Part shown: positions 1 through 38,326 of the stretch, piece after piece
Layout: every line of letters starts with the position of its first letter
Position numbering within the stretch: position 1 is the first letter of the stretch
Origin: a virus
Virus record (IMG/VR): IMGVR_UViG_3300045950_000204
Location: 1 to 38,326 of that record
DNA length: 38,326 bases
Strand: one strand, 5' to 3'
Position numbers and translations under genes: made by a program
The notes under the pieces: generated by a model
Told to the model about the DNA's origin: nothing
What the model saw: only the letters and a program-made list of their open reading frames with translations
Database searches by the model: none

Positions 1-37
1 ATATCTTTGACATAACGCATCCTTAACTCATTCCCTG

Positions 38-89
38 TGTAACTTAACAGGAGGTTTGGTAAAAAGTAACAGAGGTTTGAGAAAAAAGT
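38..89. repeat. Left transposition end with tandem MuA-type sites
   Basis: The end starts TGTAACTTAACAGG at 38. Two consecutive 22-bp direct repeats follow at 46-67 and 68-89, both of the form AACAG(G)AGGTTTG(G/A)(T/G)AAAAA(A)GT. Bases 61-86 form a perfect 26-bp inverted repeat with 38143-38168. Tandem 22-bp sites next to a TG terminus are what a Mu-type transposase end looks like. That MuA binds here is inferred from this arrangement. Confidence 0.85.
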
Positions 90-115
90 AGGGCAAAATG
101 CCCGATTTTGATGAC

Positions 116-177
116 ATTAATTGTCACTTATGATTTTTTATTATAAAAAATTTTTATAGAACATAATTAATTGTCAC
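116..177. repeat. Direct repeat ATTAATTGTCAC and AT palindrome near left end
   Basis: ATTAATTGTCAC occurs at 116-127 and again at 166-177, exactly 50 bp apart. Between them lies the palindrome TATAAAAA-A-TTTTTATA (142-158). A similar AT palindrome sits near the other end at about 37986-38003. The function is unknown; an accessory protein site or terminator is possible. Apart from this and the hairpin at 197-217, I see no gene in bases 90-294. Confidence 0.5.
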
Positions 178-196
178 AGAATACAAACGCAGGAAG

Positions 197-217
197 CCCC
201 GCAATTTATTGCTGGGG
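197..217 (-). terminator. Probable terminator of the tail operon
   Basis: CCCCGCAAT (197-205) can pair with ATTGCTGGGG (208-217) with one bulged base, just downstream of the last leftward tail gene (stop at 295). No long U-tract follows on the minus strand, so this may be a weak or factor-assisted terminator. Confidence 0.45.
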
Positions 218-294
218 AGGAATGCGATTGATACCTCCTTCCCAATGTGATATATTTTATTTTTATTGGCTATTAAAACGCTGTTAAAAGTTTT

Positions 295-1044
295 TTAATC
301 CTCAATATAAAGAATTTCTGTTGCTACGTCTGTAGCATTTGCTCTATGTCTGACTATTAAAGTAGAATCAAACCTAATCGGTAAAAGTGCCGGACATATA
401 AATTTTTTCTGAACCTCATTAATAGGCCCAGATGTACCTGACGAAAATCCGTAGAGGCCCCCTATATTTCCATGTCCTAAAAGAGCATAGCCTGCTGATA
501 ATGCTCCATAAGTTGATGTTTGTAAGGTAATTCCGTCAACGATTATGACTAACTGACTGTTACGAGATGCACTACCCATATTAAACTGAGCAATACCTAA
601 AATCCAACCAGTACTGCTTATATTTAATGCATCTACAAGAGTATCAGTCCCATCTAAAAATATTACCTTTCTTATCCCAAAAAGTTTATTTTGAAAAGAT
701 ATCCCGCCATGTCCTGTGACAAAAGACTTACTAATAATATCTCCAAGTGCTACAGTCTGAGAAAGAAGACAGTTCGTATATTTCTTAATCTGAGGTATTT
801 TTCTTATATCATCTAAGTAACCTGCCCGCGTGTTCGTCCAGATTGTGTTAGAAAGTGCAGTTGAAGAAGGTGCTCGTGAAGTTATAGTTGTATCGAGATT
901 ATCAAGTTTTGTGGCTCTTGTAGATGTGTAACTTGCTCCGTCACAAACATTACCTGTGATGTTTAATTTATCAAGATACCCTGCACGTGTGGCAGTCAAT
1001 CTTGATAATAATGTCTGACAATAACTTAATATTCCTGCTAACAT
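295..1044 (-). CDS. Putative tail fibre / receptor-binding protein
   Basis: A 249-aa protein, last gene of the leftward tail operon, starting at an ATG with a clear AGGAGG site 16 bp downstream of the preceding gene. The N-terminal third has spaced repeats of the type TRAGYLDKL, TRATKLDNL and TRAGYLDDI, which are common in trimeric phage fibre stalks. The remainder (about residues 100-249) is Gly/Ser/Thr-rich with hydrophobic beta-strand patterns and would fit a globular receptor-binding tip. Its position after the J-like tip protein supports a host-recognition role. The family is not named, and the assignment rests on repeats and context. Confidence 0.6.
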   Translation of the reverse strand: MLAGILSYCQTLLSRLTATRAGYLDKLNITGNVCDGASYTSTRATKLDNLDTTITSRAPSSTALSNTIWTNTRAGYLDDIRKIPQIKKYTNCLLSQTVALGDIISKSFVTGHGGISFQNKLFGIRKVIFLDGTDTLVDALNISSTGWILGIAQFNMGSASRNSQLVIIVDGITLQTSTYGALSAGYALLGHGNIGGLYGFSSGTSGPINEVQKKFICPALLPIRFDSTLIVRHRANATDVATEILYIED

Positions 1045-1060
1045 ATCTTACCTCCTATGA

Positions 1061-1396
1061 TTATGATATTGAAATACTCGAACTTACTAATTTACCGGCC
1101 GAGTATGTATGAGTGATTGTAATAGTCTTGCCATACACTGTCCAAGCCTCATTTGTTAAATTATCTTCTGTATATGTGAAAGAAGCTGACCCTTCAATCG
1201 TTCCGCCAAAGGTTAGTGATGTCAATTTATCGCCTGTGTAAGTATACGAGACTGTTGCATTGTGTATCGGAATTATACAAGACAATAGGAATTGGCGTCT
1301 GATATATGCAAAATTCTCTTCTATTTCAGGAAGGTCATCCTGAACCAAATTGGAAACAATTGGTATTCCTACCGTGTATTTTCCATCAGTTGCCAT
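1061..1396 (-). CDS. Small tail-tip/fibre-associated protein
   Basis: A 111-aa protein between the J-like tip protein (4-bp gap) and the putative fibre. The N-terminus (residues 1-35, ending NFAYIRRQF) resembles short helical attachment segments of phage fibre proteins. Residues 45-111 consist of alternating short strands (SYTYTGDKLTSLTFGG, then SFTYTEDNLTNEAWTV), an imperfect beta-hairpin repeat with the pattern Y-T-x-D-x-L-T/V. No catalytic motif is visible. It is probably virion-associated, as baseplate/fibre adaptor or short fibre; specific function unknown. Confidence 0.5.
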   Translation of the reverse strand: MATDGKYTVGIPIVSNLVQDDLPEIEENFAYIRRQFLLSCIIPIHNATVSYTYTGDKLTSLTFGGTIEGSASFTYTEDNLTNEAWTVYGKTITITHTYSAGKLVSSSISIS

Positions 1397-1399
1397 AAT

Positions 1400-4108
1400 T
1401 TAGTAGCCCTCCACTCTCCACTTACAGTTACCGCCCGCAGCATTACCATTCGTATCAAACATCTTTAAATTAAAACTCGTAAGTGTGAGATTATCCGCCA
1501 CCACAATTCTTGCTACGGATGTAAGTGGTGTTAAACTTATTTTTTCTATTGATAAAAATGTAATTGCAAATGTAATAGAGTATGACCCGCCAGCAGGTAC
1601 AGTTACTTGTCCATAATCCTCTTTCGGGTCTGCCTGAATATTTACGTAGACAGGTTCTTTTACGATATACGTTGTATTGTCATTAGTTGAGGAAAATTCA
1701 AATTTTGCCTTAACGTATCTTGCCTGTGCTGAAAAAGCACTCAATGCATTATATTCTGTCCAGTCAACACCATTATTTGAGAGTAAAAGTTTCGGCGTAA
1801 CAGAAGTCGTACCAGTACCTATCTTTGCCCAATCATAATGCAATGTCCAACGACCTGAAATTATCTGTCCAAGATCTATCTGTAATGATGTAATAGAACC
1901 TGAAGTAGGCACAGGTACAATCCACTGTGGATAAGAACTTAGTGGATAAGTTTGTGTAGCATCATTCCATGCCTTTGTAACATTAAATCTTTGAGACCAT
2001 AAATAATTATTACTGGGAAACCCCCAGTCCATATCGAAGTAAACTCTTTCAACAGTTGCATTCGTAACAGAAGCACCATCTAAATCAATATCTCTGTTCT
2101 GTTGAAAACCGAAATATGGATTTAAAGTTACTTCCACATCTACATATTTAGCTGTTTCAGTATAATTCTCTACAGAATCCTTAGCCTTTATGAAATATCG
2201 CCACGTGCCAGACGGACAGTTCTTGTCCATAAAAACAAGTGCATCAATGAATGTAATGAAACCCGCCGTCTCCCACGTATCAGTCGTCTTCCCTCGCCTG
2301 ATTTCATAGCCTGTGATATCAATGTCTTCTGCAGGTCTGGTATTGTTAGCCATTGCCCATTTCAGAATTACCATATCGCCTGCTTCTACTGCTGACAATG
2401 CTGCTCCTGATTTCCAGACAGGTTTTAAATATTTACCTTGCGGGACTATATTTGTTTCAACACCTATGGATTTAATATCCCAGGTTGAAAACGTTATTAC
2501 TTTTATATAATATGTTTTCAGTTCTTCGACAGCCTTAACTTCAAAGGTAGTTCCTGTTGTAATACCAAGCAGGGAATAATTTTCACTACCTTTTTTAGAA
2601 TATACTTCATAGTGTTTTATAAATGGCCAATCCGTAGGTGTAGTCCACGAGGCTTGGATTGTAGAAATCCAAGTGCTATCTTTAAGTTGTTCAAGTTTTT
2701 CAGAGAGACTTAATTTTTCGACATTAGGTGGGGGATCGGAAGGATGTGGTAAATTAGTGTCGGGATAGGTTGGTTCTGTAATTACTTCATCTAAAAAGAA
2801 AGCAGGGTCGTATTCAATACCTACGATACGCCAACTACCGTCAGAAAGTTGTTCGATTTCTGAAACATATAATTTTTTATTCGATAAACCAATACTATGA
2901 GTGATCTCAAACACATCCAGAGGCTGCAAGCCTTTATCATTGTAAGTCTGAAATGAAACAATTAAATCTGCAAGTCTTGAATTGATTAGAAAAGTAGCAA
3001 TTCTCAGACTTTGTGAATAGGATAAACAGCCTGTCAGGTCATAAGTGCCTTCATATATTTCATGGTTATTTGTTGTTATGTTAGGGTCTTCAATGCTTTC
3101 TGAAATCTGATCCCATGTGGTAGGGTTAGTCCACATCCAGTTAACAAGATTTATGATATCAGAGGAACTAAGCGGAGCAATAGACAGGTCCCATATTTCC
3201 GACTCGGCAAATGATGCTACAACTTCTCTTTGTCTACCATATTCAATTTTGAACTTATCATTGTCTATAAGAATTGCACCAATGAAATGTCTCCTTATTG
3301 TTTCAATTACATTTTCAAGTACATCCTCTGAACCAAAATAATAGTTGAATTCAAATCGTTTTTCTTGTTGCGACGTACCGATAATTGTATCACACCAGTT
3401 TGCAGCATTAGAGACAGAATCCCAATTTATTTTTGCTGTAGAAATTCTACAGCCATAGCGTTTATTTGTAAGTATATGTGCGAGATGTAAGGCTGGATTG
3501 GTCGAATATGCAATAAATCCTGTACGGGGGTCGTAGACTTTTACTCCCCTGATTATCGCAAAGATAGTGGGCAAATCCTGTATTTGTTCTGTTTTCGTGA
3601 ATCTGAAATATATATACACAGTGCCAGCAAGTCTGTCATTCCAGTTCGAATCATATTGATTTAGGCTACAGAGAGGCTGTGTCATTGTACCATAATATTT
3701 CTCATGATAAATACTTGTAGAGTAATAAGATATCTCTTTATCATTTACTAAGATTTGTTCATATGCATCAATTTCACCTTCGCAAAATATACATATTACG
3801 TGAAGAACTCCACTTATTACATTGATATAAACGTATTGACCGGGAACCTTTCTTTTGCCGAGGCATAAAGGAACCACATCGCCAGGCTTGGGAAATACTG
3901 TCTCACGTACGCTTTCTTTAGCCTTCGTTCCCGCAGTCTCCGGTTCTTTAGGTTGTGGTTTGTAATAGAATGGATTAAAAATGTTATATCTCGGACCGAC
4001 GAATAAGGTAGGAACGAGCGAGATAGGAGCTGGCCTTCTTGTTCTTAATTCAAAATCTTCAGAAGGGCCTGTTATGAGAGATGATATAGGTGTAGGACGC
4101 ATGGACAT
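1400..4108 (-). CDS. Tail tip protein, lambda J-like host specificity protein
   Basis: A 902-aa protein in the usual place of the siphovirus central tip protein, after the tape measure and two distal-tail proteins. About residues 65-450 match the J/TipJ pattern: a segment beginning KPGDVVPLCLGKRKVPGQ, then GVKVYDPRTG, NPALHLAHILTNKRYGC and the NWCDTI region typical of baseplate-hub folds. Residues from about 460 to 660 carry two fibronectin-III-like modules (ASWTTPTDWPFIKHYEVY; GYEIRRGKTT). The C-terminal 240 residues look like beta-rich binding domains. Its role would be tail-tip assembly and contact with the host surface. Its start overlaps the stop of the upstream gene by one base. Confidence 0.8.
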   Translation of the reverse strand: MSMRPTPISSLITGPSEDFELRTRRPAPISLVPTLFVGPRYNIFNPFYYKPQPKEPETAGTKAKESVRETVFPKPGDVVPLCLGKRKVPGQYVYINVISGVLHVICIFCEGEIDAYEQILVNDKEISYYSTSIYHEKYYGTMTQPLCSLNQYDSNWNDRLAGTVYIYFRFTKTEQIQDLPTIFAIIRGVKVYDPRTGFIAYSTNPALHLAHILTNKRYGCRISTAKINWDSVSNAANWCDTIIGTSQQEKRFEFNYYFGSEDVLENVIETIRRHFIGAILIDNDKFKIEYGRQREVVASFAESEIWDLSIAPLSSSDIINLVNWMWTNPTTWDQISESIEDPNITTNNHEIYEGTYDLTGCLSYSQSLRIATFLINSRLADLIVSFQTYNDKGLQPLDVFEITHSIGLSNKKLYVSEIEQLSDGSWRIVGIEYDPAFFLDEVITEPTYPDTNLPHPSDPPPNVEKLSLSEKLEQLKDSTWISTIQASWTTPTDWPFIKHYEVYSKKGSENYSLLGITTGTTFEVKAVEELKTYYIKVITFSTWDIKSIGVETNIVPQGKYLKPVWKSGAALSAVEAGDMVILKWAMANNTRPAEDIDITGYEIRRGKTTDTWETAGFITFIDALVFMDKNCPSGTWRYFIKAKDSVENYTETAKYVDVEVTLNPYFGFQQNRDIDLDGASVTNATVERVYFDMDWGFPSNNYLWSQRFNVTKAWNDATQTYPLSSYPQWIVPVPTSGSITSLQIDLGQIISGRWTLHYDWAKIGTGTTSVTPKLLLSNNGVDWTEYNALSAFSAQARYVKAKFEFSSTNDNTTYIVKEPVYVNIQADPKEDYGQVTVPAGGSYSITFAITFLSIEKISLTPLTSVARIVVADNLTLTSFNLKMFDTNGNAAGGNCKWRVEGY

Positions 4109-4686
4109 TATTCGCTAACCTCCTGTATAAAAAGTCCAGTTGTATATAATCTGTAAGAAAATACGTCTCTATCCATATAATCATCTTGAAAAATGCATTT
4201 CGGAAAGTATAATTTTGACCTGTAATTTGCTGTAATTACTGCCCCAACTGCCGGTGCTGAAGTAAATGTAATTCTATCTTGTCCATCTGTACCTGTGCCT
4301 GCTGAAAACGTATAATCTACGCCTTCTGTTTTTGTCACTCCATCAACTTTTATGGCTCTATCGCTTGTTTCTTTTGCTTTAAGATTAAATACAGTTTGAA
4401 AGCCGTCACCCGTGCCGATTTTGATATCAGCCCATTTTCTTAGTATTGGGTCAAAAAAAGAAAAAGCTTCCCATATGCCATAACGTGCTATAAAAAATTC
4501 ATAGAGCTGTTTTTCTTCGTCTTCGGTAAGTAAATCCCATTTGAGACTAATTTGGAAAAGCGGAGTTAGTCTTTTTCGCCTTCGTTGTATAAAATCACCA
4601 TCTGTGGGACCAAGTTTAAGAGTATTGTAAACGGGCGTTATAACAATATTAAAAGAAGGCGTTATGTCAGGAAAAATTGCCATCAT
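4108..4686 (-). CDS. Minor tail / distal tail protein
   Basis: A 192-aa protein between the Fe-S-type minor tail protein and the J-like tip protein, overlapping both by a few bases, which indicates translational coupling. Residues 1-90 include the motif FQISLKWDLLTEDEEKQLYEFFIARYG followed by FSFFDP, as in tail proteins of the DUF2460 or lambda M-like type. Residues 95-165 form a short Gly/Thr-rich beta insert (KIGTGDGFQTVFNLKA) that often decorates virion proteins. It is probably a tail-tip ring component. The family assignment is from memory of motif layout. Confidence 0.6.
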   Translation of the reverse strand: MMAIFPDITPSFNIVITPVYNTLKLGPTDGDFIQRRRKRLTPLFQISLKWDLLTEDEEKQLYEFFIARYGIWEAFSFFDPILRKWADIKIGTGDGFQTVFNLKAKETSDRAIKVDGVTKTEGVDYTFSAGTGTDGQDRITFTSAPAVGAVITANYRSKLYFPKCIFQDDYMDRDVFSYRLYTTGLFIQEVSE

Positions 4687-5303
4687 TTAACCTCTATAAT
4701 TGTGTTGCCCCAGACAAATTTTCTGCCTCTTTGAGGTATAAACCTGAATCCCCCAAACCCTGCGGTATTGCCAAGTTCTGTACACCTCTGCCATGTTTTG
4801 TTGCATGAAGTTGCTGCACCAGAATATCCACAATCTTCATCTTTAAATAACCATCCACAGTGTTTTGAAATCCTCCGTCTTGGGCATCGGGACGTCCAAG
4901 GGTTGTGAAACGGCATGGCCGTTATCGTTGCCCAGAGCTCGTCAACCCCGGACCTTCCGTCCACCTTGCCGAAGAAAACTGGCACGGCCTCTATCAGCCC
5001 GCCATCGGCATTGAACCAACCCTCATAGATAGATACTTCTTTTTCTTTTAATAAATTATTCAATACAAGGCTCGATAATGTAAGATTGACGTTGCCTATC
5101 TTGATTGTACAGCCGTCCAAGGGAGATACATCGGAACTTTTTATATTACTTATCTGTAATGGATAAGCTTGATAAGTATTGCCATCGTGTTGTATATCGA
5201 TATTGCTGTCTGTAAAGCAATACGTACCGATTTTCACAAGCAAGAATGTTGTAACACTGCTTTTTTGTTTTTCTGTTAATATCTGTTCACTGTATGATTT
5301 CAT
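4683..5303 (-). CDS. Minor tail protein, lambda L-like / DUF2163-like
   Basis: A 206-aa protein. The C-terminal third has a cysteine pattern (C-P-R-R-R...HCGWLFKDEDCGYSG...SCNKTWQRC, about residues 140-172) followed by NTAGFGGFRFIP. This is characteristic of the siphovirus minor tail protein L/DUF2163 group, and in lambda gpL the cysteines hold an Fe-S cluster. The N-terminal part is beta-rich (YCFTDSNIDIQHDGNTYQAYPL), as in distal tail proteins. It overlaps the tape-measure stop by 4 bp and the next gene by 4 bp. It probably joins tube and tip. Confidence 0.75.
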   Translation of the reverse strand: MKSYSEQILTEKQKSSVTTFLLVKIGTYCFTDSNIDIQHDGNTYQAYPLQISNIKSSDVSPLDGCTIKIGNVNLTLSSLVLNNLLKEKEVSIYEGWFNADGGLIEAVPVFFGKVDGRSGVDELWATITAMPFHNPWTSRCPRRRISKHCGWLFKDEDCGYSGAATSCNKTWQRCTELGNTAGFGGFRFIPQRGRKFVWGNTIIEVK

Positions 5304-8300
5304 CTAATTATTCCTGGTCTTTTTCTAATTTTATAAAGTGCTCTATTTGAACCCTCCTCTGCTGCTATTTCAATGAAAGGAGCTATATCGCCTGAGACAT
5401 TAATGACAACCGGTGAACTGTTCAGATTTGCAATTCCTGCTGCTATAGCTGCAAGGGCTTTGTTGCCCGAAGCGGTTATTACTGCCTCGCCCTCATGTAA
5501 AACTGCGTGATAATTGCTATATGGAACATAATCGAGGCCAAATTGATGTTGAGTGTATTCAGGAGCCCCAGGAATGTTAGCAAAGATAGGACTTTTTGAA
5601 AGATTATTGAGTGAGTCCGTAGCAGCTTCGGCTGCGGCGGAAAGATTATATAATGGCGACCAATTTATCGATTGAATCTGTGTTTTTAGAATATCTACAG
5701 CATCCTGTTGTAGCCCGAGAATTATGTCAATTTTATCCCTTGCCACAGTTTCAAAGTTTGTCCAAAAATCTATAACTGCTTTATTAACCACCTCCTGATA
5801 CGGCTTGATATAAATATCATAAAGTGTTTGAACCTTCGTTGCTTCGATTTCTATTCCATACTGTTTAGCTTTGCTCAGTAAATCCCACAAATCTTGTATT
5901 AATTGTGTATATTCGCCGAACTCCTCTGCTTGTAGCCCCCCAGCTAATAATTCATCGAGTCTTTGTATTGTCCTGTTCCATTGCTCGTTGAAAAATCTTG
6001 CACGTTCTTCGGGAGTCATACCCTGAAGTTCAACGTCCAATAACCATTGCTCAAAACTTGAAACAAGGGAATTGAATTGCTGTATGTAATTCAACAATAC
6101 TTGCCAGGAGCTTTCCATATCTTTAAAAGCAGTAGCCATCTTGGTTGCATCCGTTTCATTTATGAATGTATTTAAAGAGGCTTTGAATTTTGCAAGAAAA
6201 TAGTCCCATTGCTCAGCGGGTTTCATCAGATAAACTCTGAAATCTTCTATAATTTTTCTAATAGTGTTTTTTAGAGTCTCATAGAATTGTTTGATATAAT
6301 TAAGATATTCAAATTCGGCTTGATATCTCTGTTGTATTAGACCTGTAATATTCTCTAATTGTTCTCTATATTCAACGCCTGTAAGACCTGCCAGGCCCGT
6401 AACTGCTTCCCTGATTTGTTTATCTAAATTGTCGAGAGCTTCCTGATAAATGTTAGCATATAAATTTATGTCTTCATAGATTTTGCGTACATCATATTCC
6501 GTGCCTTTTCCAAATCCTTTTATAACTGAGATAGTGTTTAAGAGACTTATTACTGTATCAGCAAGTTCTTCGCCAGATTTCTGAAATTCTTTAAAGTCGA
6601 TGCCTATAACTTTGCCTATCTTATTTATCATGTCCTGAATGAATTCCATTGTTGCTTCTTGAAGTGATTCGCCTTCGTGTAAGTGCTGTGACCATTTTTC
6701 TATATTTAAGATTTTATTTATCTGCTCATCTGAAATTTCCAGTGCTTTTATCCCTTTCAGCATCGTATCGTAGATGGTTTGCATGGCCTTTGCCATTGTA
6801 CCTTCTACCTCATCAGACATATCACCTGATATTCTGATAATGCCTTCTTTAATAGATGCGAAGATTTTGGGAATGTCTTCTTCATCTTCAAATAGTCCTC
6901 CTAAAATACCACCTAATATAGCTCCTCCAATCATTCCAGCAGGGCCTAACCAAGACCCAGCGGCCATTCCTGCTGCAATTGAACCACCTCCAGCAATAGC
7001 ATAACCTCCTAACATCCCGCCTATGCCACCCAATGCACCACCATAACTACCATAACCACCGAACATTGAGCCAATACCATATCCCAATAATCCTGCACCT
7101 AATGTTCCCTGTGCATATGGAAACCAACCACCTTGTGCGGCGGTTGGGAATATGGCAGCACTTCCGCCCCACGCAGGTACTTGAGCACCATACATTGCAG
7201 CTTGACCAAGTAGATTTGTAATCCCGCCATAGCCCATCCCGCCATAGCCCATACCTGGTATCATCTGCCCGATTCCGCCCATTGTTTGCTGCATCATTGT
7301 TACAATCGGCACTACAACTGGCCTTGCAAGTGCCATTGTTATCATTTCTGCAAGCAGACGTGCAAACATTCCCTTGATAGTGTTGCAAAAACTTTTAAAT
7401 CCATCGGCAGCCCTGCCAGAAAGTGTATCTTCAATAAAAGTCGCCATGCTATCAAGTGTACGTTTTGTTAAGCCTTCAAGATCAAAGAAAGATTTCTCAA
7501 ATGCCCTGACGGCTTTCTCGGCGCCAGAGATTGAATACTCTTCTATAATTTCAGCTTTACGTTTTTCTATAAGTTCAGTAATCTCAAGTTCACGTTGTTT
7601 ATATTCTTCATATGATTGTGCTGAAAGAAAATTCAGTCTCATGAGTTCTCGGCGGAATTTATCTTCTTCTCTTAGACGCTTATCGAGTTCCGTCGCCGTC
7701 TTATCTGAAAGCTTCTCCTCAAGTTCTTCCAGCGCTTCATAAACAGTAATTTGTTTATCAATATTATTTTCTATAGCTTTTTTACGATCCTCATCAAACT
7801 GAAGCCACTTTTGCTTTATTTCTTCAATGCCCTCTTCCGTAGCCTTCTCCATTGCCTCCATTGCCTCTTTTTGTTTTTGATAGGCAATTTCTTTGATGAG
7901 TAGCTTTCTAAATGCATCTTCGAGTTTTTTAACTGCATCAGGGCCCAGACTTCCAAATTCTTTTGCCCAATCTTGAGTTAGTTGTCCGAGCTCTACCAGC
8001 TTTGCCTCGATTCCCTCAAGCCCTACAAGCTCCGCTTCTCTTTTGAATTGCTGCAATAAAGAACCGTAAGTCTCCCTTAGTTTCTGTATTTTTTCATCCA
8101 CCTTACCTGTTTCGTCTCCAACTTCGGCCGTTGCTTTTTTGAGTTCCTCAAAGATGCTTATCCAGCGTTTCTTTTGTTCTTCAGACCAAAGCTCTGTAGG
8201 TAGAGTAATAATAGCTTCAGGGAATTCGGGTTTTTCTGGGTACATCAATATTCCTTTTTCTACCGCGAAATCATGAATCTTCTTTAAAAAGTTATATATG

Positions 8301-9244
8301 TCTTGTAAATCATCCCGCATTGCTTTTATACCCGGCTCAACAAGCTCACGCAATTTTGCACGAATATCAATTATTATCCCTGGAAGTTTAGACCCCACTT
8401 CGTATATTATGGCGAATATTTCTGCGAGATCGCTCATTGCTTCCTGAAATTTAGGGTCAGAAACGGTTTCTCTCAGTTTCTTATATGCTTCTGTTTTAGC
8501 CTCAACGATTCTCAGATATGCAGGCTGAAAGGCTTTACCGAACGTGACTTTATAATCATAGATGTGTCTTTGTAAAGAACCCATTTGTTTTGCTGCGGAA
8601 AATAATGATTTTTCGTATATACCCGTATAATTCGCAGCGGCTTCCATGACAGTATTCATCCTACTCTGCATCTTTTCTGCTTCAGTCAGTTCGTTCACAT
8701 TTTTACCGAGCTGTTCTGCTGTCTTTTTATATCCTGCCTCAAATGTTACATTAAGACCAATGTTTCTTAACATTTCCACCTGTGCTGATTGAATTGCATG
8801 TATAAGGCGTTCGAATGCTTCAGAACTATTTATCGAACCGACTACGGCGAGGTCTTGAGCGGCTCGGGCAAGCTTTGATGACTGTGCAAGATCCATGTTA
8901 GATGCCGCCATTCTGGTCAGTATCTGTCTGGATTCTATCGCGGCAATTCCTGTCTTGCGTAAGGTAGCTTCAAAAACCCTCATCTGCTCGGCAGTGTATC
9001 CAGCATTTTGGCCTGCCTGTTGCATTGTGATGCCCAGCATTTCATACTTTCCTGCCATGCGTGTAACATCTACAATGTGGTCTTTAACCTTCATAGCAAG
9101 GAAGCCTACACTAATAGTGCCGAGTACGGGTATTAGAGATGTGAAAGTATTTTTCAGACTGCTAAGGGAACGATTAAGTGAACTAAATGTTCCCTCAGTT
9201 TTATCTACTGCTTCGAATATTAATCTAATTTTCTCGTCTGGCAT
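5300..9244 (-). CDS. Tail tape measure protein
   Basis: At 1314 aa this is the largest gene of the window and sits where the tape measure lies in siphoviruses. Residues 1-300 look like a tape-measure N-terminus (NRSLSSLKNTFTSLIPVLGT, then MAASNMDLAQSSKLARAAQDL). Residues about 350-630 are a long charged coiled coil (EELEEKLSDKTATELDKRLR). Residues about 635-795 form a glycine-rich hydrophobic stretch, probably membrane-inserting at DNA injection. The last 500 residues are again helical. It would set tail length and be ejected with DNA. The ATG has no evident ribosome-binding site, so translation is probably coupled to the frameshifted chaperone gene that overlaps its first 20 bases. Confidence 0.9.
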   Translation of the reverse strand: MPDEKIRLIFEAVDKTEGTFSSLNRSLSSLKNTFTSLIPVLGTISVGFLAMKVKDHIVDVTRMAGKYEMLGITMQQAGQNAGYTAEQMRVFEATLRKTGIAAIESRQILTRMAASNMDLAQSSKLARAAQDLAVVGSINSSEAFERLIHAIQSAQVEMLRNIGLNVTFEAGYKKTAEQLGKNVNELTEAEKMQSRMNTVMEAAANYTGIYEKSLFSAAKQMGSLQRHIYDYKVTFGKAFQPAYLRIVEAKTEAYKKLRETVSDPKFQEAMSDLAEIFAIIYEVGSKLPGIIIDIRAKLRELVEPGIKAMRDDLQDIYNFLKKIHDFAVEKGILMYPEKPEFPEAIITLPTELWSEEQKKRWISIFEELKKATAEVGDETGKVDEKIQKLRETYGSLLQQFKREAELVGLEGIEAKLVELGQLTQDWAKEFGSLGPDAVKKLEDAFRKLLIKEIAYQKQKEAMEAMEKATEEGIEEIKQKWLQFDEDRKKAIENNIDKQITVYEALEELEEKLSDKTATELDKRLREEDKFRRELMRLNFLSAQSYEEYKQRELEITELIEKRKAEIIEEYSISGAEKAVRAFEKSFFDLEGLTKRTLDSMATFIEDTLSGRAADGFKSFCNTIKGMFARLLAEMITMALARPVVVPIVTMMQQTMGGIGQMIPGMGYGGMGYGGITNLLGQAAMYGAQVPAWGGSAAIFPTAAQGGWFPYAQGTLGAGLLGYGIGSMFGGYGSYGGALGGIGGMLGGYAIAGGGSIAAGMAAGSWLGPAGMIGGAILGGILGGLFEDEEDIPKIFASIKEGIIRISGDMSDEVEGTMAKAMQTIYDTMLKGIKALEISDEQINKILNIEKWSQHLHEGESLQEATMEFIQDMINKIGKVIGIDFKEFQKSGEELADTVISLLNTISVIKGFGKGTEYDVRKIYEDINLYANIYQEALDNLDKQIREAVTGLAGLTGVEYREQLENITGLIQQRYQAEFEYLNYIKQFYETLKNTIRKIIEDFRVYLMKPAEQWDYFLAKFKASLNTFINETDATKMATAFKDMESSWQVLLNYIQQFNSLVSSFEQWLLDVELQGMTPEERARFFNEQWNRTIQRLDELLAGGLQAEEFGEYTQLIQDLWDLLSKAKQYGIEIEATKVQTLYDIYIKPYQEVVNKAVIDFWTNFETVARDKIDIILGLQQDAVDILKTQIQSINWSPLYNLSAAAEAATDSLNNLSKSPIFANIPGAPEYTQHQFGLDYVPYSNYHAVLHEGEAVITASGNKALAAIAAGIANLNSSPVVINVSGDIAPFIEIAAEEGSNRALYKIRKRPGIIR

Positions 9245-9484
9245 TTTTATTTATCAATTTGATACTTTGTAAATACTCCTCGTCTGTTTCAGAGGGTGAC
9301 TTTTTTTCTTTTAGACCCAGAAATGCTAAGATACCTTCTCTGAAGAGAAGTTCTCTTTGTCTGTATTTGATATAAGGTTTGGCATCGTCGGGTCCGTATC
9401 CCCAGGTGATATCGTCTCTTTTTGTGATGTCTCCGTCTGCAAGGATGCAGATAAGTTCATCGAGCCAATCTGCTTCTTTTGAAG
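9225..9484 (-). CDS. Chaperone extension by -1 frameshift (GT-like)
   Basis: Reading the minus strand in the -1 frame from about 9484 gives a continuous, protein-like sequence of about 85 residues that ends at the TAG at 9225-9227. It includes ADWLDELICILADGDIT, WGYGPDDAKPY and RQRELLFREGILAFLG. There is no start codon or ribosome site for it, so it must be reached from the upstream frame. The likely slip point is CTT CAA AAG AAG (minus strand; 9473-9484), where an A-AAG slip is possible. The fused product would be about 200 aa, like lambda gpGT, and ends inside the tape-measure start. The exact slip codon is inferred. Confidence 0.75.
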
Positions 9485-9829
9485 TGCTTCTACTGCTTTT
9501 ATCAGTTTCTCGAAGATTGAGGCAATCTGGTTGCAGGCGAAAAAATCCTCAATCACCTTTATGCCGAGTTCAATATCTATATCAAACTCAATTTCTGATG
9601 CAAGCTCATCTATGTTTTTGTCTTTAAGTTTCGTCCCCTCTGGTGTGAGAATTATTGCAAAAAATTTCGAGAGCATACCTCCGCCGATAAGTTTATTTAT
9701 TAGTTGAATAATAGTGGTTTCAGATGTTACAGTAATGCCTGACAGTTCGCTTTCAAGCTGGCGGATCTGGCCGAAGACGAGTTTTTTCTGAATGTATTTT
9801 TTACCGCCGATTTCGTATGTAAACTGCAT
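9326..9829 (-). CDS. Tail assembly chaperone, short (G-like) product
   Basis: A 167-aa protein directly between tail tube and tape measure, the standard place of the G/GT chaperone. The N-terminus MQFTYEIGGKKYIQKKLVFGQIRQL resembles tail-chaperone starts. The zero-frame C-terminus after about residue 117 becomes low-complexity (SASLQTETSQKETISPGDTD), as expected when the conserved reading continues in another frame. The start has an AGGAGG site 4 bp upstream. It probably binds the tape measure during tail assembly. Confidence 0.75.
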   Translation of the reverse strand: MQFTYEIGGKKYIQKKLVFGQIRQLESELSGITVTSETTIIQLINKLIGGGMLSKFFAIILTPEGTKLKDKNIDELASEIEFDIDIELGIKVIEDFFACNQIASIFEKLIKAVEALQKKQIGSMNLSASLQTETSQKETISPGDTDPTMPNLISNTDKENFSSEKVS

Positions 9830-9870
9830 TTAAACCTCCTTAAAAAGAATTTAAATTTCAATATTCAAGA

Positions 9871-10803
9871 TTATGAAAATGTAAACTTCAGCTCGTCGTT
9901 GCCTGCTGCGGTCGGATGTAGAGAAAACGGGCAATTGAGAATGAGCCAGTTTTCCCTATCTCCATAGCTCGGCACATCAAGCACTGCCTTTGGTGCATCG
10001 ATCACGCATTTATTTCCTGTGGCAGAGCCAATTGTAGCTGTGATTGCAGCCTGTGTCGAAGCTGACCAGTAACCCCAGAGGTCTTTTGTTGCGACTGTTA
10101 CCATCTCGGGGTCAATGCTTCCTCTTGGCTCACGGTTTGTGATGAGCCACTCCTTAATCCCTGTTGCGCTGTTAGCGTCCACCCGCTTTGCTATTGCGTT
10201 ACCAATATCGAAATTGAACGAGTTTATCACAGCTGCATAAGCATCGAATGCGAATGATGCAGAAAGAAACCTTGGCGGGATTGTGGTTGCAAACGTGCCA
10301 GCAGGGATTGATTGGTCTGCGGGGCCTGCGTAGATGCCCGTGAACTCCCACGTGATTTTTGTATACTCTGTAGCCACGCAGACGCCTGAAAACGTGCCTC
10401 TGGCTCCGAGTATCTTATGTAGTATATCGTGCTGATATGCATATATTGCGATTGAAGTATTACCGCTTATATTGCTGTTCGGTAAATAAATAACACTTAC
10501 GCCTATGTTGATCGTCTCGGTGAAATTACAGCCCTTGAAAAGTACACCGATCTCAGGTGGTACATCCACTGCGCCTCCTTTGCCCTTAATCTCTGTTGTA
10601 AATCGCACTCGTACCGCCTCGCCAATATTCACAGGAGCAATCTTACCCATAAAACCAGGATATGCCCCGCGTTCCAGTCGCCTACCGACCGCTGAAACCT
10701 CAACGCCCTCTGCAAGTATTGCGTTTGCCGCAGGCGTAGGCGTGGGATCTGTGCCGTAGGTTGCCTCGACTTTTGCTAAAATTAATGTTCTATCTCTCTG
10801 CAT
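9871..10803 (-). CDS. Major tail tube protein
   Basis: A 310-aa protein between the tail terminator pair and the chaperone. The N-terminus (MQRDRTLILAKVEATYGTDP, PTPAANAILAEGVEV) and a middle segment (FTTEIKGKGGA) are typical of siphovirus tail tube subunits of D3112/B3-like phages. The protein is beta-rich with few charged stretches. Its start overlaps the preceding small gene by 14 bases. It would polymerise into the non-contractile tube. No tail sheath gene exists in the window, consistent with a siphovirus rather than a Mu-type contractile tail. Confidence 0.8.
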   Translation of the reverse strand: MQRDRTLILAKVEATYGTDPTPTPAANAILAEGVEVSAVGRRLERGAYPGFMGKIAPVNIGEAVRVRFTTEIKGKGGAVDVPPEIGVLFKGCNFTETINIGVSVIYLPNSNISGNTSIAIYAYQHDILHKILGARGTFSGVCVATEYTKITWEFTGIYAGPADQSIPAGTFATTIPPRFLSASFAFDAYAAVINSFNFDIGNAIAKRVDANSATGIKEWLITNREPRGSIDPEMVTVATKDLWGYWSASTQAAITATIGSATGNKCVIDAPKAVLDVPSYGDRENWLILNCPFSLHPTAAGNDELKFTFS

Positions 10804-10984
10804 CTTTTACCTCCTTTTTATTCTGGATTTCTGCCTTCGTAGGAATGACAGAATCATTTATTGGCTGAAGATATTCTTTAAGACGATTTGCGATATCATC
10901 AGGTAGATCGATTTCTTCGCCGGGCGTATACAGTTTGCCCTTATGATTGATATTTGTACCGTGTAAAACTTTGTATTTTGCCAT
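10790..10984 (-). CDS. Small tail-module protein, DUF2635/Mu gp38-like
   Basis: A 64-aa protein. Residues 1-44 (KVLHGTNINHKGKLYTPGEEIDLPDDIANRL) match the short proteins seen between tail terminator and tube in Mu-like phages. The last 20 residues are encoded by a short palindromic repeat (10821-10853; peptide VIPTKAEIQN), so the C-terminus has apparently been replaced or extended by that element. The ATG follows a GGAGGG site. Its role is unknown; it is probably small and structural. Confidence 0.65.
   Translation of the reverse strand: MAKYKVLHGTNINHKGKLYTPGEEIDLPDDIANRLKEYLQPINDSVIPTKAEIQNKKEVKDAER
10821..10853. repeat. Short palindromic repeat inside the DUF2635-like gene
   Basis: The core TTCTGGATTTCTGCC with AGGAATGACAGAA reads on the minus strand as VIPTKAEIQN, the peptide signature of a repeat family widely seen in bacterial chromosomes (IPAKAGIQ type). 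It is read in frame at the 3' end of the gene. Confidence 0.65.
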
Positions 10985-11014
10985 GTTGCCCTCCTTTTTA
11001 TTAATTCTCCTTTT

Positions 11015-11073
11015 GTCATTCCGAGGCGAAGCCGAGGAATCTTTTTAAGATTTCTCCCTCCGGTCGAAATGAC
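11015..11073. repeat. Intergenic palindromic repeat
   Basis: A GTCATT...AATGAC-bounded element with internal hairpin ATTCCGAGGCGAAGCCGAGGAAT. It lies between two leftward tail genes and fills the gap almost completely (gap 10985-11077). It is the same general class as the in-frame repeats elsewhere in this phage. Confidence 0.7.
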
Positions 11074-11077
11074 ATCT

Positions 11078-11491
11078 TTATTCACTCACCACCGGCAGAT
11101 ACTGCCGGGTTTGAAATTGTAATGTATATATAATTACGCCATCTGCATAATCGGTTATTTCACGCGCTGTACAGGTAAAAGGCTCGATATCACTTATGCC
11201 GAGCGTTTTCTTATTGATTGCATCCCTGATTGCATCTAAAAGTGCATACGTATCTTTTGCAGCTTCTTTTTCTGATTTCAGATTTTTATTTGAAACCTGC
11301 ACCTCGTACGTGAGCGTAAAGACTGGTCTCGGCTTCGTGCCTGTATCTTCGTCTTTTGCGAAATATACAAATGCAGACGGATAGTTTAATGAGACAGGAA
11401 TTGCCCTTCTTCCGAGACTGTCAACTATCCTGAAGAGTCCGAGAGATTCAATCGTCTCAATAAGCTTATCTTCTATTTCCGAGATGTTCAT
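11078..11491 (-). CDS. Tail terminator/completion protein, DUF1834 (Mu gp37)-like
   Basis: A 137-aa protein at the head of the tail module. The sequence MNISEIEDKLIETIESLG...RRAIPVSLNYPSAFVYFAKD...TYEVQVSNKN...DAIRDAINKKTLG resembles the gp37/tail-terminator type: an N-terminal helix, a beta sheet, a further helix and terminal strands (YADGVIIYTLQFQTRQ). It would cap the tube and join it to the head. It lies 4 bp after a Sec-signal protein. Assignment rests on pattern and position. Confidence 0.65.
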   Translation of the reverse strand: MNISEIEDKLIETIESLGLFRIVDSLGRRAIPVSLNYPSAFVYFAKDEDTGTKPRPVFTLTYEVQVSNKNLKSEKEAAKDTYALLDAIRDAINKKTLGISDIEPFTCTAREITDYADGVIIYTLQFQTRQYLPVVSE

Positions 11492-11495
11492 TTCT

Positions 11496-11867
11496 TCATT
11501 TCACCGCCAGGTCAAGCCAATCCTCAAATTTCTGTCCATTTGAGGTAGCTGTTTTTATTTTTATGTAATAAAATTTTCCTTCATCTCCATTGAGTAATTT
11601 ATATTTACATTTCGTCTGATATGGGCTAACATCTGATAACATTGTGCTTGATTTATCTGTATTTGTGATTTTTTCATAAATCTTTATATCGCATGATGAT
11701 ATTGTTTCATTGCTGCCGAGCCAGCCTGAGAAATCGTGATAACGAAAAAATTCTTCATAAACTGTTTTTGTAATTGTCTCTGCATAAAGTGAAGAGCATG
11801 TAAGACTGAGATTCTGAAACGAGTTCAGAATGACAGATAAAAACAATATTAATAGGGGTTTTTTCAT
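11496..11867 (-). CDS. Virion-type beta-sandwich protein with Sec signal peptide
   Basis: A 123-aa protein. Residues 1-30 form a hydrophobic leader ending in a SLYAE-like cleavage site. Part of that leader (VILNSFQNL) is encoded by a palindromic repeat (11808-11834). Residues 31-123 (DFSGWLGSNETISSCDIKIYEK, then LLNGDEGKFYYIKIKTATSNGQKFEDWLDLAVK) follow a pattern I associate with small beta-sandwich proteins found among phage fibre/head-tail genes. A Sec signal on such a protein is unusual. It overlaps the beta-helix gene by 4 bp. Whether it is in the virion or exported is unknown. Confidence 0.6.
   Translation of the reverse strand: MKKPLLILFLSVILNSFQNLSLTCSSLYAETITKTVYEEFFRYHDFSGWLGSNETISSCDIKIYEKITNTDKSSTMLSDVSPYQTKCKYKLLNGDEGKFYYIKIKTATSNGQKFEDWLDLAVK
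11808..11834. repeat. Palindromic repeat inside a signal-peptide coding region
   Basis: GATTCTGAAACGAGTTCAGAATGAC is read on the minus strand as VILNSFQNL, a common repeat-encoded peptide. It is placed in the hydrophobic leader of the 123-aa protein. Confidence 0.65.
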
Positions 11868-13783
11868 TTGGGCTTGCCTTTCACTGTAGAATCAAAGCTT
11901 CTCTGTTTCACTGTAGAATCAAAGCTTCTCTGTTTCACTGTAGAGCCGCGTAGTATTTCGATTATTTTTGTAATAATCGCAAGATCGCTCAGTGTTATCT
12001 GGTCAGTCGCAATCAGGATTTTCGATATTAATACTGATTCCATAACCGATATCGTATCTGTAATAATTCTGATCTTATCAGTAAGCACTGTATCTGAAAG
12101 ACCTATCGAATCCAAAATTTCTTTAATTATTTGTGCGGTTTCGATTATCACAATGTCGGAAAGACTAATAGAATCAAGGATTGCCAAAGCTCTATCTCTT
12201 TTCACTTCATCCATCGCATTAATTGCATCAAGGATTGTAAAAATTTTATCTCTCAAAATGCTGTCTGTAAGAGAAATTGAGTCAAGTATTTCGAGTGCCT
12301 GATCTCTGTATACGGCATCGGTTAACCCAATTGTTTCAAGTATCTGCAGCGTTTTATTTATGAGCATTACATCTGCAAGCGAAATCGTATCTTCTATAAT
12401 ATTGAGTTTATCAAGTATAACTGAATCAGAAAGGTTGATAGAGTCTTCTATTAGAGTTAATTTCTGATAGAGTTGAATCAAGTCCGATAGACTGATAGAA
12501 TCGATGATATTGAGTGTTTTGTCTGTCAGAATGCTGTCTGATAATGTTGTTGTATCTGCTATTTGTAGGGTCTTGTCTCTTAGGATTACGTCCTCAAGGC
12601 TTATCGTTTCTATTACCTGCGGGCTCCAATCTCTCAGAGAAATATCAGATGCACTTATACTGTCTGTGATATAAAGCGTTTTGCATATTAAAATTGAATC
12701 CGTAAGCCCTATCGAATCTAAAACTTCTTTTATAATCTGTATATATTCATCTGCACCAATATCCCATGTCCCTTCACCTGGTCTTGTCTCGCCATCTATA
12801 TCAGTTGTGAAGGCGAGATTAGCATCACCTGAAAGGTCTGCGCCATAGTTTCTCGCCCCAGCATCATTTGAAGCAAGGTGAAAATCTTTGTTAGCTGCAT
12901 CAACAAAAGTAACAGTTACACCATTACGTGGATTAGAGCCTGGTGCATCTGTCTGGGTAGGACCTGAGAGGTTATTTGTAGATGCAGCGTCAAAAGTGCC
13001 GGAATAATTATCAGTGTTATTATAGGAAATATTGTTTTTGCTAATAGCTGTTCCGAGCTCGCGTTGAATCCCTAAGTAATTATTATATACTGTATTATTA
13101 TACACATAAGCTGTATGGTCAGCTTCACTTATGCTGATTCCTCTCCCAGTACTGCCAAGAACGTTGTAAATAATATTGTTCCAGATGTATGCTTTACTCC
13201 CTGCATTACCAAGAGAAAAAACATATATCCCATAATGAGAATAAGTAGAGTCTGTTAAACCTTGTATAATAAGATTCTCCACATACATTTCATTTACAGC
13301 ACCACCGGAATATAAAATAATGCCAGAGCTACCATGATTTGCTAGTGATGTCATTTTAAGTTGTAGTCCATCAATCCTGACGTGTGGATCTTGCACCCTA
13401 ATCTGTGTGCCATTGGTGATTAATTTATATTTTGTATCATCCCATTTCCCATTATGACGTGCTTCAGGAGTAGTATAGATTTTTATATACCGTGTAGAAT
13501 CTGTTATAAAGCCGTCAATTATAACTGGAGTAGTGTCAGTGACACCAGTCCAATCACCTTGTATCTTTGCAACAGCTATTTCATCTAAGGCAACAAGGTC
13601 TCTTTGTTCCCCCGCTTCCCAAGCAGACAGGGATGTGTAATTACATCCCTGGCCTGACGGGCAAATGGTTTTTACAACCTCGGTGGCAGCATATGATGAG
13701 CTAAGAGCAAAAAGTAAAGTGCTGAGAGTTAAGAGCCAGGAGCTCAAAGCGATAAATTTCAATGAATCTCTATTAAGTCTCAT
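11864..13783 (-). CDS. Exported beta-helix protein with 14 tandem ~18-aa repeats
   Basis: A 639-aa protein. Residues 1-33 are a Sec signal (LLFALSSSYA|A). Residues about 35-345 look like a right-handed parallel beta-helix: short recurrent strands such as VRIDGLQLKM, YVENLIIQGL, AYIWNNIIYN and AYVYNNTVYNN, then the segment DIDGETRPGEGTWDIGADEY common at the end of such domains. Residues about 350-610 hold about 14 imperfect 18-19-aa repeats of the form I(L)DSISLSDS(I)LRDKxL. The last 27 residues contain an exact duplication from a 27-bp tandem DNA repeat. It could be a depolymerase-like tail spike, an exported surface protein or an adhesin. It lies inside the late operon between two other signal-peptide genes. 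Confidence 0.65.
   Translation of the reverse strand: MRLNRDSLKFIALSSWLLTLSTLLFALSSSYAATEVVKTICPSGQGCNYTSLSAWEAGEQRDLVALDEIAVAKIQGDWTGVTDTTPVIIDGFITDSTRYIKIYTTPEARHNGKWDDTKYKLITNGTQIRVQDPHVRIDGLQLKMTSLANHGSSGIILYSGGAVNEMYVENLIIQGLTDSTYSHYGIYVFSLGNAGSKAYIWNNIIYNVLGSTGRGISISEADHTAYVYNNTVYNNYLGIQRELGTAISKNNISYNNTDNYSGTFDAASTNNLSGPTQTDAPGSNPRNGVTVTFVDAANKDFHLASNDAGARNYGADLSGDANLAFTTDIDGETRPGEGTWDIGADEYIQIIKEVLDSIGLTDSILICKTLYITDSISASDISLRDWSPQVIETISLEDVILRDKTLQIADTTTLSDSILTDKTLNIIDSISLSDLIQLYQKLTLIEDSINLSDSVILDKLNIIEDTISLADVMLINKTLQILETIGLTDAVYRDQALEILDSISLTDSILRDKIFTILDAINAMDEVKRDRALAILDSISLSDIVIIETAQIIKEILDSIGLSDTVLTDKIRIITDTISVMESVLISKILIATDQITLSDLAIITKIIEILRGSTVKQRSFDSTVKQRSFDSTVKGKPK
11882..11935. 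repeat. 27-bp tandem repeat, two copies
   Basis: Two exact consecutive 27-bp units (11882-11908 and 11909-11935), followed by the first part of a third, encode the repeated peptide STVKQRSFD at the C-terminus of the beta-helix protein. Confidence 0.9.
13699..13750. repeat. Low-complexity CTAAGAGC repeat, copy 2
   Basis: GAGCTAAGAGCAAAAAG, GCTGAGAGTTAAGAGCC and GAGCTCAAAGC form a degenerate octamer repeat. On the minus strand it encodes ALSSWLLTLSTLLFALSSS, the hydrophobic core of the signal peptide of the 639-aa protein. Confidence 0.65.
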
Positions 13784-13817
13784 TTGTGTCTCAATGAGTC
13801 TCTATAAGTCTCATATC

Positions 13818-14405
13818 TTATTGAAACGTTATCTTCAGACTAAGTGTCCATGTTTCGCCGCTTACCTTAATGCCCTTCGATTCAACTTTACGATTGAGAT
13901 TCTTTCCAGTATCAAGGCTCGTGTTTGAGACTGTATATTCATTCCATGCAAAGTTTGCGTCAGTACTACCATAGGTTGAACGCCATTCCACCGTCTGGTT
14001 GACTTTCTGCGGATAAGTCGCATCCATAGCTTTGTAAAGTTTATTTGTACCAAGAAGCCCTGTGTCTGTCGCTTGTGCGGCGGTAGTTGAATCACCAACG
14101 CCGAGATATGCGTTAGTTGCATCCCATTTTATTGGCGTTCCTATCCCGCAGATAATGTCGATTAATTCTTGTAAGCCTTCATTCAAACCGAGGTTGTATT
14201 CAAATATTTCGATTGAATAAGGGTTAAATAAATGAAGTGGAGCTCCTGCCCAAAGTGCCTCTGCTATTTCGCCAGTAGTGTCATGGAATTTAGCAATCTG
14301 CCATTGTGCTTTTAACTTGATTCCATCATCTACCGCATAGCTGATATTTGAGACAAAAAATATCAGCATGAATACAGCTAAAATTGTTGCTATACGTTTT
14401 TTCAT
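13818..14405 (-). CDS. Signal-peptide version of a phage structural protein
   Basis: A 195-aa protein. Residues 1-24 form a typical Sec signal (KKRIATILAVFMLIFFVSNISYA). The remainder contains a pattern I associate with phage virion proteins: NLGLNEGLQELIDIICG, WDATNAYLGVGDSTTAA, TDTGLLG, YKAMDATYPQ, VEWRSTYGSTDANFAWNEYTVSN and a beta-strand tail ending SLKITF. Such proteins normally have no signal peptide. The gene lies 34 bp upstream of the beta-helix gene. It may be a surface-exposed or exported version, or a virion part assembled from the periplasmic side. Function unknown. Confidence 0.65.
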   Translation of the reverse strand: MKKRIATILAVFMLIFFVSNISYAVDDGIKLKAQWQIAKFHDTTGEIAEALWAGAPLHLFNPYSIEIFEYNLGLNEGLQELIDIICGIGTPIKWDATNAYLGVGDSTTAAQATDTGLLGTNKLYKAMDATYPQKVNQTVEWRSTYGSTDANFAWNEYTVSNTSLDTGKNLNRKVESKGIKVSGETWTLSLKITFQ

Positions 14406-14409
14406 AGTT

Positions 14410-14649
14410 TTATCCTCCTTCAGTTTTTAAATGTTTTAAGTTTCTACATACGGTTTCTCTTTCTAAACCTATCAATTCAGCTAACTCGTGCTGTTTTAAA
14501 TGCCTTAGCTCTGGATAATAATCCAGAATAAATGCTATTCTTTCTTTTGCTTTTGATAGCCTCATTGCCCAGATAAAGTTCATCGCCTTTTTGTATGTAT
14601 CTATTTCAAAGCATACTCTTTTTTGATTCTTTCTACTGTTTCCTGCCAT
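14410..14649 (-). CDS. Orphan CRP/FNR-type helix-turn-helix protein
   Basis: A 79-aa protein. Residues about 49-78 (LKQHELAELIGLERETVCRNLKHLKTEGG) match the C-terminal DNA-binding helix-turn-helix of the CRP/FNR family. Residues 14-45 resemble the linker helices ahead of it (KERIAFILDYYP). The cyclic-nucleotide/sensor domain is absent. It starts inside the end of the 56-aa ORF upstream and sits among lysis and secreted-protein genes. It may regulate the late operon or a host gene; its target is unknown. Confidence 0.65.
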   Translation of the reverse strand: MAGNSRKNQKRVCFEIDTYKKAMNFIWAMRLSKAKERIAFILDYYPELRHLKQHELAELIGLERETVCRNLKHLKTEGG

Positions 14650-14771
14650 ATTTCAAGCCTCAATTCTTCATCTGTTATTTCTTCCCCTTTTGAATGTTTT
14701 GCAAGAATGCCTAACGCTTCAATTATTGTTATTATCAACAAATCTATAGTTTGAGGTGAAAGACGACCCAT
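14601..14771 (-). CDS. 56-aa small protein, possibly membrane-associated
   Basis: An ATG at 14769-14771 preceded by GAGGAGG opens a 56-aa frame that overlaps the stop of the lipoprotein gene by one base and the start of the next gene by 49 bases. Residues 8-22 (TIDLLIITIIEALGIL) are hydrophobic. The rest is charged (HSKGEEITDEELRLEIWQ, ETVERIKKEYALK). The strong ribosome site and the coupled start support a real gene. Its position in the lysis region suggests an accessory lysis or membrane protein, but no family is recognised. Confidence 0.6.
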   Translation of the reverse strand: MGRLSPQTIDLLIITIIEALGILAKHSKGEEITDEELRLEIWQETVERIKKEYALK

Positions 14772-15115
14772 TATTGACCTCCTCGATAAAATTCTCTACG
14801 TGCTTGTAGTAATAAGTTTTTCAGAGTTTGAAGATGCATATTTATATTCTCTTTTTCAAGATACATGTCTCTGGCAAGGTCATAAACAGATTGAAATTTA
14901 TAATCAATTGCCCTGAATTTTTCTAATTGAACATCAGTTATTCTGCCTTCCAGATTTTCAATGATGACATATTCTCTAATCGCTAACCACTCGGATTTTA
15001 TAGCATACAAACTTGACCTCATAGGGTCTTTAGTTTGAATCATTGCACAGCTTGAGAGAATAATTATTGTTAGTAAAATAAGTGGAATCAATATGAATCT
15101 ACTGCGTTTAATCAT
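14771..15115 (-). CDS. Small lipoprotein, possible outer-membrane spanin part
   Basis: A 114-aa protein. The N-terminus MIKRSRFILIPLILLTIIILSSCA is a lipoprotein signal with lipobox LSSC (Cys23). The mature part is helical and charged (MYLEKENINMHLQTLKNLLLQARREFYRG). It lies just after the holin-like gene and lysozyme, where Mu-like phages keep spanins. Helical rather than Pro-rich content differs from classic Rz1, so the spanin role is only plausible. It would need a diderm host. Confidence 0.6.
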   Translation of the reverse strand: MIKRSRFILIPLILLTIIILSSCAMIQTKDPMRSSLYAIKSEWLAIREYVIIENLEGRITDVQLEKFRAIDYKFQSVYDLARDMYLEKENINMHLQTLKNLLLQARREFYRGGQ

Positions 15116-15134
15116 AACTTATGCCCCTTTCCTT

Positions 15135-15716
15135 TCACTGTGGCGGCGCAGGCGCAAGCCTGTCTATCCTTACACATACTATCTCGCTTGGTATTGATTC
15201 ATTGCCCGATTCATCCAGAGCAGTTGCATAAAAGCTAATTATTTTTTCCTGCCCCTTACCAATCGGAACAGTTATAACTGTCGACCTCTCTGCCCCGCCT
15301 GTATGTGATGATGCATCAACTTCTTTTTCTACTTGCATAGTGCCTGAGCAGTCGTGATAGATTCTGATCTTCGCAAGGTCTGTCAATGGCGAACCATCTT
15401 CATTTGTAGTCGGCTCTGTCCATGTAAGTGTGACTTCAACGCCTGTGGCGGTTGCTGTAATTGCTGAGGCTCTTAGCGGTGCTATAAAGCTAAGGGCTAA
15501 GAGCAAAGAGCTAAGAGCAAAAATGATGATTAATTTTGAAGCGCCATGCTTTACAATGCTTCTGCCTAAGATGTACGAGATAATTGTTGCCGTAATTGTG
15601 ATAATCGCCTCGGTAGGTAATTCAAGACCAAGATGTTCGTTTAAAACTGGAAGTATAGCAGCAAGCAGCGATAACCAGAATTCAGTTGTTTTCAGGCCTG
15701 ATTTTATTTTGTCCAT
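15135..15716 (-). CDS. Holin-like membrane protein with C-terminal FN3-like domain
   Basis: A 193-aa protein. Residues 1-55 (IKSGLKTTEFWLSLLAAILP, then EAIITITATIISYILGRS) look like a small two-helix phage holin. Residues 61-85 form a third hydrophobic stretch resembling a signal peptide (IIIFALSSLLLALSFIAPLRASA), encoded by a low-complexity CTAAGAGC repeat. Residues 86-193 are fibronectin-III-like (VEVTLTWTEPTTNEDGSPL, then SFYATALDESGNESIPS). This could be a fusion of a holin with an exported FN3 protein. It lies directly downstream of lysozyme, 33 bp away. Confidence 0.6.
   Translation of the reverse strand: MDKIKSGLKTTEFWLSLLAAILPVLNEHLGLELPTEAIITITATIISYILGRSIVKHGASKLIIIFALSSLLLALSFIAPLRASAITATATGVEVTLTWTEPTTNEDGSPLTDLAKIRIYHDCSGTMQVEKEVDASSHTGGAERSTVITVPIGKGQEKIISFYATALDESGNESIPSEIVCVRIDRLAPAPPQ
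15486..15522. repeat. Low-complexity CTAAGAGC repeat, copy 1
   Basis: Repeated GCTAAGGGCTAAGAGCAAAG-type units are read on the minus strand as FALSSLLLALS, the hydrophobic core of the third membrane segment of the holin-like protein. A related stretch encodes the signal peptide of the beta-helix protein. Confidence 0.7.
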
Positions 15717-15749
15717 GTTTTACCTCCTTCTTGTTATTTGAAATAACAT

Positions 15750-16196
15750 TTATAACTCATCTCTGTATTTGCCTGTCTTCATCTGGGCTGCAAGCTCAAT
15801 CGCGCGATTGCCAACCTGCTTTGCCCATTTGCTATTAAGCATCTCTTTAGCAGCTTTATCAAAGTCGCCTTCTTCAACTGCTTTTAAAAACCTTTTAAAC
15901 ATTGCTAATCTCGTCATCCCCAAATTGAAACACATGTTTATGAGAATATCCTTTCTTGCATTATCTAATGTAAGCCAAAAAGGTAAATAAAATTCAAGGT
16001 CAGCAGTACATTCTCTAATATCATTCATTAAAAGATATTCAGCCTCTTCTTTCGTAATTCCTCTATCCTCAATATTTCTTCCATATCCGATTGTCAGCCT
16101 GTCTGAAAGGCACTTGTATGCCTTGCTTTTGAAACCCTCATGCCTTTTTAATTGTTCAACCAATTTTCCCATCTGTGATGTGATATTAATTTCCAT
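15750..16196 (-). CDS. Endolysin, T4-type lysozyme (GH24)
   Basis: A 148-aa protein of about normal length for GH24 lysozymes. The active-site region is LKRHEGFKSKAYKC, then TIGYGRNI: Glu20 is the catalytic acid and Thr35 aligns with T4 Thr26. At the place of T4 Asp20 stands Cys29 (E+9), as in P1 Lyz. The C-terminal part (NMCFNLGMTRLAMFKRFLKAV...WAKQVGNRAIELAAQMKTG) is typical. There is no signal peptide or SAR helix, so release to the wall would need the holin-like protein encoded next. It would cut the glycan strands of peptidoglycan at lysis. Confidence 0.9.
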   Translation of the reverse strand: MEINITSQMGKLVEQLKRHEGFKSKAYKCLSDRLTIGYGRNIEDRGITKEEAEYLLMNDIRECTADLEFYLPFWLTLDNARKDILINMCFNLGMTRLAMFKRFLKAVEEGDFDKAAKEMLNSKWAKQVGNRAIELAAQMKTGKYRDEL

Positions 16197-16216
16197 TCTG
16201 ACCCGTTTAATTTCTT

Positions 16217-16372
16217 TTAATTTTTCATCATTTTAAAAATTAACCCTAACATAGCCACCTGTCCCTCTGGAGTGCTTTTTTTGCATTTGGTGAAGCCGTT
16301 TTTGTCAAAAAATGCACTTTTTGATGCCTTTTTGCTCCATTTTTTGCCCTTAAAAAAGTTTTTAAAACCCGT
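16217..16372 (-). other. Protein-like open frame without a start codon
   Basis: The 180-bp gap between lysozyme and the DUF1320 gene holds a 51-codon minus-strand frame. It looks coding (KGKKWSKKASKS, AFFDKNGFTKCKKSTPEGQ, VAMLGLIFKMMKN) but has no ATG, GTG or TTG until VAM near its end. It may be the remnant of a small gene whose 5' end was lost, or it may start at a non-standard codon. Candidate promoter hexamers (TTGACA within it) are weak evidence for a lysis-operon promoter here. Confidence 0.35.
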
Positions 16373-16374
16373 TT

Positions 16375-16397
16375 AAACTGGCTCTGCAAGCCAGTTT
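16375..16397 (-). terminator. Terminator of the capsid operon
   Basis: A perfect 9-bp stem, AAACTGGCT (16375-16383) with AGCCAGTTT (16389-16397), has a 5-base loop and overlaps the stop codon of the DUF1320 gene. On the minus strand it is followed by U-rich sequence (GGGTTTTAAAAACTTTTTT). It probably separates head transcripts from the lysis/tail part or attenuates read-through. Confidence 0.7.
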
Positions 16398-16827
16398 ACA
16401 TTTTTTCCAAAACGTTCTTTGAAAACACCCTGTCGTTAAGTGTTTTATTAGTTTTATACTCGCCTGGCTCTGGAGTTGTGCCTTCGGCAGTGCCGAGGCT
16501 GACCGTGCCGCGTTGAATCATCTCCAGTATCTTGAGCGCGTTCTTATATCTATTCATCATCCCTTCAGGCATCTCAAGTTCAAATCTGCGTGAGTAAAGC
16601 CAAAAGATTGAAAAATCGATAGATAGCTTCTTAACCAGCCCGGGTACAGGATCGAGGGGAAGGGTGTATCTTCCCCTCAAGTATCCGCCTATAAGTTGAT
16701 CGGCATAATCAATCGCATCGTTGACACGAGTTTCGTTGATAATGCCGAGATTCTCATCGTCTGTAAGCTGGATGAGGTTCTGCTCGGGTATATGCGACTT
16801 GATGTCTTCGAGCGTGCAATAGGGCAT
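16396..16827 (-). CDS. Head-completion protein, DUF1320 (Mu gp36)-like
   Basis: A 143-aa protein. The start MPYCTLEDIKSHIPEQNLIQLTDDE, followed by RVNDAIDYADQLIGGYLRGRYTLPLDPVPGLVKKLSIDFSIFWLYSRR, is a close match to the DUF1320 family, which follows the capsid gene in Mu-like phages and forms part of the neck. The C-terminal 40 residues are less conserved. It lies 8 bp after the major capsid gene, and its stop lies inside the terminator hairpin. Confidence 0.85.
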   Translation of the reverse strand: MPYCTLEDIKSHIPEQNLIQLTDDENLGIINETRVNDAIDYADQLIGGYLRGRYTLPLDPVPGLVKKLSIDFSIFWLYSRRFELEMPEGMMNRYKNALKILEMIQRGTVSLGTAEGTTPEPGEYKTNKTLNDRVFSKNVLEKM

Positions 16828-16835
16828 TTAATCAC

Positions 16836-17813
16836 CTATGTCAGCAGCGTATCATACCAGAGAAAACCGAGATCCGCACCGGTGATGAGGATATCAGTCT
16901 CTTCTGCAACCTCATAGACATCTTGATGTCTTGAGGCTTCTCTCCAGGTTGTTACCCTTCTTGGTGCGCCGTTTTCATATGCAACGCGCGCCTGATACCC
17001 TGCGCTGGGTGTTTTGAGACCTGGACTTTTTGGACGATAGAAGAGAAATGCAGAGCCTTTGCCTGCGTTCTTTTCCCAGACGTTAATGGCAGTGAACTCA
17101 GTGCCCTCTTTTGTCTCTTTTGCTGTGCTGTAGATTGCCTCGCCAATGAGCACTTCATCAAACTCAAGTAGAGCTGCAAGCAATTCTTTTGTGAGAACTC
17201 CGCGCTCAGTATACTTAATCTTGTCGAGTACTGTGCTTTCTTCTTTGAGAGAATTGTATGTGCCGAAATCCATTATTAATATATTCGGCTTTAACCCAGT
17301 GTTGCTTCTGATTGTCTCTACACGTGTTCTTACATCTGCAAGAAAAGTGTTGCCAGTTCCTGCTTTCCATAAGCCTTCTGCATCTTCGCCTGCAACTCCT
17401 GACCATGTGCCTGTTATAATGAGATTTGCGACTCGTCTTTCTTTCTTCAGATCGACCTTGTCGGTTGCAAACTCTATTGCGTCCTGGTCAGGTTTTAGGG
17501 GTGGCGCGCCTTGCGCACCGGCAAATTTTCTGTCTTCGTCAGTAACCTCTTTTGCAAACGCATATTCCTTTGTTGCTATGCTTAGATAATCAACAGGATA
17601 TCCGCCTCTGGCTGCCTCTGCCCCGGGGCCCCTGATAGCGGCTTCATCTCGAAACCATGCACCTTTGAGGTAGCGGGCTATCTTTGCTTTTGGAGAAATC
17701 TTATCGATGATAGGGAAAACCCTGTCAGCGATATAGCTCAGATTGCGGTATGCTATGCTGACGTCTGCCAGCGGTCCCGCAACTATTAACTCTTTTACAT
17801 CTGGCTGTGGCAT
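16836..17813 (-). CDS. Major capsid protein (HK97 fold)
   Basis: A 325-aa protein between the decoration and DUF1320 genes. Motifs seen in major capsid proteins of Mu-like siphoviruses are present: DVSIAYRNLSYIADRVFPI near the N-terminus, KEYAFAKEVTDEDRKFA, KKERRVANLI, RSNTGLKPNILIMDFGTYNSL and the C-terminal region VAEETDILITGADLGFLW. It builds the icosahedral shell. It needs no large N-terminal delta domain because a separate scaffold is made from the protease gene. The ATG has a GGAGGG site. Confidence 0.9.
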   Translation of the reverse strand: MPQPDVKELIVAGPLADVSIAYRNLSYIADRVFPIIDKISPKAKIARYLKGAWFRDEAAIRGPGAEAARGGYPVDYLSIATKEYAFAKEVTDEDRKFAGAQGAPPLKPDQDAIEFATDKVDLKKERRVANLIITGTWSGVAGEDAEGLWKAGTGNTFLADVRTRVETIRSNTGLKPNILIMDFGTYNSLKEESTVLDKIKYTERGVLTKELLAALLEFDEVLIGEAIYSTAKETKEGTEFTAINVWEKNAGKGSAFLFYRPKSPGLKTPSAGYQARVAYENGAPRRVTTWREASRHQDVYEVAEETDILITGADLGFLWYDTLLT

Positions 17814-17829
17814 TTATTTATCCCTCCTT

Positions 17830-18345
17830 TTAGCTTGTTGCTAATAATCCATGAGTTTCTAATGCAACAAATATTGCGTTAATTGCAGTCCTCGCCTCTG
17901 CATCCACAGTGGTTCCACCTGTTGGGTCTGCAATATGTGATTGCTGCACTGTAGGAAACGTTAGTTGTGCAAGCAGAACAACTCCGAGCTCATCCTCTGC
18001 CCCGCCTGCAAGCAATACACCAACAGGGTACTGCTTGGCTGCGATAGCCTTCGCCTTGCCCGCATCTGTAGCGCTGACATATTCTATGCCGATAATTGCG
18101 CCGGTTGAGAGTGTTGCACCGAGCTGAATCTTTGAAATTCCACCGCAGCCGATGGGCCTGATCACTGCTGCCTTGCCCTTTGCATCGGGTGCGTTCTGTA
18201 AGATTCCAAGCGGGATATCAGTAGTTGCATCCGGTCTGCGGACCTTCCCTGTTGTCGCATCTAAAACAACGATGCGGTACTGATCATTTGAAAGATCCTC
18301 GTCCGCTTCAAGACTTATGTCTATAACTTTGTTTTCCCAAGCCAT
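17830..18345 (-). CDS. Capsid decoration / head fibre protein
   Basis: A 171-aa protein. Residues 1-125 resemble DUF2190/decoration proteins (LEADEDLSNDQYRIVVLDA, GVLLAGGAEDELGVVLLAQL), binding the capsid surface. Residues 128-171 (QQSHIADPTGGTTVDAEARTAINAIFVALETHGL) match the trimerising motif found in phage head-fibre proteins. It is probably displayed on the capsid. The gene lies between scaffold and capsid genes with a GGAGGG ribosome site. Confidence 0.75.
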   Translation of the reverse strand: MAWENKVIDISLEADEDLSNDQYRIVVLDATTGKVRRPDATTDIPLGILQNAPDAKGKAAVIRPIGCGGISKIQLGATLSTGAIIGIEYVSATDAGKAKAIAAKQYPVGVLLAGGAEDELGVVLLAQLTFPTVQQSHIADPTGGTTVDAEARTAINAIFVALETHGLLATS

Positions 18346-18358
18346 CTTCTCCCTCCTT

Positions 18359-18901
18359 TTATTCTCTGATCTCAGCAGCGTATTCGGCTGCGAGCTCTGG
18401 ATTTTCTTTTTGAACCTCGGTAAATGCCATGTTGTATGTGAGGTCTTTGTTTGCTTTCATCTTCTCATTGATTTCTGCTGTGAGACGTTCTACCGCTGTT
18501 CCGCCTTTATCCCCTGCCTTCTTCTTTGTTGCCACTTCCGAGAAATCAACCGATTTTGGAAGGGTTTTTAAGAAGTCTTTAAACGCCTTTACAGGGGCCT
18601 TCTTCACCTTCTTTTCCGTGCCCTTGTCATCGACCTCTACGAACTCATATGTCTCGACCCCGGAGAAGATCTCCATGAAGTCGAGAATCGCGGATTTCAT
18701 TGCAGGCGTAATCTTTTCCTTCATCTCGTCGCTGTCGCAGAATGCTGCAAACTCTGTTCTCTGATTCTTTGCTTTTTCATCGGCAAGCTCTTTTTTGAGC
18801 TTTGCGATCTCCGCATCCTTCGCCTTGTCCTTCTCGGAAAAGTCAGCGATCTCCTTTTCTCTTTCTTTGAGCTTTGCTTCAAGCTCTTGGATTTTTTCCA
18901 T
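18359..18901 (-). CDS. Internal scaffold protein (Mu gpZ-like)
   Basis: An in-frame ATG at 18899-18901 inside the protease gene follows a very strong AGGAGGGAG site (just upstream, about 18905-18912). The product would be 180 aa, beginning with the coiled coil MEKIQELEAKLKEREKEI. This mirrors Mu I/Z and lambda C/Nu3, where a separate scaffold is made from the protease C-terminus. Production of the short form is inferred from the ribosome site, which is better than that of the full-length gene. Confidence 0.75.
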   Translation of the reverse strand: MEKIQELEAKLKEREKEIADFSEKDKAKDAEIAKLKKELADEKAKNQRTEFAAFCDSDEMKEKITPAMKSAILDFMEIFSGVETYEFVEVDDKGTEKKVKKAPVKAFKDFLKTLPKSVDFSEVATKKKAGDKGGTAVERLTAEINEKMKANKDLTYNMAFTEVQKENPELAAEYAAEIRE

Positions 18902-19648
18902 ATCTCCCTCCTTGTTTAAAAAATTATTAATGCCTTCATGCGTAGAAGGTAATGAATTTTCTTTGTTAAGTATGTCTTTAACTTTTTGAGCAATACGCTC
19001 GATAAATGATGTTCTTTGTTCATCATCTTTTATTTTTAAGTCTTCAAGCTCATAATTTATTGCTATTTGTTCATTGTTGAAAGCTACATCGGGGAGTCCC
19101 TTGACTGCAGGAGGCATTGCACCTAAAAAGCCGATATGCCGCAACGTCATGTCAGGATAAAGTGAAATCGAGCGTTTTTTGAAAAGACCTTGTTTGAGCA
19201 TTTCAACAAAGTTAGGGATAAGGTCTTTAAGTTTTGCATATAAGACACTCCCCTTACGCTCAAGTGCTTCTATCCAGCCCCATGCCGGGGCGTTGTCTTT
19301 CGGATGACCAATCACAACGGGCGCCTCGTGTTCTGCGGGATTGTATTTCGAAACAATTGCGTCAAGGTCTTCCTCTGTCCATGTCTTTGTATTTCCATTT
19401 GAATCAGTATGAGTGCCTGTGCGGAAGACAGGTATTAATTCTGAATGTTCACTTTTCTTCATCACCCATTCTCCTTTTTCGTTTTTCTCATATTTTTCCT
19501 TTACCGCTGCCCATGCCACAGCATTACATTTCTCTTCATCGCCTTCATCTTGTTCGAATGCAGAATTATAGGCAGCAATCCATATTTCTTTTACATGCTT
19601 GGGGAGAGATTTGATTCTCTCAGGCGCATTGTCAATCGTATATGGCAT
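18359..19648 (-). CDS. Prohead protease/scaffold (Mu gpI-like) with N-terminal ChaB domain
   Basis: About 429 aa from the ATG at 19648. Residues 1-62 (DNAPERIKSLPKHVKEIWIAAYNSAFEQ, then AVAWAAVKEKYEK) are a ChaB-type domain, sometimes seen on Mu-like protease genes. Residues about 70-230 resemble the Mu gpI protease (IPVFRTGTHTDSNGNTKTWTEEDLD, VVIGHPKDNAPAWGWIEAL, FKKRSISLYP, HIGFLGAMPPAVKGL), with His in GHPK and Ser in RSISLYP as candidate catalytic residues. Residues 250-429 form a coiled coil and helical scaffold. An upstream in-frame ATG at 19693 exists. I prefer 19648 because the ChaB domain starts there, though no clear ribosome site precedes it. Confidence 0.85.
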   Translation of the reverse strand: MPYTIDNAPERIKSLPKHVKEIWIAAYNSAFEQDEGDEEKCNAVAWAAVKEKYEKNEKGEWVMKKSEHSELIPVFRTGTHTDSNGNTKTWTEEDLDAIVSKYNPAEHEAPVVIGHPKDNAPAWGWIEALERKGSVLYAKLKDLIPNFVEMLKQGLFKKRSISLYPDMTLRHIGFLGAMPPAVKGLPDVAFNNEQIAINYELEDLKIKDDEQRTSFIERIAQKVKDILNKENSLPSTHEGINNFLNKEGDMEKIQELEAKLKEREKEIADFSEKDKAKDAEIAKLKKELADEKAKNQRTEFAAFCDSDEMKEKITPAMKSAILDFMEIFSGVETYEFVEVDDKGTEKKVKKAPVKAFKDFLKTLPKSVDFSEVATKKKAGDKGGTAVERLTAEINEKMKANKDLTYNMAFTEVQKENPELAAEYAAEIRE

Positions 19649-19814
19649 CTTGATATTCAGATTACAGAATATAAAAAAATATTTCTCCTGCATTATTCAG
19701 TAATACTTTTACTGCATCATTCAGTAGTATTTAAAACGCTCCTGTGATAGCTTATTTTTATTGAGATGAGCTATCAAATTAAAAAAATATTAAGGGGAAG
19801 GTTGGTAGTTTGTA
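19649..19814. promoter_or_regulatory. Divergent late-operon control region
   Basis: This 166-bp gap lies between the leftward protease and rightward packaging operons. It contains an imperfect 24-bp tandem repeat at 19688-19711 and 19712-19735 (CTGCAT-N-ATTCAGTA-R-TA core) and an 8-bp inverted repeat TGATAGCT/AGCTATCA (19745-19752, 19769-19776). No strong sigma70 -35/-10 pair is evident, as expected of activator-dependent late promoters. The Mor-family protein at 25.8 kb is the obvious candidate activator. The ribosome site AAGGGGAAGG precedes the rightward gene. Confidence 0.6.
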
Positions 19815-20081
19815 ATGCTTGAAGTTAATTTCTTACTTGAATTGCTCAAGAGTGTAGGATTCCCCGCGATAATCTTCATCGTATGGTACATTTATCACAA
19901 AGCACAGGTTGAATTTTTCATGAATATATTAAAAGAGCAGGCAGAAAGAGAAGAAAGGAATTTCAAATTATTAAACGATATGGTTGAAACAATCCAATAT
20001 CATACAGCAATACTTTCAAGAGTTGAACAAAAAATAGATAGTAATGATTTTTGTCCAATCATAAAGGAGCAAAGAAAATGA
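19815..20081 (+). CDS. Small membrane-anchored coiled-coil protein
   Basis: An 88-aa protein, first gene of the rightward late operon. Residues 10-28 (LKSVGFPAIIFIVWYIYH) form one membrane helix. The rest is a charged helix (LKEQAEREERNFKLLNDMVETI), ending with FCPIIKEQRK. Mu-like phages encode similar small TM-plus-coil proteins ahead of the terminase genes. Whether it is holin-like or a DUF2730-like structural accessory is not decidable. Its stop overlaps the next start. Confidence 0.6.
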   Translation: MLEVNFLLELLKSVGFPAIIFIVWYIYHKAQVEFFMNILKEQAEREERNFKLLNDMVETIQYHTAILSRVEQKIDSNDFCPIIKEQRK

Positions 20082-20323
20082 ATATCGAAAAAATGCAACT
20101 GAAAGGCCAACTGGCAGAGGCAAAAAAGAAATATTCTGATTATGATCTTGAGGCAGCAGGAATTATCACCCTGATCAGGTCTTTTCTTAATCCGTGGGAA
20201 ACAGACATAACACGTCTGGAAATAGAGAAGGTTTATCAGTCCACCAGAAGACTTCATTTCTTATATTTCGAGATGAAAGCGCTTAAAAAAAGAATCTACG
20301 ACATGGAGGAAGCGCTTGGCTAA
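20078..20323 (+). CDS. Small helical protein before terminase
   Basis: An 81-aa protein starting at the ATG at 20078, which follows AAAGGAG by 7 bases. An upstream in-frame ATG at 20051 lies inside the previous gene and lacks such a site. The sequence is almost wholly helical (KMQLKGQLAEAKKKYSDY, STRRLHFLYFEMKALKKRIYDMEEAL), consistent with the small Mu gp25/26-type proteins at this location. It overlaps the small terminase start by 8 bases. Specific role unknown. Confidence 0.6.
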   Translation: MNIEKMQLKGQLAEAKKKYSDYDLEAAGIITLIRSFLNPWETDITRLEIEKVYQSTRRLHFLYFEMKALKKRIYDMEEALG

Positions 20324-20723
20324 AAAGCAGCTCTACTTCAATGAAGCAGAACGTTTGTATGTTGTCGAGCAGTGTACAATAGCAGAAATTGCATCCCGCC
20401 TGAGACTCGGAGAAAAAACAGTTCGCATCTGGAAGGACGACGGCGATTGGGAAAACAAGCGGCTTCAATATCTGAAATCGAAATCGGCATTTCACGAAGA
20501 GCTGTACGAGTTTGCACGTAAGCTGATGTGTTCTATAAAAGAAGATATGGAAGGGGGCGAAAGGATTGATCCTGGAAGGATGTATGCATTCACGAGGCTA
20601 CTGCCAATGATTATAAAAGTTAAGGATTACGAGGAAGTTCTGAAGTCACAAGAGCATAAGGAGCAAAAGGGCATTACAGAAGATGTACTAAAGATTATCG
20701 AAAAAGAAGTGCTCGGAATGTGA
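20316..20723 (+). CDS. Small terminase subunit, DUF1804 (Mu gp27)-like
   Basis: A 135-aa protein starting with TTG, placed 7 bases after a GGAGG site and inside the end of the preceding gene. Residues 8-45 form a helix-turn-helix (EAERLYVVEQCTIAEIASRLRLGEKTVRIWKDDGDWENKR) typical of small terminases that recognise packaging sites. The rest is helical and probably oligomerises. It is immediately upstream of the large terminase. In Mu-like phages packaging starts near one genome end, so a target near a phage end is expected from the family. Confidence 0.8.
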   Translation: MAKKQLYFNEAERLYVVEQCTIAEIASRLRLGEKTVRIWKDDGDWENKRLQYLKSKSAFHEELYEFARKLMCSIKEDMEGGERIDPGRMYAFTRLLPMIIKVKDYEEVLKSQEHKEQKGITEDVLKIIEKEVLGM

Positions 20724-20729
20724 TGAGCG

Positions 20730-22091
20730 ATGAGCGATGCGCAGAAGGCAAATAAATATTTCCTGCCATATCAGATTGGCTGGCTTAAGGATGAAAGCCC
20801 CATCAAGGTCTGGGAAAAATCCCGCCGCATCGGTGCAACCTATGTACAATCTTACGAAGATGTAAGAGACTGCGCTTCAAAAAAAGTCCCCGACGTCTGG
20901 TTTTCTTCGGCAGACGAATCTGCAGCGAGAGAATATATTGAATACGCAGAGAGATGGACACGTCTTTTTCATATAGCTGCAAAGCCACTTGGACAGGTTG
21001 TCTTAGATTCTGAAAGAAATATCAAAACGTTTGTCATTGAATTTGCAAATACAACAAAGATTCATGCGCTTTCATCGAATCCAAAAGCATTCAGGTCTAA
21101 GGGTGGTAAGGTCGTTCTTGATGAGTTCGCATGGCACGAAGACCAGGAGAAGATGTGGTCGGCAGCAAGGCCGGTCATTACCTGGGGGTTCCCTTTAAGG
21201 ATTCTCTCGACACATAATGGAAAAAGCTGTAGATTTTTCAGATTCATCGATGCAATTAAAAAAGGCAAGCTTAACTGGTCGCTGCATACGATAACGATTC
21301 AAAAGGCAGTTGAAGAAGGTCTTGTCGATAAAATACTGGGGCGCAAAGCTACAGAAAAAGAGAAAGAAGAGTGGCTCAAGGAACAGCATGATAGCTGTTT
21401 TGATGAAAACACATGGCTTCAGGAATATTGCTGTGTGCCTGTTGATGAGGCATCTGCTTTTCTTACATATGAATTAATCACACGGTGTGAGCGCGATGAT
21501 ATTTTACTGCCGCTTAATGAAACCACTGGCGATTTATATGTCGGCATGGACATTGCACGGAAAAAACATCTGTCCGTAATCTGGGGCATTGAGCGTGTAG
21601 GACATATTTTATTCACCAGAATCTATAAGGTTTTAGAAAAAATGCCCTTCCGCCTTCAGCGTGAAGCCCTCTTTGAAATACTGTCGCACAGGACATTCAG
21701 AAGAGCATGTATTGATTCGACAGGCATCGGCATGCAGCTGGCGGAAGAAGCTCAAGAAACATTTGGTAGGTACCGCGTTGAGCCGGTCAACTTTACAGCT
21801 ACAGTAAAAGAAGACCTTGCATCAACAATGCTTCCGTATTTTGAAGACGTGGCTGTTTATATACCGGAAGATTTTACTGTTCGTGAAGATCTGCATTCAG
21901 TTAAAAAGATTGTAACAGCATCGGGTAATGTACGGTTTGACGTAGGCAAGACAGATGAAGGTTCGCATGCAGATAGATTCTGGTCGCTTGCACTTGCGAT
22001 CCATGCGGCAGCGGATAAATCCTCAGGGCCGATTGCTGTGACATCGAGAAAACAGAGAGAAACAATCGAAATGCTGAGGGGATATGAATAA
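20730..22091 (+). CDS. Large terminase (Mu gp28-like), ATPase and nuclease
   Basis: A 453-aa protein. The ATPase has an arginine-rich Walker A (KSRRIGAT, residues 30-37) and Walker B VVLDEFA (128-134). The RNase-H-like nuclease has acidic residues in YVGMDIARKKH (Asp272), RACIDSTGIG (Asp327) and HADRFWSLALA (Asp413). Length and motif order fit Mu-like TerL. It drives headful packaging of phage DNA with adjacent host DNA. It starts 7 bases after the small terminase stop. Confidence 0.92.
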   Translation: MSDAQKANKYFLPYQIGWLKDESPIKVWEKSRRIGATYVQSYEDVRDCASKKVPDVWFSSADESAAREYIEYAERWTRLFHIAAKPLGQVVLDSERNIKTFVIEFANTTKIHALSSNPKAFRSKGGKVVLDEFAWHEDQEKMWSAARPVITWGFPLRILSTHNGKSCRFFRFIDAIKKGKLNWSLHTITIQKAVEEGLVDKILGRKATEKEKEEWLKEQHDSCFDENTWLQEYCCVPVDEASAFLTYELITRCERDDILLPLNETTGDLYVGMDIARKKHLSVIWGIERVGHILFTRIYKVLEKMPFRLQREALFEILSHRTFRRACIDSTGIGMQLAEEAQETFGRYRVEPVNFTATVKEDLASTMLPYFEDVAVYIPEDFTVREDLHSVKKIVTASGNVRFDVGKTDEGSHADRFWSLALAIHAAADKSSGPIAVTSRKQRETIEMLRGYE

Positions 22092-22314
22092 GAAAATGCA
22101 TTACTGCCCGTTAACAAGGGAACTCTGTAAACATGTGCTGGTTAAGGATAGAACCCCATATGCATGTGTATATGACGGAATTCTGCGGATTTTTAAAGAT
22201 ATAAAGAAATGTCCTGAGAATACCGTAAGCCGTGACCGTAATCCGTCATCCGACACGGACAACGGACACGGACGCGAAAGGAGTAATTATGGCGAAAGGT
22301 CTGTGGATAGATAA
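22084..22314 (+). CDS. Small Cys-rich protein between terminase and portal
   Basis: A 76-aa protein overlapping the terminase stop by 8 bases and the portal start by 26. Residues 5-42 contain YCPLTRELCKHVLVKDRTPYACVY...KKCPE, four cysteines that could bind a metal. The C-terminal 30 residues are polar and encoded by a CGGACACGGACAACGG-like low-complexity stretch, so may not be conserved. Similar Cys-rich small proteins occur at 26048 and 35720 of this phage. Function unknown. Confidence 0.55.
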   Translation: MNKKMHYCPLTRELCKHVLVKDRTPYACVYDGILRIFKDIKKCPENTVSRDRNPSSDTDNGHGRERSNYGERSVDR

Positions 22315-23752
22315 GAATACGTTTGTAAGTTTTGCTGATAAAAAAATATCGCTCTCTGAGGAGCTCGCAACACGAAAACGTTCGATAGATTTCTATGGCC
22401 TCGGCATGTATCTCCCGAATCCCGATCCTGTGCTGAAGAAGCAAGGCAAGGACATCACGATATATCATGAGCTTCTTTCTGATTCGCACATCGGTGCATG
22501 CGAGACATCGAGAAAAACCGGCGTACAATCGCTCGAGTGGGAGATTGACAGAGGTAAGGCAAAATCCCGCCAGGCTAACGAGATCAAAAAGATATTCGAT
22601 GACCTTGATATTGACGGTATTGTCTCCGAGATGCTGAATGCACCGCTTTATGGCTATCAGGTGCTGGAGGTTTTATGGAAGAAAGGCAATAAATTTCTGT
22701 ATCCCGAAAAGGTTGTAGGCAAGCCGCAGGAATGGTTTGTGTTCTCCGAGGAAAATGAGCTTTTGTTTAGGACAAAAGATAACTGGAACGGTGAATCTCT
22801 ACCTGAGCGGAAATTCCTTCTTGCAAGGCATAAAGCAAATTATAAAAACCCATATGGATTCCCGGAGCTTTCGCGATGCTTCTGGCCTGTGACGTTCAAA
22901 CGCGGAGGGTTAAAGTTCTGGGTGATGTTCACCGAAAAATATGGAATGCCGTTTCTTATCGGCAAACACCCAAGAGGTACACCGCCTGAAGAAAACGATA
23001 AACTCGCGGATATGCTCGAAAGAATGGTGCAGGATGCAATAGCAGTAATTCCTGATGATAGCTCAGTAGAGATCAAGGAAGCAGGCGGAAAATCAGCATC
23101 TGCGGATATTTATGAAAAGCTTCTTCATTTCTGCAATGCAGAGATCTCAAAAGCGCTCCTCGGGCAGACGCTCACAACAGAAATAGGAGAGACAGGAGGC
23201 GCGTACGCTGCATCACAGACTCATATGGAGGTGCGAAAAGACATTATAGGTTCTGACAAAAAAATGTGCGTGAAGGTTTTCAATAAACTTATCTCCTGGA
23301 TATTTGAACTTAACTTCTCATCAGGCGAGATGCCAAAATTCGGGATGTGGGAAGAAGAGGACGTTGACAAAACACTCGCAGAGAGGGATGAGACGCTAAC
23401 AAAAGCCGGGGTGAAGTTTACGAAAAAATACTGGCAGAAAAGCTATGGCTTTGATGATGAGGATTTTGACGTAGGAGCGATTCGTGAATCGACCGCACCT
23501 GCAAAGGAATTTGCGGAGAAAGATACAAAACCCGCTTTGGATGTGATGATAGATCGTCTAAATAAAGAAGCAAATTTTGATGAAATATGGAAGCCGGTTG
23601 AAAAACTCATCAATGAAGCCTCCTCGCTTGAGGAACTGAGAGACAAGCTTATAGATATGTATTCCGAGATGGATGTTACTGAATTGGGAAATCTGCTACA
23701 GCGTGCTTTTACAGCAGCGGATCTCTCCGGCCGCTTTGAGGTAATGAAATGA
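22289..23752 (+). CDS. Portal protein, DUF935 (Mu gp29)-like
   Basis: A 487-aa protein from the ATG at 22289, which follows AAAGGAG; an earlier ATG at 22232 lies in repetitive DNA and lacks a ribosome site. Typical DUF935 segments are ARKRSIDFYGLGMYLPNPDPVL-like N-terminal sequence, LLSDSHIGACETSRKTGVQSLEWEI, YGYQVLEVLWK, KRGGLKFWVMFTEKYGMPFLIGK, and KALLGQTLTTEIGETGGAYAASQTH. It forms the dodecameric ring through which DNA passes. It overlaps the MuF gene by 4 bases. Confidence 0.92.
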   Translation: MAKGLWIDKNTFVSFADKKISLSEELATRKRSIDFYGLGMYLPNPDPVLKKQGKDITIYHELLSDSHIGACETSRKTGVQSLEWEIDRGKAKSRQANEIKKIFDDLDIDGIVSEMLNAPLYGYQVLEVLWKKGNKFLYPEKVVGKPQEWFVFSEENELLFRTKDNWNGESLPERKFLLARHKANYKNPYGFPELSRCFWPVTFKRGGLKFWVMFTEKYGMPFLIGKHPRGTPPEENDKLADMLERMVQDAIAVIPDDSSVEIKEAGGKSASADIYEKLLHFCNAEISKALLGQTLTTEIGETGGAYAASQTHMEVRKDIIGSDKKMCVKVFNKLISWIFELNFSSGEMPKFGMWEEEDVDKTLAERDETLTKAGVKFTKKYWQKSYGFDDEDFDVGAIRESTAPAKEFAEKDTKPALDVMIDRLNKEANFDEIWKPVEKLINEASSLEELRDKLIDMYSEMDVTELGNLLQRAFTAADLSGRFEVMK

Positions 23753-24972
23753 AAGACGGATACGAAAAACTACCCTTCGACGAGGCGATTGAATACTTCA
23801 AGAAAAAAATTAATCTGCCTACCAGGAGATGGACCGACATCTGGGAGGGTATGCACTCAAGGGCTTTTGTTGTTGCTGGTGCGATGAAGACCGAACTTCT
23901 TTCTGAATTGAGATCAGCAATTGATAAGGCAATAGAGAAGGGCACGAGCATTCAGGAGTTCAGAAACGATTTTGACGATATCGTAAAAAGGCACGGCTGG
24001 AGCTACCGTGGAGAATACGGCTGGAGGACGGGCGTAATCTTCAACACAAATATGACCGTTGCGTATGCAGCCGGAAGATATAAACAGATGACGGATCCGG
24101 ATATTCTGGAAGCTTTTCCATACTGGAGATACATGACAATGGACGATTCACGCGTGAGGCCCCTTCACATGCAGTGGCATAATACGGTGCTTCCGGCAAA
24201 CCATGAATGGTGGAAAACACATTACCCTCCGAACGGCTGGGGTTGCCGCTGCGAGGTGGAGACTCTTACTCCCGCAGAGCTTGAGGACCTCAAGGAGTCA
24301 GAAGTAATCAACACCAGTGCGCCGCGGGATGGAACGTATCAGTGGGTGAATAAACATACCGGCGAAGTGCTGGAGATACCCGAGGGCATCGACCCTGGCT
24401 GGGCTTATAATCCCGGAGAGACGGCTTGGGGGAGAGAATGGGCGATTTCTGAAATTGAAAAGATGCAGGCCGGGACATGGGTTGATGCGGATCCGTGGAA
24501 ATATACTGCCTATAATCGACCAGAGGAAGTATCGGTTGATGTGCCAAAGGCATCTCTGGGAAAGATTGCAAAAACAGAAAAAGAATTGAGAGATATGCTG
24601 AAAAAGGCAATTGGTGGGGATGAAGCTTATTTTGTAAATCCGGCAGGAGAAAAGATTCTTGTCAATCAGGCTATCGTTGACCATATGCTGAAAGATAAAA
24701 AGAGATGGGATGGCAGAGAAGCATATTTCCCGTTCATACCAGAGCTGATTGAAAAGCCCTACGAGGTGTGGGTCGGCTTTGCAAAGAACGAGATGACAGG
24801 GCAATATGGAATTCGGGAAAAGTATATAAAAGCTATTCAGTTAGAGAAACAAAGAGCAATTGTTTTTGTAGCAGAGACGTCAGCCGGCAAGTGGACGGGC
24901 ATTACTTTCTTCAGAGGAGATGTTAAGAAAGTAAATGCTATCAGGCAGGGAAGACTTCTATGGGGAAGATAG
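23749..24972 (+). CDS. MuF-like minor head protein fused to a PBECR2-type nuclease domain
   Basis: A 407-aa protein. Residues 1-180 are the SPP1 gp7/Mu gp30 head-morphogenesis domain: GVIFNTNMTVAYAAGRY, YWRYMTMDDSRVRPLH and the motif YPPNGWGCRCEV. Residues about 285-407 (EAYFVNPAGEKILVN, YFPFIPELIEKPYEVWVGF, GIREKYIKAIQL, TGITFFRGDVKKVNAIRQGRLLWGR) match the pattern I know for PBECR2, a BECR-fold nuclease domain found at MuF C-termini. Such MuF toxins are thought to be carried in the head and injected. No immunity gene is evident next to it; a structured non-coding segment follows. Confidence 0.85.
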   Translation: MKDGYEKLPFDEAIEYFKKKINLPTRRWTDIWEGMHSRAFVVAGAMKTELLSELRSAIDKAIEKGTSIQEFRNDFDDIVKRHGWSYRGEYGWRTGVIFNTNMTVAYAAGRYKQMTDPDILEAFPYWRYMTMDDSRVRPLHMQWHNTVLPANHEWWKTHYPPNGWGCRCEVETLTPAELEDLKESEVINTSAPRDGTYQWVNKHTGEVLEIPEGIDPGWAYNPGETAWGREWAISEIEKMQAGTWVDADPWKYTAYNRPEEVSVDVPKASLGKIAKTEKELRDMLKKAIGGDEAYFVNPAGEKILVNQAIVDHMLKDKKRWDGREAYFPFIPELIEKPYEVWVGFAKNEMTGQYGIREKYIKAIQLEKQRAIVFVAETSAGKWTGITFFRGDVKKVNAIRQGRLLWGR

Positions 24973-25043
24973 TGGACTATAGCCTTCCACACAAAGCTAC
25001 GACCGCTACGGCAGTGGTCAGCGGGGTGTGGCCCTGCACTGCC
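24972..25043. other. Structured non-coding segment after the MuF gene
   Basis: Nested complementary arms are present: CCACAC (24987-24992) with GTGTGG (25026-25031), and inside them CCGCT (25003-25007) with AGCGG (25020-25024). Alternative pairings are GGCAGTG (25010-25016) with CACTGCC (25037-25043), and GTGGA (24972-24976) with TCCAC (24986-24990). It could be an RNA element, a processing site or an inserted repeat. I see no gene in 24973-25249. Confidence 0.5.
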
Positions 25044-25114
25044 CAGTTAAAAACAATATAAATCATTCGGGTGGATTTGTCAATATGGCAAAGCAACATA
25101 ACCATAAGCTAATA

Positions 25115-25219
25115 TGTCATTCCGAACTTGTTTTGGAATCTCTTGAGATGCTGAAATAAATTCAGCATGACAGTTATAGTGGGGTTAGATGTCACCCTGA
25201 ACTTGTTTCAGGGTCTCAT
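25115..25219. repeat. Two palindromic repeats in the MuF-gpG gap
   Basis: The first (25115-25173) has TGTCATTCCGAAC at one side and TTCAGCATGACAG at the other. The second (25190-25219) is TGTCACCCTGAACTTG with TTTCAGGGTCTCA. Both are of the interspersed chromosomal type that translates as HSELVLES or HPELVSGS. They separate two genes that are usually adjacent. Confidence 0.75.
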
Positions 25220-25249
25220 AAATGCTGCTCTATAGAATTGATTACGGAT

Positions 25250-25762
25250 ATGGCCTCAATAACTATAAAAGTTGACGACTCGCAGGTGAGGGAGTTGCTT
25301 GCAAAGATTCAATCGAAGACAAAAAATCTTACACCTGCAATGAAGATTATCGGCGAAATAATTCTGAAATCCGTAAAGGAAAATTTCCGTCAGGGAGGCC
25401 GACCCGAACGGTGGAAGCCGCTTGCAAAATCAACTTTAAGAGACATTAAAAAGCGAGATAAAAAAATTTTAATCAAAGATAAAAGGCTTATGAATTCCCT
25501 GACTTATCGTGCTTCTTCAAGAAATGTTGTAATAGGAACAAATGTTGACTATGCTGCAATTCACCATTTTGGAGGGAGGACATCTCCACACATTATAAAG
25601 CCGCGCAGGAAAAAGGCTCTGTTTTGGCCGGGAGCAAAATGCCCGGTGAAATTAGTAAAACACCCCGGCTCGGATATCCCCGCACGGCCATTTTTGATGG
25701 TACAAGATGAAGATTGGAAGAATATCAGACGAACCCTTGCGGATTATTTGTTGAGACGGTAG
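25250..25762 (+). CDS. Virion morphogenesis protein (Mu gpG-like)
   Basis: A 170-aa protein with the pattern of the phage virion morphogenesis family: a helical N-terminus (DDSQVRELLAKIQSKT), NFRQGGRPERWKPLAKSTLR, LMNSLTYRASSRNVVIGTNVDYAAIHHFGG and PARPFLMVQDEDW. It has a role in head or tail completion. The start is uncertain: ATG at 25250 or TTG at 25238, neither with a clear ribosome site, perhaps because of the repeats inserted upstream. It is the last rightward late gene, facing the Mor gene across only 5 bp. Confidence 0.85.
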   Translation: MASITIKVDDSQVRELLAKIQSKTKNLTPAMKIIGEIILKSVKENFRQGGRPERWKPLAKSTLRDIKKRDKKILIKDKRLMNSLTYRASSRNVVIGTNVDYAAIHHFGGRTSPHIIKPRRKKALFWPGAKCPVKLVKHPGSDIPARPFLMVQDEDWKNIRRTLADYLLRR

Positions 25763-25767
25763 GAGAG

Positions 25768-26061
25768 TTATGGCAGTTTCTCTTGTCTGTCATCTTTCTG
25801 GTCGGTCTGAGCCATGACATCATACACAAACCGCTCGCTGACTCCAAGTTTTGCAGCGAGCGACTTAATATTATTACCATCATAATACTTGCGGATATAA
25901 CGTTTTTTGGCTTCTATCAGTGGTTTTGTTGAGATGAAAAGATTCATCGACGAAAGGTTCACCCACAAACTCACCAGCACGTCCAACCCGCAGTAAATCT
26001 TAATAAGTGCCGTATCATTTGTGAGTAGATCATCAATTTCTATTTCTCTAATCCAATCCAT
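25768..26061 (-). CDS. mor: Mor-family middle/late transcription activator
   Basis: A 97-aa protein. Residues 49-90 (IEAKKRYIRKYYDGNNIKSLAAKLGVSERFVYDVMAQ) match the Mu Mor/C C-terminal helix-turn-helix, preceded by the dimerisation part (LTNDTALIKIYCGLDVLVSLWV). In Mu, Mor activates the middle promoter and its paralogue C the late promoters; here one protein appears to serve. It is the last gene of the leftward early block, converging on the packaging operon. Likely target: the divergent region at 19.65-19.81 kb. The start overlaps the upstream gene and has a GGGAG site. Confidence 0.8.
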   Translation of the reverse strand: MDWIREIEIDDLLTNDTALIKIYCGLDVLVSLWVNLSSMNLFISTKPLIEAKKRYIRKYYDGNNIKSLAAKLGVSERFVYDVMAQTDQKDDRQEKLP

Positions 26062-26290
26062 TTTGCTCCCGCATTAGCGGCCTCCCGCAGACAAAACAAT
26101 AATTAATGTTTAATCTTATTATACCAATTGCTGGATAGCTAAACCACAGCATCTTCTTAACGTGCTTACAGCAAAGATTCTCGCCCTGCGGTGAATCCTG
26201 AGCCTGTCGAATGACCCGCCTGTCGCTCCTCGTAAAGTCATGCAGTGCAATCAACTGCACAGGGTTGATGGGAATAAGGAGTTGTTTCAT
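26048..26290 (-). CDS. Small Cys-rich protein invaded by a repeat
   Basis: An 80-aa protein with an AGAGGAA ribosome site, coupled to mor by a 14-bp overlap. The pattern CCKHVKKML...NYCFVCGRPL suggests a zinc-ribbon-like fold. Residues about 26-36 (VIRQAQDSPQG) are encoded by a chromosomal-type repeat (26191-26215), in frame and just before the first Cys pair. The N-terminal 25 residues (PINPVQLIALHDFTRSD) are unlike anything I can name. Function unknown; a regulator of middle genes is possible from position. Confidence 0.55.
   Translation of the reverse strand: MKQLLIPINPVQLIALHDFTRSDRRVIRQAQDSPQGENLCCKHVKKMLWFSYPAIGIIRLNINYCFVCGRPLMREQNGLD
26191..26215. repeat. Palindromic repeat in the Cys-rich gene upstream of mor
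   Basis: GTGAATCCTGAGCCTGTCGAATGAC reads VIRQAQDSP on the minus strand, a peptide typical of interspersed repeats. It is in frame within the 80-aa gene. Confidence 0.6.
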
Positions 26291-26489
26291 TTATAATTTC
26301 CTCTGGATTCCGCACTTGATGCGGAATCCAGAATGCATTGTCCAAAGATTTCCTCTAAGGAAATCTTTTTTGAGGCGGGGGAAATCCCCGCCTCCCTTGC
26401 ATCGCTCCGCCTTGCCAAGGAAAACATTGCCCCGCCGTGCGCTGCAGAGCCCCGCCATGCGTTGCATCGCCTTGCCTGGCATGGAAATG
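26291..26489. repeat. Hairpin and GC-rich repeat cluster between two early genes
   Basis: Three perfect hairpins stand in a row: 13-bp stem 26302-26314/26320-26332; 11-bp stem 26344-26354/26358-26368 followed by TTT; 9-bp stem GAGGCGGGG/CCCCGCCTC (26372-26380/26386-26394). Then 26397-26483 is a degenerate GC-rich array (units like CATGCGTTGCATCGCCTTGC). Open frames here give low-complexity Gly/Ala/Arg peptides and are not genes. The second hairpin could terminate rightward transcripts running past mor. Confidence 0.7.
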
Positions 26490-27056
26490 TTATTTTACGA
26501 TTCTCCATTTGATAACCTGAAACCTTCCAAAGGGCCCTTTTTTCTCAGGTCTGAAGTCTCCAACTCCAATCTTTTTGCCAGCATCATCTATAAGTAAGCG
26601 AACGAATTTTTCATTAAACATTTGCTCATCTACTTCCAAATCAAAGGTACATTTCCAATTATCTAATCGTGGCCGATGGCACATAATACGCCCGCCAGTA
26701 GGTGGGATTACAACTGAGCGACTATCCACTTCAAAATTAGTTGTGTTAAGAGGTATCACTGCATCGAGTATAAAGATTCCTGCGGGGATCAAACTGGTTT
26801 TATTAGTAGTAACCTTGGTCTTACCGTATTTGTGAAATTTGCCTGCTGCAATGATCGCCGCATAGATATTTGGCCCCGGTATATACAGATTATTTTTGTC
26901 GTCTACATATGCCTTTTGTTTTGCTTGCTCTCTTGGTGTGCCTTTGTCCCCCATATGAACTATTGATAAGCCATTGCTGACCCTAATTTCTGACTTTTCT
27001 GTGAATCTGTTCATTAATAATGGACTTACACCTTGGATTGTGCATTCTATTCGCAT
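26490..27056 (-). CDS. Early protein with RAMP/Cas7-like motifs, function unknown
   Basis: A 188-aa protein from the ATG at 27056 after AGGAGG; longer in-frame starts lie inside the upstream gene. The N-terminus MRIECTIQGVSPLLMNRF and the segment YIPGPNIYAAIIAAGKF, together with the C-terminal glycine-rich loop IGVGDFRPEKKGPFGRFQV, resemble RAMP-fold (Cas7-like) RNA- or nucleic-acid-binding proteins. There is no Cas gene or CRISPR array in the window, so a phage-specific nucleic-acid-binding role among Gam and transposition genes is more likely. The resemblance is by motif only. Confidence 0.5.
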   Translation of the reverse strand: MRIECTIQGVSPLLMNRFTEKSEIRVSNGLSIVHMGDKGTPREQAKQKAYVDDKNNLYIPGPNIYAAIIAAGKFHKYGKTKVTTNKTSLIPAGIFILDAVIPLNTTNFEVDSRSVVIPPTGGRIMCHRPRLDNWKCTFDLEVDEQMFNEKFVRLLIDDAGKKIGVGDFRPEKKGPFGRFQVIKWRIVK

Positions 27057-27271
27057 TACTTCACCTCCTTGCTTAATGATTTTTTCACCCGATCTGCCCA
27101 TGTAGTTAAAAAAACTCCGAGACATCGCACATCCTCTGATTGAAACTGAATTTCAAATGCTGAGGATAAAAGGAGAAGTCTTGCTTGAAGTTCGATGCAT
27201 CGCAGGTGGGATAAAACCAAATCCTTAACAGCCGATTCGGGCTCGGCCTGGCCCTTTGTGTGCTCTTTCAT
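27056..27271 (-). CDS. Small early protein with a truncated paralogue upstream of GemA
   Basis: A 71-aa protein from the ATG at 27271, six bases after AGGAGG; the longer open frame upstream reads through a structured non-coding leader. It is helical: SAVKDLVLSHLRCIELQARLLLLSSAFEIQF, then VRCLGVFLTTWADRVKKSLSKEVK. The last 45 residues are nearly repeated at 29939-30079. The stop overlaps the next start (TAATG). Function unknown; the duplicated C-terminal half may be the functional part. Confidence 0.6.
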   Translation of the reverse strand: MKEHTKGQAEPESAVKDLVLSHLRCIELQARLLLLSSAFEIQFQSEDVRCLGVFLTTWADRVKKSLSKEVK

Positions 27272-27458
27272 AAAGCACCTCCTAAGATTTTCAGCTTGTC
27301 CCGAACAAAAATGCCCAGGACTGCTGACGGCCTTAGGAACCGCTCCCGCCCTTACGGGTAGGGACATCCTGGGCGAATTGCCCAAAAACAGAACCGCTCC
27401 CATCAAGGCGGGGAGCAAGCCCCTAAGAAAATCAGCATTTAAAGTATAAGTCGAAATC
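27272..27458 (-). promoter_or_regulatory. Structured leader, 187 bp non-coding
   Basis: Between two leftward genes lie several stems: GCCCAGGA (27313-27320) with TCCTGGGC (27367-27374), CCCG/CGGG at 27345-27358, and GGGC/GCCC at 27371-27383. GAACCGCTCCC occurs twice (about 27337 and 27391), and a related CCTAAGAxxxTCAGC sequence lies at each side. It forms the 5' leader of the 71-aa gene. It could be a regulatory RNA, an attenuator or an inserted element. Confidence 0.5.
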
Positions 27459-27833
27459 TCAGGGGCTGTCAAGTATATTTGTTTGACCAAATATTTCCTC
27501 ATATGCTTCCTTATCCATCGCTCTAATCCTTTTTGCAAGAGATCTGATTCTATTGATATATTGCTTCACTCCCGCCTTATATTCCTTAGAATCCTGCGGG
27601 TAATAAAATCCTGGATTTTTCCCTGTCGATGAACAAATCAAATAACCATGGTGTTCTACTAAATGTTTCACGGTTGCCCTGAGCCTCACCTGTGACACGC
27701 CGACCATTGACGCAAGCCACTTCACAGAGTTTGCGTTTTCTCTCCCTCTGCGAAGAAGCGAAAGTATCCTCTGCTCCTCATGAGTGAGGTCCCTCCCAAA
27801 GGGGGATTTTTCAAAATCAATTTGAAATTGCAT
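27459..27833 (-). CDS. Winged-helix-like early protein
   Basis: A 124-aa protein from the ATG at 27833, which overlaps the Gam stop by 17 bases; the longer open frame runs inside gam. Residues 17-75 (RDLTHEEQRILSLLRRGRENANSVKWLASMVGVSQVRLRATVKHLVEHHGYLICSST) form a winged helix of the kind used by small phage regulators. The C-terminus (YKAGVKQYINRIRSLAKRIRAM) is helical. It may regulate early-to-middle switching; no target is known. Confidence 0.65.
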   Translation of the reverse strand: MQFQIDFEKSPFGRDLTHEEQRILSLLRRGRENANSVKWLASMVGVSQVRLRATVKHLVEHHGYLICSSTGKNPGFYYPQDSKEYKAGVKQYINRIRSLAKRIRAMDKEAYEEIFGQTNILDSP

Positions 27834-28323
27834 CTTTGATCTTCTCGATCGCAGGCTCGATGCGCAACTTGTCTTCCGTCTTTTTCGACGCTCCAATTTT
27901 AGCAAGCGTCTGCTCATCGAGATTGAGCATTAATTCCTTGTCTGGCTCTTTTGTTATTCTCAGATATTGATGCAATCCAAGCGCTTCCATCGCGGCCACA
28001 CAAGCCTTTTTAGCACGTATAACAATTTTGGTTGTCACTTTGTATGCTATAACTCCGAACGTCAACTCTTTAGAACGCTTCTTTGTAAAATCATGCTTAT
28101 ACTCTTCGCAGAATTGAGTGATCTGCAACTCAAGTGCTGATCTTTCAAACCTTAACTCTTTAGCTTTTGTTTCAGCTTGTTCGCGTATTTCATTGATCTT
28201 CAATGTCATGTCGCCCTGGATCTTCTCAATTGCAATATCTATTTCGCCCATGCGTCTCAGTGCTGCATCTACCTGATCCCAGTTATTAATTTTTTCTACT
28301 GTTGTTTTAACCTTTGTTGCCAT
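27817..28323 (-). CDS. gam: Host-nuclease inhibitor Gam
   Basis: A 168-aa protein matching the Mu Gam family. It has a long N-terminal coiled coil (DAALRRMGEIDIAIEKIQGDMTLKINEIREQAETKAKEL), then ELQITQFCEEY, the core RSKELTFGVIAYKVTTKI and the motif YLRITKEPDKELMLNL. Gam is a Ku-like protein that binds the ends of linear phage DNA and blocks host exonucleases. It lies in the early block, as in Mu. The ATG has an AGGAGG site and overlaps the small membrane protein upstream. Confidence 0.9.
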   Translation of the reverse strand: MATKVKTTVEKINNWDQVDAALRRMGEIDIAIEKIQGDMTLKINEIREQAETKAKELRFERSALELQITQFCEEYKHDFTKKRSKELTFGVIAYKVTTKIVIRAKKACVAAMEALGLHQYLRITKEPDKELMLNLDEQTLAKIGASKKTEDKLRIEPAIEKIKDAISN

Positions 28324-28487
28324 GTCTCCTCCTTAGTTTCTGGATTCTCCGACTCGATCGGAGAATGATAAAAATAGTGGCGTTCAATATCTTCGTCTGC
28401 CTTTTTTGCAATGATACATAGTGCCATTATTAAAATACCTATAAAGCAGCCTATGAAAAGCCCTATCCCTAAGCCAATGTAAAACAT
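28296..28487 (-). CDS. Small membrane protein, DUF3789-like
   Basis: A 63-aa protein. Residues 3-27 (YIGLGIGLFIGCFIGILIMALCIIAKKADE) form one membrane helix of the glycine-rich type found in small phage/plasmid proteins. Residues about 42-50 (SPIESENPE) are encoded by a palindromic repeat (28339-28368). It overlaps gam by 28 bases, and its start overlaps the upstream stop (TAATG). Role unknown. Confidence 0.6.
   Translation of the reverse strand: MFYIGLGIGLFIGCFIGILIMALCIIAKKADEDIERHYFYHSPIESENPETKEETWQQRLKQQ
28339..28368. repeat. Palindromic repeat in the small membrane-protein gene
   Basis: ATTCTCCGA (28344-28352) pairs with TCGGAGAAT (28358-28366), flanked by TCTGG. In frame it encodes SPIESENP at the protein's C-terminal part. 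Confidence 0.65.
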
Positions 28488-28996
28488 TATTCCACCTCAC
28501 TGAGCCAAGGGTCTGACCATATGACGTCGATTAGTTGTTTTTTGCACCAATACCCGTCTTCTTTTACTGTATAACATCGAGGAACATTACTGACACAAAG
28601 CCATAATTCAAAGTCTTTATTACATTGAGCTTCTATAAGCATTTCGCTGAAAATCCACTCAGGCATTATGCCTGAAAGGGAAGGTCTTGCAAACTGCAAA
28701 AATTCTTTTATCCATTCGCCATCTCGATAGACATAAACGACATAAGGTGTAGCTGTGGTTTTGAATAGATACAGGTTGACTTCCTGGCCTGTAAACTCCC
28801 TACCAATGACCGTTAGAACTGTTATATAAGGTTCGCCGAGTTCACAAGTGAAAGTATCCTCACTGCTATATCCTATGTAGACCTCTGCATTTGCTACTCC
28901 CCTTTCACGGTTTTCTTGTTTTCCCCAAAATCGCCCTATCTGCAAAAGCAGATATACGATAGTGAAAAAAACGATTATTTTTGTTAAAATTTTCAT
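28487..28996 (-). CDS. Membrane-anchored early protein, function unknown
   Basis: A 169-aa protein from the ATG at 28996, preceded by GGAAAGGA; the longer frame extends into the next gene. Residues 2-20 (KILTKIIVFFTIVYLLLQIG) are a membrane anchor or uncleaved signal. The remainder is a soluble beta-rich domain (YITVLTVIGREFTGQEVNLYLFK, FELWLCVSNVPRCYTVKEDGYWCKKQ) with several cysteines. Its placement among early genes and its external orientation would suit an envelope-level effect such as superinfection exclusion, but this is a guess. Confidence 0.55.
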   Translation of the reverse strand: MKILTKIIVFFTIVYLLLQIGRFWGKQENRERGVANAEVYIGYSSEDTFTCELGEPYITVLTVIGREFTGQEVNLYLFKTTATPYVVYVYRDGEWIKEFLQFARPSLSGIMPEWIFSEMLIEAQCNKDFELWLCVSNVPRCYTVKEDGYWCKKQLIDVIWSDPWLSEVE

Positions 28997-28997
28997 A

Positions 28998-29204
28998 TCA
29001 GTATCCTTTCCAGACAGCTTCTGCCCCCGCAGGGCTACCCACTTTATTATTAAGAGTCGGAATCCATCTACATAGCCTTGTAATTGAATAGCTTCCACAT
29101 GATGGACAATAATCTACAACTATTCTTTGATCCAGAAATGTAACAGTCTCGGGCTGGAAGCATTCGTCACAGTTCAGACATATCATTACATCTCTTAATT
29201 TCAT
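28998..29204 (-). CDS. Small zinc-ribbon protein
   Basis: A 68-aa protein from the ATG at 29204, eight bases after AAGGAG. Residues 8-38 contain CLNCDECFQPETVTFLDQRIVVDYCPSCGS: two CxxC pairs in a zinc-ribbon arrangement. The C-terminus (IPTLNNKVGSPAGAEAVW) is short and basic-poor. Such small metal-binding proteins are frequent in phage early regions, as transcription modulators or host takeover factors. No specific family is recognised. Confidence 0.6.
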   Translation of the reverse strand: MKLRDVMICLNCDECFQPETVTFLDQRIVVDYCPSCGSYSITRLCRWIPTLNNKVGSPAGAEAVWKGY

Positions 29205-29226
29205 GCCAATCTCCTTCTCTTTGCTT

Positions 29227-29433
29227 TCATGCTGCCTCCTTAAAGTACGGGCACTTTGCATTTACGCATCGTGCCGGTTTTCTGCCCTGCTCGACAACGC
29301 AAACATCAATGCTGATCTGCTGCTGCCGGGCATGACACCAGCGATAACCATTGTTTCTTATGTCCTCACTTTTTATGATTTGCTGCTGCATCTTCCATTT
29401 CCTTGTCTTCTTTCTTGAGTATCTATTCCCCAT
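29227..29433 (-). CDS. Small Cys-rich protein overlapping gemA
   Basis: A 68-aa protein starting at an ATG just after GGAGG, inside the last 61 bases of gemA. The N-terminus is strongly basic (GNRYSRKKTRKWKMQQQ). The C-terminal half has WCHARQQQ, DVCVVEQGRKPARCVNAKCPYF, four cysteines that may bind a metal. Probably a nucleic-acid-binding accessory; function unknown. Confidence 0.55.
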   Translation of the reverse strand: MGNRYSRKKTRKWKMQQQIIKSEDIRNNGYRWCHARQQQISIDVCVVEQGRKPARCVNAKCPYFKEAA

Positions 29434-29939
29434 ATTTCCTCCGTATTTCTGTGAGAATCTATATTCTTAGCACTTTTAGCCTTCATGCTCTGAATCGCCT
29501 TGATGATTTTTCTTGTGTGACTACTATCCAGATCCCGCATGTTTGAAAAGCCCACAATACGACGTAAAAAGGCTTTTAACGTCCATTTACGCTCAATCTC
29601 GCTCCCTGCATAAGAGACCTCACGCCACATAGCTTCGATCATTCTTAGCTGCTTAGGCGAGCCCATGCCCCTGCGCCCCTTGACGTCTTCATACCTGAGC
29701 TTTCCGCGTTTTGAATAGTCACTCCATACACCTGCGGCAATCGCCTTTGCTTCAAGTTTTTTGATGAGGTTCTGCGCTTCGCTGTATGTGAGATCCTTTG
29801 ATGTTGAAACCCAGTAATCGCTGAGCAACAGGCGATATTCATCGTCAGGCATCTTTAATCGGGACTGTAATGTTTTAATACATCGTATCTGCTTTCTCGA
29901 AATCTTTACTTCTTCCGTTTTGACATTGATTGATTGCAT
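29373..29939 (-). CDS. gemA: GemA-like regulatory protein (DUF1018, Mu gp16)
   Basis: A 188-aa protein with the DUF1018 pattern: ISRKQIRCIKTLQSRLKMPDDEYRLLL near the N-terminus, LTYSEAQNLIKKLE, MGSPKQLRMIEAMWREVS and LKAFLRRIVGFSNMRDLDSSHTRKIIKAIQSMK. GemA of Mu modulates host gene expression, reportedly by affecting DNA supercoiling, and is co-transcribed with mor. Here mor is 3.3 kb further downstream. The start overlaps the stop of the remnant ORF (TAATG) after AGGAGG. Confidence 0.88.
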   Translation of the reverse strand: MQSINVKTEEVKISRKQIRCIKTLQSRLKMPDDEYRLLLSDYWVSTSKDLTYSEAQNLIKKLEAKAIAAGVWSDYSKRGKLRYEDVKGRRGMGSPKQLRMIEAMWREVSYAGSEIERKWTLKAFLRRIVGFSNMRDLDSSHTRKIIKAIQSMKAKSAKNIDSHRNTEEIWGIDTQERRQGNGRCSSKS

Positions 29940-30079
29940 TACTTCACCTCCTTACTTAAAGACTTTCTAACCCTATCCGCCCATGTTGTTAAAAAAATAC
30001 CGAAACAGCGTACATCCTCTGCTTGAAACTGAATTTCAAATGCCGAAGATAAAAGGAGAAATCGTGCCGGGGCTGTCAA
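29939..30079 (-). pseudogene. Truncated duplicate of the 71-aa early gene
   Basis: The minus strand encodes APARFLLLSSAFEIQFQAED, then VRCFGIFLTTWADRVRKSLSKEVK, nearly identical to the C-terminal 45 residues of the protein at 27056-27271, with the same AGGAGGTGAAGTAATG junction. The 5' flank CTTGACAGCCCC is also shared with the leader of the other copy (27462-27474), so an internal part has been deleted. A TTG at 30077-30079 overlapping the upstream stop (TTGA) could still allow translation of 46 aa. Confidence 0.65.
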
Positions 30080-30396
30080 GATTTTTTTCTGATTGCACAC
30101 CGTAAACACTCCTTATATAATTTCAAGGTCAATGGATTCCCGGCCTTCATGCCGATTACCTTTGCTTTTCGAAAGTTTTCTGCGCATTCGATAGGCGTTA
30201 TAAGCCCCTTTACGGGACATTCAATATTCCCGCCAGTTCCGTAAATCTTTTGCACCCTCCCCTCCACCTTTGTAGTCGATGCTTGATATTTCCCCTGGCA
30301 GACTAAATCGACTGTAGACCGTGAGACACCAAGCTCTTTGGCAACCTGCCGGGGGCCTCGTTGTTCGACCTGTCTTTTTAATATTTCAATCCACAT
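30076..30396 (-). CDS. HTH early protein with C-terminal Cys motif
   Basis: A 106-aa protein from the ATG at 30396 after GGAGGGCG; the longer frame upstream is repeat-encoded. Residues 16-40 (GPRQVAKELGVSRSTVDLVCQGKY) form a helix-turn-helix. The C-terminal half (IECPVKGLITPIECAENF, LKLYKECLRCAIRKKS) contains four cysteines and matches small proteins of transposable-phage early regions. Probable DNA-binding regulator. It overlaps the upstream gene by 11 bases. Confidence 0.65.
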   Translation of the reverse strand: MWIEILKRQVEQRGPRQVAKELGVSRSTVDLVCQGKYQASTTKVEGRVQKIYGTGGNIECPVKGLITPIECAENFRKAKVIGMKAGNPLTLKLYKECLRCAIRKKS

Positions 30397-30784
30397 GTCC
30401 GCCCTCCTGGTTTTTTTCGTCATTGCGAGGAGCGGAGCGACGTGGCAATCCTGATTGATGAGATTGCTTCGCTTCGCTCGCAATGACAGCGGCCTCATCG
30501 TCAATATTAGGATCATACAAACACCTGCATGGTAGGGGTGGACGCGGTCCTGTGTTGCGGACTAACCGCCACACGACCTTTTTTCGCCCGTTTGCTTCCG
30601 TTCTTTTACCGGCCTGTCGTATATAGCCTGCCTGATAAAGTGATTTTAAATAGTTCGATACTGTGCTATAAGGAAGCTCGGTCAGGATTGCGACATCATC
30701 GAAGTTGAATTCGGGAAGTCCTCTTATTATTTTCCAGACCTTTTCGCTGATGCCCTTCGGATCCGGCTGAAGGTGTACTGTCAT
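30386..30784 (-). CDS. Winged-helix protein with repeat-encoded C-terminus
   Basis: A 132-aa protein. Residues 10-75 (KGISEKVWKIIRGLPEFNFDDVAILTELPYSTVSNYLKSLYQAGYIRQAG) form a winged helix. From about residue 99 the sequence (VIASEAKQSHQSGLPRRSAPRNDE) is encoded by the long palindromic repeat at 30419-30487. A natural end near NIDDE around residue 95 is likely in the ancestor. The start overlaps the MuB stop by 4 bases. It is a likely regulator of early genes, probably still functional through its N-terminal domain. Confidence 0.65.
   Translation of the reverse strand: MTVHLQPDPKGISEKVWKIIRGLPEFNFDDVAILTELPYSTVSNYLKSLYQAGYIRQAGKRTEANGRKKVVWRLVRNTGPRPPLPCRCLYDPNIDDEAAVIASEAKQSHQSGLPRRSAPRNDEKNQEGGHVD
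30419..30487. repeat. Long palindromic repeat in the winged-helix gene
   Basis: GTCATTGCGAGGAGCGGAGC is at the left side and GCTTCGCTTCGCTCGCAATG then AC at the right side, forming a long imperfect inverted repeat. The minus strand reads VIASEAKQS...APRND in frame. The same family occurs inside the transposase gene at 31657-31719. Confidence 0.85.
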
Positions 30785-31464
30785 TTCTTCACTCCGTTCA
30801 GGTGTGTTGCTGTAATCTCTTTCAGTGAGTTTGCCCGTGCGATTGCTTCACATTTATATAGCCAGACGACTACCCGGCGAAAGCGGTTGGCCTGGTTGTG
30901 AATGTATGAAACTGCATCATCAGAAACCTTAACCTCGCACATCTGCTCTGCGATTGCCTTTACATCGATAAGTGTTAATGGCGTAAATTTCAGAATCTCT
31001 GAAAATCTATCGTATAGATGCTTGAAGCGTGCGAGTTTTTTATCTGCCATGTCCATACCGATCAGGACGACCGGCGTTCCTGTCGTGTCGTGTAGATCTC
31101 GCAATGTTTCTATTACCCTTGCATCGTGTGCAAGGTAATCAGCCTCGTCTACAAATAATACACGAGGCCGTTCTAACAATTGTTCGACTGCCTGTCTAAA
31201 GAGAGTGCTTGTTCTGCCTGTCGGGTCCTCGCCGAGTTCGGCAACGATTTCTTCAAGTAACCAGCGGCCGGTCATCAACTTCTTTGTGCGCACGAACACA
31301 CCGTCGTTTGCCGCCTGCCACCAGAGGCATGTGCGCGTCTTGCCGAGGCCAGGCTCGCCGAAGATTAACGCCATGCCAGGAAGTTCCACGGGGCGGTTCT
31401 GAAGACGCGTCATTGCGGCCACAAAATTATTGACGTTTGACGTCTTTGCAAAAACTTTTCTCAT
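30781..31464 (-). CDS. MuB-like AAA+ target-DNA-binding ATPase
   Basis: A 227-aa protein. Walker A GEPGLGKT (residues 36-43), Walker B VLFVDEAD (102-109), sensor-like LIGMDM and the arginine region FKHLYDRFSE. It is shorter than Mu MuB (312 aa), lacking its N-terminal HTH domain. MuB forms ATP-dependent filaments on target DNA and activates the MuA transpososome; it also confers target immunity in Mu. The ATG follows the transposase stop directly (TGAATG) with a GGAGGG site inside the transposase end. Confidence 0.92.
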   Translation of the reverse strand: MRKVFAKTSNVNNFVAAMTRLQNRPVELPGMALIFGEPGLGKTRTCLWWQAANDGVFVRTKKLMTGRWLLEEIVAELGEDPTGRTSTLFRQAVEQLLERPRVLFVDEADYLAHDARVIETLRDLHDTTGTPVVLIGMDMADKKLARFKHLYDRFSEILKFTPLTLIDVKAIAEQMCEVKVSDDAVSYIHNQANRFRRVVVWLYKCEAIARANSLKEITATHLNGVKK

Positions 31465-33378
31465 TCACCCTCCTTTCTGCTGATTCTCAAAATACGTATA
31501 AAGCATCTTGAAATCGGGCGTAGTTATAAACCAATTGCACCATGCCCGGTCTTCATCTGTGAACATTCCGAACTTGAGATGCCACTCATATCGTTCAGTA
31601 GCTGTCTGAAAGATCGGCCTTGTCAATGGTTCGAGGTGAGAGACGGTAGAATCCTCAGATTGCTTCGCTTCGCTCGCAATGACGTCATTGCGAGGAGCGA
31701 TAGCGACGTGGCAATCTCCAACACATTCCTCCGGTATCCGCTTCTCCACCGGCTGGAGGCTTATGTTTGACTTCTCCAGTTTTTCAATTACCCGCGGCGA
31801 TACCTCGACGATCTGCTGCCATGGCAAGGCAGTATCAATCGCCTTTTGCTTCTCATCTCCCAACAAACAGAGCGTGTCTTTTGAAATCTGCAGTGTGCGT
31901 CTTTCAACACGTTTTTGAAGGGAGATCTGCTGTTTGAATTCCTCCATATCTTTCGGATCACCGAGGTAGTAAGCCGCAGGATGAACCGATGGAACTCGCT
32001 TTGCTTCACATAAAAACTCCCCCTTTGGCGTATAGATTTTGACCTTCGAAAGGTCGAAAAGGCTGTATTTCACTATTACCTCCTCTCTGTAGCCGTACAA
32101 ATTTTCATCATAATAATCGGCGCCAAGAAACCTGACGCCGTTTCTCGTTATTGTTGTTTTCTTTACCGCCATCATCAGGTCGTCAAGCTCTTGAATATTG
32201 AGTTTTGAATCTTGAATTTGTTGTTTGCTCTCCTCAAAAACCTCGCCTATTGTCTTACCCTTCACGTGCGGGCATTCCCTGGAGCGAAGGAATTCAAGCC
32301 ATTTCTCAATCATCTGAATTGTCTCTTCGATTGTTGGGATATATTCCCTGTGCATGGCTTTATGAAACTTTTCGTTCCTCAGCATCCATGCAGGCTTGTC
32401 TTCAATAGACGTGCCGGTGAAACTCGGAAGAAGCCTTTCAAACGTATCTGAAAACTCTTTAAACCAGCGTTCAATTATCTTTGAACGGGCGTTGTAGGGC
32501 TGCGCGAACATAGGTATGATGCCCAGGCGGGCAAAAAGGCCGTAAATGCCTGCGTCTTCGAGCGACTCTACACCTGTAAAGAATCGCGATCTAAAAGCCT
32601 TACCGTTATCCTGGTATGTAATCTTCGGTATCCTACCGAGCCGGATAATCGCATTTCTCAGCGCCGATGCGATGCACTGCGTGTTTTCTTCGACCATGAT
32701 TTCATAGCCGACTAAGTCGTAGCTCTTCCAGTCCACATATCCCACCAGCACAGGCCGGCAGGGCTTGCCTGTATGTGGGTTGATGACCTGGGAATTAAGC
32801 CTGTGGCCATCTGCCACAAGCACGTCGCCGACCTCAAGGGCTGAGACATCCCGCACGATGTACGGCTCGACTTTATCTTTAAGTGCCTTCTGCCCCTCGC
32901 GCAGAAGCGTCCAGCGGTCCAGATGCTCTTTTTTGAACTTCTCTGCAAATCGCCGGAAGGTCATCGGGGATTTATCTGTTTGAATGCCCTTGTTTTGCAG
33001 TGCGGCAATGGTTAAGCGTATGGCAGTGCCTATTTTTATTTTGTTGGGATATAGAATAAACTTCATGAATGTCGATGCTTCTTCCTGTGTAAGATTCGGA
33101 TATCCGTCTGTTCTGTAATACCCGGGTACGAGAAGCGTCCAGTCGGATGAGCCGTTGAGCTGCCTTTCCCAATTATAGAGTGTTTGAACTGAAATCTTTT
33201 TTATTATTTTTTTGATTTCATCAGAAATAAAACCGGCATTATAAGCATTGACGAACTCTCTATCTGCGTCTGTTACCCTGGTGTATGTTGTCATGCGATA
33301 ATCTTTCCATTGCTTCAACAGGGAAAGCCTTGCCAGTGCAATCTTTTTTGCCTTACCGGAGACATAGTTGCTATTCAT
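31465..33378 (-). CDS. MuA-like DDE transposase
   Basis: 637 aa from the ATG at 33378 (after GAGGG; a TTG at 33390 is also possible). An N-terminal HTH region (residues 30-75) precedes the RNase-H catalytic core. Candidate DDE residues are Asp190 (VLVADGHRL), Asp257 (ITYQDNGKAF) and Glu303 (NARSKIIERWFKEFSD). The Asp-Asp spacing of 67 equals that of Mu MuA. A beta-barrel-like domain follows (RNGVRFLGADYYDE, LFDLSKVKIYTPKGEFL). The C-terminal part, which contacts MuB in Mu, includes a repeat-encoded insert (HVAIAPRNDVIASEAKQS). It cuts and joins the ends at 38 and 38295 for integration and replication. Confidence 0.95.
   Translation of the reverse strand: MNSNYVSGKAKKIALARLSLLKQWKDYRMTTYTRVTDADREFVNAYNAGFISDEIKKIIKKISVQTLYNWERQLNGSSDWTLLVPGYYRTDGYPNLTQEEASTFMKFILYPNKIKIGTAIRLTIAALQNKGIQTDKSPMTFRRFAEKFKKEHLDRWTLLREGQKALKDKVEPYIVRDVSALEVGDVLVADGHRLNSQVINPHTGKPCRPVLVGYVDWKSYDLVGYEIMVEENTQCIASALRNAIIRLGRIPKITYQDNGKAFRSRFFTGVESLEDAGIYGLFARLGIIPMFAQPYNARSKIIERWFKEFSDTFERLLPSFTGTSIEDKPAWMLRNEKFHKAMHREYIPTIEETIQMIEKWLEFLRSRECPHVKGKTIGEVFEESKQQIQDSKLNIQELDDLMMAVKKTTITRNGVRFLGADYYDENLYGYREEVIVKYSLFDLSKVKIYTPKGEFLCEAKRVPSVHPAAYYLGDPKDMEEFKQQISLQKRVERRTLQISKDTLCLLGDEKQKAIDTALPWQQIVEVSPRVIEKLEKSNISLQPVEKRIPEECVGDCHVAIAPRNDVIASEAKQSEDSTVSHLEPLTRPIFQTATERYEWHLKFGMFTDEDRAWCNWFITTPDFKMLYTYFENQQKGG
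31657..31719. repeat. Palindromic repeat inserted in the transposase gene
   Basis: AGATTGCTTCGCTTCGCTCG followed by CAATGAC (31657-31683) directly abuts GTCATTGCGAGGAGCGATAG and CGACGTGGCAATC (31684-31719). This is the two halves of the 30419-30487 element in opposite order. It is read in frame and adds about 20 residues near MuA residue 565. Confidence 0.85.
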
Positions 33379-34171
33379 CGAATCCCTCAAGCTTGTAATA
33401 ACTGCCCTCGTGCTTGGCGTGGTAGCCAGTTTTTTCTTCGATTTTATGGAGCAGTTGAATCAGGGTTTTCTTTATTAATAGGTAGAGGGCATCTACGCGA
33501 GCCTGAAGCTCCGGGTTGTCGATAAACCTGTAGTCGTCTATAAGGTAATTCATGTCGTTCTGGATGCCCGAGATGTGCGAGCTAATACTCTCCAGAGACC
33601 ACCATGCCCAGTTGAGGTCACACGAATTAGGAAGACGGGCATTAAGTTCTTTGATTTCTTTAGACAAATCGGCTATTTTGTTTTCGCTCTTGGCGACCTC
33701 CGCCCTGAGTTTTTTTACATGTTCACGCATCTCTTTAACAGACATCGCCTCAATTTCATCTATATCTTTTCCGCCTAAAAGCCCGGTCTGCTCGAATTTC
33801 TTAAGCTCCTCTTCAGGAGCTTCTATAAGGGTGTAAACTTTAGATATACTTTTGCCAATTTGGCAAAAGTCGACCGCTGGAAACTGCTCAGACTTGAGGG
33901 CGGCATTCATGAAGCGATAAGCAGTTCGAACTGCCATGCCAAGGTCTTCTGAAATTATTTTGCAGAAATTGCCATATCCTTCTTCCTCTTGCACAACCAA
34001 CAGGCGCTTGCCGGTTTTGATGATCTCCTCGGCGGTACGCCTCATATAAAACCTGATCTCTTTAATATATTCCTCTTTGATATATGGCCATTCCTGCTTA
34101 ATGCGTGCTATTATTTTCTTTCTCTCTTGGTCATCGTTCTGTTTTTGGGGATTAAGCTCTTCTTTCTTCAC
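33371..34171 (-). CDS. DUF3102-like coiled-coil protein upstream of transposase
   Basis: About 266 aa from the GTG at 34171, which has a strong GGAGGGGG site; a longer frame reaches 34285. Residues 20-110 (IKQEWPYIKEEYIKEIRFYMRRTAEEIIKTGKRLLVVQEEEGYGNFCKIISEDLGMAVRTAYRFMNAA) resemble DUF3102-type DNA-associated proteins found upstream of phage replication genes. Next come a Glu/Lys-rich coiled coil (MREHVKKLRAEVAKSENKIADLSKEIKEL) and a helical C-terminus. A 23-bp palindrome lies within the gene and another just before it. Its role may be regulation or partition-like DNA binding. Confidence 0.6.
   Translation of the reverse strand: MKKEELNPQKQNDDQERKKIIARIKQEWPYIKEEYIKEIRFYMRRTAEEIIKTGKRLLVVQEEEGYGNFCKIISEDLGMAVRTAYRFMNAALKSEQFPAVDFCQIGKSISKVYTLIEAPEEELKKFEQTGLLGGKDIDEIEAMSVKEMREHVKKLRAEVAKSENKIADLSKEIKELNARLPNSCDLNWAWWSLESISSHISGIQNDMNYLIDDYRFIDNPELQARVDALYLLIKKTLIQLLHKIEEKTGYHAKHEGSYYKLEGFDE
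33848..33870. promoter_or_regulatory. 23-bp palindrome, copy 1
   Basis: A perfect palindrome with core TTTTGCCAAWTTGGCAAAA inside the DUF3102-like gene. The same sequence recurs at 34226-34250. Two copies 379 bp apart suggest operators for a dimeric protein, possibly the product of this very gene. Confidence 0.65.
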
Positions 34172-34421
34172 TTTCCCCCTCCATACATTTGCAATGAAAT
34201 TGCCGTAATATTTCATTAAAGATTTGACTTTTGCCAAATTGGCAAAAGTCAATTTTGAGCCTGAACCTTTTCCCACATACAGCACATTTAAAATTTGCTG
34301 AAAGTTTCAAGAGAATCATTTTGTCGCTGTCATTAAGGATAAAATCCTTTAATCTTTTAAAAAAACTTTTACATCTAAACTCGACTTTGCTAAGTTCTTT
34401 TTCTATGTCTTCCTTTGTCAT
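34152..34421 (-). CDS. Small zinc-finger-like protein
   Basis: An 89-aa protein with an AGGAGG site. The N-terminal half is helical and basic (SFFKRLKDFILNDSDKMILLKL). Residues 45-80 hold CAVCGKRF and the pair CKC near the end, a possible metal site. It overlaps the DUF3102-like gene start by 20 bases and contains the palindrome copy 2. Function unknown; a small DNA-binding protein is plausible. Confidence 0.5.
   Translation of the reverse strand: MTKEDIEKELSKVEFRCKSFFKRLKDFILNDSDKMILLKLSANFKCAVCGKRFRLKIDFCQFGKSQIFNEILRQFHCKCMEGESEERRA
34226..34250. promoter_or_regulatory. 25-bp palindrome, copy 2
   Basis: A palindrome with core TTTTGCCAAATTGGCAAAA, within the upstream 89-aa gene and ahead of the GTG start of the DUF3102-like gene. 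It differs from copy 1 only at the centre and by one further paired base at each end. Confidence 0.65.
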
Positions 34422-34430
34422 AAATCCTCC

Positions 34431-34676
34431 TTAACAGTCGATTTTCTCTAAGTCTTCCTGGATATGACGAACCTCTTTTTCTATCTGGTTGATGCGATCC
34501 AGAATCTCATCATTATATATATGTAATTCTCGAATGAGTCTAAGGACAAACCACCTTGCACCGCTGATAGACATAAGTGAATTCCTGATATGATGACCGA
34601 GAAATTTTCTGGCTTCAGGACTTAAACTCTGAAGCTCCTCAATCGCTCTTTCCTGCCCCGGATAATCAGCGCCCAT
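34431..34676 (-). CDS. Small helical protein with histidine-kinase-like H-box
   Basis: An 81-aa protein. Residues 20-40 contain ARKFLGHHIRNSLMSISGAR, resembling the phospho-acceptor helix of histidine kinases (HxIRNxLxSI). The C-terminal part is a coiled coil (DRINQIEKEVRHIQEDLEKI). The length would suit only a DHp-like helical hairpin; there is no ATPase domain. It could mimic a kinase dimerisation domain or simply share the helix pattern. It lies 8 bp after a repeat-tailed gene. Confidence 0.5.
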   Translation of the reverse strand: MGADYPGQERAIEELQSLSPEARKFLGHHIRNSLMSISGARWFVLRLIRELHIYNDEILDRINQIEKEVRHIQEDLEKIDC

Positions 34677-34684
34677 GATTCTCT

Positions 34685-35194
34685 TTATTTGTCATTCCCC
34701 GACTTGATCGGGGAATCCAGTTCTTTTAAAAATAAAATCCTTTTTTTCTTCTCTTCTTTCTTCCTGTTAATTTCTTCATCCAGCCTTTGGATCTCAGCCC
34801 TCAACGCCTCGGGTCCGGGGAGGGCAAAAAGGCCCGACCTACGGGAAAGCACATCGAAAACCCGGCGGCCGCCGGTGGCAAGGATGAAGGCAGGTAGAAA
34901 CTGACACGGGAAGCGGTGTTTTTCGTGCGATTCGGCAGACCAATTGTCGAGCATCGATTTCGTGATCTCCTGGCCTGTAAGCTCTGACATCCTGGCTGCT
35001 ACCTGATAGCGTGAAAGCTCGTGCCCGCTTGAATCTTTTGCATGTTTAAGATCAAAAGAAGTGGCAGCCCTGATTTCGGCGTCCACATCAAGGCTGCCAT
35101 TAAGGGGGTTGCCCATTTGGCGGGATAGCTCTTCCGCCTTTTTTAAGTATTCAAAAATAGTTGTCTGTTGCGATTCTTTTTTAAGGTTTTTCAT
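34685..35194 (-). CDS. Conserved transposable-phage early protein
   Basis: A 169-aa protein. Residues 45-105 (HELSRYQVAARMSELTGQEITKSMLDNWSAESHEKHRFPCQFLPAFILATGG) match a conserved protein I recall upstream of MuA in many transposable phages, probably a DNA-binding HTH-type domain. The C-terminus is a Lys/Glu coiled coil (LRAEIQRLDEEINRKKEEKKKR). The last residues (SPIKSGNDK) are encoded by a palindromic repeat (34691-34720). It overlaps the XRE gene upstream by 14 bases. Confidence 0.65.
   Translation of the reverse strand: MKNLKKESQQTTIFEYLKKAEELSRQMGNPLNGSLDVDAEIRAATSFDLKHAKDSSGHELSRYQVAARMSELTGQEITKSMLDNWSAESHEKHRFPCQFLPAFILATGGRRVFDVLSRRSGLFALPGPEALRAEIQRLDEEINRKKEEKKKRILFLKELDSPIKSGNDK
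34691..34720. repeat. Palindromic repeat at the end of the conserved early gene
   Basis: GTCATTCCCCGACTTGATCG, then GGGAATCCAG, a hairpin of ATTCCCC(GA)/(TC)GGGGAAT. It supplies the last ten codons and the stop of the gene. Confidence 0.75.
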
Positions 35195-35606
35195 TTCTAT
35201 AAGTTTTTAGATAAATGCCTGGCTTGCCAAGATATATGAGATTTTTTATGAACCGTATTATGCTCCAACGATGTTTACTACCAATAAATATACGTTTTCT
35301 TTCTTTGAGTTGTTCTTGTTTAATTCGTTCTAATTCTTTATCTATCAAAGCATCGAGAATTTGTTTACCTTTTTCTCCCCATAGATCATCAAAAGGGACA
35401 TCTAATGCTTCAGCAATTGCCTTGCGTATATGTGGAGCTTTTTTATAATTGATACTTCGTCTGTCTGTGGTACTAAGGAATTTGCTGAGTACTGTATAAC
35501 TGATACCGGCTTGTGCTTCGATATCTCGTTGATTAATATGCCGGAGCTTCATTAAATACTTTATTTCTCTGGCTGGTATGACTAAAGAAAAGTTATCGAT
35601 TGTCAT
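35181..35606 (-). CDS. XRE-family HTH regulator
   Basis: 141 aa from the ATG at 35606, six bases after AGGAG; a longer frame begins at 35621 without support. Residues 10-70 (REIKYLMKLRHINQRDIEAQAGISYTVLSKFLSTTDRRSINYKKAPHIRKAIAEALDVPFDDLWG) form an XRE helix-turn-helix. The basic C-terminus (KERKRIFIGSKHRWSIIRFIKN) is unlike repressors with protease domains. It may control the early operon or the opposite gene at 35720, whose promoter overlaps its start codon. Confidence 0.7.
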   Translation of the reverse strand: MTIDNFSLVIPAREIKYLMKLRHINQRDIEAQAGISYTVLSKFLSTTDRRSINYKKAPHIRKAIAEALDVPFDDLWGEKGKQILDALIDKELERIKQEQLKERKRIFIGSKHRWSIIRFIKNLIYLGKPGIYLKTYRNEKP

Positions 35607-35634
35607 TGAAACTCCTGGCAAAAAATTTTATAAT
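35606..35634 (+). promoter_or_regulatory. Rightward sigma70-like promoter
   Basis: TTGAAA (35606-35611), a 17-bp spacer, then TATAAT (35629-35634). It points at the gene starting at 35720 and overlaps the start codon of the leftward XRE gene, so the two would interfere. It is the best sigma70 match seen on the plus strand in this region. Confidence 0.7.
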
Positions 35635-35657
35635 CAAACGAAAATTGATTAAGGAAG

Positions 35658-35705
35658 GGGCACCGGAGGTATAGTCTCGTGGGGGATTTTTCGCCTCCGA
35701 TGCCC
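35658..35705 (+). promoter_or_regulatory. Leader hairpin of the 35720 gene
   Basis: GGGCACCGGAGG (35658-35669) pairs with CCTCCGATGCCC (35694-35705) with a single mismatch, directly ahead of the ribosome site GGGGAGAAAG. It could expose or hide the site, or protect the 5' end of the transcript. Confidence 0.55.
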
Positions 35706-35719
35706 GGGGAGAAAGCACC

Positions 35720-36004
35720 ATGAAAGGCTGTCCTTTTAATAACTTCGGCCCGTGCAAAAAAGATGAATGCGTGTTTTACTTCACGGAAGGGTATCATGGT
35801 TGTATGTTTATCAATCATTATTGTGCCTCGCTCCTTTTATCCGATAATCTGATAAGCCTTATTTCGCTCTTTTTGCGTGAAGGTTTTTTAACGTCTTCTG
35901 AATTAACTTCTTCTGAAGCCGAAGCATCTTTAAAAGAGCTTGTAGATTTTGTTCTTCCTCGCCTCCAAGATTTAAGTAAGAGGCTAAAGGATGTTGAGTC
36001 ATGA
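35720..36004 (+). CDS. Cys-rich protein, lone rightward gene in the early region
   Basis: A 94-aa protein. Residues 4-34 contain CPFNNFGPCKKDECVFYFTEGYHGCMFINHYC: six cysteines in a C-x7-C-x4-C pattern suggestive of a metal or Fe-S site. The C-terminal half is helical (SEAEASLKELVDFVLPRLQDLSKRLKDV). It is the only rightward gene within the leftward early block and has its own TTGAAA/TATAAT promoter and structured leader. It is therefore likely expressed independently, possibly in the lysogen. Function unknown. Confidence 0.6.
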   Translation: MKGCPFNNFGPCKKDECVFYFTEGYHGCMFINHYCASLLLSDNLISLISLFLREGFLTSSELTSSEAEASLKELVDFVLPRLQDLSKRLKDVES

Positions 36005-36081
36005 ATACCTCCTATGCTGCTTTTTGTTTGTTGTTTTTAACCTCTGGCCAGAGATCGCAGACCTCTATGCCGAAGAGACTA

Positions 36082-36780
36082 TCAGCATTCATATTTACCC
36101 CTCTTCAGCTTTATCCTGTAGGCTGTAGTAAGGCTACTTTCAAACGCTCTGGCAACTTCTTTAATGCTCATACCGCTATCAATGGCCTGCCAAACTTCAC
36201 GCCACTTGGGAAGATAATCCCTGCAAATTCTTTTTTTAATTCCTTCTTCATACATGTGTTTAAGATGGCCTGTTTCTCGAAGCCTACGGCGCCAGCGATA
36301 AAAAGTAGATGTAGTTATACCAATCTCAGTAGAATGCTTTTTAACGGCATCCGCCTTGTAGCCGTGTGGTATTGTTTCAATTTCCTTAAATGCCTCGATA
36401 GCTGTGACCATCTTTTGGTGGGGCGGACGCATGGGCTTAAGCTCACCATTTATATAAGCAAGAACCAGATGTGCTACGGCGATTTTATAAACTATAGCCT
36501 TCGGCTGTTTAGATTCCATGACGATAAGTTGAAGTCCGATGGGGTCGTAAGCTTCGATATCATATTCCTTGCCATCAGTTGTTACCAATCTGGTAACAAC
36601 TGCAAAAGTTTTTATATGTGGATTTTTGGCAACGATTTTAGCTATAGCAACATCAGGTCTCGGCCTCACATATTCCAGCCACTCACCAATAGCACGGCGG
36701 GTAAAATAAGGCTTTCTTCCAATCCAACAAGTCTCTTTAAGATTAACGCCATGGAAACTAAAAGAGATAAGCTCGTTCAT
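36082..36780 (-). CDS. BRO-N-like regulator with C-terminal HTH domains
   Basis: A 232-aa protein. Residues 5-110 (FSFHGVNLKETCWIGRKPYFTRRAIGEWLEYVRPRPDVAIAKI, then EYDIEAYDPIGLQLIVMES) resemble the BRO-N/antirepressor type. Residues 140-225 hold two HTH-like segments (ITTSTFYRWRRRLRETG; MSIKEVARAFESSLTTAYRIK). It may antagonise the repressor or act as an early DNA-binding protein. The start overlaps the Ner-like gene by 4 bases, showing coupling in the first early operon. A 346-aa rightward open frame over this region is an antisense artefact. Confidence 0.65.
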   Translation of the reverse strand: MNELISFSFHGVNLKETCWIGRKPYFTRRAIGEWLEYVRPRPDVAIAKIVAKNPHIKTFAVVTRLVTTDGKEYDIEAYDPIGLQLIVMESKQPKAIVYKIAVAHLVLAYINGELKPMRPPHQKMVTAIEAFKEIETIPHGYKADAVKKHSTEIGITTSTFYRWRRRLRETGHLKHMYEEGIKKRICRDYLPKWREVWQAIDSGMSIKEVARAFESSLTTAYRIKLKRGKYEC

Positions 36781-36986
36781 GCGACTCCCCTGCGGTCATT
36801 ATTCTTAGGCCAGAATGTCTGTTTAAGTGCTTTCTCAATTGCATCGCGGAGTTTTTTGGACTTGCTCCTTCCTTCTATCACATGGTATATCGCCGTTCTA
36901 TGCACTCCCTCTCCACGTGCGATAGCAGAGCCGGAGATTCCTTTTTTAAGCATTTCGATTTTTATTTTGGTCGCTAACCTAATCAT
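36777..36986 (-). CDS. Ner-like small HTH protein, first early gene
   Basis: 69 aa from the ATG at 36986; the longer open frame (from 37025) would begin upstream of the predicted transcription start and is rejected. The sequence MIRLATKIKIEMLKKGISGSAIARGEGVHRTAIYHVIEGRSKSKKLRDAIEKAL has a helix-turn-helix of the Ner/Nlp or small XRE kind. In Mu, Ner turns down early and repressor transcription. The transcript would be almost leaderless. Confidence 0.7.
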   Translation of the reverse strand: MIRLATKIKIEMLKKGISGSAIARGEGVHRTAIYHVIEGRSKSKKLRDAIEKALKQTFWPKNNDRRGVA

Positions 36987-36996
36987 GATTAATGGC

Positions 36997-37025
36997 AAAT
37001 TATCATATAGCGATAAAAATGTCAA
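36997..37025 (-). promoter_or_regulatory. Early promoter (leftward)
   Basis: On the minus strand TTGACA (37020-37025), a 17-bp spacer and TAATTT (36997-37002). The spacer contains the operator-like TATCGCTATA (37006-37015). A protein bound there would block RNA polymerase directly, as in classical phage early promoters. Confidence 0.75.
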
Positions 37026-37213
37026 GAAAAAAATTATATAGCGATAGACTTAAGCGATTATATAAAGAAACAGGGGATCGCTTTAAGAAAGTGCGTATCT
37101 CATTAGGTCTTTCACAACAAGAGTTTGCTCAATCACTTGGGACAACCCAAAGTTGGGTATCGGAAATAGAGACAGGATTTAAACAACCCTCTGATACACT
37201 ACTTATCGCTATA
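37006..37213. promoter_or_regulatory. Operator-like sites TATAGCGATA, three copies
   Basis: The 10-mer TATAGCGATA occurs exactly at 37006-37015 and 37037-37046, 31 bp apart (about three helical turns), and inverted at 37204-37213 inside the repressor gene. Related sequences (AAGCGATTA at 37052, TCGCTATC at 37522) are nearby. They are candidate repressor or Ner sites. Confidence 0.65.
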
Positions 37214-37450
37214 CAATATAGATATAAAGTTAATCGGAAATGGATACTGTTTGGGCAAGGAGAAATGTTTGAGGAGCCTCCTGAATTCTTTAAAGTAAAT
37301 GAAGGGTTAAACGATATAAGCGAAAAAATCCTTATATTATTAAAGGATATGCCGGAAGAAGCGAGGCGTGAAATCCTGCGAAGTCTTGAAGAAAAAAAAC
37401 TCCTCCAAGAGCTTATGGAGGAGCGGAGGAAGATGAAAGAAGTGGGCTGA
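37019..37450 (+). CDS. Repressor candidate, XRE-family
   Basis: 143 aa from the ATG at 37019; a further ATG at 36992 gives 152 aa, and neither has a good ribosome site. Residues about 21-75 (RFKKVRISLGLSQQEFAQSLGTTQSWVSEIETGFKQPSDTLLIAIQYRYKVNRKWILFGQGEMF) form a phage-repressor HTH domain. The C-terminus is a coiled coil (EARREILRSLEEKKLLQELMEER), with no S24 peptidase domain, so induction is not of the LexA type. It diverges from the early genes over shared operators, as expected of the immunity repressor. Confidence 0.75.
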   Translation: MSRKKLYSDRLKRLYKETGDRFKKVRISLGLSQQEFAQSLGTTQSWVSEIETGFKQPSDTLLIAIQYRYKVNRKWILFGQGEMFEEPPEFFKVNEGLNDISEKILILLKDMPEEARREILRSLEEKKLLQELMEERRKMKEVG

Positions 37451-37474
37451 TATATAATGTAAAGAGGAGGGGGT

Positions 37475-37916
37475 ATGAGAAAATTGACGATTATATTTTT
37501 AGTTTTTTTTTATTTTTGTAGTCGCTATCATTTTGGGGTCTATAAAACCCCATAAAGAACCAATTAATAACAAGGATAGCAGCGAGGTTACAGAAAGAGA
37601 ATCGTGGCAGGATATAAGGGATAGACACACTAAAAATGATACGGAAACATGTGATAAAGAGGGAGCCAGACAATTACTAAATACAATGAAGCAAAATTAC
37701 GATTTTCAATTAGATAGCCGCACAAATATCCTCTATGTTGATATGGAGGCAAGATGGCACACTATGGATATAGATACGAAACATAGATTTCTTCGGGCGA
37801 TTGCTAATCTCGATGCTTGTATTGAAGGGAGAGCCCGACATATCTACATAGAGGCATGGGGCGAGAGGGTAGCCGAAGCAACGCCTATGGGAAGTTTTAA
37901 AATATTAAAATATTAA
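37475..37916 (+). CDS. Membrane-anchored protein interrupted by a T9 frameshift
   Basis: ATG at 37475 after AGGAGGGGG begins MRKLTIIFLVFF, but this frame stops soon after the run of nine T (37503-37511). Removing one T joins it to the long frame ending at 37916, giving MRKLTIIFLVFF-IFVVAIILGSIKPHKEP and a soluble part (ARQLLNTMKQNYDFQ, RTNILYVDMEARWHTMDIDTKHRFLRAIANLDACIEG). The joined protein of about 147 aa has one clear N-terminal membrane helix. It may reflect a real phase-variable or slippage site, or a sequencing error. It follows the repressor and may act in lysogeny. Confidence 0.6.
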
Positions 37917-38142
37917 AATAAGGAAATAAGGAAATTTCGTTAAGTGATAACATGATATACTACACCAGTCAAGCTTTAAAAATGCTTATAAAAAAAATTT
38001 ATAGGTTTTTGGGTTATCTATGTAGTGTAGGTTTTTTCATACAATAAAAATACCAATTTAGGGAATGTCGATTTTAAAAAGCTAAAAAATGCTTATTAAA
38101 TAAGGACTTAAATTAATTTTAAATAAAGGCGGCCGAATTAAA
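37917..38142. other. AT-rich non-coding end region
   Basis: No gene is seen. It contains the AT palindrome near 37986-38003 (TATAAAAAAAATTTATA) and repeated short runs AATGCTTAT at 37981 and 38087. It lies between the last gene and the transposase sites, a position where Mu carries end-proximal regulatory DNA. Confidence 0.5.
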
Positions 38143-38295
38143 TTTTTCTCAAACCTCTGTTACTTTTTCGGCACTTTTTAGGTATTTTGGGTATTTTTTC
38201 TCAAATTAAAATCCCTTTTAAAAAATAAATAAAAACAAATATTTACAAACTTTTCAAGCCATTTTTCCATTTTCCAAATTACCTGTTAACTTACA
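38143..38295. repeat. Right transposition end with three MuA-type sites
   Basis: Reading inward on the complement from 38295: a terminal site TGTAAGTTAACAGGTAATTTGG (to about 38274), a second AATTTGAGAAAAA (38195-38207) and a third at 38143-38168 that is the 26-bp perfect match of 61-86. Two or three spaced sites with a shared TTTGRGAAAAA core is the Mu/D3112-type arrangement. This is the phage c (repressor) end. Confidence 0.85.
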
Positions 38296-38326
38296 GCTCG
38301 CCTGCTAAAAGCCTGTCTATCGTGGC

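Follow-up and report, generated by a model that had tools for sequence, protein, structure and literature searches.

Tailed-phage virions are understood to be built wholly in the cytoplasm. Phages also encode envelope proteins that carry a Sec or lipoprotein signal, among them the spanins, Lom, Bor, Cor and Llp, whose genes lie near lysis or fibre genes; these proteins are exported too, but they are dedicated envelope proteins and not fibre-type bodies onto which a leader has been grafted. The part of the literature that we searched contained no description of tail-fibre proteins with Sec leaders.

For Mu-like siphophages of P. aeruginosa, e.g., PaMx73 with its gene h, the consulted part of one study describes variable accessory genes (morons) near the major head gene and reports that the product of one accessory gene next to the major head gene is a virion protein (PMC4378225), which means that genes in such a neighbourhood can be structural. 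No export leader is described for PaMx73-type morons in that part of the study, unlike for the cassette presented here (PMC4378225).

The individual proteins of this cassette resemble known phage proteins. The tail proteins of phrog_23653 and phrog_5417, which represent a minor tail protein in Rhodococcus phages and a distal-tail gene in Nitrospirota prophages, have the same fold and conserved residues as the body of a 195-aa protein; they are leaderless and, where the context was read, encoded beside fibre or distal-tail genes, whereas our gene occupies a lysis slot and begins with a Sec leader. The GP4 fibre-tail adaptor (PF23148, PDB 8jou) is similar to the 195-aa body by fold and to the body of a 123-aa protein by a weak profile match below the Pfam cutoff, and is leaderless in the part of the model that was matched. 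Pectate-lyase-type polysaccharide lyases and tailspikes (PL6, VexL, P22-type) have a beta-helix like the one predicted for the N-terminal domain of a 639-aa protein, which differs from them in the long ISLSDSV-type repeats that follow the beta-helix.

Here, we analyse the 38,326-base record of an uncultured Mu-like transposable siphophage (the window, i.e., the whole stretch of DNA). We give about an even chance to the interpretation that it carries, next to a lysis cassette, an accessory tail-fibre cassette that was redirected to the envelope by the separate acquisition of three Sec leaders and acts at the host envelope.

Results and discussion

Phage and leader-bearing proteins

The features of the window are listed in Table 1. 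The phage ends are probably given by a perfect inverted repeat of 26 nt, with its arms at 61-86 and 38143-38168. Some of the nearest relatives by major head protein (80-86%) are prophages in assemblies of Nitrospiraceae and Desulfobulbus, and our searches found no close cultured phage. The presence of a transposase indicates that the phage is temperate.

Table 1 Features of the window and of the leader-bearing cluster.
Feature	Position	Strand	Remarks
Tail terminator, tube, tape measure, lambda J-type fibre	1400-11491		
Lambda J-type protein (tail's own fibre)	1400-4108		
Tail terminator	11078-11491		
123-aa Gp77-like fibre-tail adaptor candidate	11496..11867	-	leader residues 1-29 (11781-11867), body from ETITKTVYEEFF
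REP-like repeat GTCATTCTGAACTCGTTTCAGAATCTC inside 123-aa leader	11808..11834	-	one copy in window, none in shuffles
639-aa beta-helix fibre-type protein (beta-helix predicted)	11864..13783	-	ISLSDSV-type repeats; leader residues 1-32 (13688-13783)
16-nt word TTTTTGCTCTTAGCTC in 639-aa leader	13698..13713	-	identical to a word in the 193-aa leader
195-aa tail-fibre/baseplate-adaptor-fold protein	13818..14405	-	phrog_23653; leader residues 1-24 (14334-14405)
79-aa Crp-type HTH protein, without leader	14410..14649	-	PF13545 29.1 bits, cutoff 27
56-aa small lysis-cassette protein, without leader by rule	14601..14771	-	ORF
114-aa lipoprotein	14771..15115	-	lipobox call; LSSC, Cys23
193-aa fusion (probable)	15135..15716	-	holin 1-56, signal-like segment 57-85 (15462-15548), beta-sandwich/FN3-like domain 86-193
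Tandem GCTCTTAGC microrepeat copies encoding 193-aa internal leader	15494..15523	-	
148-aa phage lysozyme (endolysin), without leader	15750..16196	-	PF00959 E=1e-15
Head-tail adaptor	16396-16827		
Protease, major head protein, head-tail adaptor	16396-19693		
Portal and MuF-type genes	about 22232-24972		
Transposase and conserved partner	31465-34285		

Five leader-bearing ORFs were confirmed on the minus strand at 11496-15716, tightly packed between the head-tail adaptor and the tail terminator, in agreement with the initial annotation, which had noticed signal peptides or membrane leaders on neighbouring proteins of 123, 639, 195, 114 and 193 aa. Signals were called with a home-made rule (not SignalP) that requires a positive n-region, a hydrophobic h-region and an AXA-type site or lipobox. 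Four of the five proteins were called Sec or lipoprotein, the 195-aa and 639-aa proteins showing the features of a Sec signal, and the fifth, the 123-aa protein, has an N-terminal hydrophobic leader with an AXA-like site (SLYA↓ET) just beyond the range of the rule. The leader of the 193-aa protein is internal and follows a two-helix holin, a detail that the initial annotation had not given. The same rule returned positives for 1.2% of whole-protein shuffles, 0.9% of internal Met starts, 3 of 57 shadow ORFs and 0.5-6% of shuffles of the first 60 residues of the cluster proteins, and the sole positive in the rest of the window was a 60-aa ORF. Five clustered leaders are far above chance. Between leader and body, no ATG, GTG or TTG could be read in the 195-, 639- and 123-aa genes; the bodies are therefore not made leaderless by an ordinary internal start, and mis-called starts were ruled out as the source of these three leaders.

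Lysis cassette

Contrary to the initial view, the five proteins do not form one set: the 114-aa lipoprotein and the holin part of the 193-aa protein are ordinary lysis-cassette parts beside the lysozyme, which rules out a single export system of all five. The lipobox of the 114-aa protein and its position beside holin and lysozyme are as expected of a spanin. An i-spanin-like ORF was not seen in the cluster, where divergent partners could be missed, and no homologue of the lipoprotein was found in viral contigs; in phage L075, a lipoprotein occupies the corresponding place. A small ORF follows the lipoprotein gene in relatives as well (57 aa in L075, 72 aa in L165).

Residues 9-55 of the 193-aa protein match the phrog_9987 holin (E=7e-4). 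The holin homologue in L075 ends at the fusion point, and the window protein runs on into the signal-like segment and the beta-sandwich/FN3-like domain, which contains two Cys. Since separate proteins consisting of a leader and an FN3-like part occur in other phages (e.g., L087), the 193-aa gene is probably an in-frame fusion of a holin with a protein of this kind; alternatively, the read-through may stem from a stop codon lost by sequencing error.

Virion-like bodies behind precisely placed leaders

Two of the leader-bearing proteins had been described as virion-like; virion-like bodies are indeed present, in three proteins rather than two (195, 639 and 123 aa). Residues 25-194 of the 195-aa protein match phrog_23653 (E=2.1e-43), and G104, W154 and R172 are invariant in the family alignment of 38 members. 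The AlphaFold model of its body has a pLDDT above 90. In VIA-align, proteins from phage tails, baseplates or connectors fill the first nine rows (Z 10.2-4.5). A Haloferax virus tail heads them (Z 10.2), the baseplate proteins of phi812 and A511 reach Z 7-8 and the entry with the GP4 fibre and fibre-tail adaptor Z 7.2, and the first non-phage row is at 4.2. Tail-fibre matches were also obtained in BFVD. Leaderless homologues are present in dozens of phages, and in Nitrospirota prophages the leaderless gene is located in the distal tail region; no match was found in the genomes or records of nine relatives, nor in Desulfobacterota genomes in a search without a positive control. The one clear leader-bearing exception among the homologues read is in L028; its leader is its own and unrelated, and at the sequence level this is an independent graft on a protein of the family.

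In the 639-aa protein, the ISLSDSV-type repeats are matched by phrog_12240, and the N-terminal domain (model pLDDT 78), whose best Foldseek matches are mostly beta-helix enzymes (E 1.8e-3 at best), is by its predicted structure a candidate pectate-lyase/PL6-type beta-helix. Four leaderless homologues with 33-48% identity over this domain start with MATEVVK, MATVITK or MATELKH. The 123-aa body scores 25.5 bits against PF23148 (Gp77 fibre-tail adaptor), below the cutoff of 27, and is 63% identical to a leaderless homologue in L075 that starts with MITKTVYEEFF, where the window protein reads SLYA↓ETITKTVY. The L075 homologue has no leader though other Sec proteins occupy the slot of that phage, an observation that speaks against an envelope role of the cassette. 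PDB sequence profiles gave chance antibody matches only for the 195-, 639- and 123-aa bodies, no matches to the 639-, 123- and 193-aa proteins were obtained by tblastn in cultured phages, and distant blastn with the whole cluster found nothing.

The leaders of these three proteins are joined to the bodies with precision. The 195- and 123-aa proteins align with their leaderless homologues within 0-4 residues, and the predicted cuts in the three proteins, at YA↓AT, YA↓VD and YA↓ET, would create N-termini within 0-4 residues of those of the leaderless homologues. In the 639-aa protein, mature residue 1 aligns with residue 2 of the four leaderless homologues, and the predicted cut SYA↓ATEVVK would yield the N-terminus left by Met removal in the closest two. 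Thus, the claim that structural-type proteins of a tailed phage carry export leaders was upheld, with an exact leader/body boundary.

The N-terminus of a tail fibre usually mediates its attachment. Cuts predicted to restore roughly native N-termini are therefore what one would expect if the exported fibres became virion parts, i.e., if the leader-cleaved proteins waited in the periplasm and joined tails once holin and lysozyme opened the cell, so that the virion would be completed outside the cytoplasm, and it fits this explanation that adaptor-type and fibre-type proteins both bear leaders and are encoded beside lysis genes. We nevertheless consider it unlikely, as the phage is already equipped with a central fibre of the J type, the cassette members in L075 do not all bear leaders, and the literature searched, which was a partial set, holds no precedent.

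Origin of the leader DNA

Repeat DNA was found in several leaders. An exact 25-nt core of the REP-like repeat in the 123-aa leader is present in two unrelated viral contigs. The word TTTTTGCTCTTAGCTC, common to the 639- and 193-aa leaders, gives 3 matches at up to 2 mismatches (0.05 expected by chance), and the microrepeat common to the two leaders was in no other locus compared; related intergenic arrays exist in 4 of 296 Nitrospirota genomes. No exact copy of the GCTCTTAGC leader repeat was found in viral contigs. The leader of a 953-aa protein in L155 is likewise built from a repeat, TTCTCACTTC. Three leaders (123, 639 and 193 aa) thus contain dispersed repeat DNA and look like recent additions. 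No close relative that covers the slot or carries the same cluster was found.

This origin raises the question of whether the leaders are accidents, i.e., repeat DNA that landed at gene starts and does not mediate export, leaving proteins mis-targeted, non-functional or still assembled in the cytoplasm. The dispersed repeats in three leaders and the predominance of leaderless homologues agree with such an origin, as does a leader-bearing terminase in L155/L074 (see below), but three independent in-frame leaders with cleavage sites 0-4 residues from the start of the body, and a strong ribosome-binding site at the 195-aa leader, speak against it. Together with the enrichment of Sec and lipoprotein genes in the slot of relatives and the even-cysteine excess in leader-bearing phage proteins presented in the next section, this makes an accidental origin improbable. 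The suspicion that the leaders are recent artefacts is therefore half right: recent they seem to be, from the leaderless homologues and the repeat DNA, but an accident is made less likely by how exactly they are placed and by the excess of even cysteine numbers in leader-bearing phage proteins.

Exported proteins in the slot of relatives

Among 50 non-identical phages, comprising the window and relatives, we took the slot to begin just ahead of the major head gene and to extend 3.5 kb beyond it. Sec or lipoprotein positives made up 12.5% of the slot genes (23/184) and 3.8% of the genes elsewhere (16/425; Fisher p=2e-4), with at least one slot positive in 14 of the 50 phages, a count that takes in lysis proteins and the window itself and whose p-value is rough, the sampled sequences being related. 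The search for the same cluster in related phages thus yielded no close relative carrying it, but a slot that holds other Sec proteins. The non-lysis ones are non-homologous to those of the window and often virion-like, as illustrated by L073, with a fibre-like protein of 387 aa and another of the beta-helix type, by L110, also with a beta-helix protein, and by L154, whose BppU-like protein scores just over the Pfam cutoff.

Even cysteine numbers were found in 26 of 45 Sec-positive and 350 of 921 negative phage proteins with cysteine (p=0.011, rough because of related samples), an excess expected for exported proteins that form disulphides.

A caution comes from the terminase of L155/L074, which combines a leader-like start with a strong ribosome-binding site, although its homologues begin at the body: this leader may not export, the phage may be damaged, or translation may use an unusual start. 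A good leader call is therefore no proof of export. Since a terminase must work in the cytoplasm, its leader is also an observation against the envelope interpretation of the window proteins.

Possible function at the host envelope

In the mechanism that we propose, the slot between head and tail genes would contain the lysis cassette (lysozyme, holin, lipoprotein) followed by the accessory tail-fibre cassette (adaptor-fold protein, beta-helix fibre, fibre-tail-adaptor-like protein). The 195-, 639- and 123-aa proteins would be made late and exported by Sec, their leaders would be cleaved back to about the ancestral N-termini, and the bodies would then fold in the periplasm or outside. Until released at lysis, they would likely act at the host envelope, where they may bind or digest polysaccharide or mask a receptor against re-adsorption or superinfection, and the tail's own fibre would remain the lambda J-type protein. 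We prefer action at the host surface because the phage has kept its own J-type fibre and because the presence of leaders varies among cassette members in relatives.

Surface proteins of the beta-helix, FN3-like and lipoprotein types in a phage that is temperate by its transposase would also suit lysogenic conversion, in which surface or secreted adhesins expressed from the prophage alter the lysogen (biofilm, superinfection immunity). The genes are, however, aligned with the late genes, a few bases separate the end of the last one from the tail terminator gene, and promoter-like sites do not exceed the chance level (23 versus 19.9 expected); we regard lysogenic conversion as very unlikely.

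Conclusions

As far as can be read from the sequences, the locus combines fibre-type bodies, precise grafts and repeat-derived leader DNA, and non-homologous Sec proteins recur in the slot of relatives. A broader and more tentative proposal, which we hold to be possible but doubtful, is that a tailed-phage lineage exports an entire tail-fibre module (adaptor, fibre, fibre-tail adaptor) by way of Sec, that this module masks or attacks the host surface or joins the virion only after lysis, and that adding export signals to virion-type proteins is a recurrent and convergent strategy in Mu-like siphophages of Nitrospirota and Desulfobacterota. If the leaders work, fibre-type proteins leave the cytoplasm, the normal site of tail building. 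The repeat content of the leaders suggests that phage genes can gain signal peptides from dispersed repeats. Fibre-type proteins onto which Sec leaders derived from repeats have been precisely grafted would amount to natural experiments on the re-targeting of virion proteins, and would point either to an extracellular completion of tails or to the use of fibres as envelope-acting tools.

Leader-bearing proteins and the lysis/fibre slot

The frame that encodes the holin continues through a signal-like segment into an FN3-like domain with two cysteines, and its homologue in L075, one of the phage loci that were compared with the window, is a holin only. Small proteins with a Sec leader (about 120-150 aa) were present in five other such loci (L014, L087, L146, L162 and L163), where several are FN3- or Ig-like; they often adjoin the fibre cassettes of environmental phages. 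A Crp-type HTH protein is also encoded within the late lysis/fibre cluster. Directly past the stop codon of the head-tail adaptor gene lies a hairpin of 10 pairs, which is terminator-like in its + strand form, with T-rich sequence following on the - strand too, and which may form the boundary between the head genes and the lysis/fibre slot.

In L155 and L074, a Sec-like leader (MASLRRFLFTCLLSAGLCLFIGPVDALA) opens a terminase large-subunit-like protein, with a strong ribosome-binding site at the gene start; the homologues of this protein lack the leader.

Features of the window and of a compared locus
Feature	Position
Inverted terminal repeat	61-86; 38143-38168
REP-like palindromic repeats	11022-11081; 25117; 30461-30487; 31657-31683
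Crp-type HTH gene	14410-14649
Holin fusion	15135-15716
Hairpin	16374-16398
Direct repeat pair	27053-27184; 29936-30067
Leader-bearing terminase-like gene	L155:3350-4984

Repeats and genome ends

REP-like repeats are scattered over the phage genome, one of them directly behind the tail terminator gene, and the early region holds two direct repeats of 132 nt each (86% identity). The perfect 26-nt inverted terminal repeat, beyond which short flanks extend, probably represents the ends of this transposable phage.

Follow-up and report, generated by a model that had tools for sequence, protein, structure and literature searches.

The protein encoded between the Gam and Mor-like genes of a Mu-like phage very probably belongs to a VIPR system, in which Vipr would coat its own guide RNA and the resulting complex would bind matching DNA and block its transcription. 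VIPR, first reported in 2026 with Vipr of phage SUSP1 as its founding member, is an RNA-guided DNA-binding system composed of a small RAMP protein and vrRNAs built from 9-16 YNNGG repeats with an invariant GGY and a variable NN (PMC13142463). The vrRNA is read against double-stranded DNA with one target base skipped per repeat, and the complex is a transcriptional repressor with activity against competing phages; VIPR has been proposed to be a forerunner of CRISPR effectors (PMC13142463). A literature search with Vipr terms returned no VIPR paper besides this one. We assign the locus to VIPR because the protein matches SUSP1 Vipr by profile and is predicted to adopt a Csm3/Cas7 fold, a tract of period 5 adjoins the gene, tract and gene are linked in relatives, and the surroundings are those of a Mu-like early region; counted against the assignment are a repeat that departs from strict GGY, one broken repeat unit and the lack of a target match. 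The predicted RAMP fold, the full-length homology to SUSP1 Vipr, the tract, its linkage to vipr and the place in the operon all come from the present analysis of the window, by which we mean the whole stretch of 38,326 nt.

Table 1. Features of the vipr locus and its neighbourhood
Feature	Position	Strand	Basis
Window, IMG/VR virus record IMGVR_UViG_3300045950_000204	1-38,326		entire virus record
Mor-like activator	25768-26061	-	PF08765 5.3e-5, just under the Pfam curated cut-off; phrog_532 1.4e-5
Second hairpin	26344-26368	-	folding
Strong hairpin directly after the last repeat unit	26372-26394	-	fold of 26334-26399, z -5.4
vrRNA-like repeat tract, 18 units of 5 nt, C-NN-N-G	26395-26484	-	motif scoring, shuffles
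vipr gene, 188-aa RAMP/Cas7-fold protein (Vipr homologue)	26490-27056	-	intact ORF with stop codon
Direct repeat, 132 nt, 86% identical to 29936-30067	27053-27184	-	repeat comparison
71-aa ORF, stop overlapping the vipr start codon	27056-27271	-	ORF; without family match
Mu Gam-like protein	27817-28323	-	PF07352 7.5e-30; phrog_491

In terms of genomic context, vipr sits between the Gam gene and the Mor-like gene, neighbours that a preliminary description of this DNA had named correctly, in a Mu-like early operon whose surroundings comprise a transposase (phrog_310), an AAA/TniB-like B protein, GemA, Gam and the Mor-like activator. Because of this placement, vipr would be expected to be switched on at infection or induction. 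A minimal VIPR locus is carried by a phage or prophage, and both the Mu-like neighbours and the virus record place the present locus in a phage. The preliminary description also held that the gene stands alone without CRISPR components. The second part of that statement stands, as a regularly spaced direct-repeat family of the CRISPR kind is absent from the whole window and no cas gene was detected among the genes scanned around vipr and the early operon; the first part does not, given the guide-like tract of period 5 that lies 5 bases past the stop codon.

The leaders of vipr and gemA are copies of one another, the 132-nt repeat holding the end of a small ORF (~40 similar residues), a Shine-Dalgarno sequence and a start codon. 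The copying may have run from the gemA leader to the vipr leader or in reverse, and the duplication may be a scar of the module's entry into the phage. Because its end copies the leader ORF before gemA, the 71-aa ORF is probably a copied leader rather than an accessory (vap) gene. Several other repetitive elements were observed in the window. The gap upstream of vipr holds a long, very stable hairpin (27320-27430 (-), z -5.7) that is not a tract of 5-nt repeats, and the tail-gene region holds a perfect 27-nt tandem repeat of 2.4 copies (11879-11944). Palindromic elements lie inside the phage at 30461-30487 and 31657-31683 (exact 27-nt copies), 25118-25217 and 26302-26332; we take them to be REP-like elements, of the kind usual in bacterial chromosomes.

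The fold of the protein had been proposed from the N-terminal segment IQGVSPLLMNRF, the central IPGPNIYAA and the C-terminal segment IGVGDFRPEKKGPFGRFQV, all of which are present as quoted in the 188-aa translation of the minus strand. Few parts of the family are as conserved as the glycine-rich C-terminal segment, in which G164, G166, R169, P170, G174, F176 and G177 are invariant across 14 sequences. The protein matches phrog_4652, a family of unknown function (1.4e-22), and profile searches against Pfam, PADLOC and NCBIfam gave no match. Its match in the PDB is SUSP1 Vipr (36pp_D, 6.7e-8), and a profile of 14 relatives finds the same protein (36pp, E 3.8e-16) over positions 3-187; the remaining two PDB profile hits have E values of 1 and 1.5, so that by sequence profile Vipr of phage SUSP1 appears as the only solved relative. 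An AlphaFold2 model built from the relatives' alignment (mean pLDDT 82, pTM 0.77) was compared with known structures by Foldseek, in which the best 50 of 795 matches are all CRISPR effector chains, led by a type VII chain (E 5.8e-6) and then Csm3, and by VIA-align, which superposes the model on Csm3 (6ifk_E) with Z 11.3 and an rmsd of 4.3 over 159 residues. The model supports a RAMP/Cas7 fold, with Csm3 and type VII Cas7 as its nearest matches, so that the RAMP fold whose absence would have refuted the proposal of the preliminary description is indeed predicted. Profile and predicted structure thus both identify a RAMP homologue related to SUSP1 Vipr, and the predicted fold suits the phage-adapted nucleic-acid-binding role suggested earlier.

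The tract begins 5 nt after the vipr stop codon, on the vipr strand, and reads CCATG CCAGG CAAGG CGATG CAACG CATGG CGGGG CTCTG CAGCG CACGG CGGGG CAATG TTTTC CTTGG CAAGG CGGAG CGATG CAAGG. One unit is broken (TTTTC), and the final unit, CAAGG, is also the one in which the majority of the arrays of the clade terminate. These 18 adjacent 5-nt repeats have the fixed G-Y and variable NN that characterize VIPR guides. With a GGY-weighted scorer the tract is the best of the window (58.6 versus at most 20.8 in 10 shuffles); a looser scorer selects the same 26395-26484 segment (64.6 versus at most 20.7 in 20 shuffles), and in a local test on its own 100 bases it scores 43.0 versus at most 17.6, with 0 of 5000 dinucleotide-preserving shuffles scoring as high. 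Autocorrelation is maximal at lags of 5, 10, 15 and 20. A second, weak tract at 24992-25046 (+), scoring 24.7 (shuffle maximum 20.7) and 25.2, resembles the remains of a gene together with a palindrome and was set aside.

Because the C-NNN-G unit is self-complementary, the strand of the tract was taken from the orientation that it shares with vipr in relatives, in which T, not A, alternates with C at unit position 1. Guides of VIPR systems carry a structured, invariable 3′ tail behind their repeats. The hairpin that directly follows the last unit, after which there is no T-run, is a possible 3′ tail or terminator-like end of the putative guide RNA, and hairpins were also seen by eye after the last unit in L009, L014, L015 and L016.

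The relatives of the window's Vipr comprise a close homologue in one Geobacter genome (L009, 67% identity), close homologues on 12 IMG/VR contigs (L013-L024, 52-66% identity) and close homologues in three further genomes (L034-L036) among 395 sampled from the same phylum, six of which gave any match. L024 encodes the same Vipr as L016 and entered neither the alignment nor the counts. In a tree, the resulting 16-member clade has a support of 88/99, which falls short of the level that the tool treats as firm. More remote homologues occur in named phages (22-31% identity among the 40 listed of 161 records), and GGY/NN tracts lie beside the gene in five of the six named-phage loci that were fetched (L002, L003, L004, L006 and L007). 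The sixth, Listonella phage phiHSIC, has a different repeat consensus: three GCA/NN tracts (TGC/NN on the other strand), which are strand-ambiguous, follow its Vipr homologue ORF22 (L005:3631-3880). Two distant Vipr homologues are accompanied by TC-NN-G tracts opposite the vipr strand, equivalent to GAC/NN on the gene strand (L011:675-2028 and L038:1289-2622). A search with Rfam at gathering scores on 10 of 25 sources returned tRNAs in L023 only.

The main departure from the published repeat concerns the base that follows NN. Among the window units (n = 16), position 4 is G in 8, T in 5, C in 2 and A in 1, and among 694 units of 13 clade loci (all but the window, L035 and L036, with tracts called by script and the last two units dropped) it is G in 293, T in 216, C in 93 and A in 92, so that neither set follows the strict type II GGY consensus. 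The entropy of this base in the 13 loci is 1.82 bits, compared with 1.93 and 1.98 bits for the two N positions. By the same scorer, the GGY-type loci L002, L003, L004, L006, L007 and L012 carry G there in 214 of 226 units; L011 and L005, in which the coding strand is ambiguous, and L001 were left out of this comparison, and the 20 units of L001 have A in 8, C in 3, G in 2 and T in 7. Within the clade, G at position 4 is rare in L013 (7/82) and L023 (3/32) and is kept in L036 (90/105), L035 (28/36) and L021 (20/23). The first base is a pyrimidine in 686 and the last base is G in 665 of the 694 units, a conservation that in part reflects how the units were selected, the published motif and these very sequences having guided the design of the scorers. 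On these counts the constant core is GY, with up to three bases per repeat apparently free. This excludes the strict form of the consensus and not VIPR as such, which we retain because the preprint allows, for some of its types, "a related consensus". The distance of the relaxed repeat from GGY is measured from the published main text and does not establish it as the first of its kind, since fig. S17 of that work may list the same consensus.

In none of the loci, genomes and IMG/VR records searched was a convincing DNA target found under the rule of one skipped nucleotide, which counts against a VIPR system. A local scan of 214 kb of fetched loci with the guides of the window, L009 and L016 under seven pairing rules gave best scores of 10-14.5, alike for every rule. 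Units 3-12 of the window guide, with up to three mismatches, matched 42 places in 37 of 141 genomes from the order of the Geobacter genome G001, compared with 26 for a reversed control; the best of these (2 mismatches, G064) has similar counterparts in several further genomes. The guides of L009 gave 0 and 0 matches in the 141 genomes, and the guide of L034 gave 0 in eight genomes of its family. Exact scans of IMG/VR returned 0 and 0 for the window guide, 0 in a shifted register and 0 for the guide of L020; the guides of L017 and L014 gave one match each (L039 and L040, the latter microvirus-like by its ORFs), which the next guide units do not extend and which we take as chance.

These empty searches, together with the TTTTC unit and the presence of one tract in the window compared with up to nine in relatives such as L020, would also fit a Vipr homologue with a dying guide, in which the tract would be no more than a degenerate remnant, with guided activity of the protein slight or absent, or dependent on guides supplied in trans. 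We consider this improbable. The core bases of the window units are otherwise intact (C or T first in 16 of 16, G last in 15 of 16), the vipr gene is intact, and the free fourth base is a property of the clade (counted above in 13 other loci) rather than decay of the window copy.

Tracts of 5-nt repeats adjoin vipr in 15 of 15 distinct clade relatives, numbering from one per locus to nine (L020), so that a survey of the homologues' neighbourhoods, as the preliminary description had proposed, speaks against a gene that stands alone. At a score threshold of 22 or more, 12 loci contain 38 tracts within 1 kb of vipr (30.6 kb) and 0 in the remaining 77.85 kb; nine opposite-strand hits, also counted, are expected from the self-complementary C-NNN-G core. 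This association is free of the selection effect of the scorers. Two uninterrupted runs of 47 and 61 units flank vipr in L034 (1259-1493 and 2093-2397), far beyond one guide RNA, and are perhaps overlapping guides, by analogy with the staggered arrays of PMC13142463.

In another reading, the tract would be an unrelated host palindromic interspersed repeat (REP-like) beside a Vipr/Cas7-like protein. The window does hold REP-like elements (the 27-nt copies at 30461 and 31657, and similar ones near 25118-25217) and the C-NNN-G units are self-complementary, but the tract folds no better than most of its shuffles (z -1.5), tracts of the same repeat, with different variable bases, occupy the same place in relatives from other phages and from four or more genomes, and no tract of the 12 loci lies away from vipr; we regard a REP-like origin as very improbable. 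Least probable of all is the anti-defence mimic raised in the preliminary description, a stand-alone Cas7-like protein that would poison the assembly of a host CRISPR effector or take up crRNA, in favour of which nothing was found beyond a predicted Csm3/Cas7 fold and a place among the early genes of a phage, whereas the nearest solved relative by sequence is Vipr rather than Cas7 and the protein travels with its own guide tract.

By analogy with the published work on SUSP1, from which ribonucleoprotein formation, DNA binding and repression would be carried over, a VIPR system at this locus would most likely operate as follows. A guide RNA would be transcribed from the tract just behind the vipr stop codon, and Vipr subunits would line up along it, one per 5-nt repeat, each holding the conserved G-Y and turning the variable bases towards the DNA. 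The complex would then bind a matching double-stranded target, probably in a competing phage, satellite or prophage of the same host, and block its transcription.

By eye, the upstream tract runs into the vipr Shine-Dalgarno sequence in nine of 15 distinct clade relatives (L009, L013, L014, L017, L018, L019, L021, L034 and L035), the terminal unit CCAAGG of the upstream array forming part of AAGGAG in L013, L017, L018 and L035 (CCAAGGAG), and downstream tracts often start at the vipr stop codon. This arrangement suggests a shared transcript and a possible feedback of guide formation or processing on vipr translation. A bolder extension, which we hold to be rather unlikely, is that the repeats of the clade carry three informative bases (GY/NNN), the base that is otherwise a fixed G pairing with the skipped target base to give an uninterrupted DNA target read at three bases per subunit, and that the array reaching into the Shine-Dalgarno sequence could feed back on vipr translation. 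Apart from base variability, the triplet reading found no support: stop codons are not depleted in the decoded triplets (19 observed in the sense reading versus 18.7 in shuffles), 34 of 41 guides are stop-free in one of two readings versus 33.3 in shuffles, guide-against-guide comparison gave nothing above shuffles, and the window guide decoded as contiguous NNN had a best E value of 4 in phages and in plasmids.

The closest known counterparts of the locus include the VIPR systems of SUSP1 and P. fulva (type II; PMC13142463, 36pp), with which it shares a phage-borne RAMP Vipr homologue of similar size, the absence of a CRISPR array and a gene-strand guide tract whose 5-nt repeats keep G-Y constant and vary at NN. 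It differs in that GGY has a largely unconstrained first position in the window's clade, and in that its putative guide would end in a simple hairpin, whereas the preprint describes a pseudoknotted tail (PMC13142463). SUSP1 VIPR also has vap1, one of the accessory genes that are typical of VIPR and differ with its type, whereas among 17 loci compared no gene besides vipr is common to all, the next cluster spanning four loci and the other large clusters being other frames of vipr itself; the transposase of L022 is similar to that of the window. The main text of the preprint distinguishes seven types, with GGY/NN "or a related consensus (fig. S17)", and names six vap genes (PMC13142463), and a type without a vap gene would fit the clade. 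With Csm3/Cas7 of type III and type VII CRISPR-Cas, the protein shares the predicted fold over its whole length (Z up to 11.3) and the glycine-rich loop on the C-terminal side, but identity is 11-17% in most alignments among the matches listed, and the window has no CRISPR array, a guide tract of its own and a Mu-like phage operon. TIGR-Tas (PMC12045711) is likewise a phage-borne, compact RNA-guided system for DNA targeting with tandem guide units and, by its published description, is set apart by another protein family. The present locus places VIPR in a Mu-like early operon, pared down to a single gene with a single guide tract, within a clade whose repeat leaves three bases free instead of two. 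Were the third base read, the skip rule would not be universal, and the transition between gapped guide-target matching and the contiguous matching of CRISPR would be open to study within one protein family.
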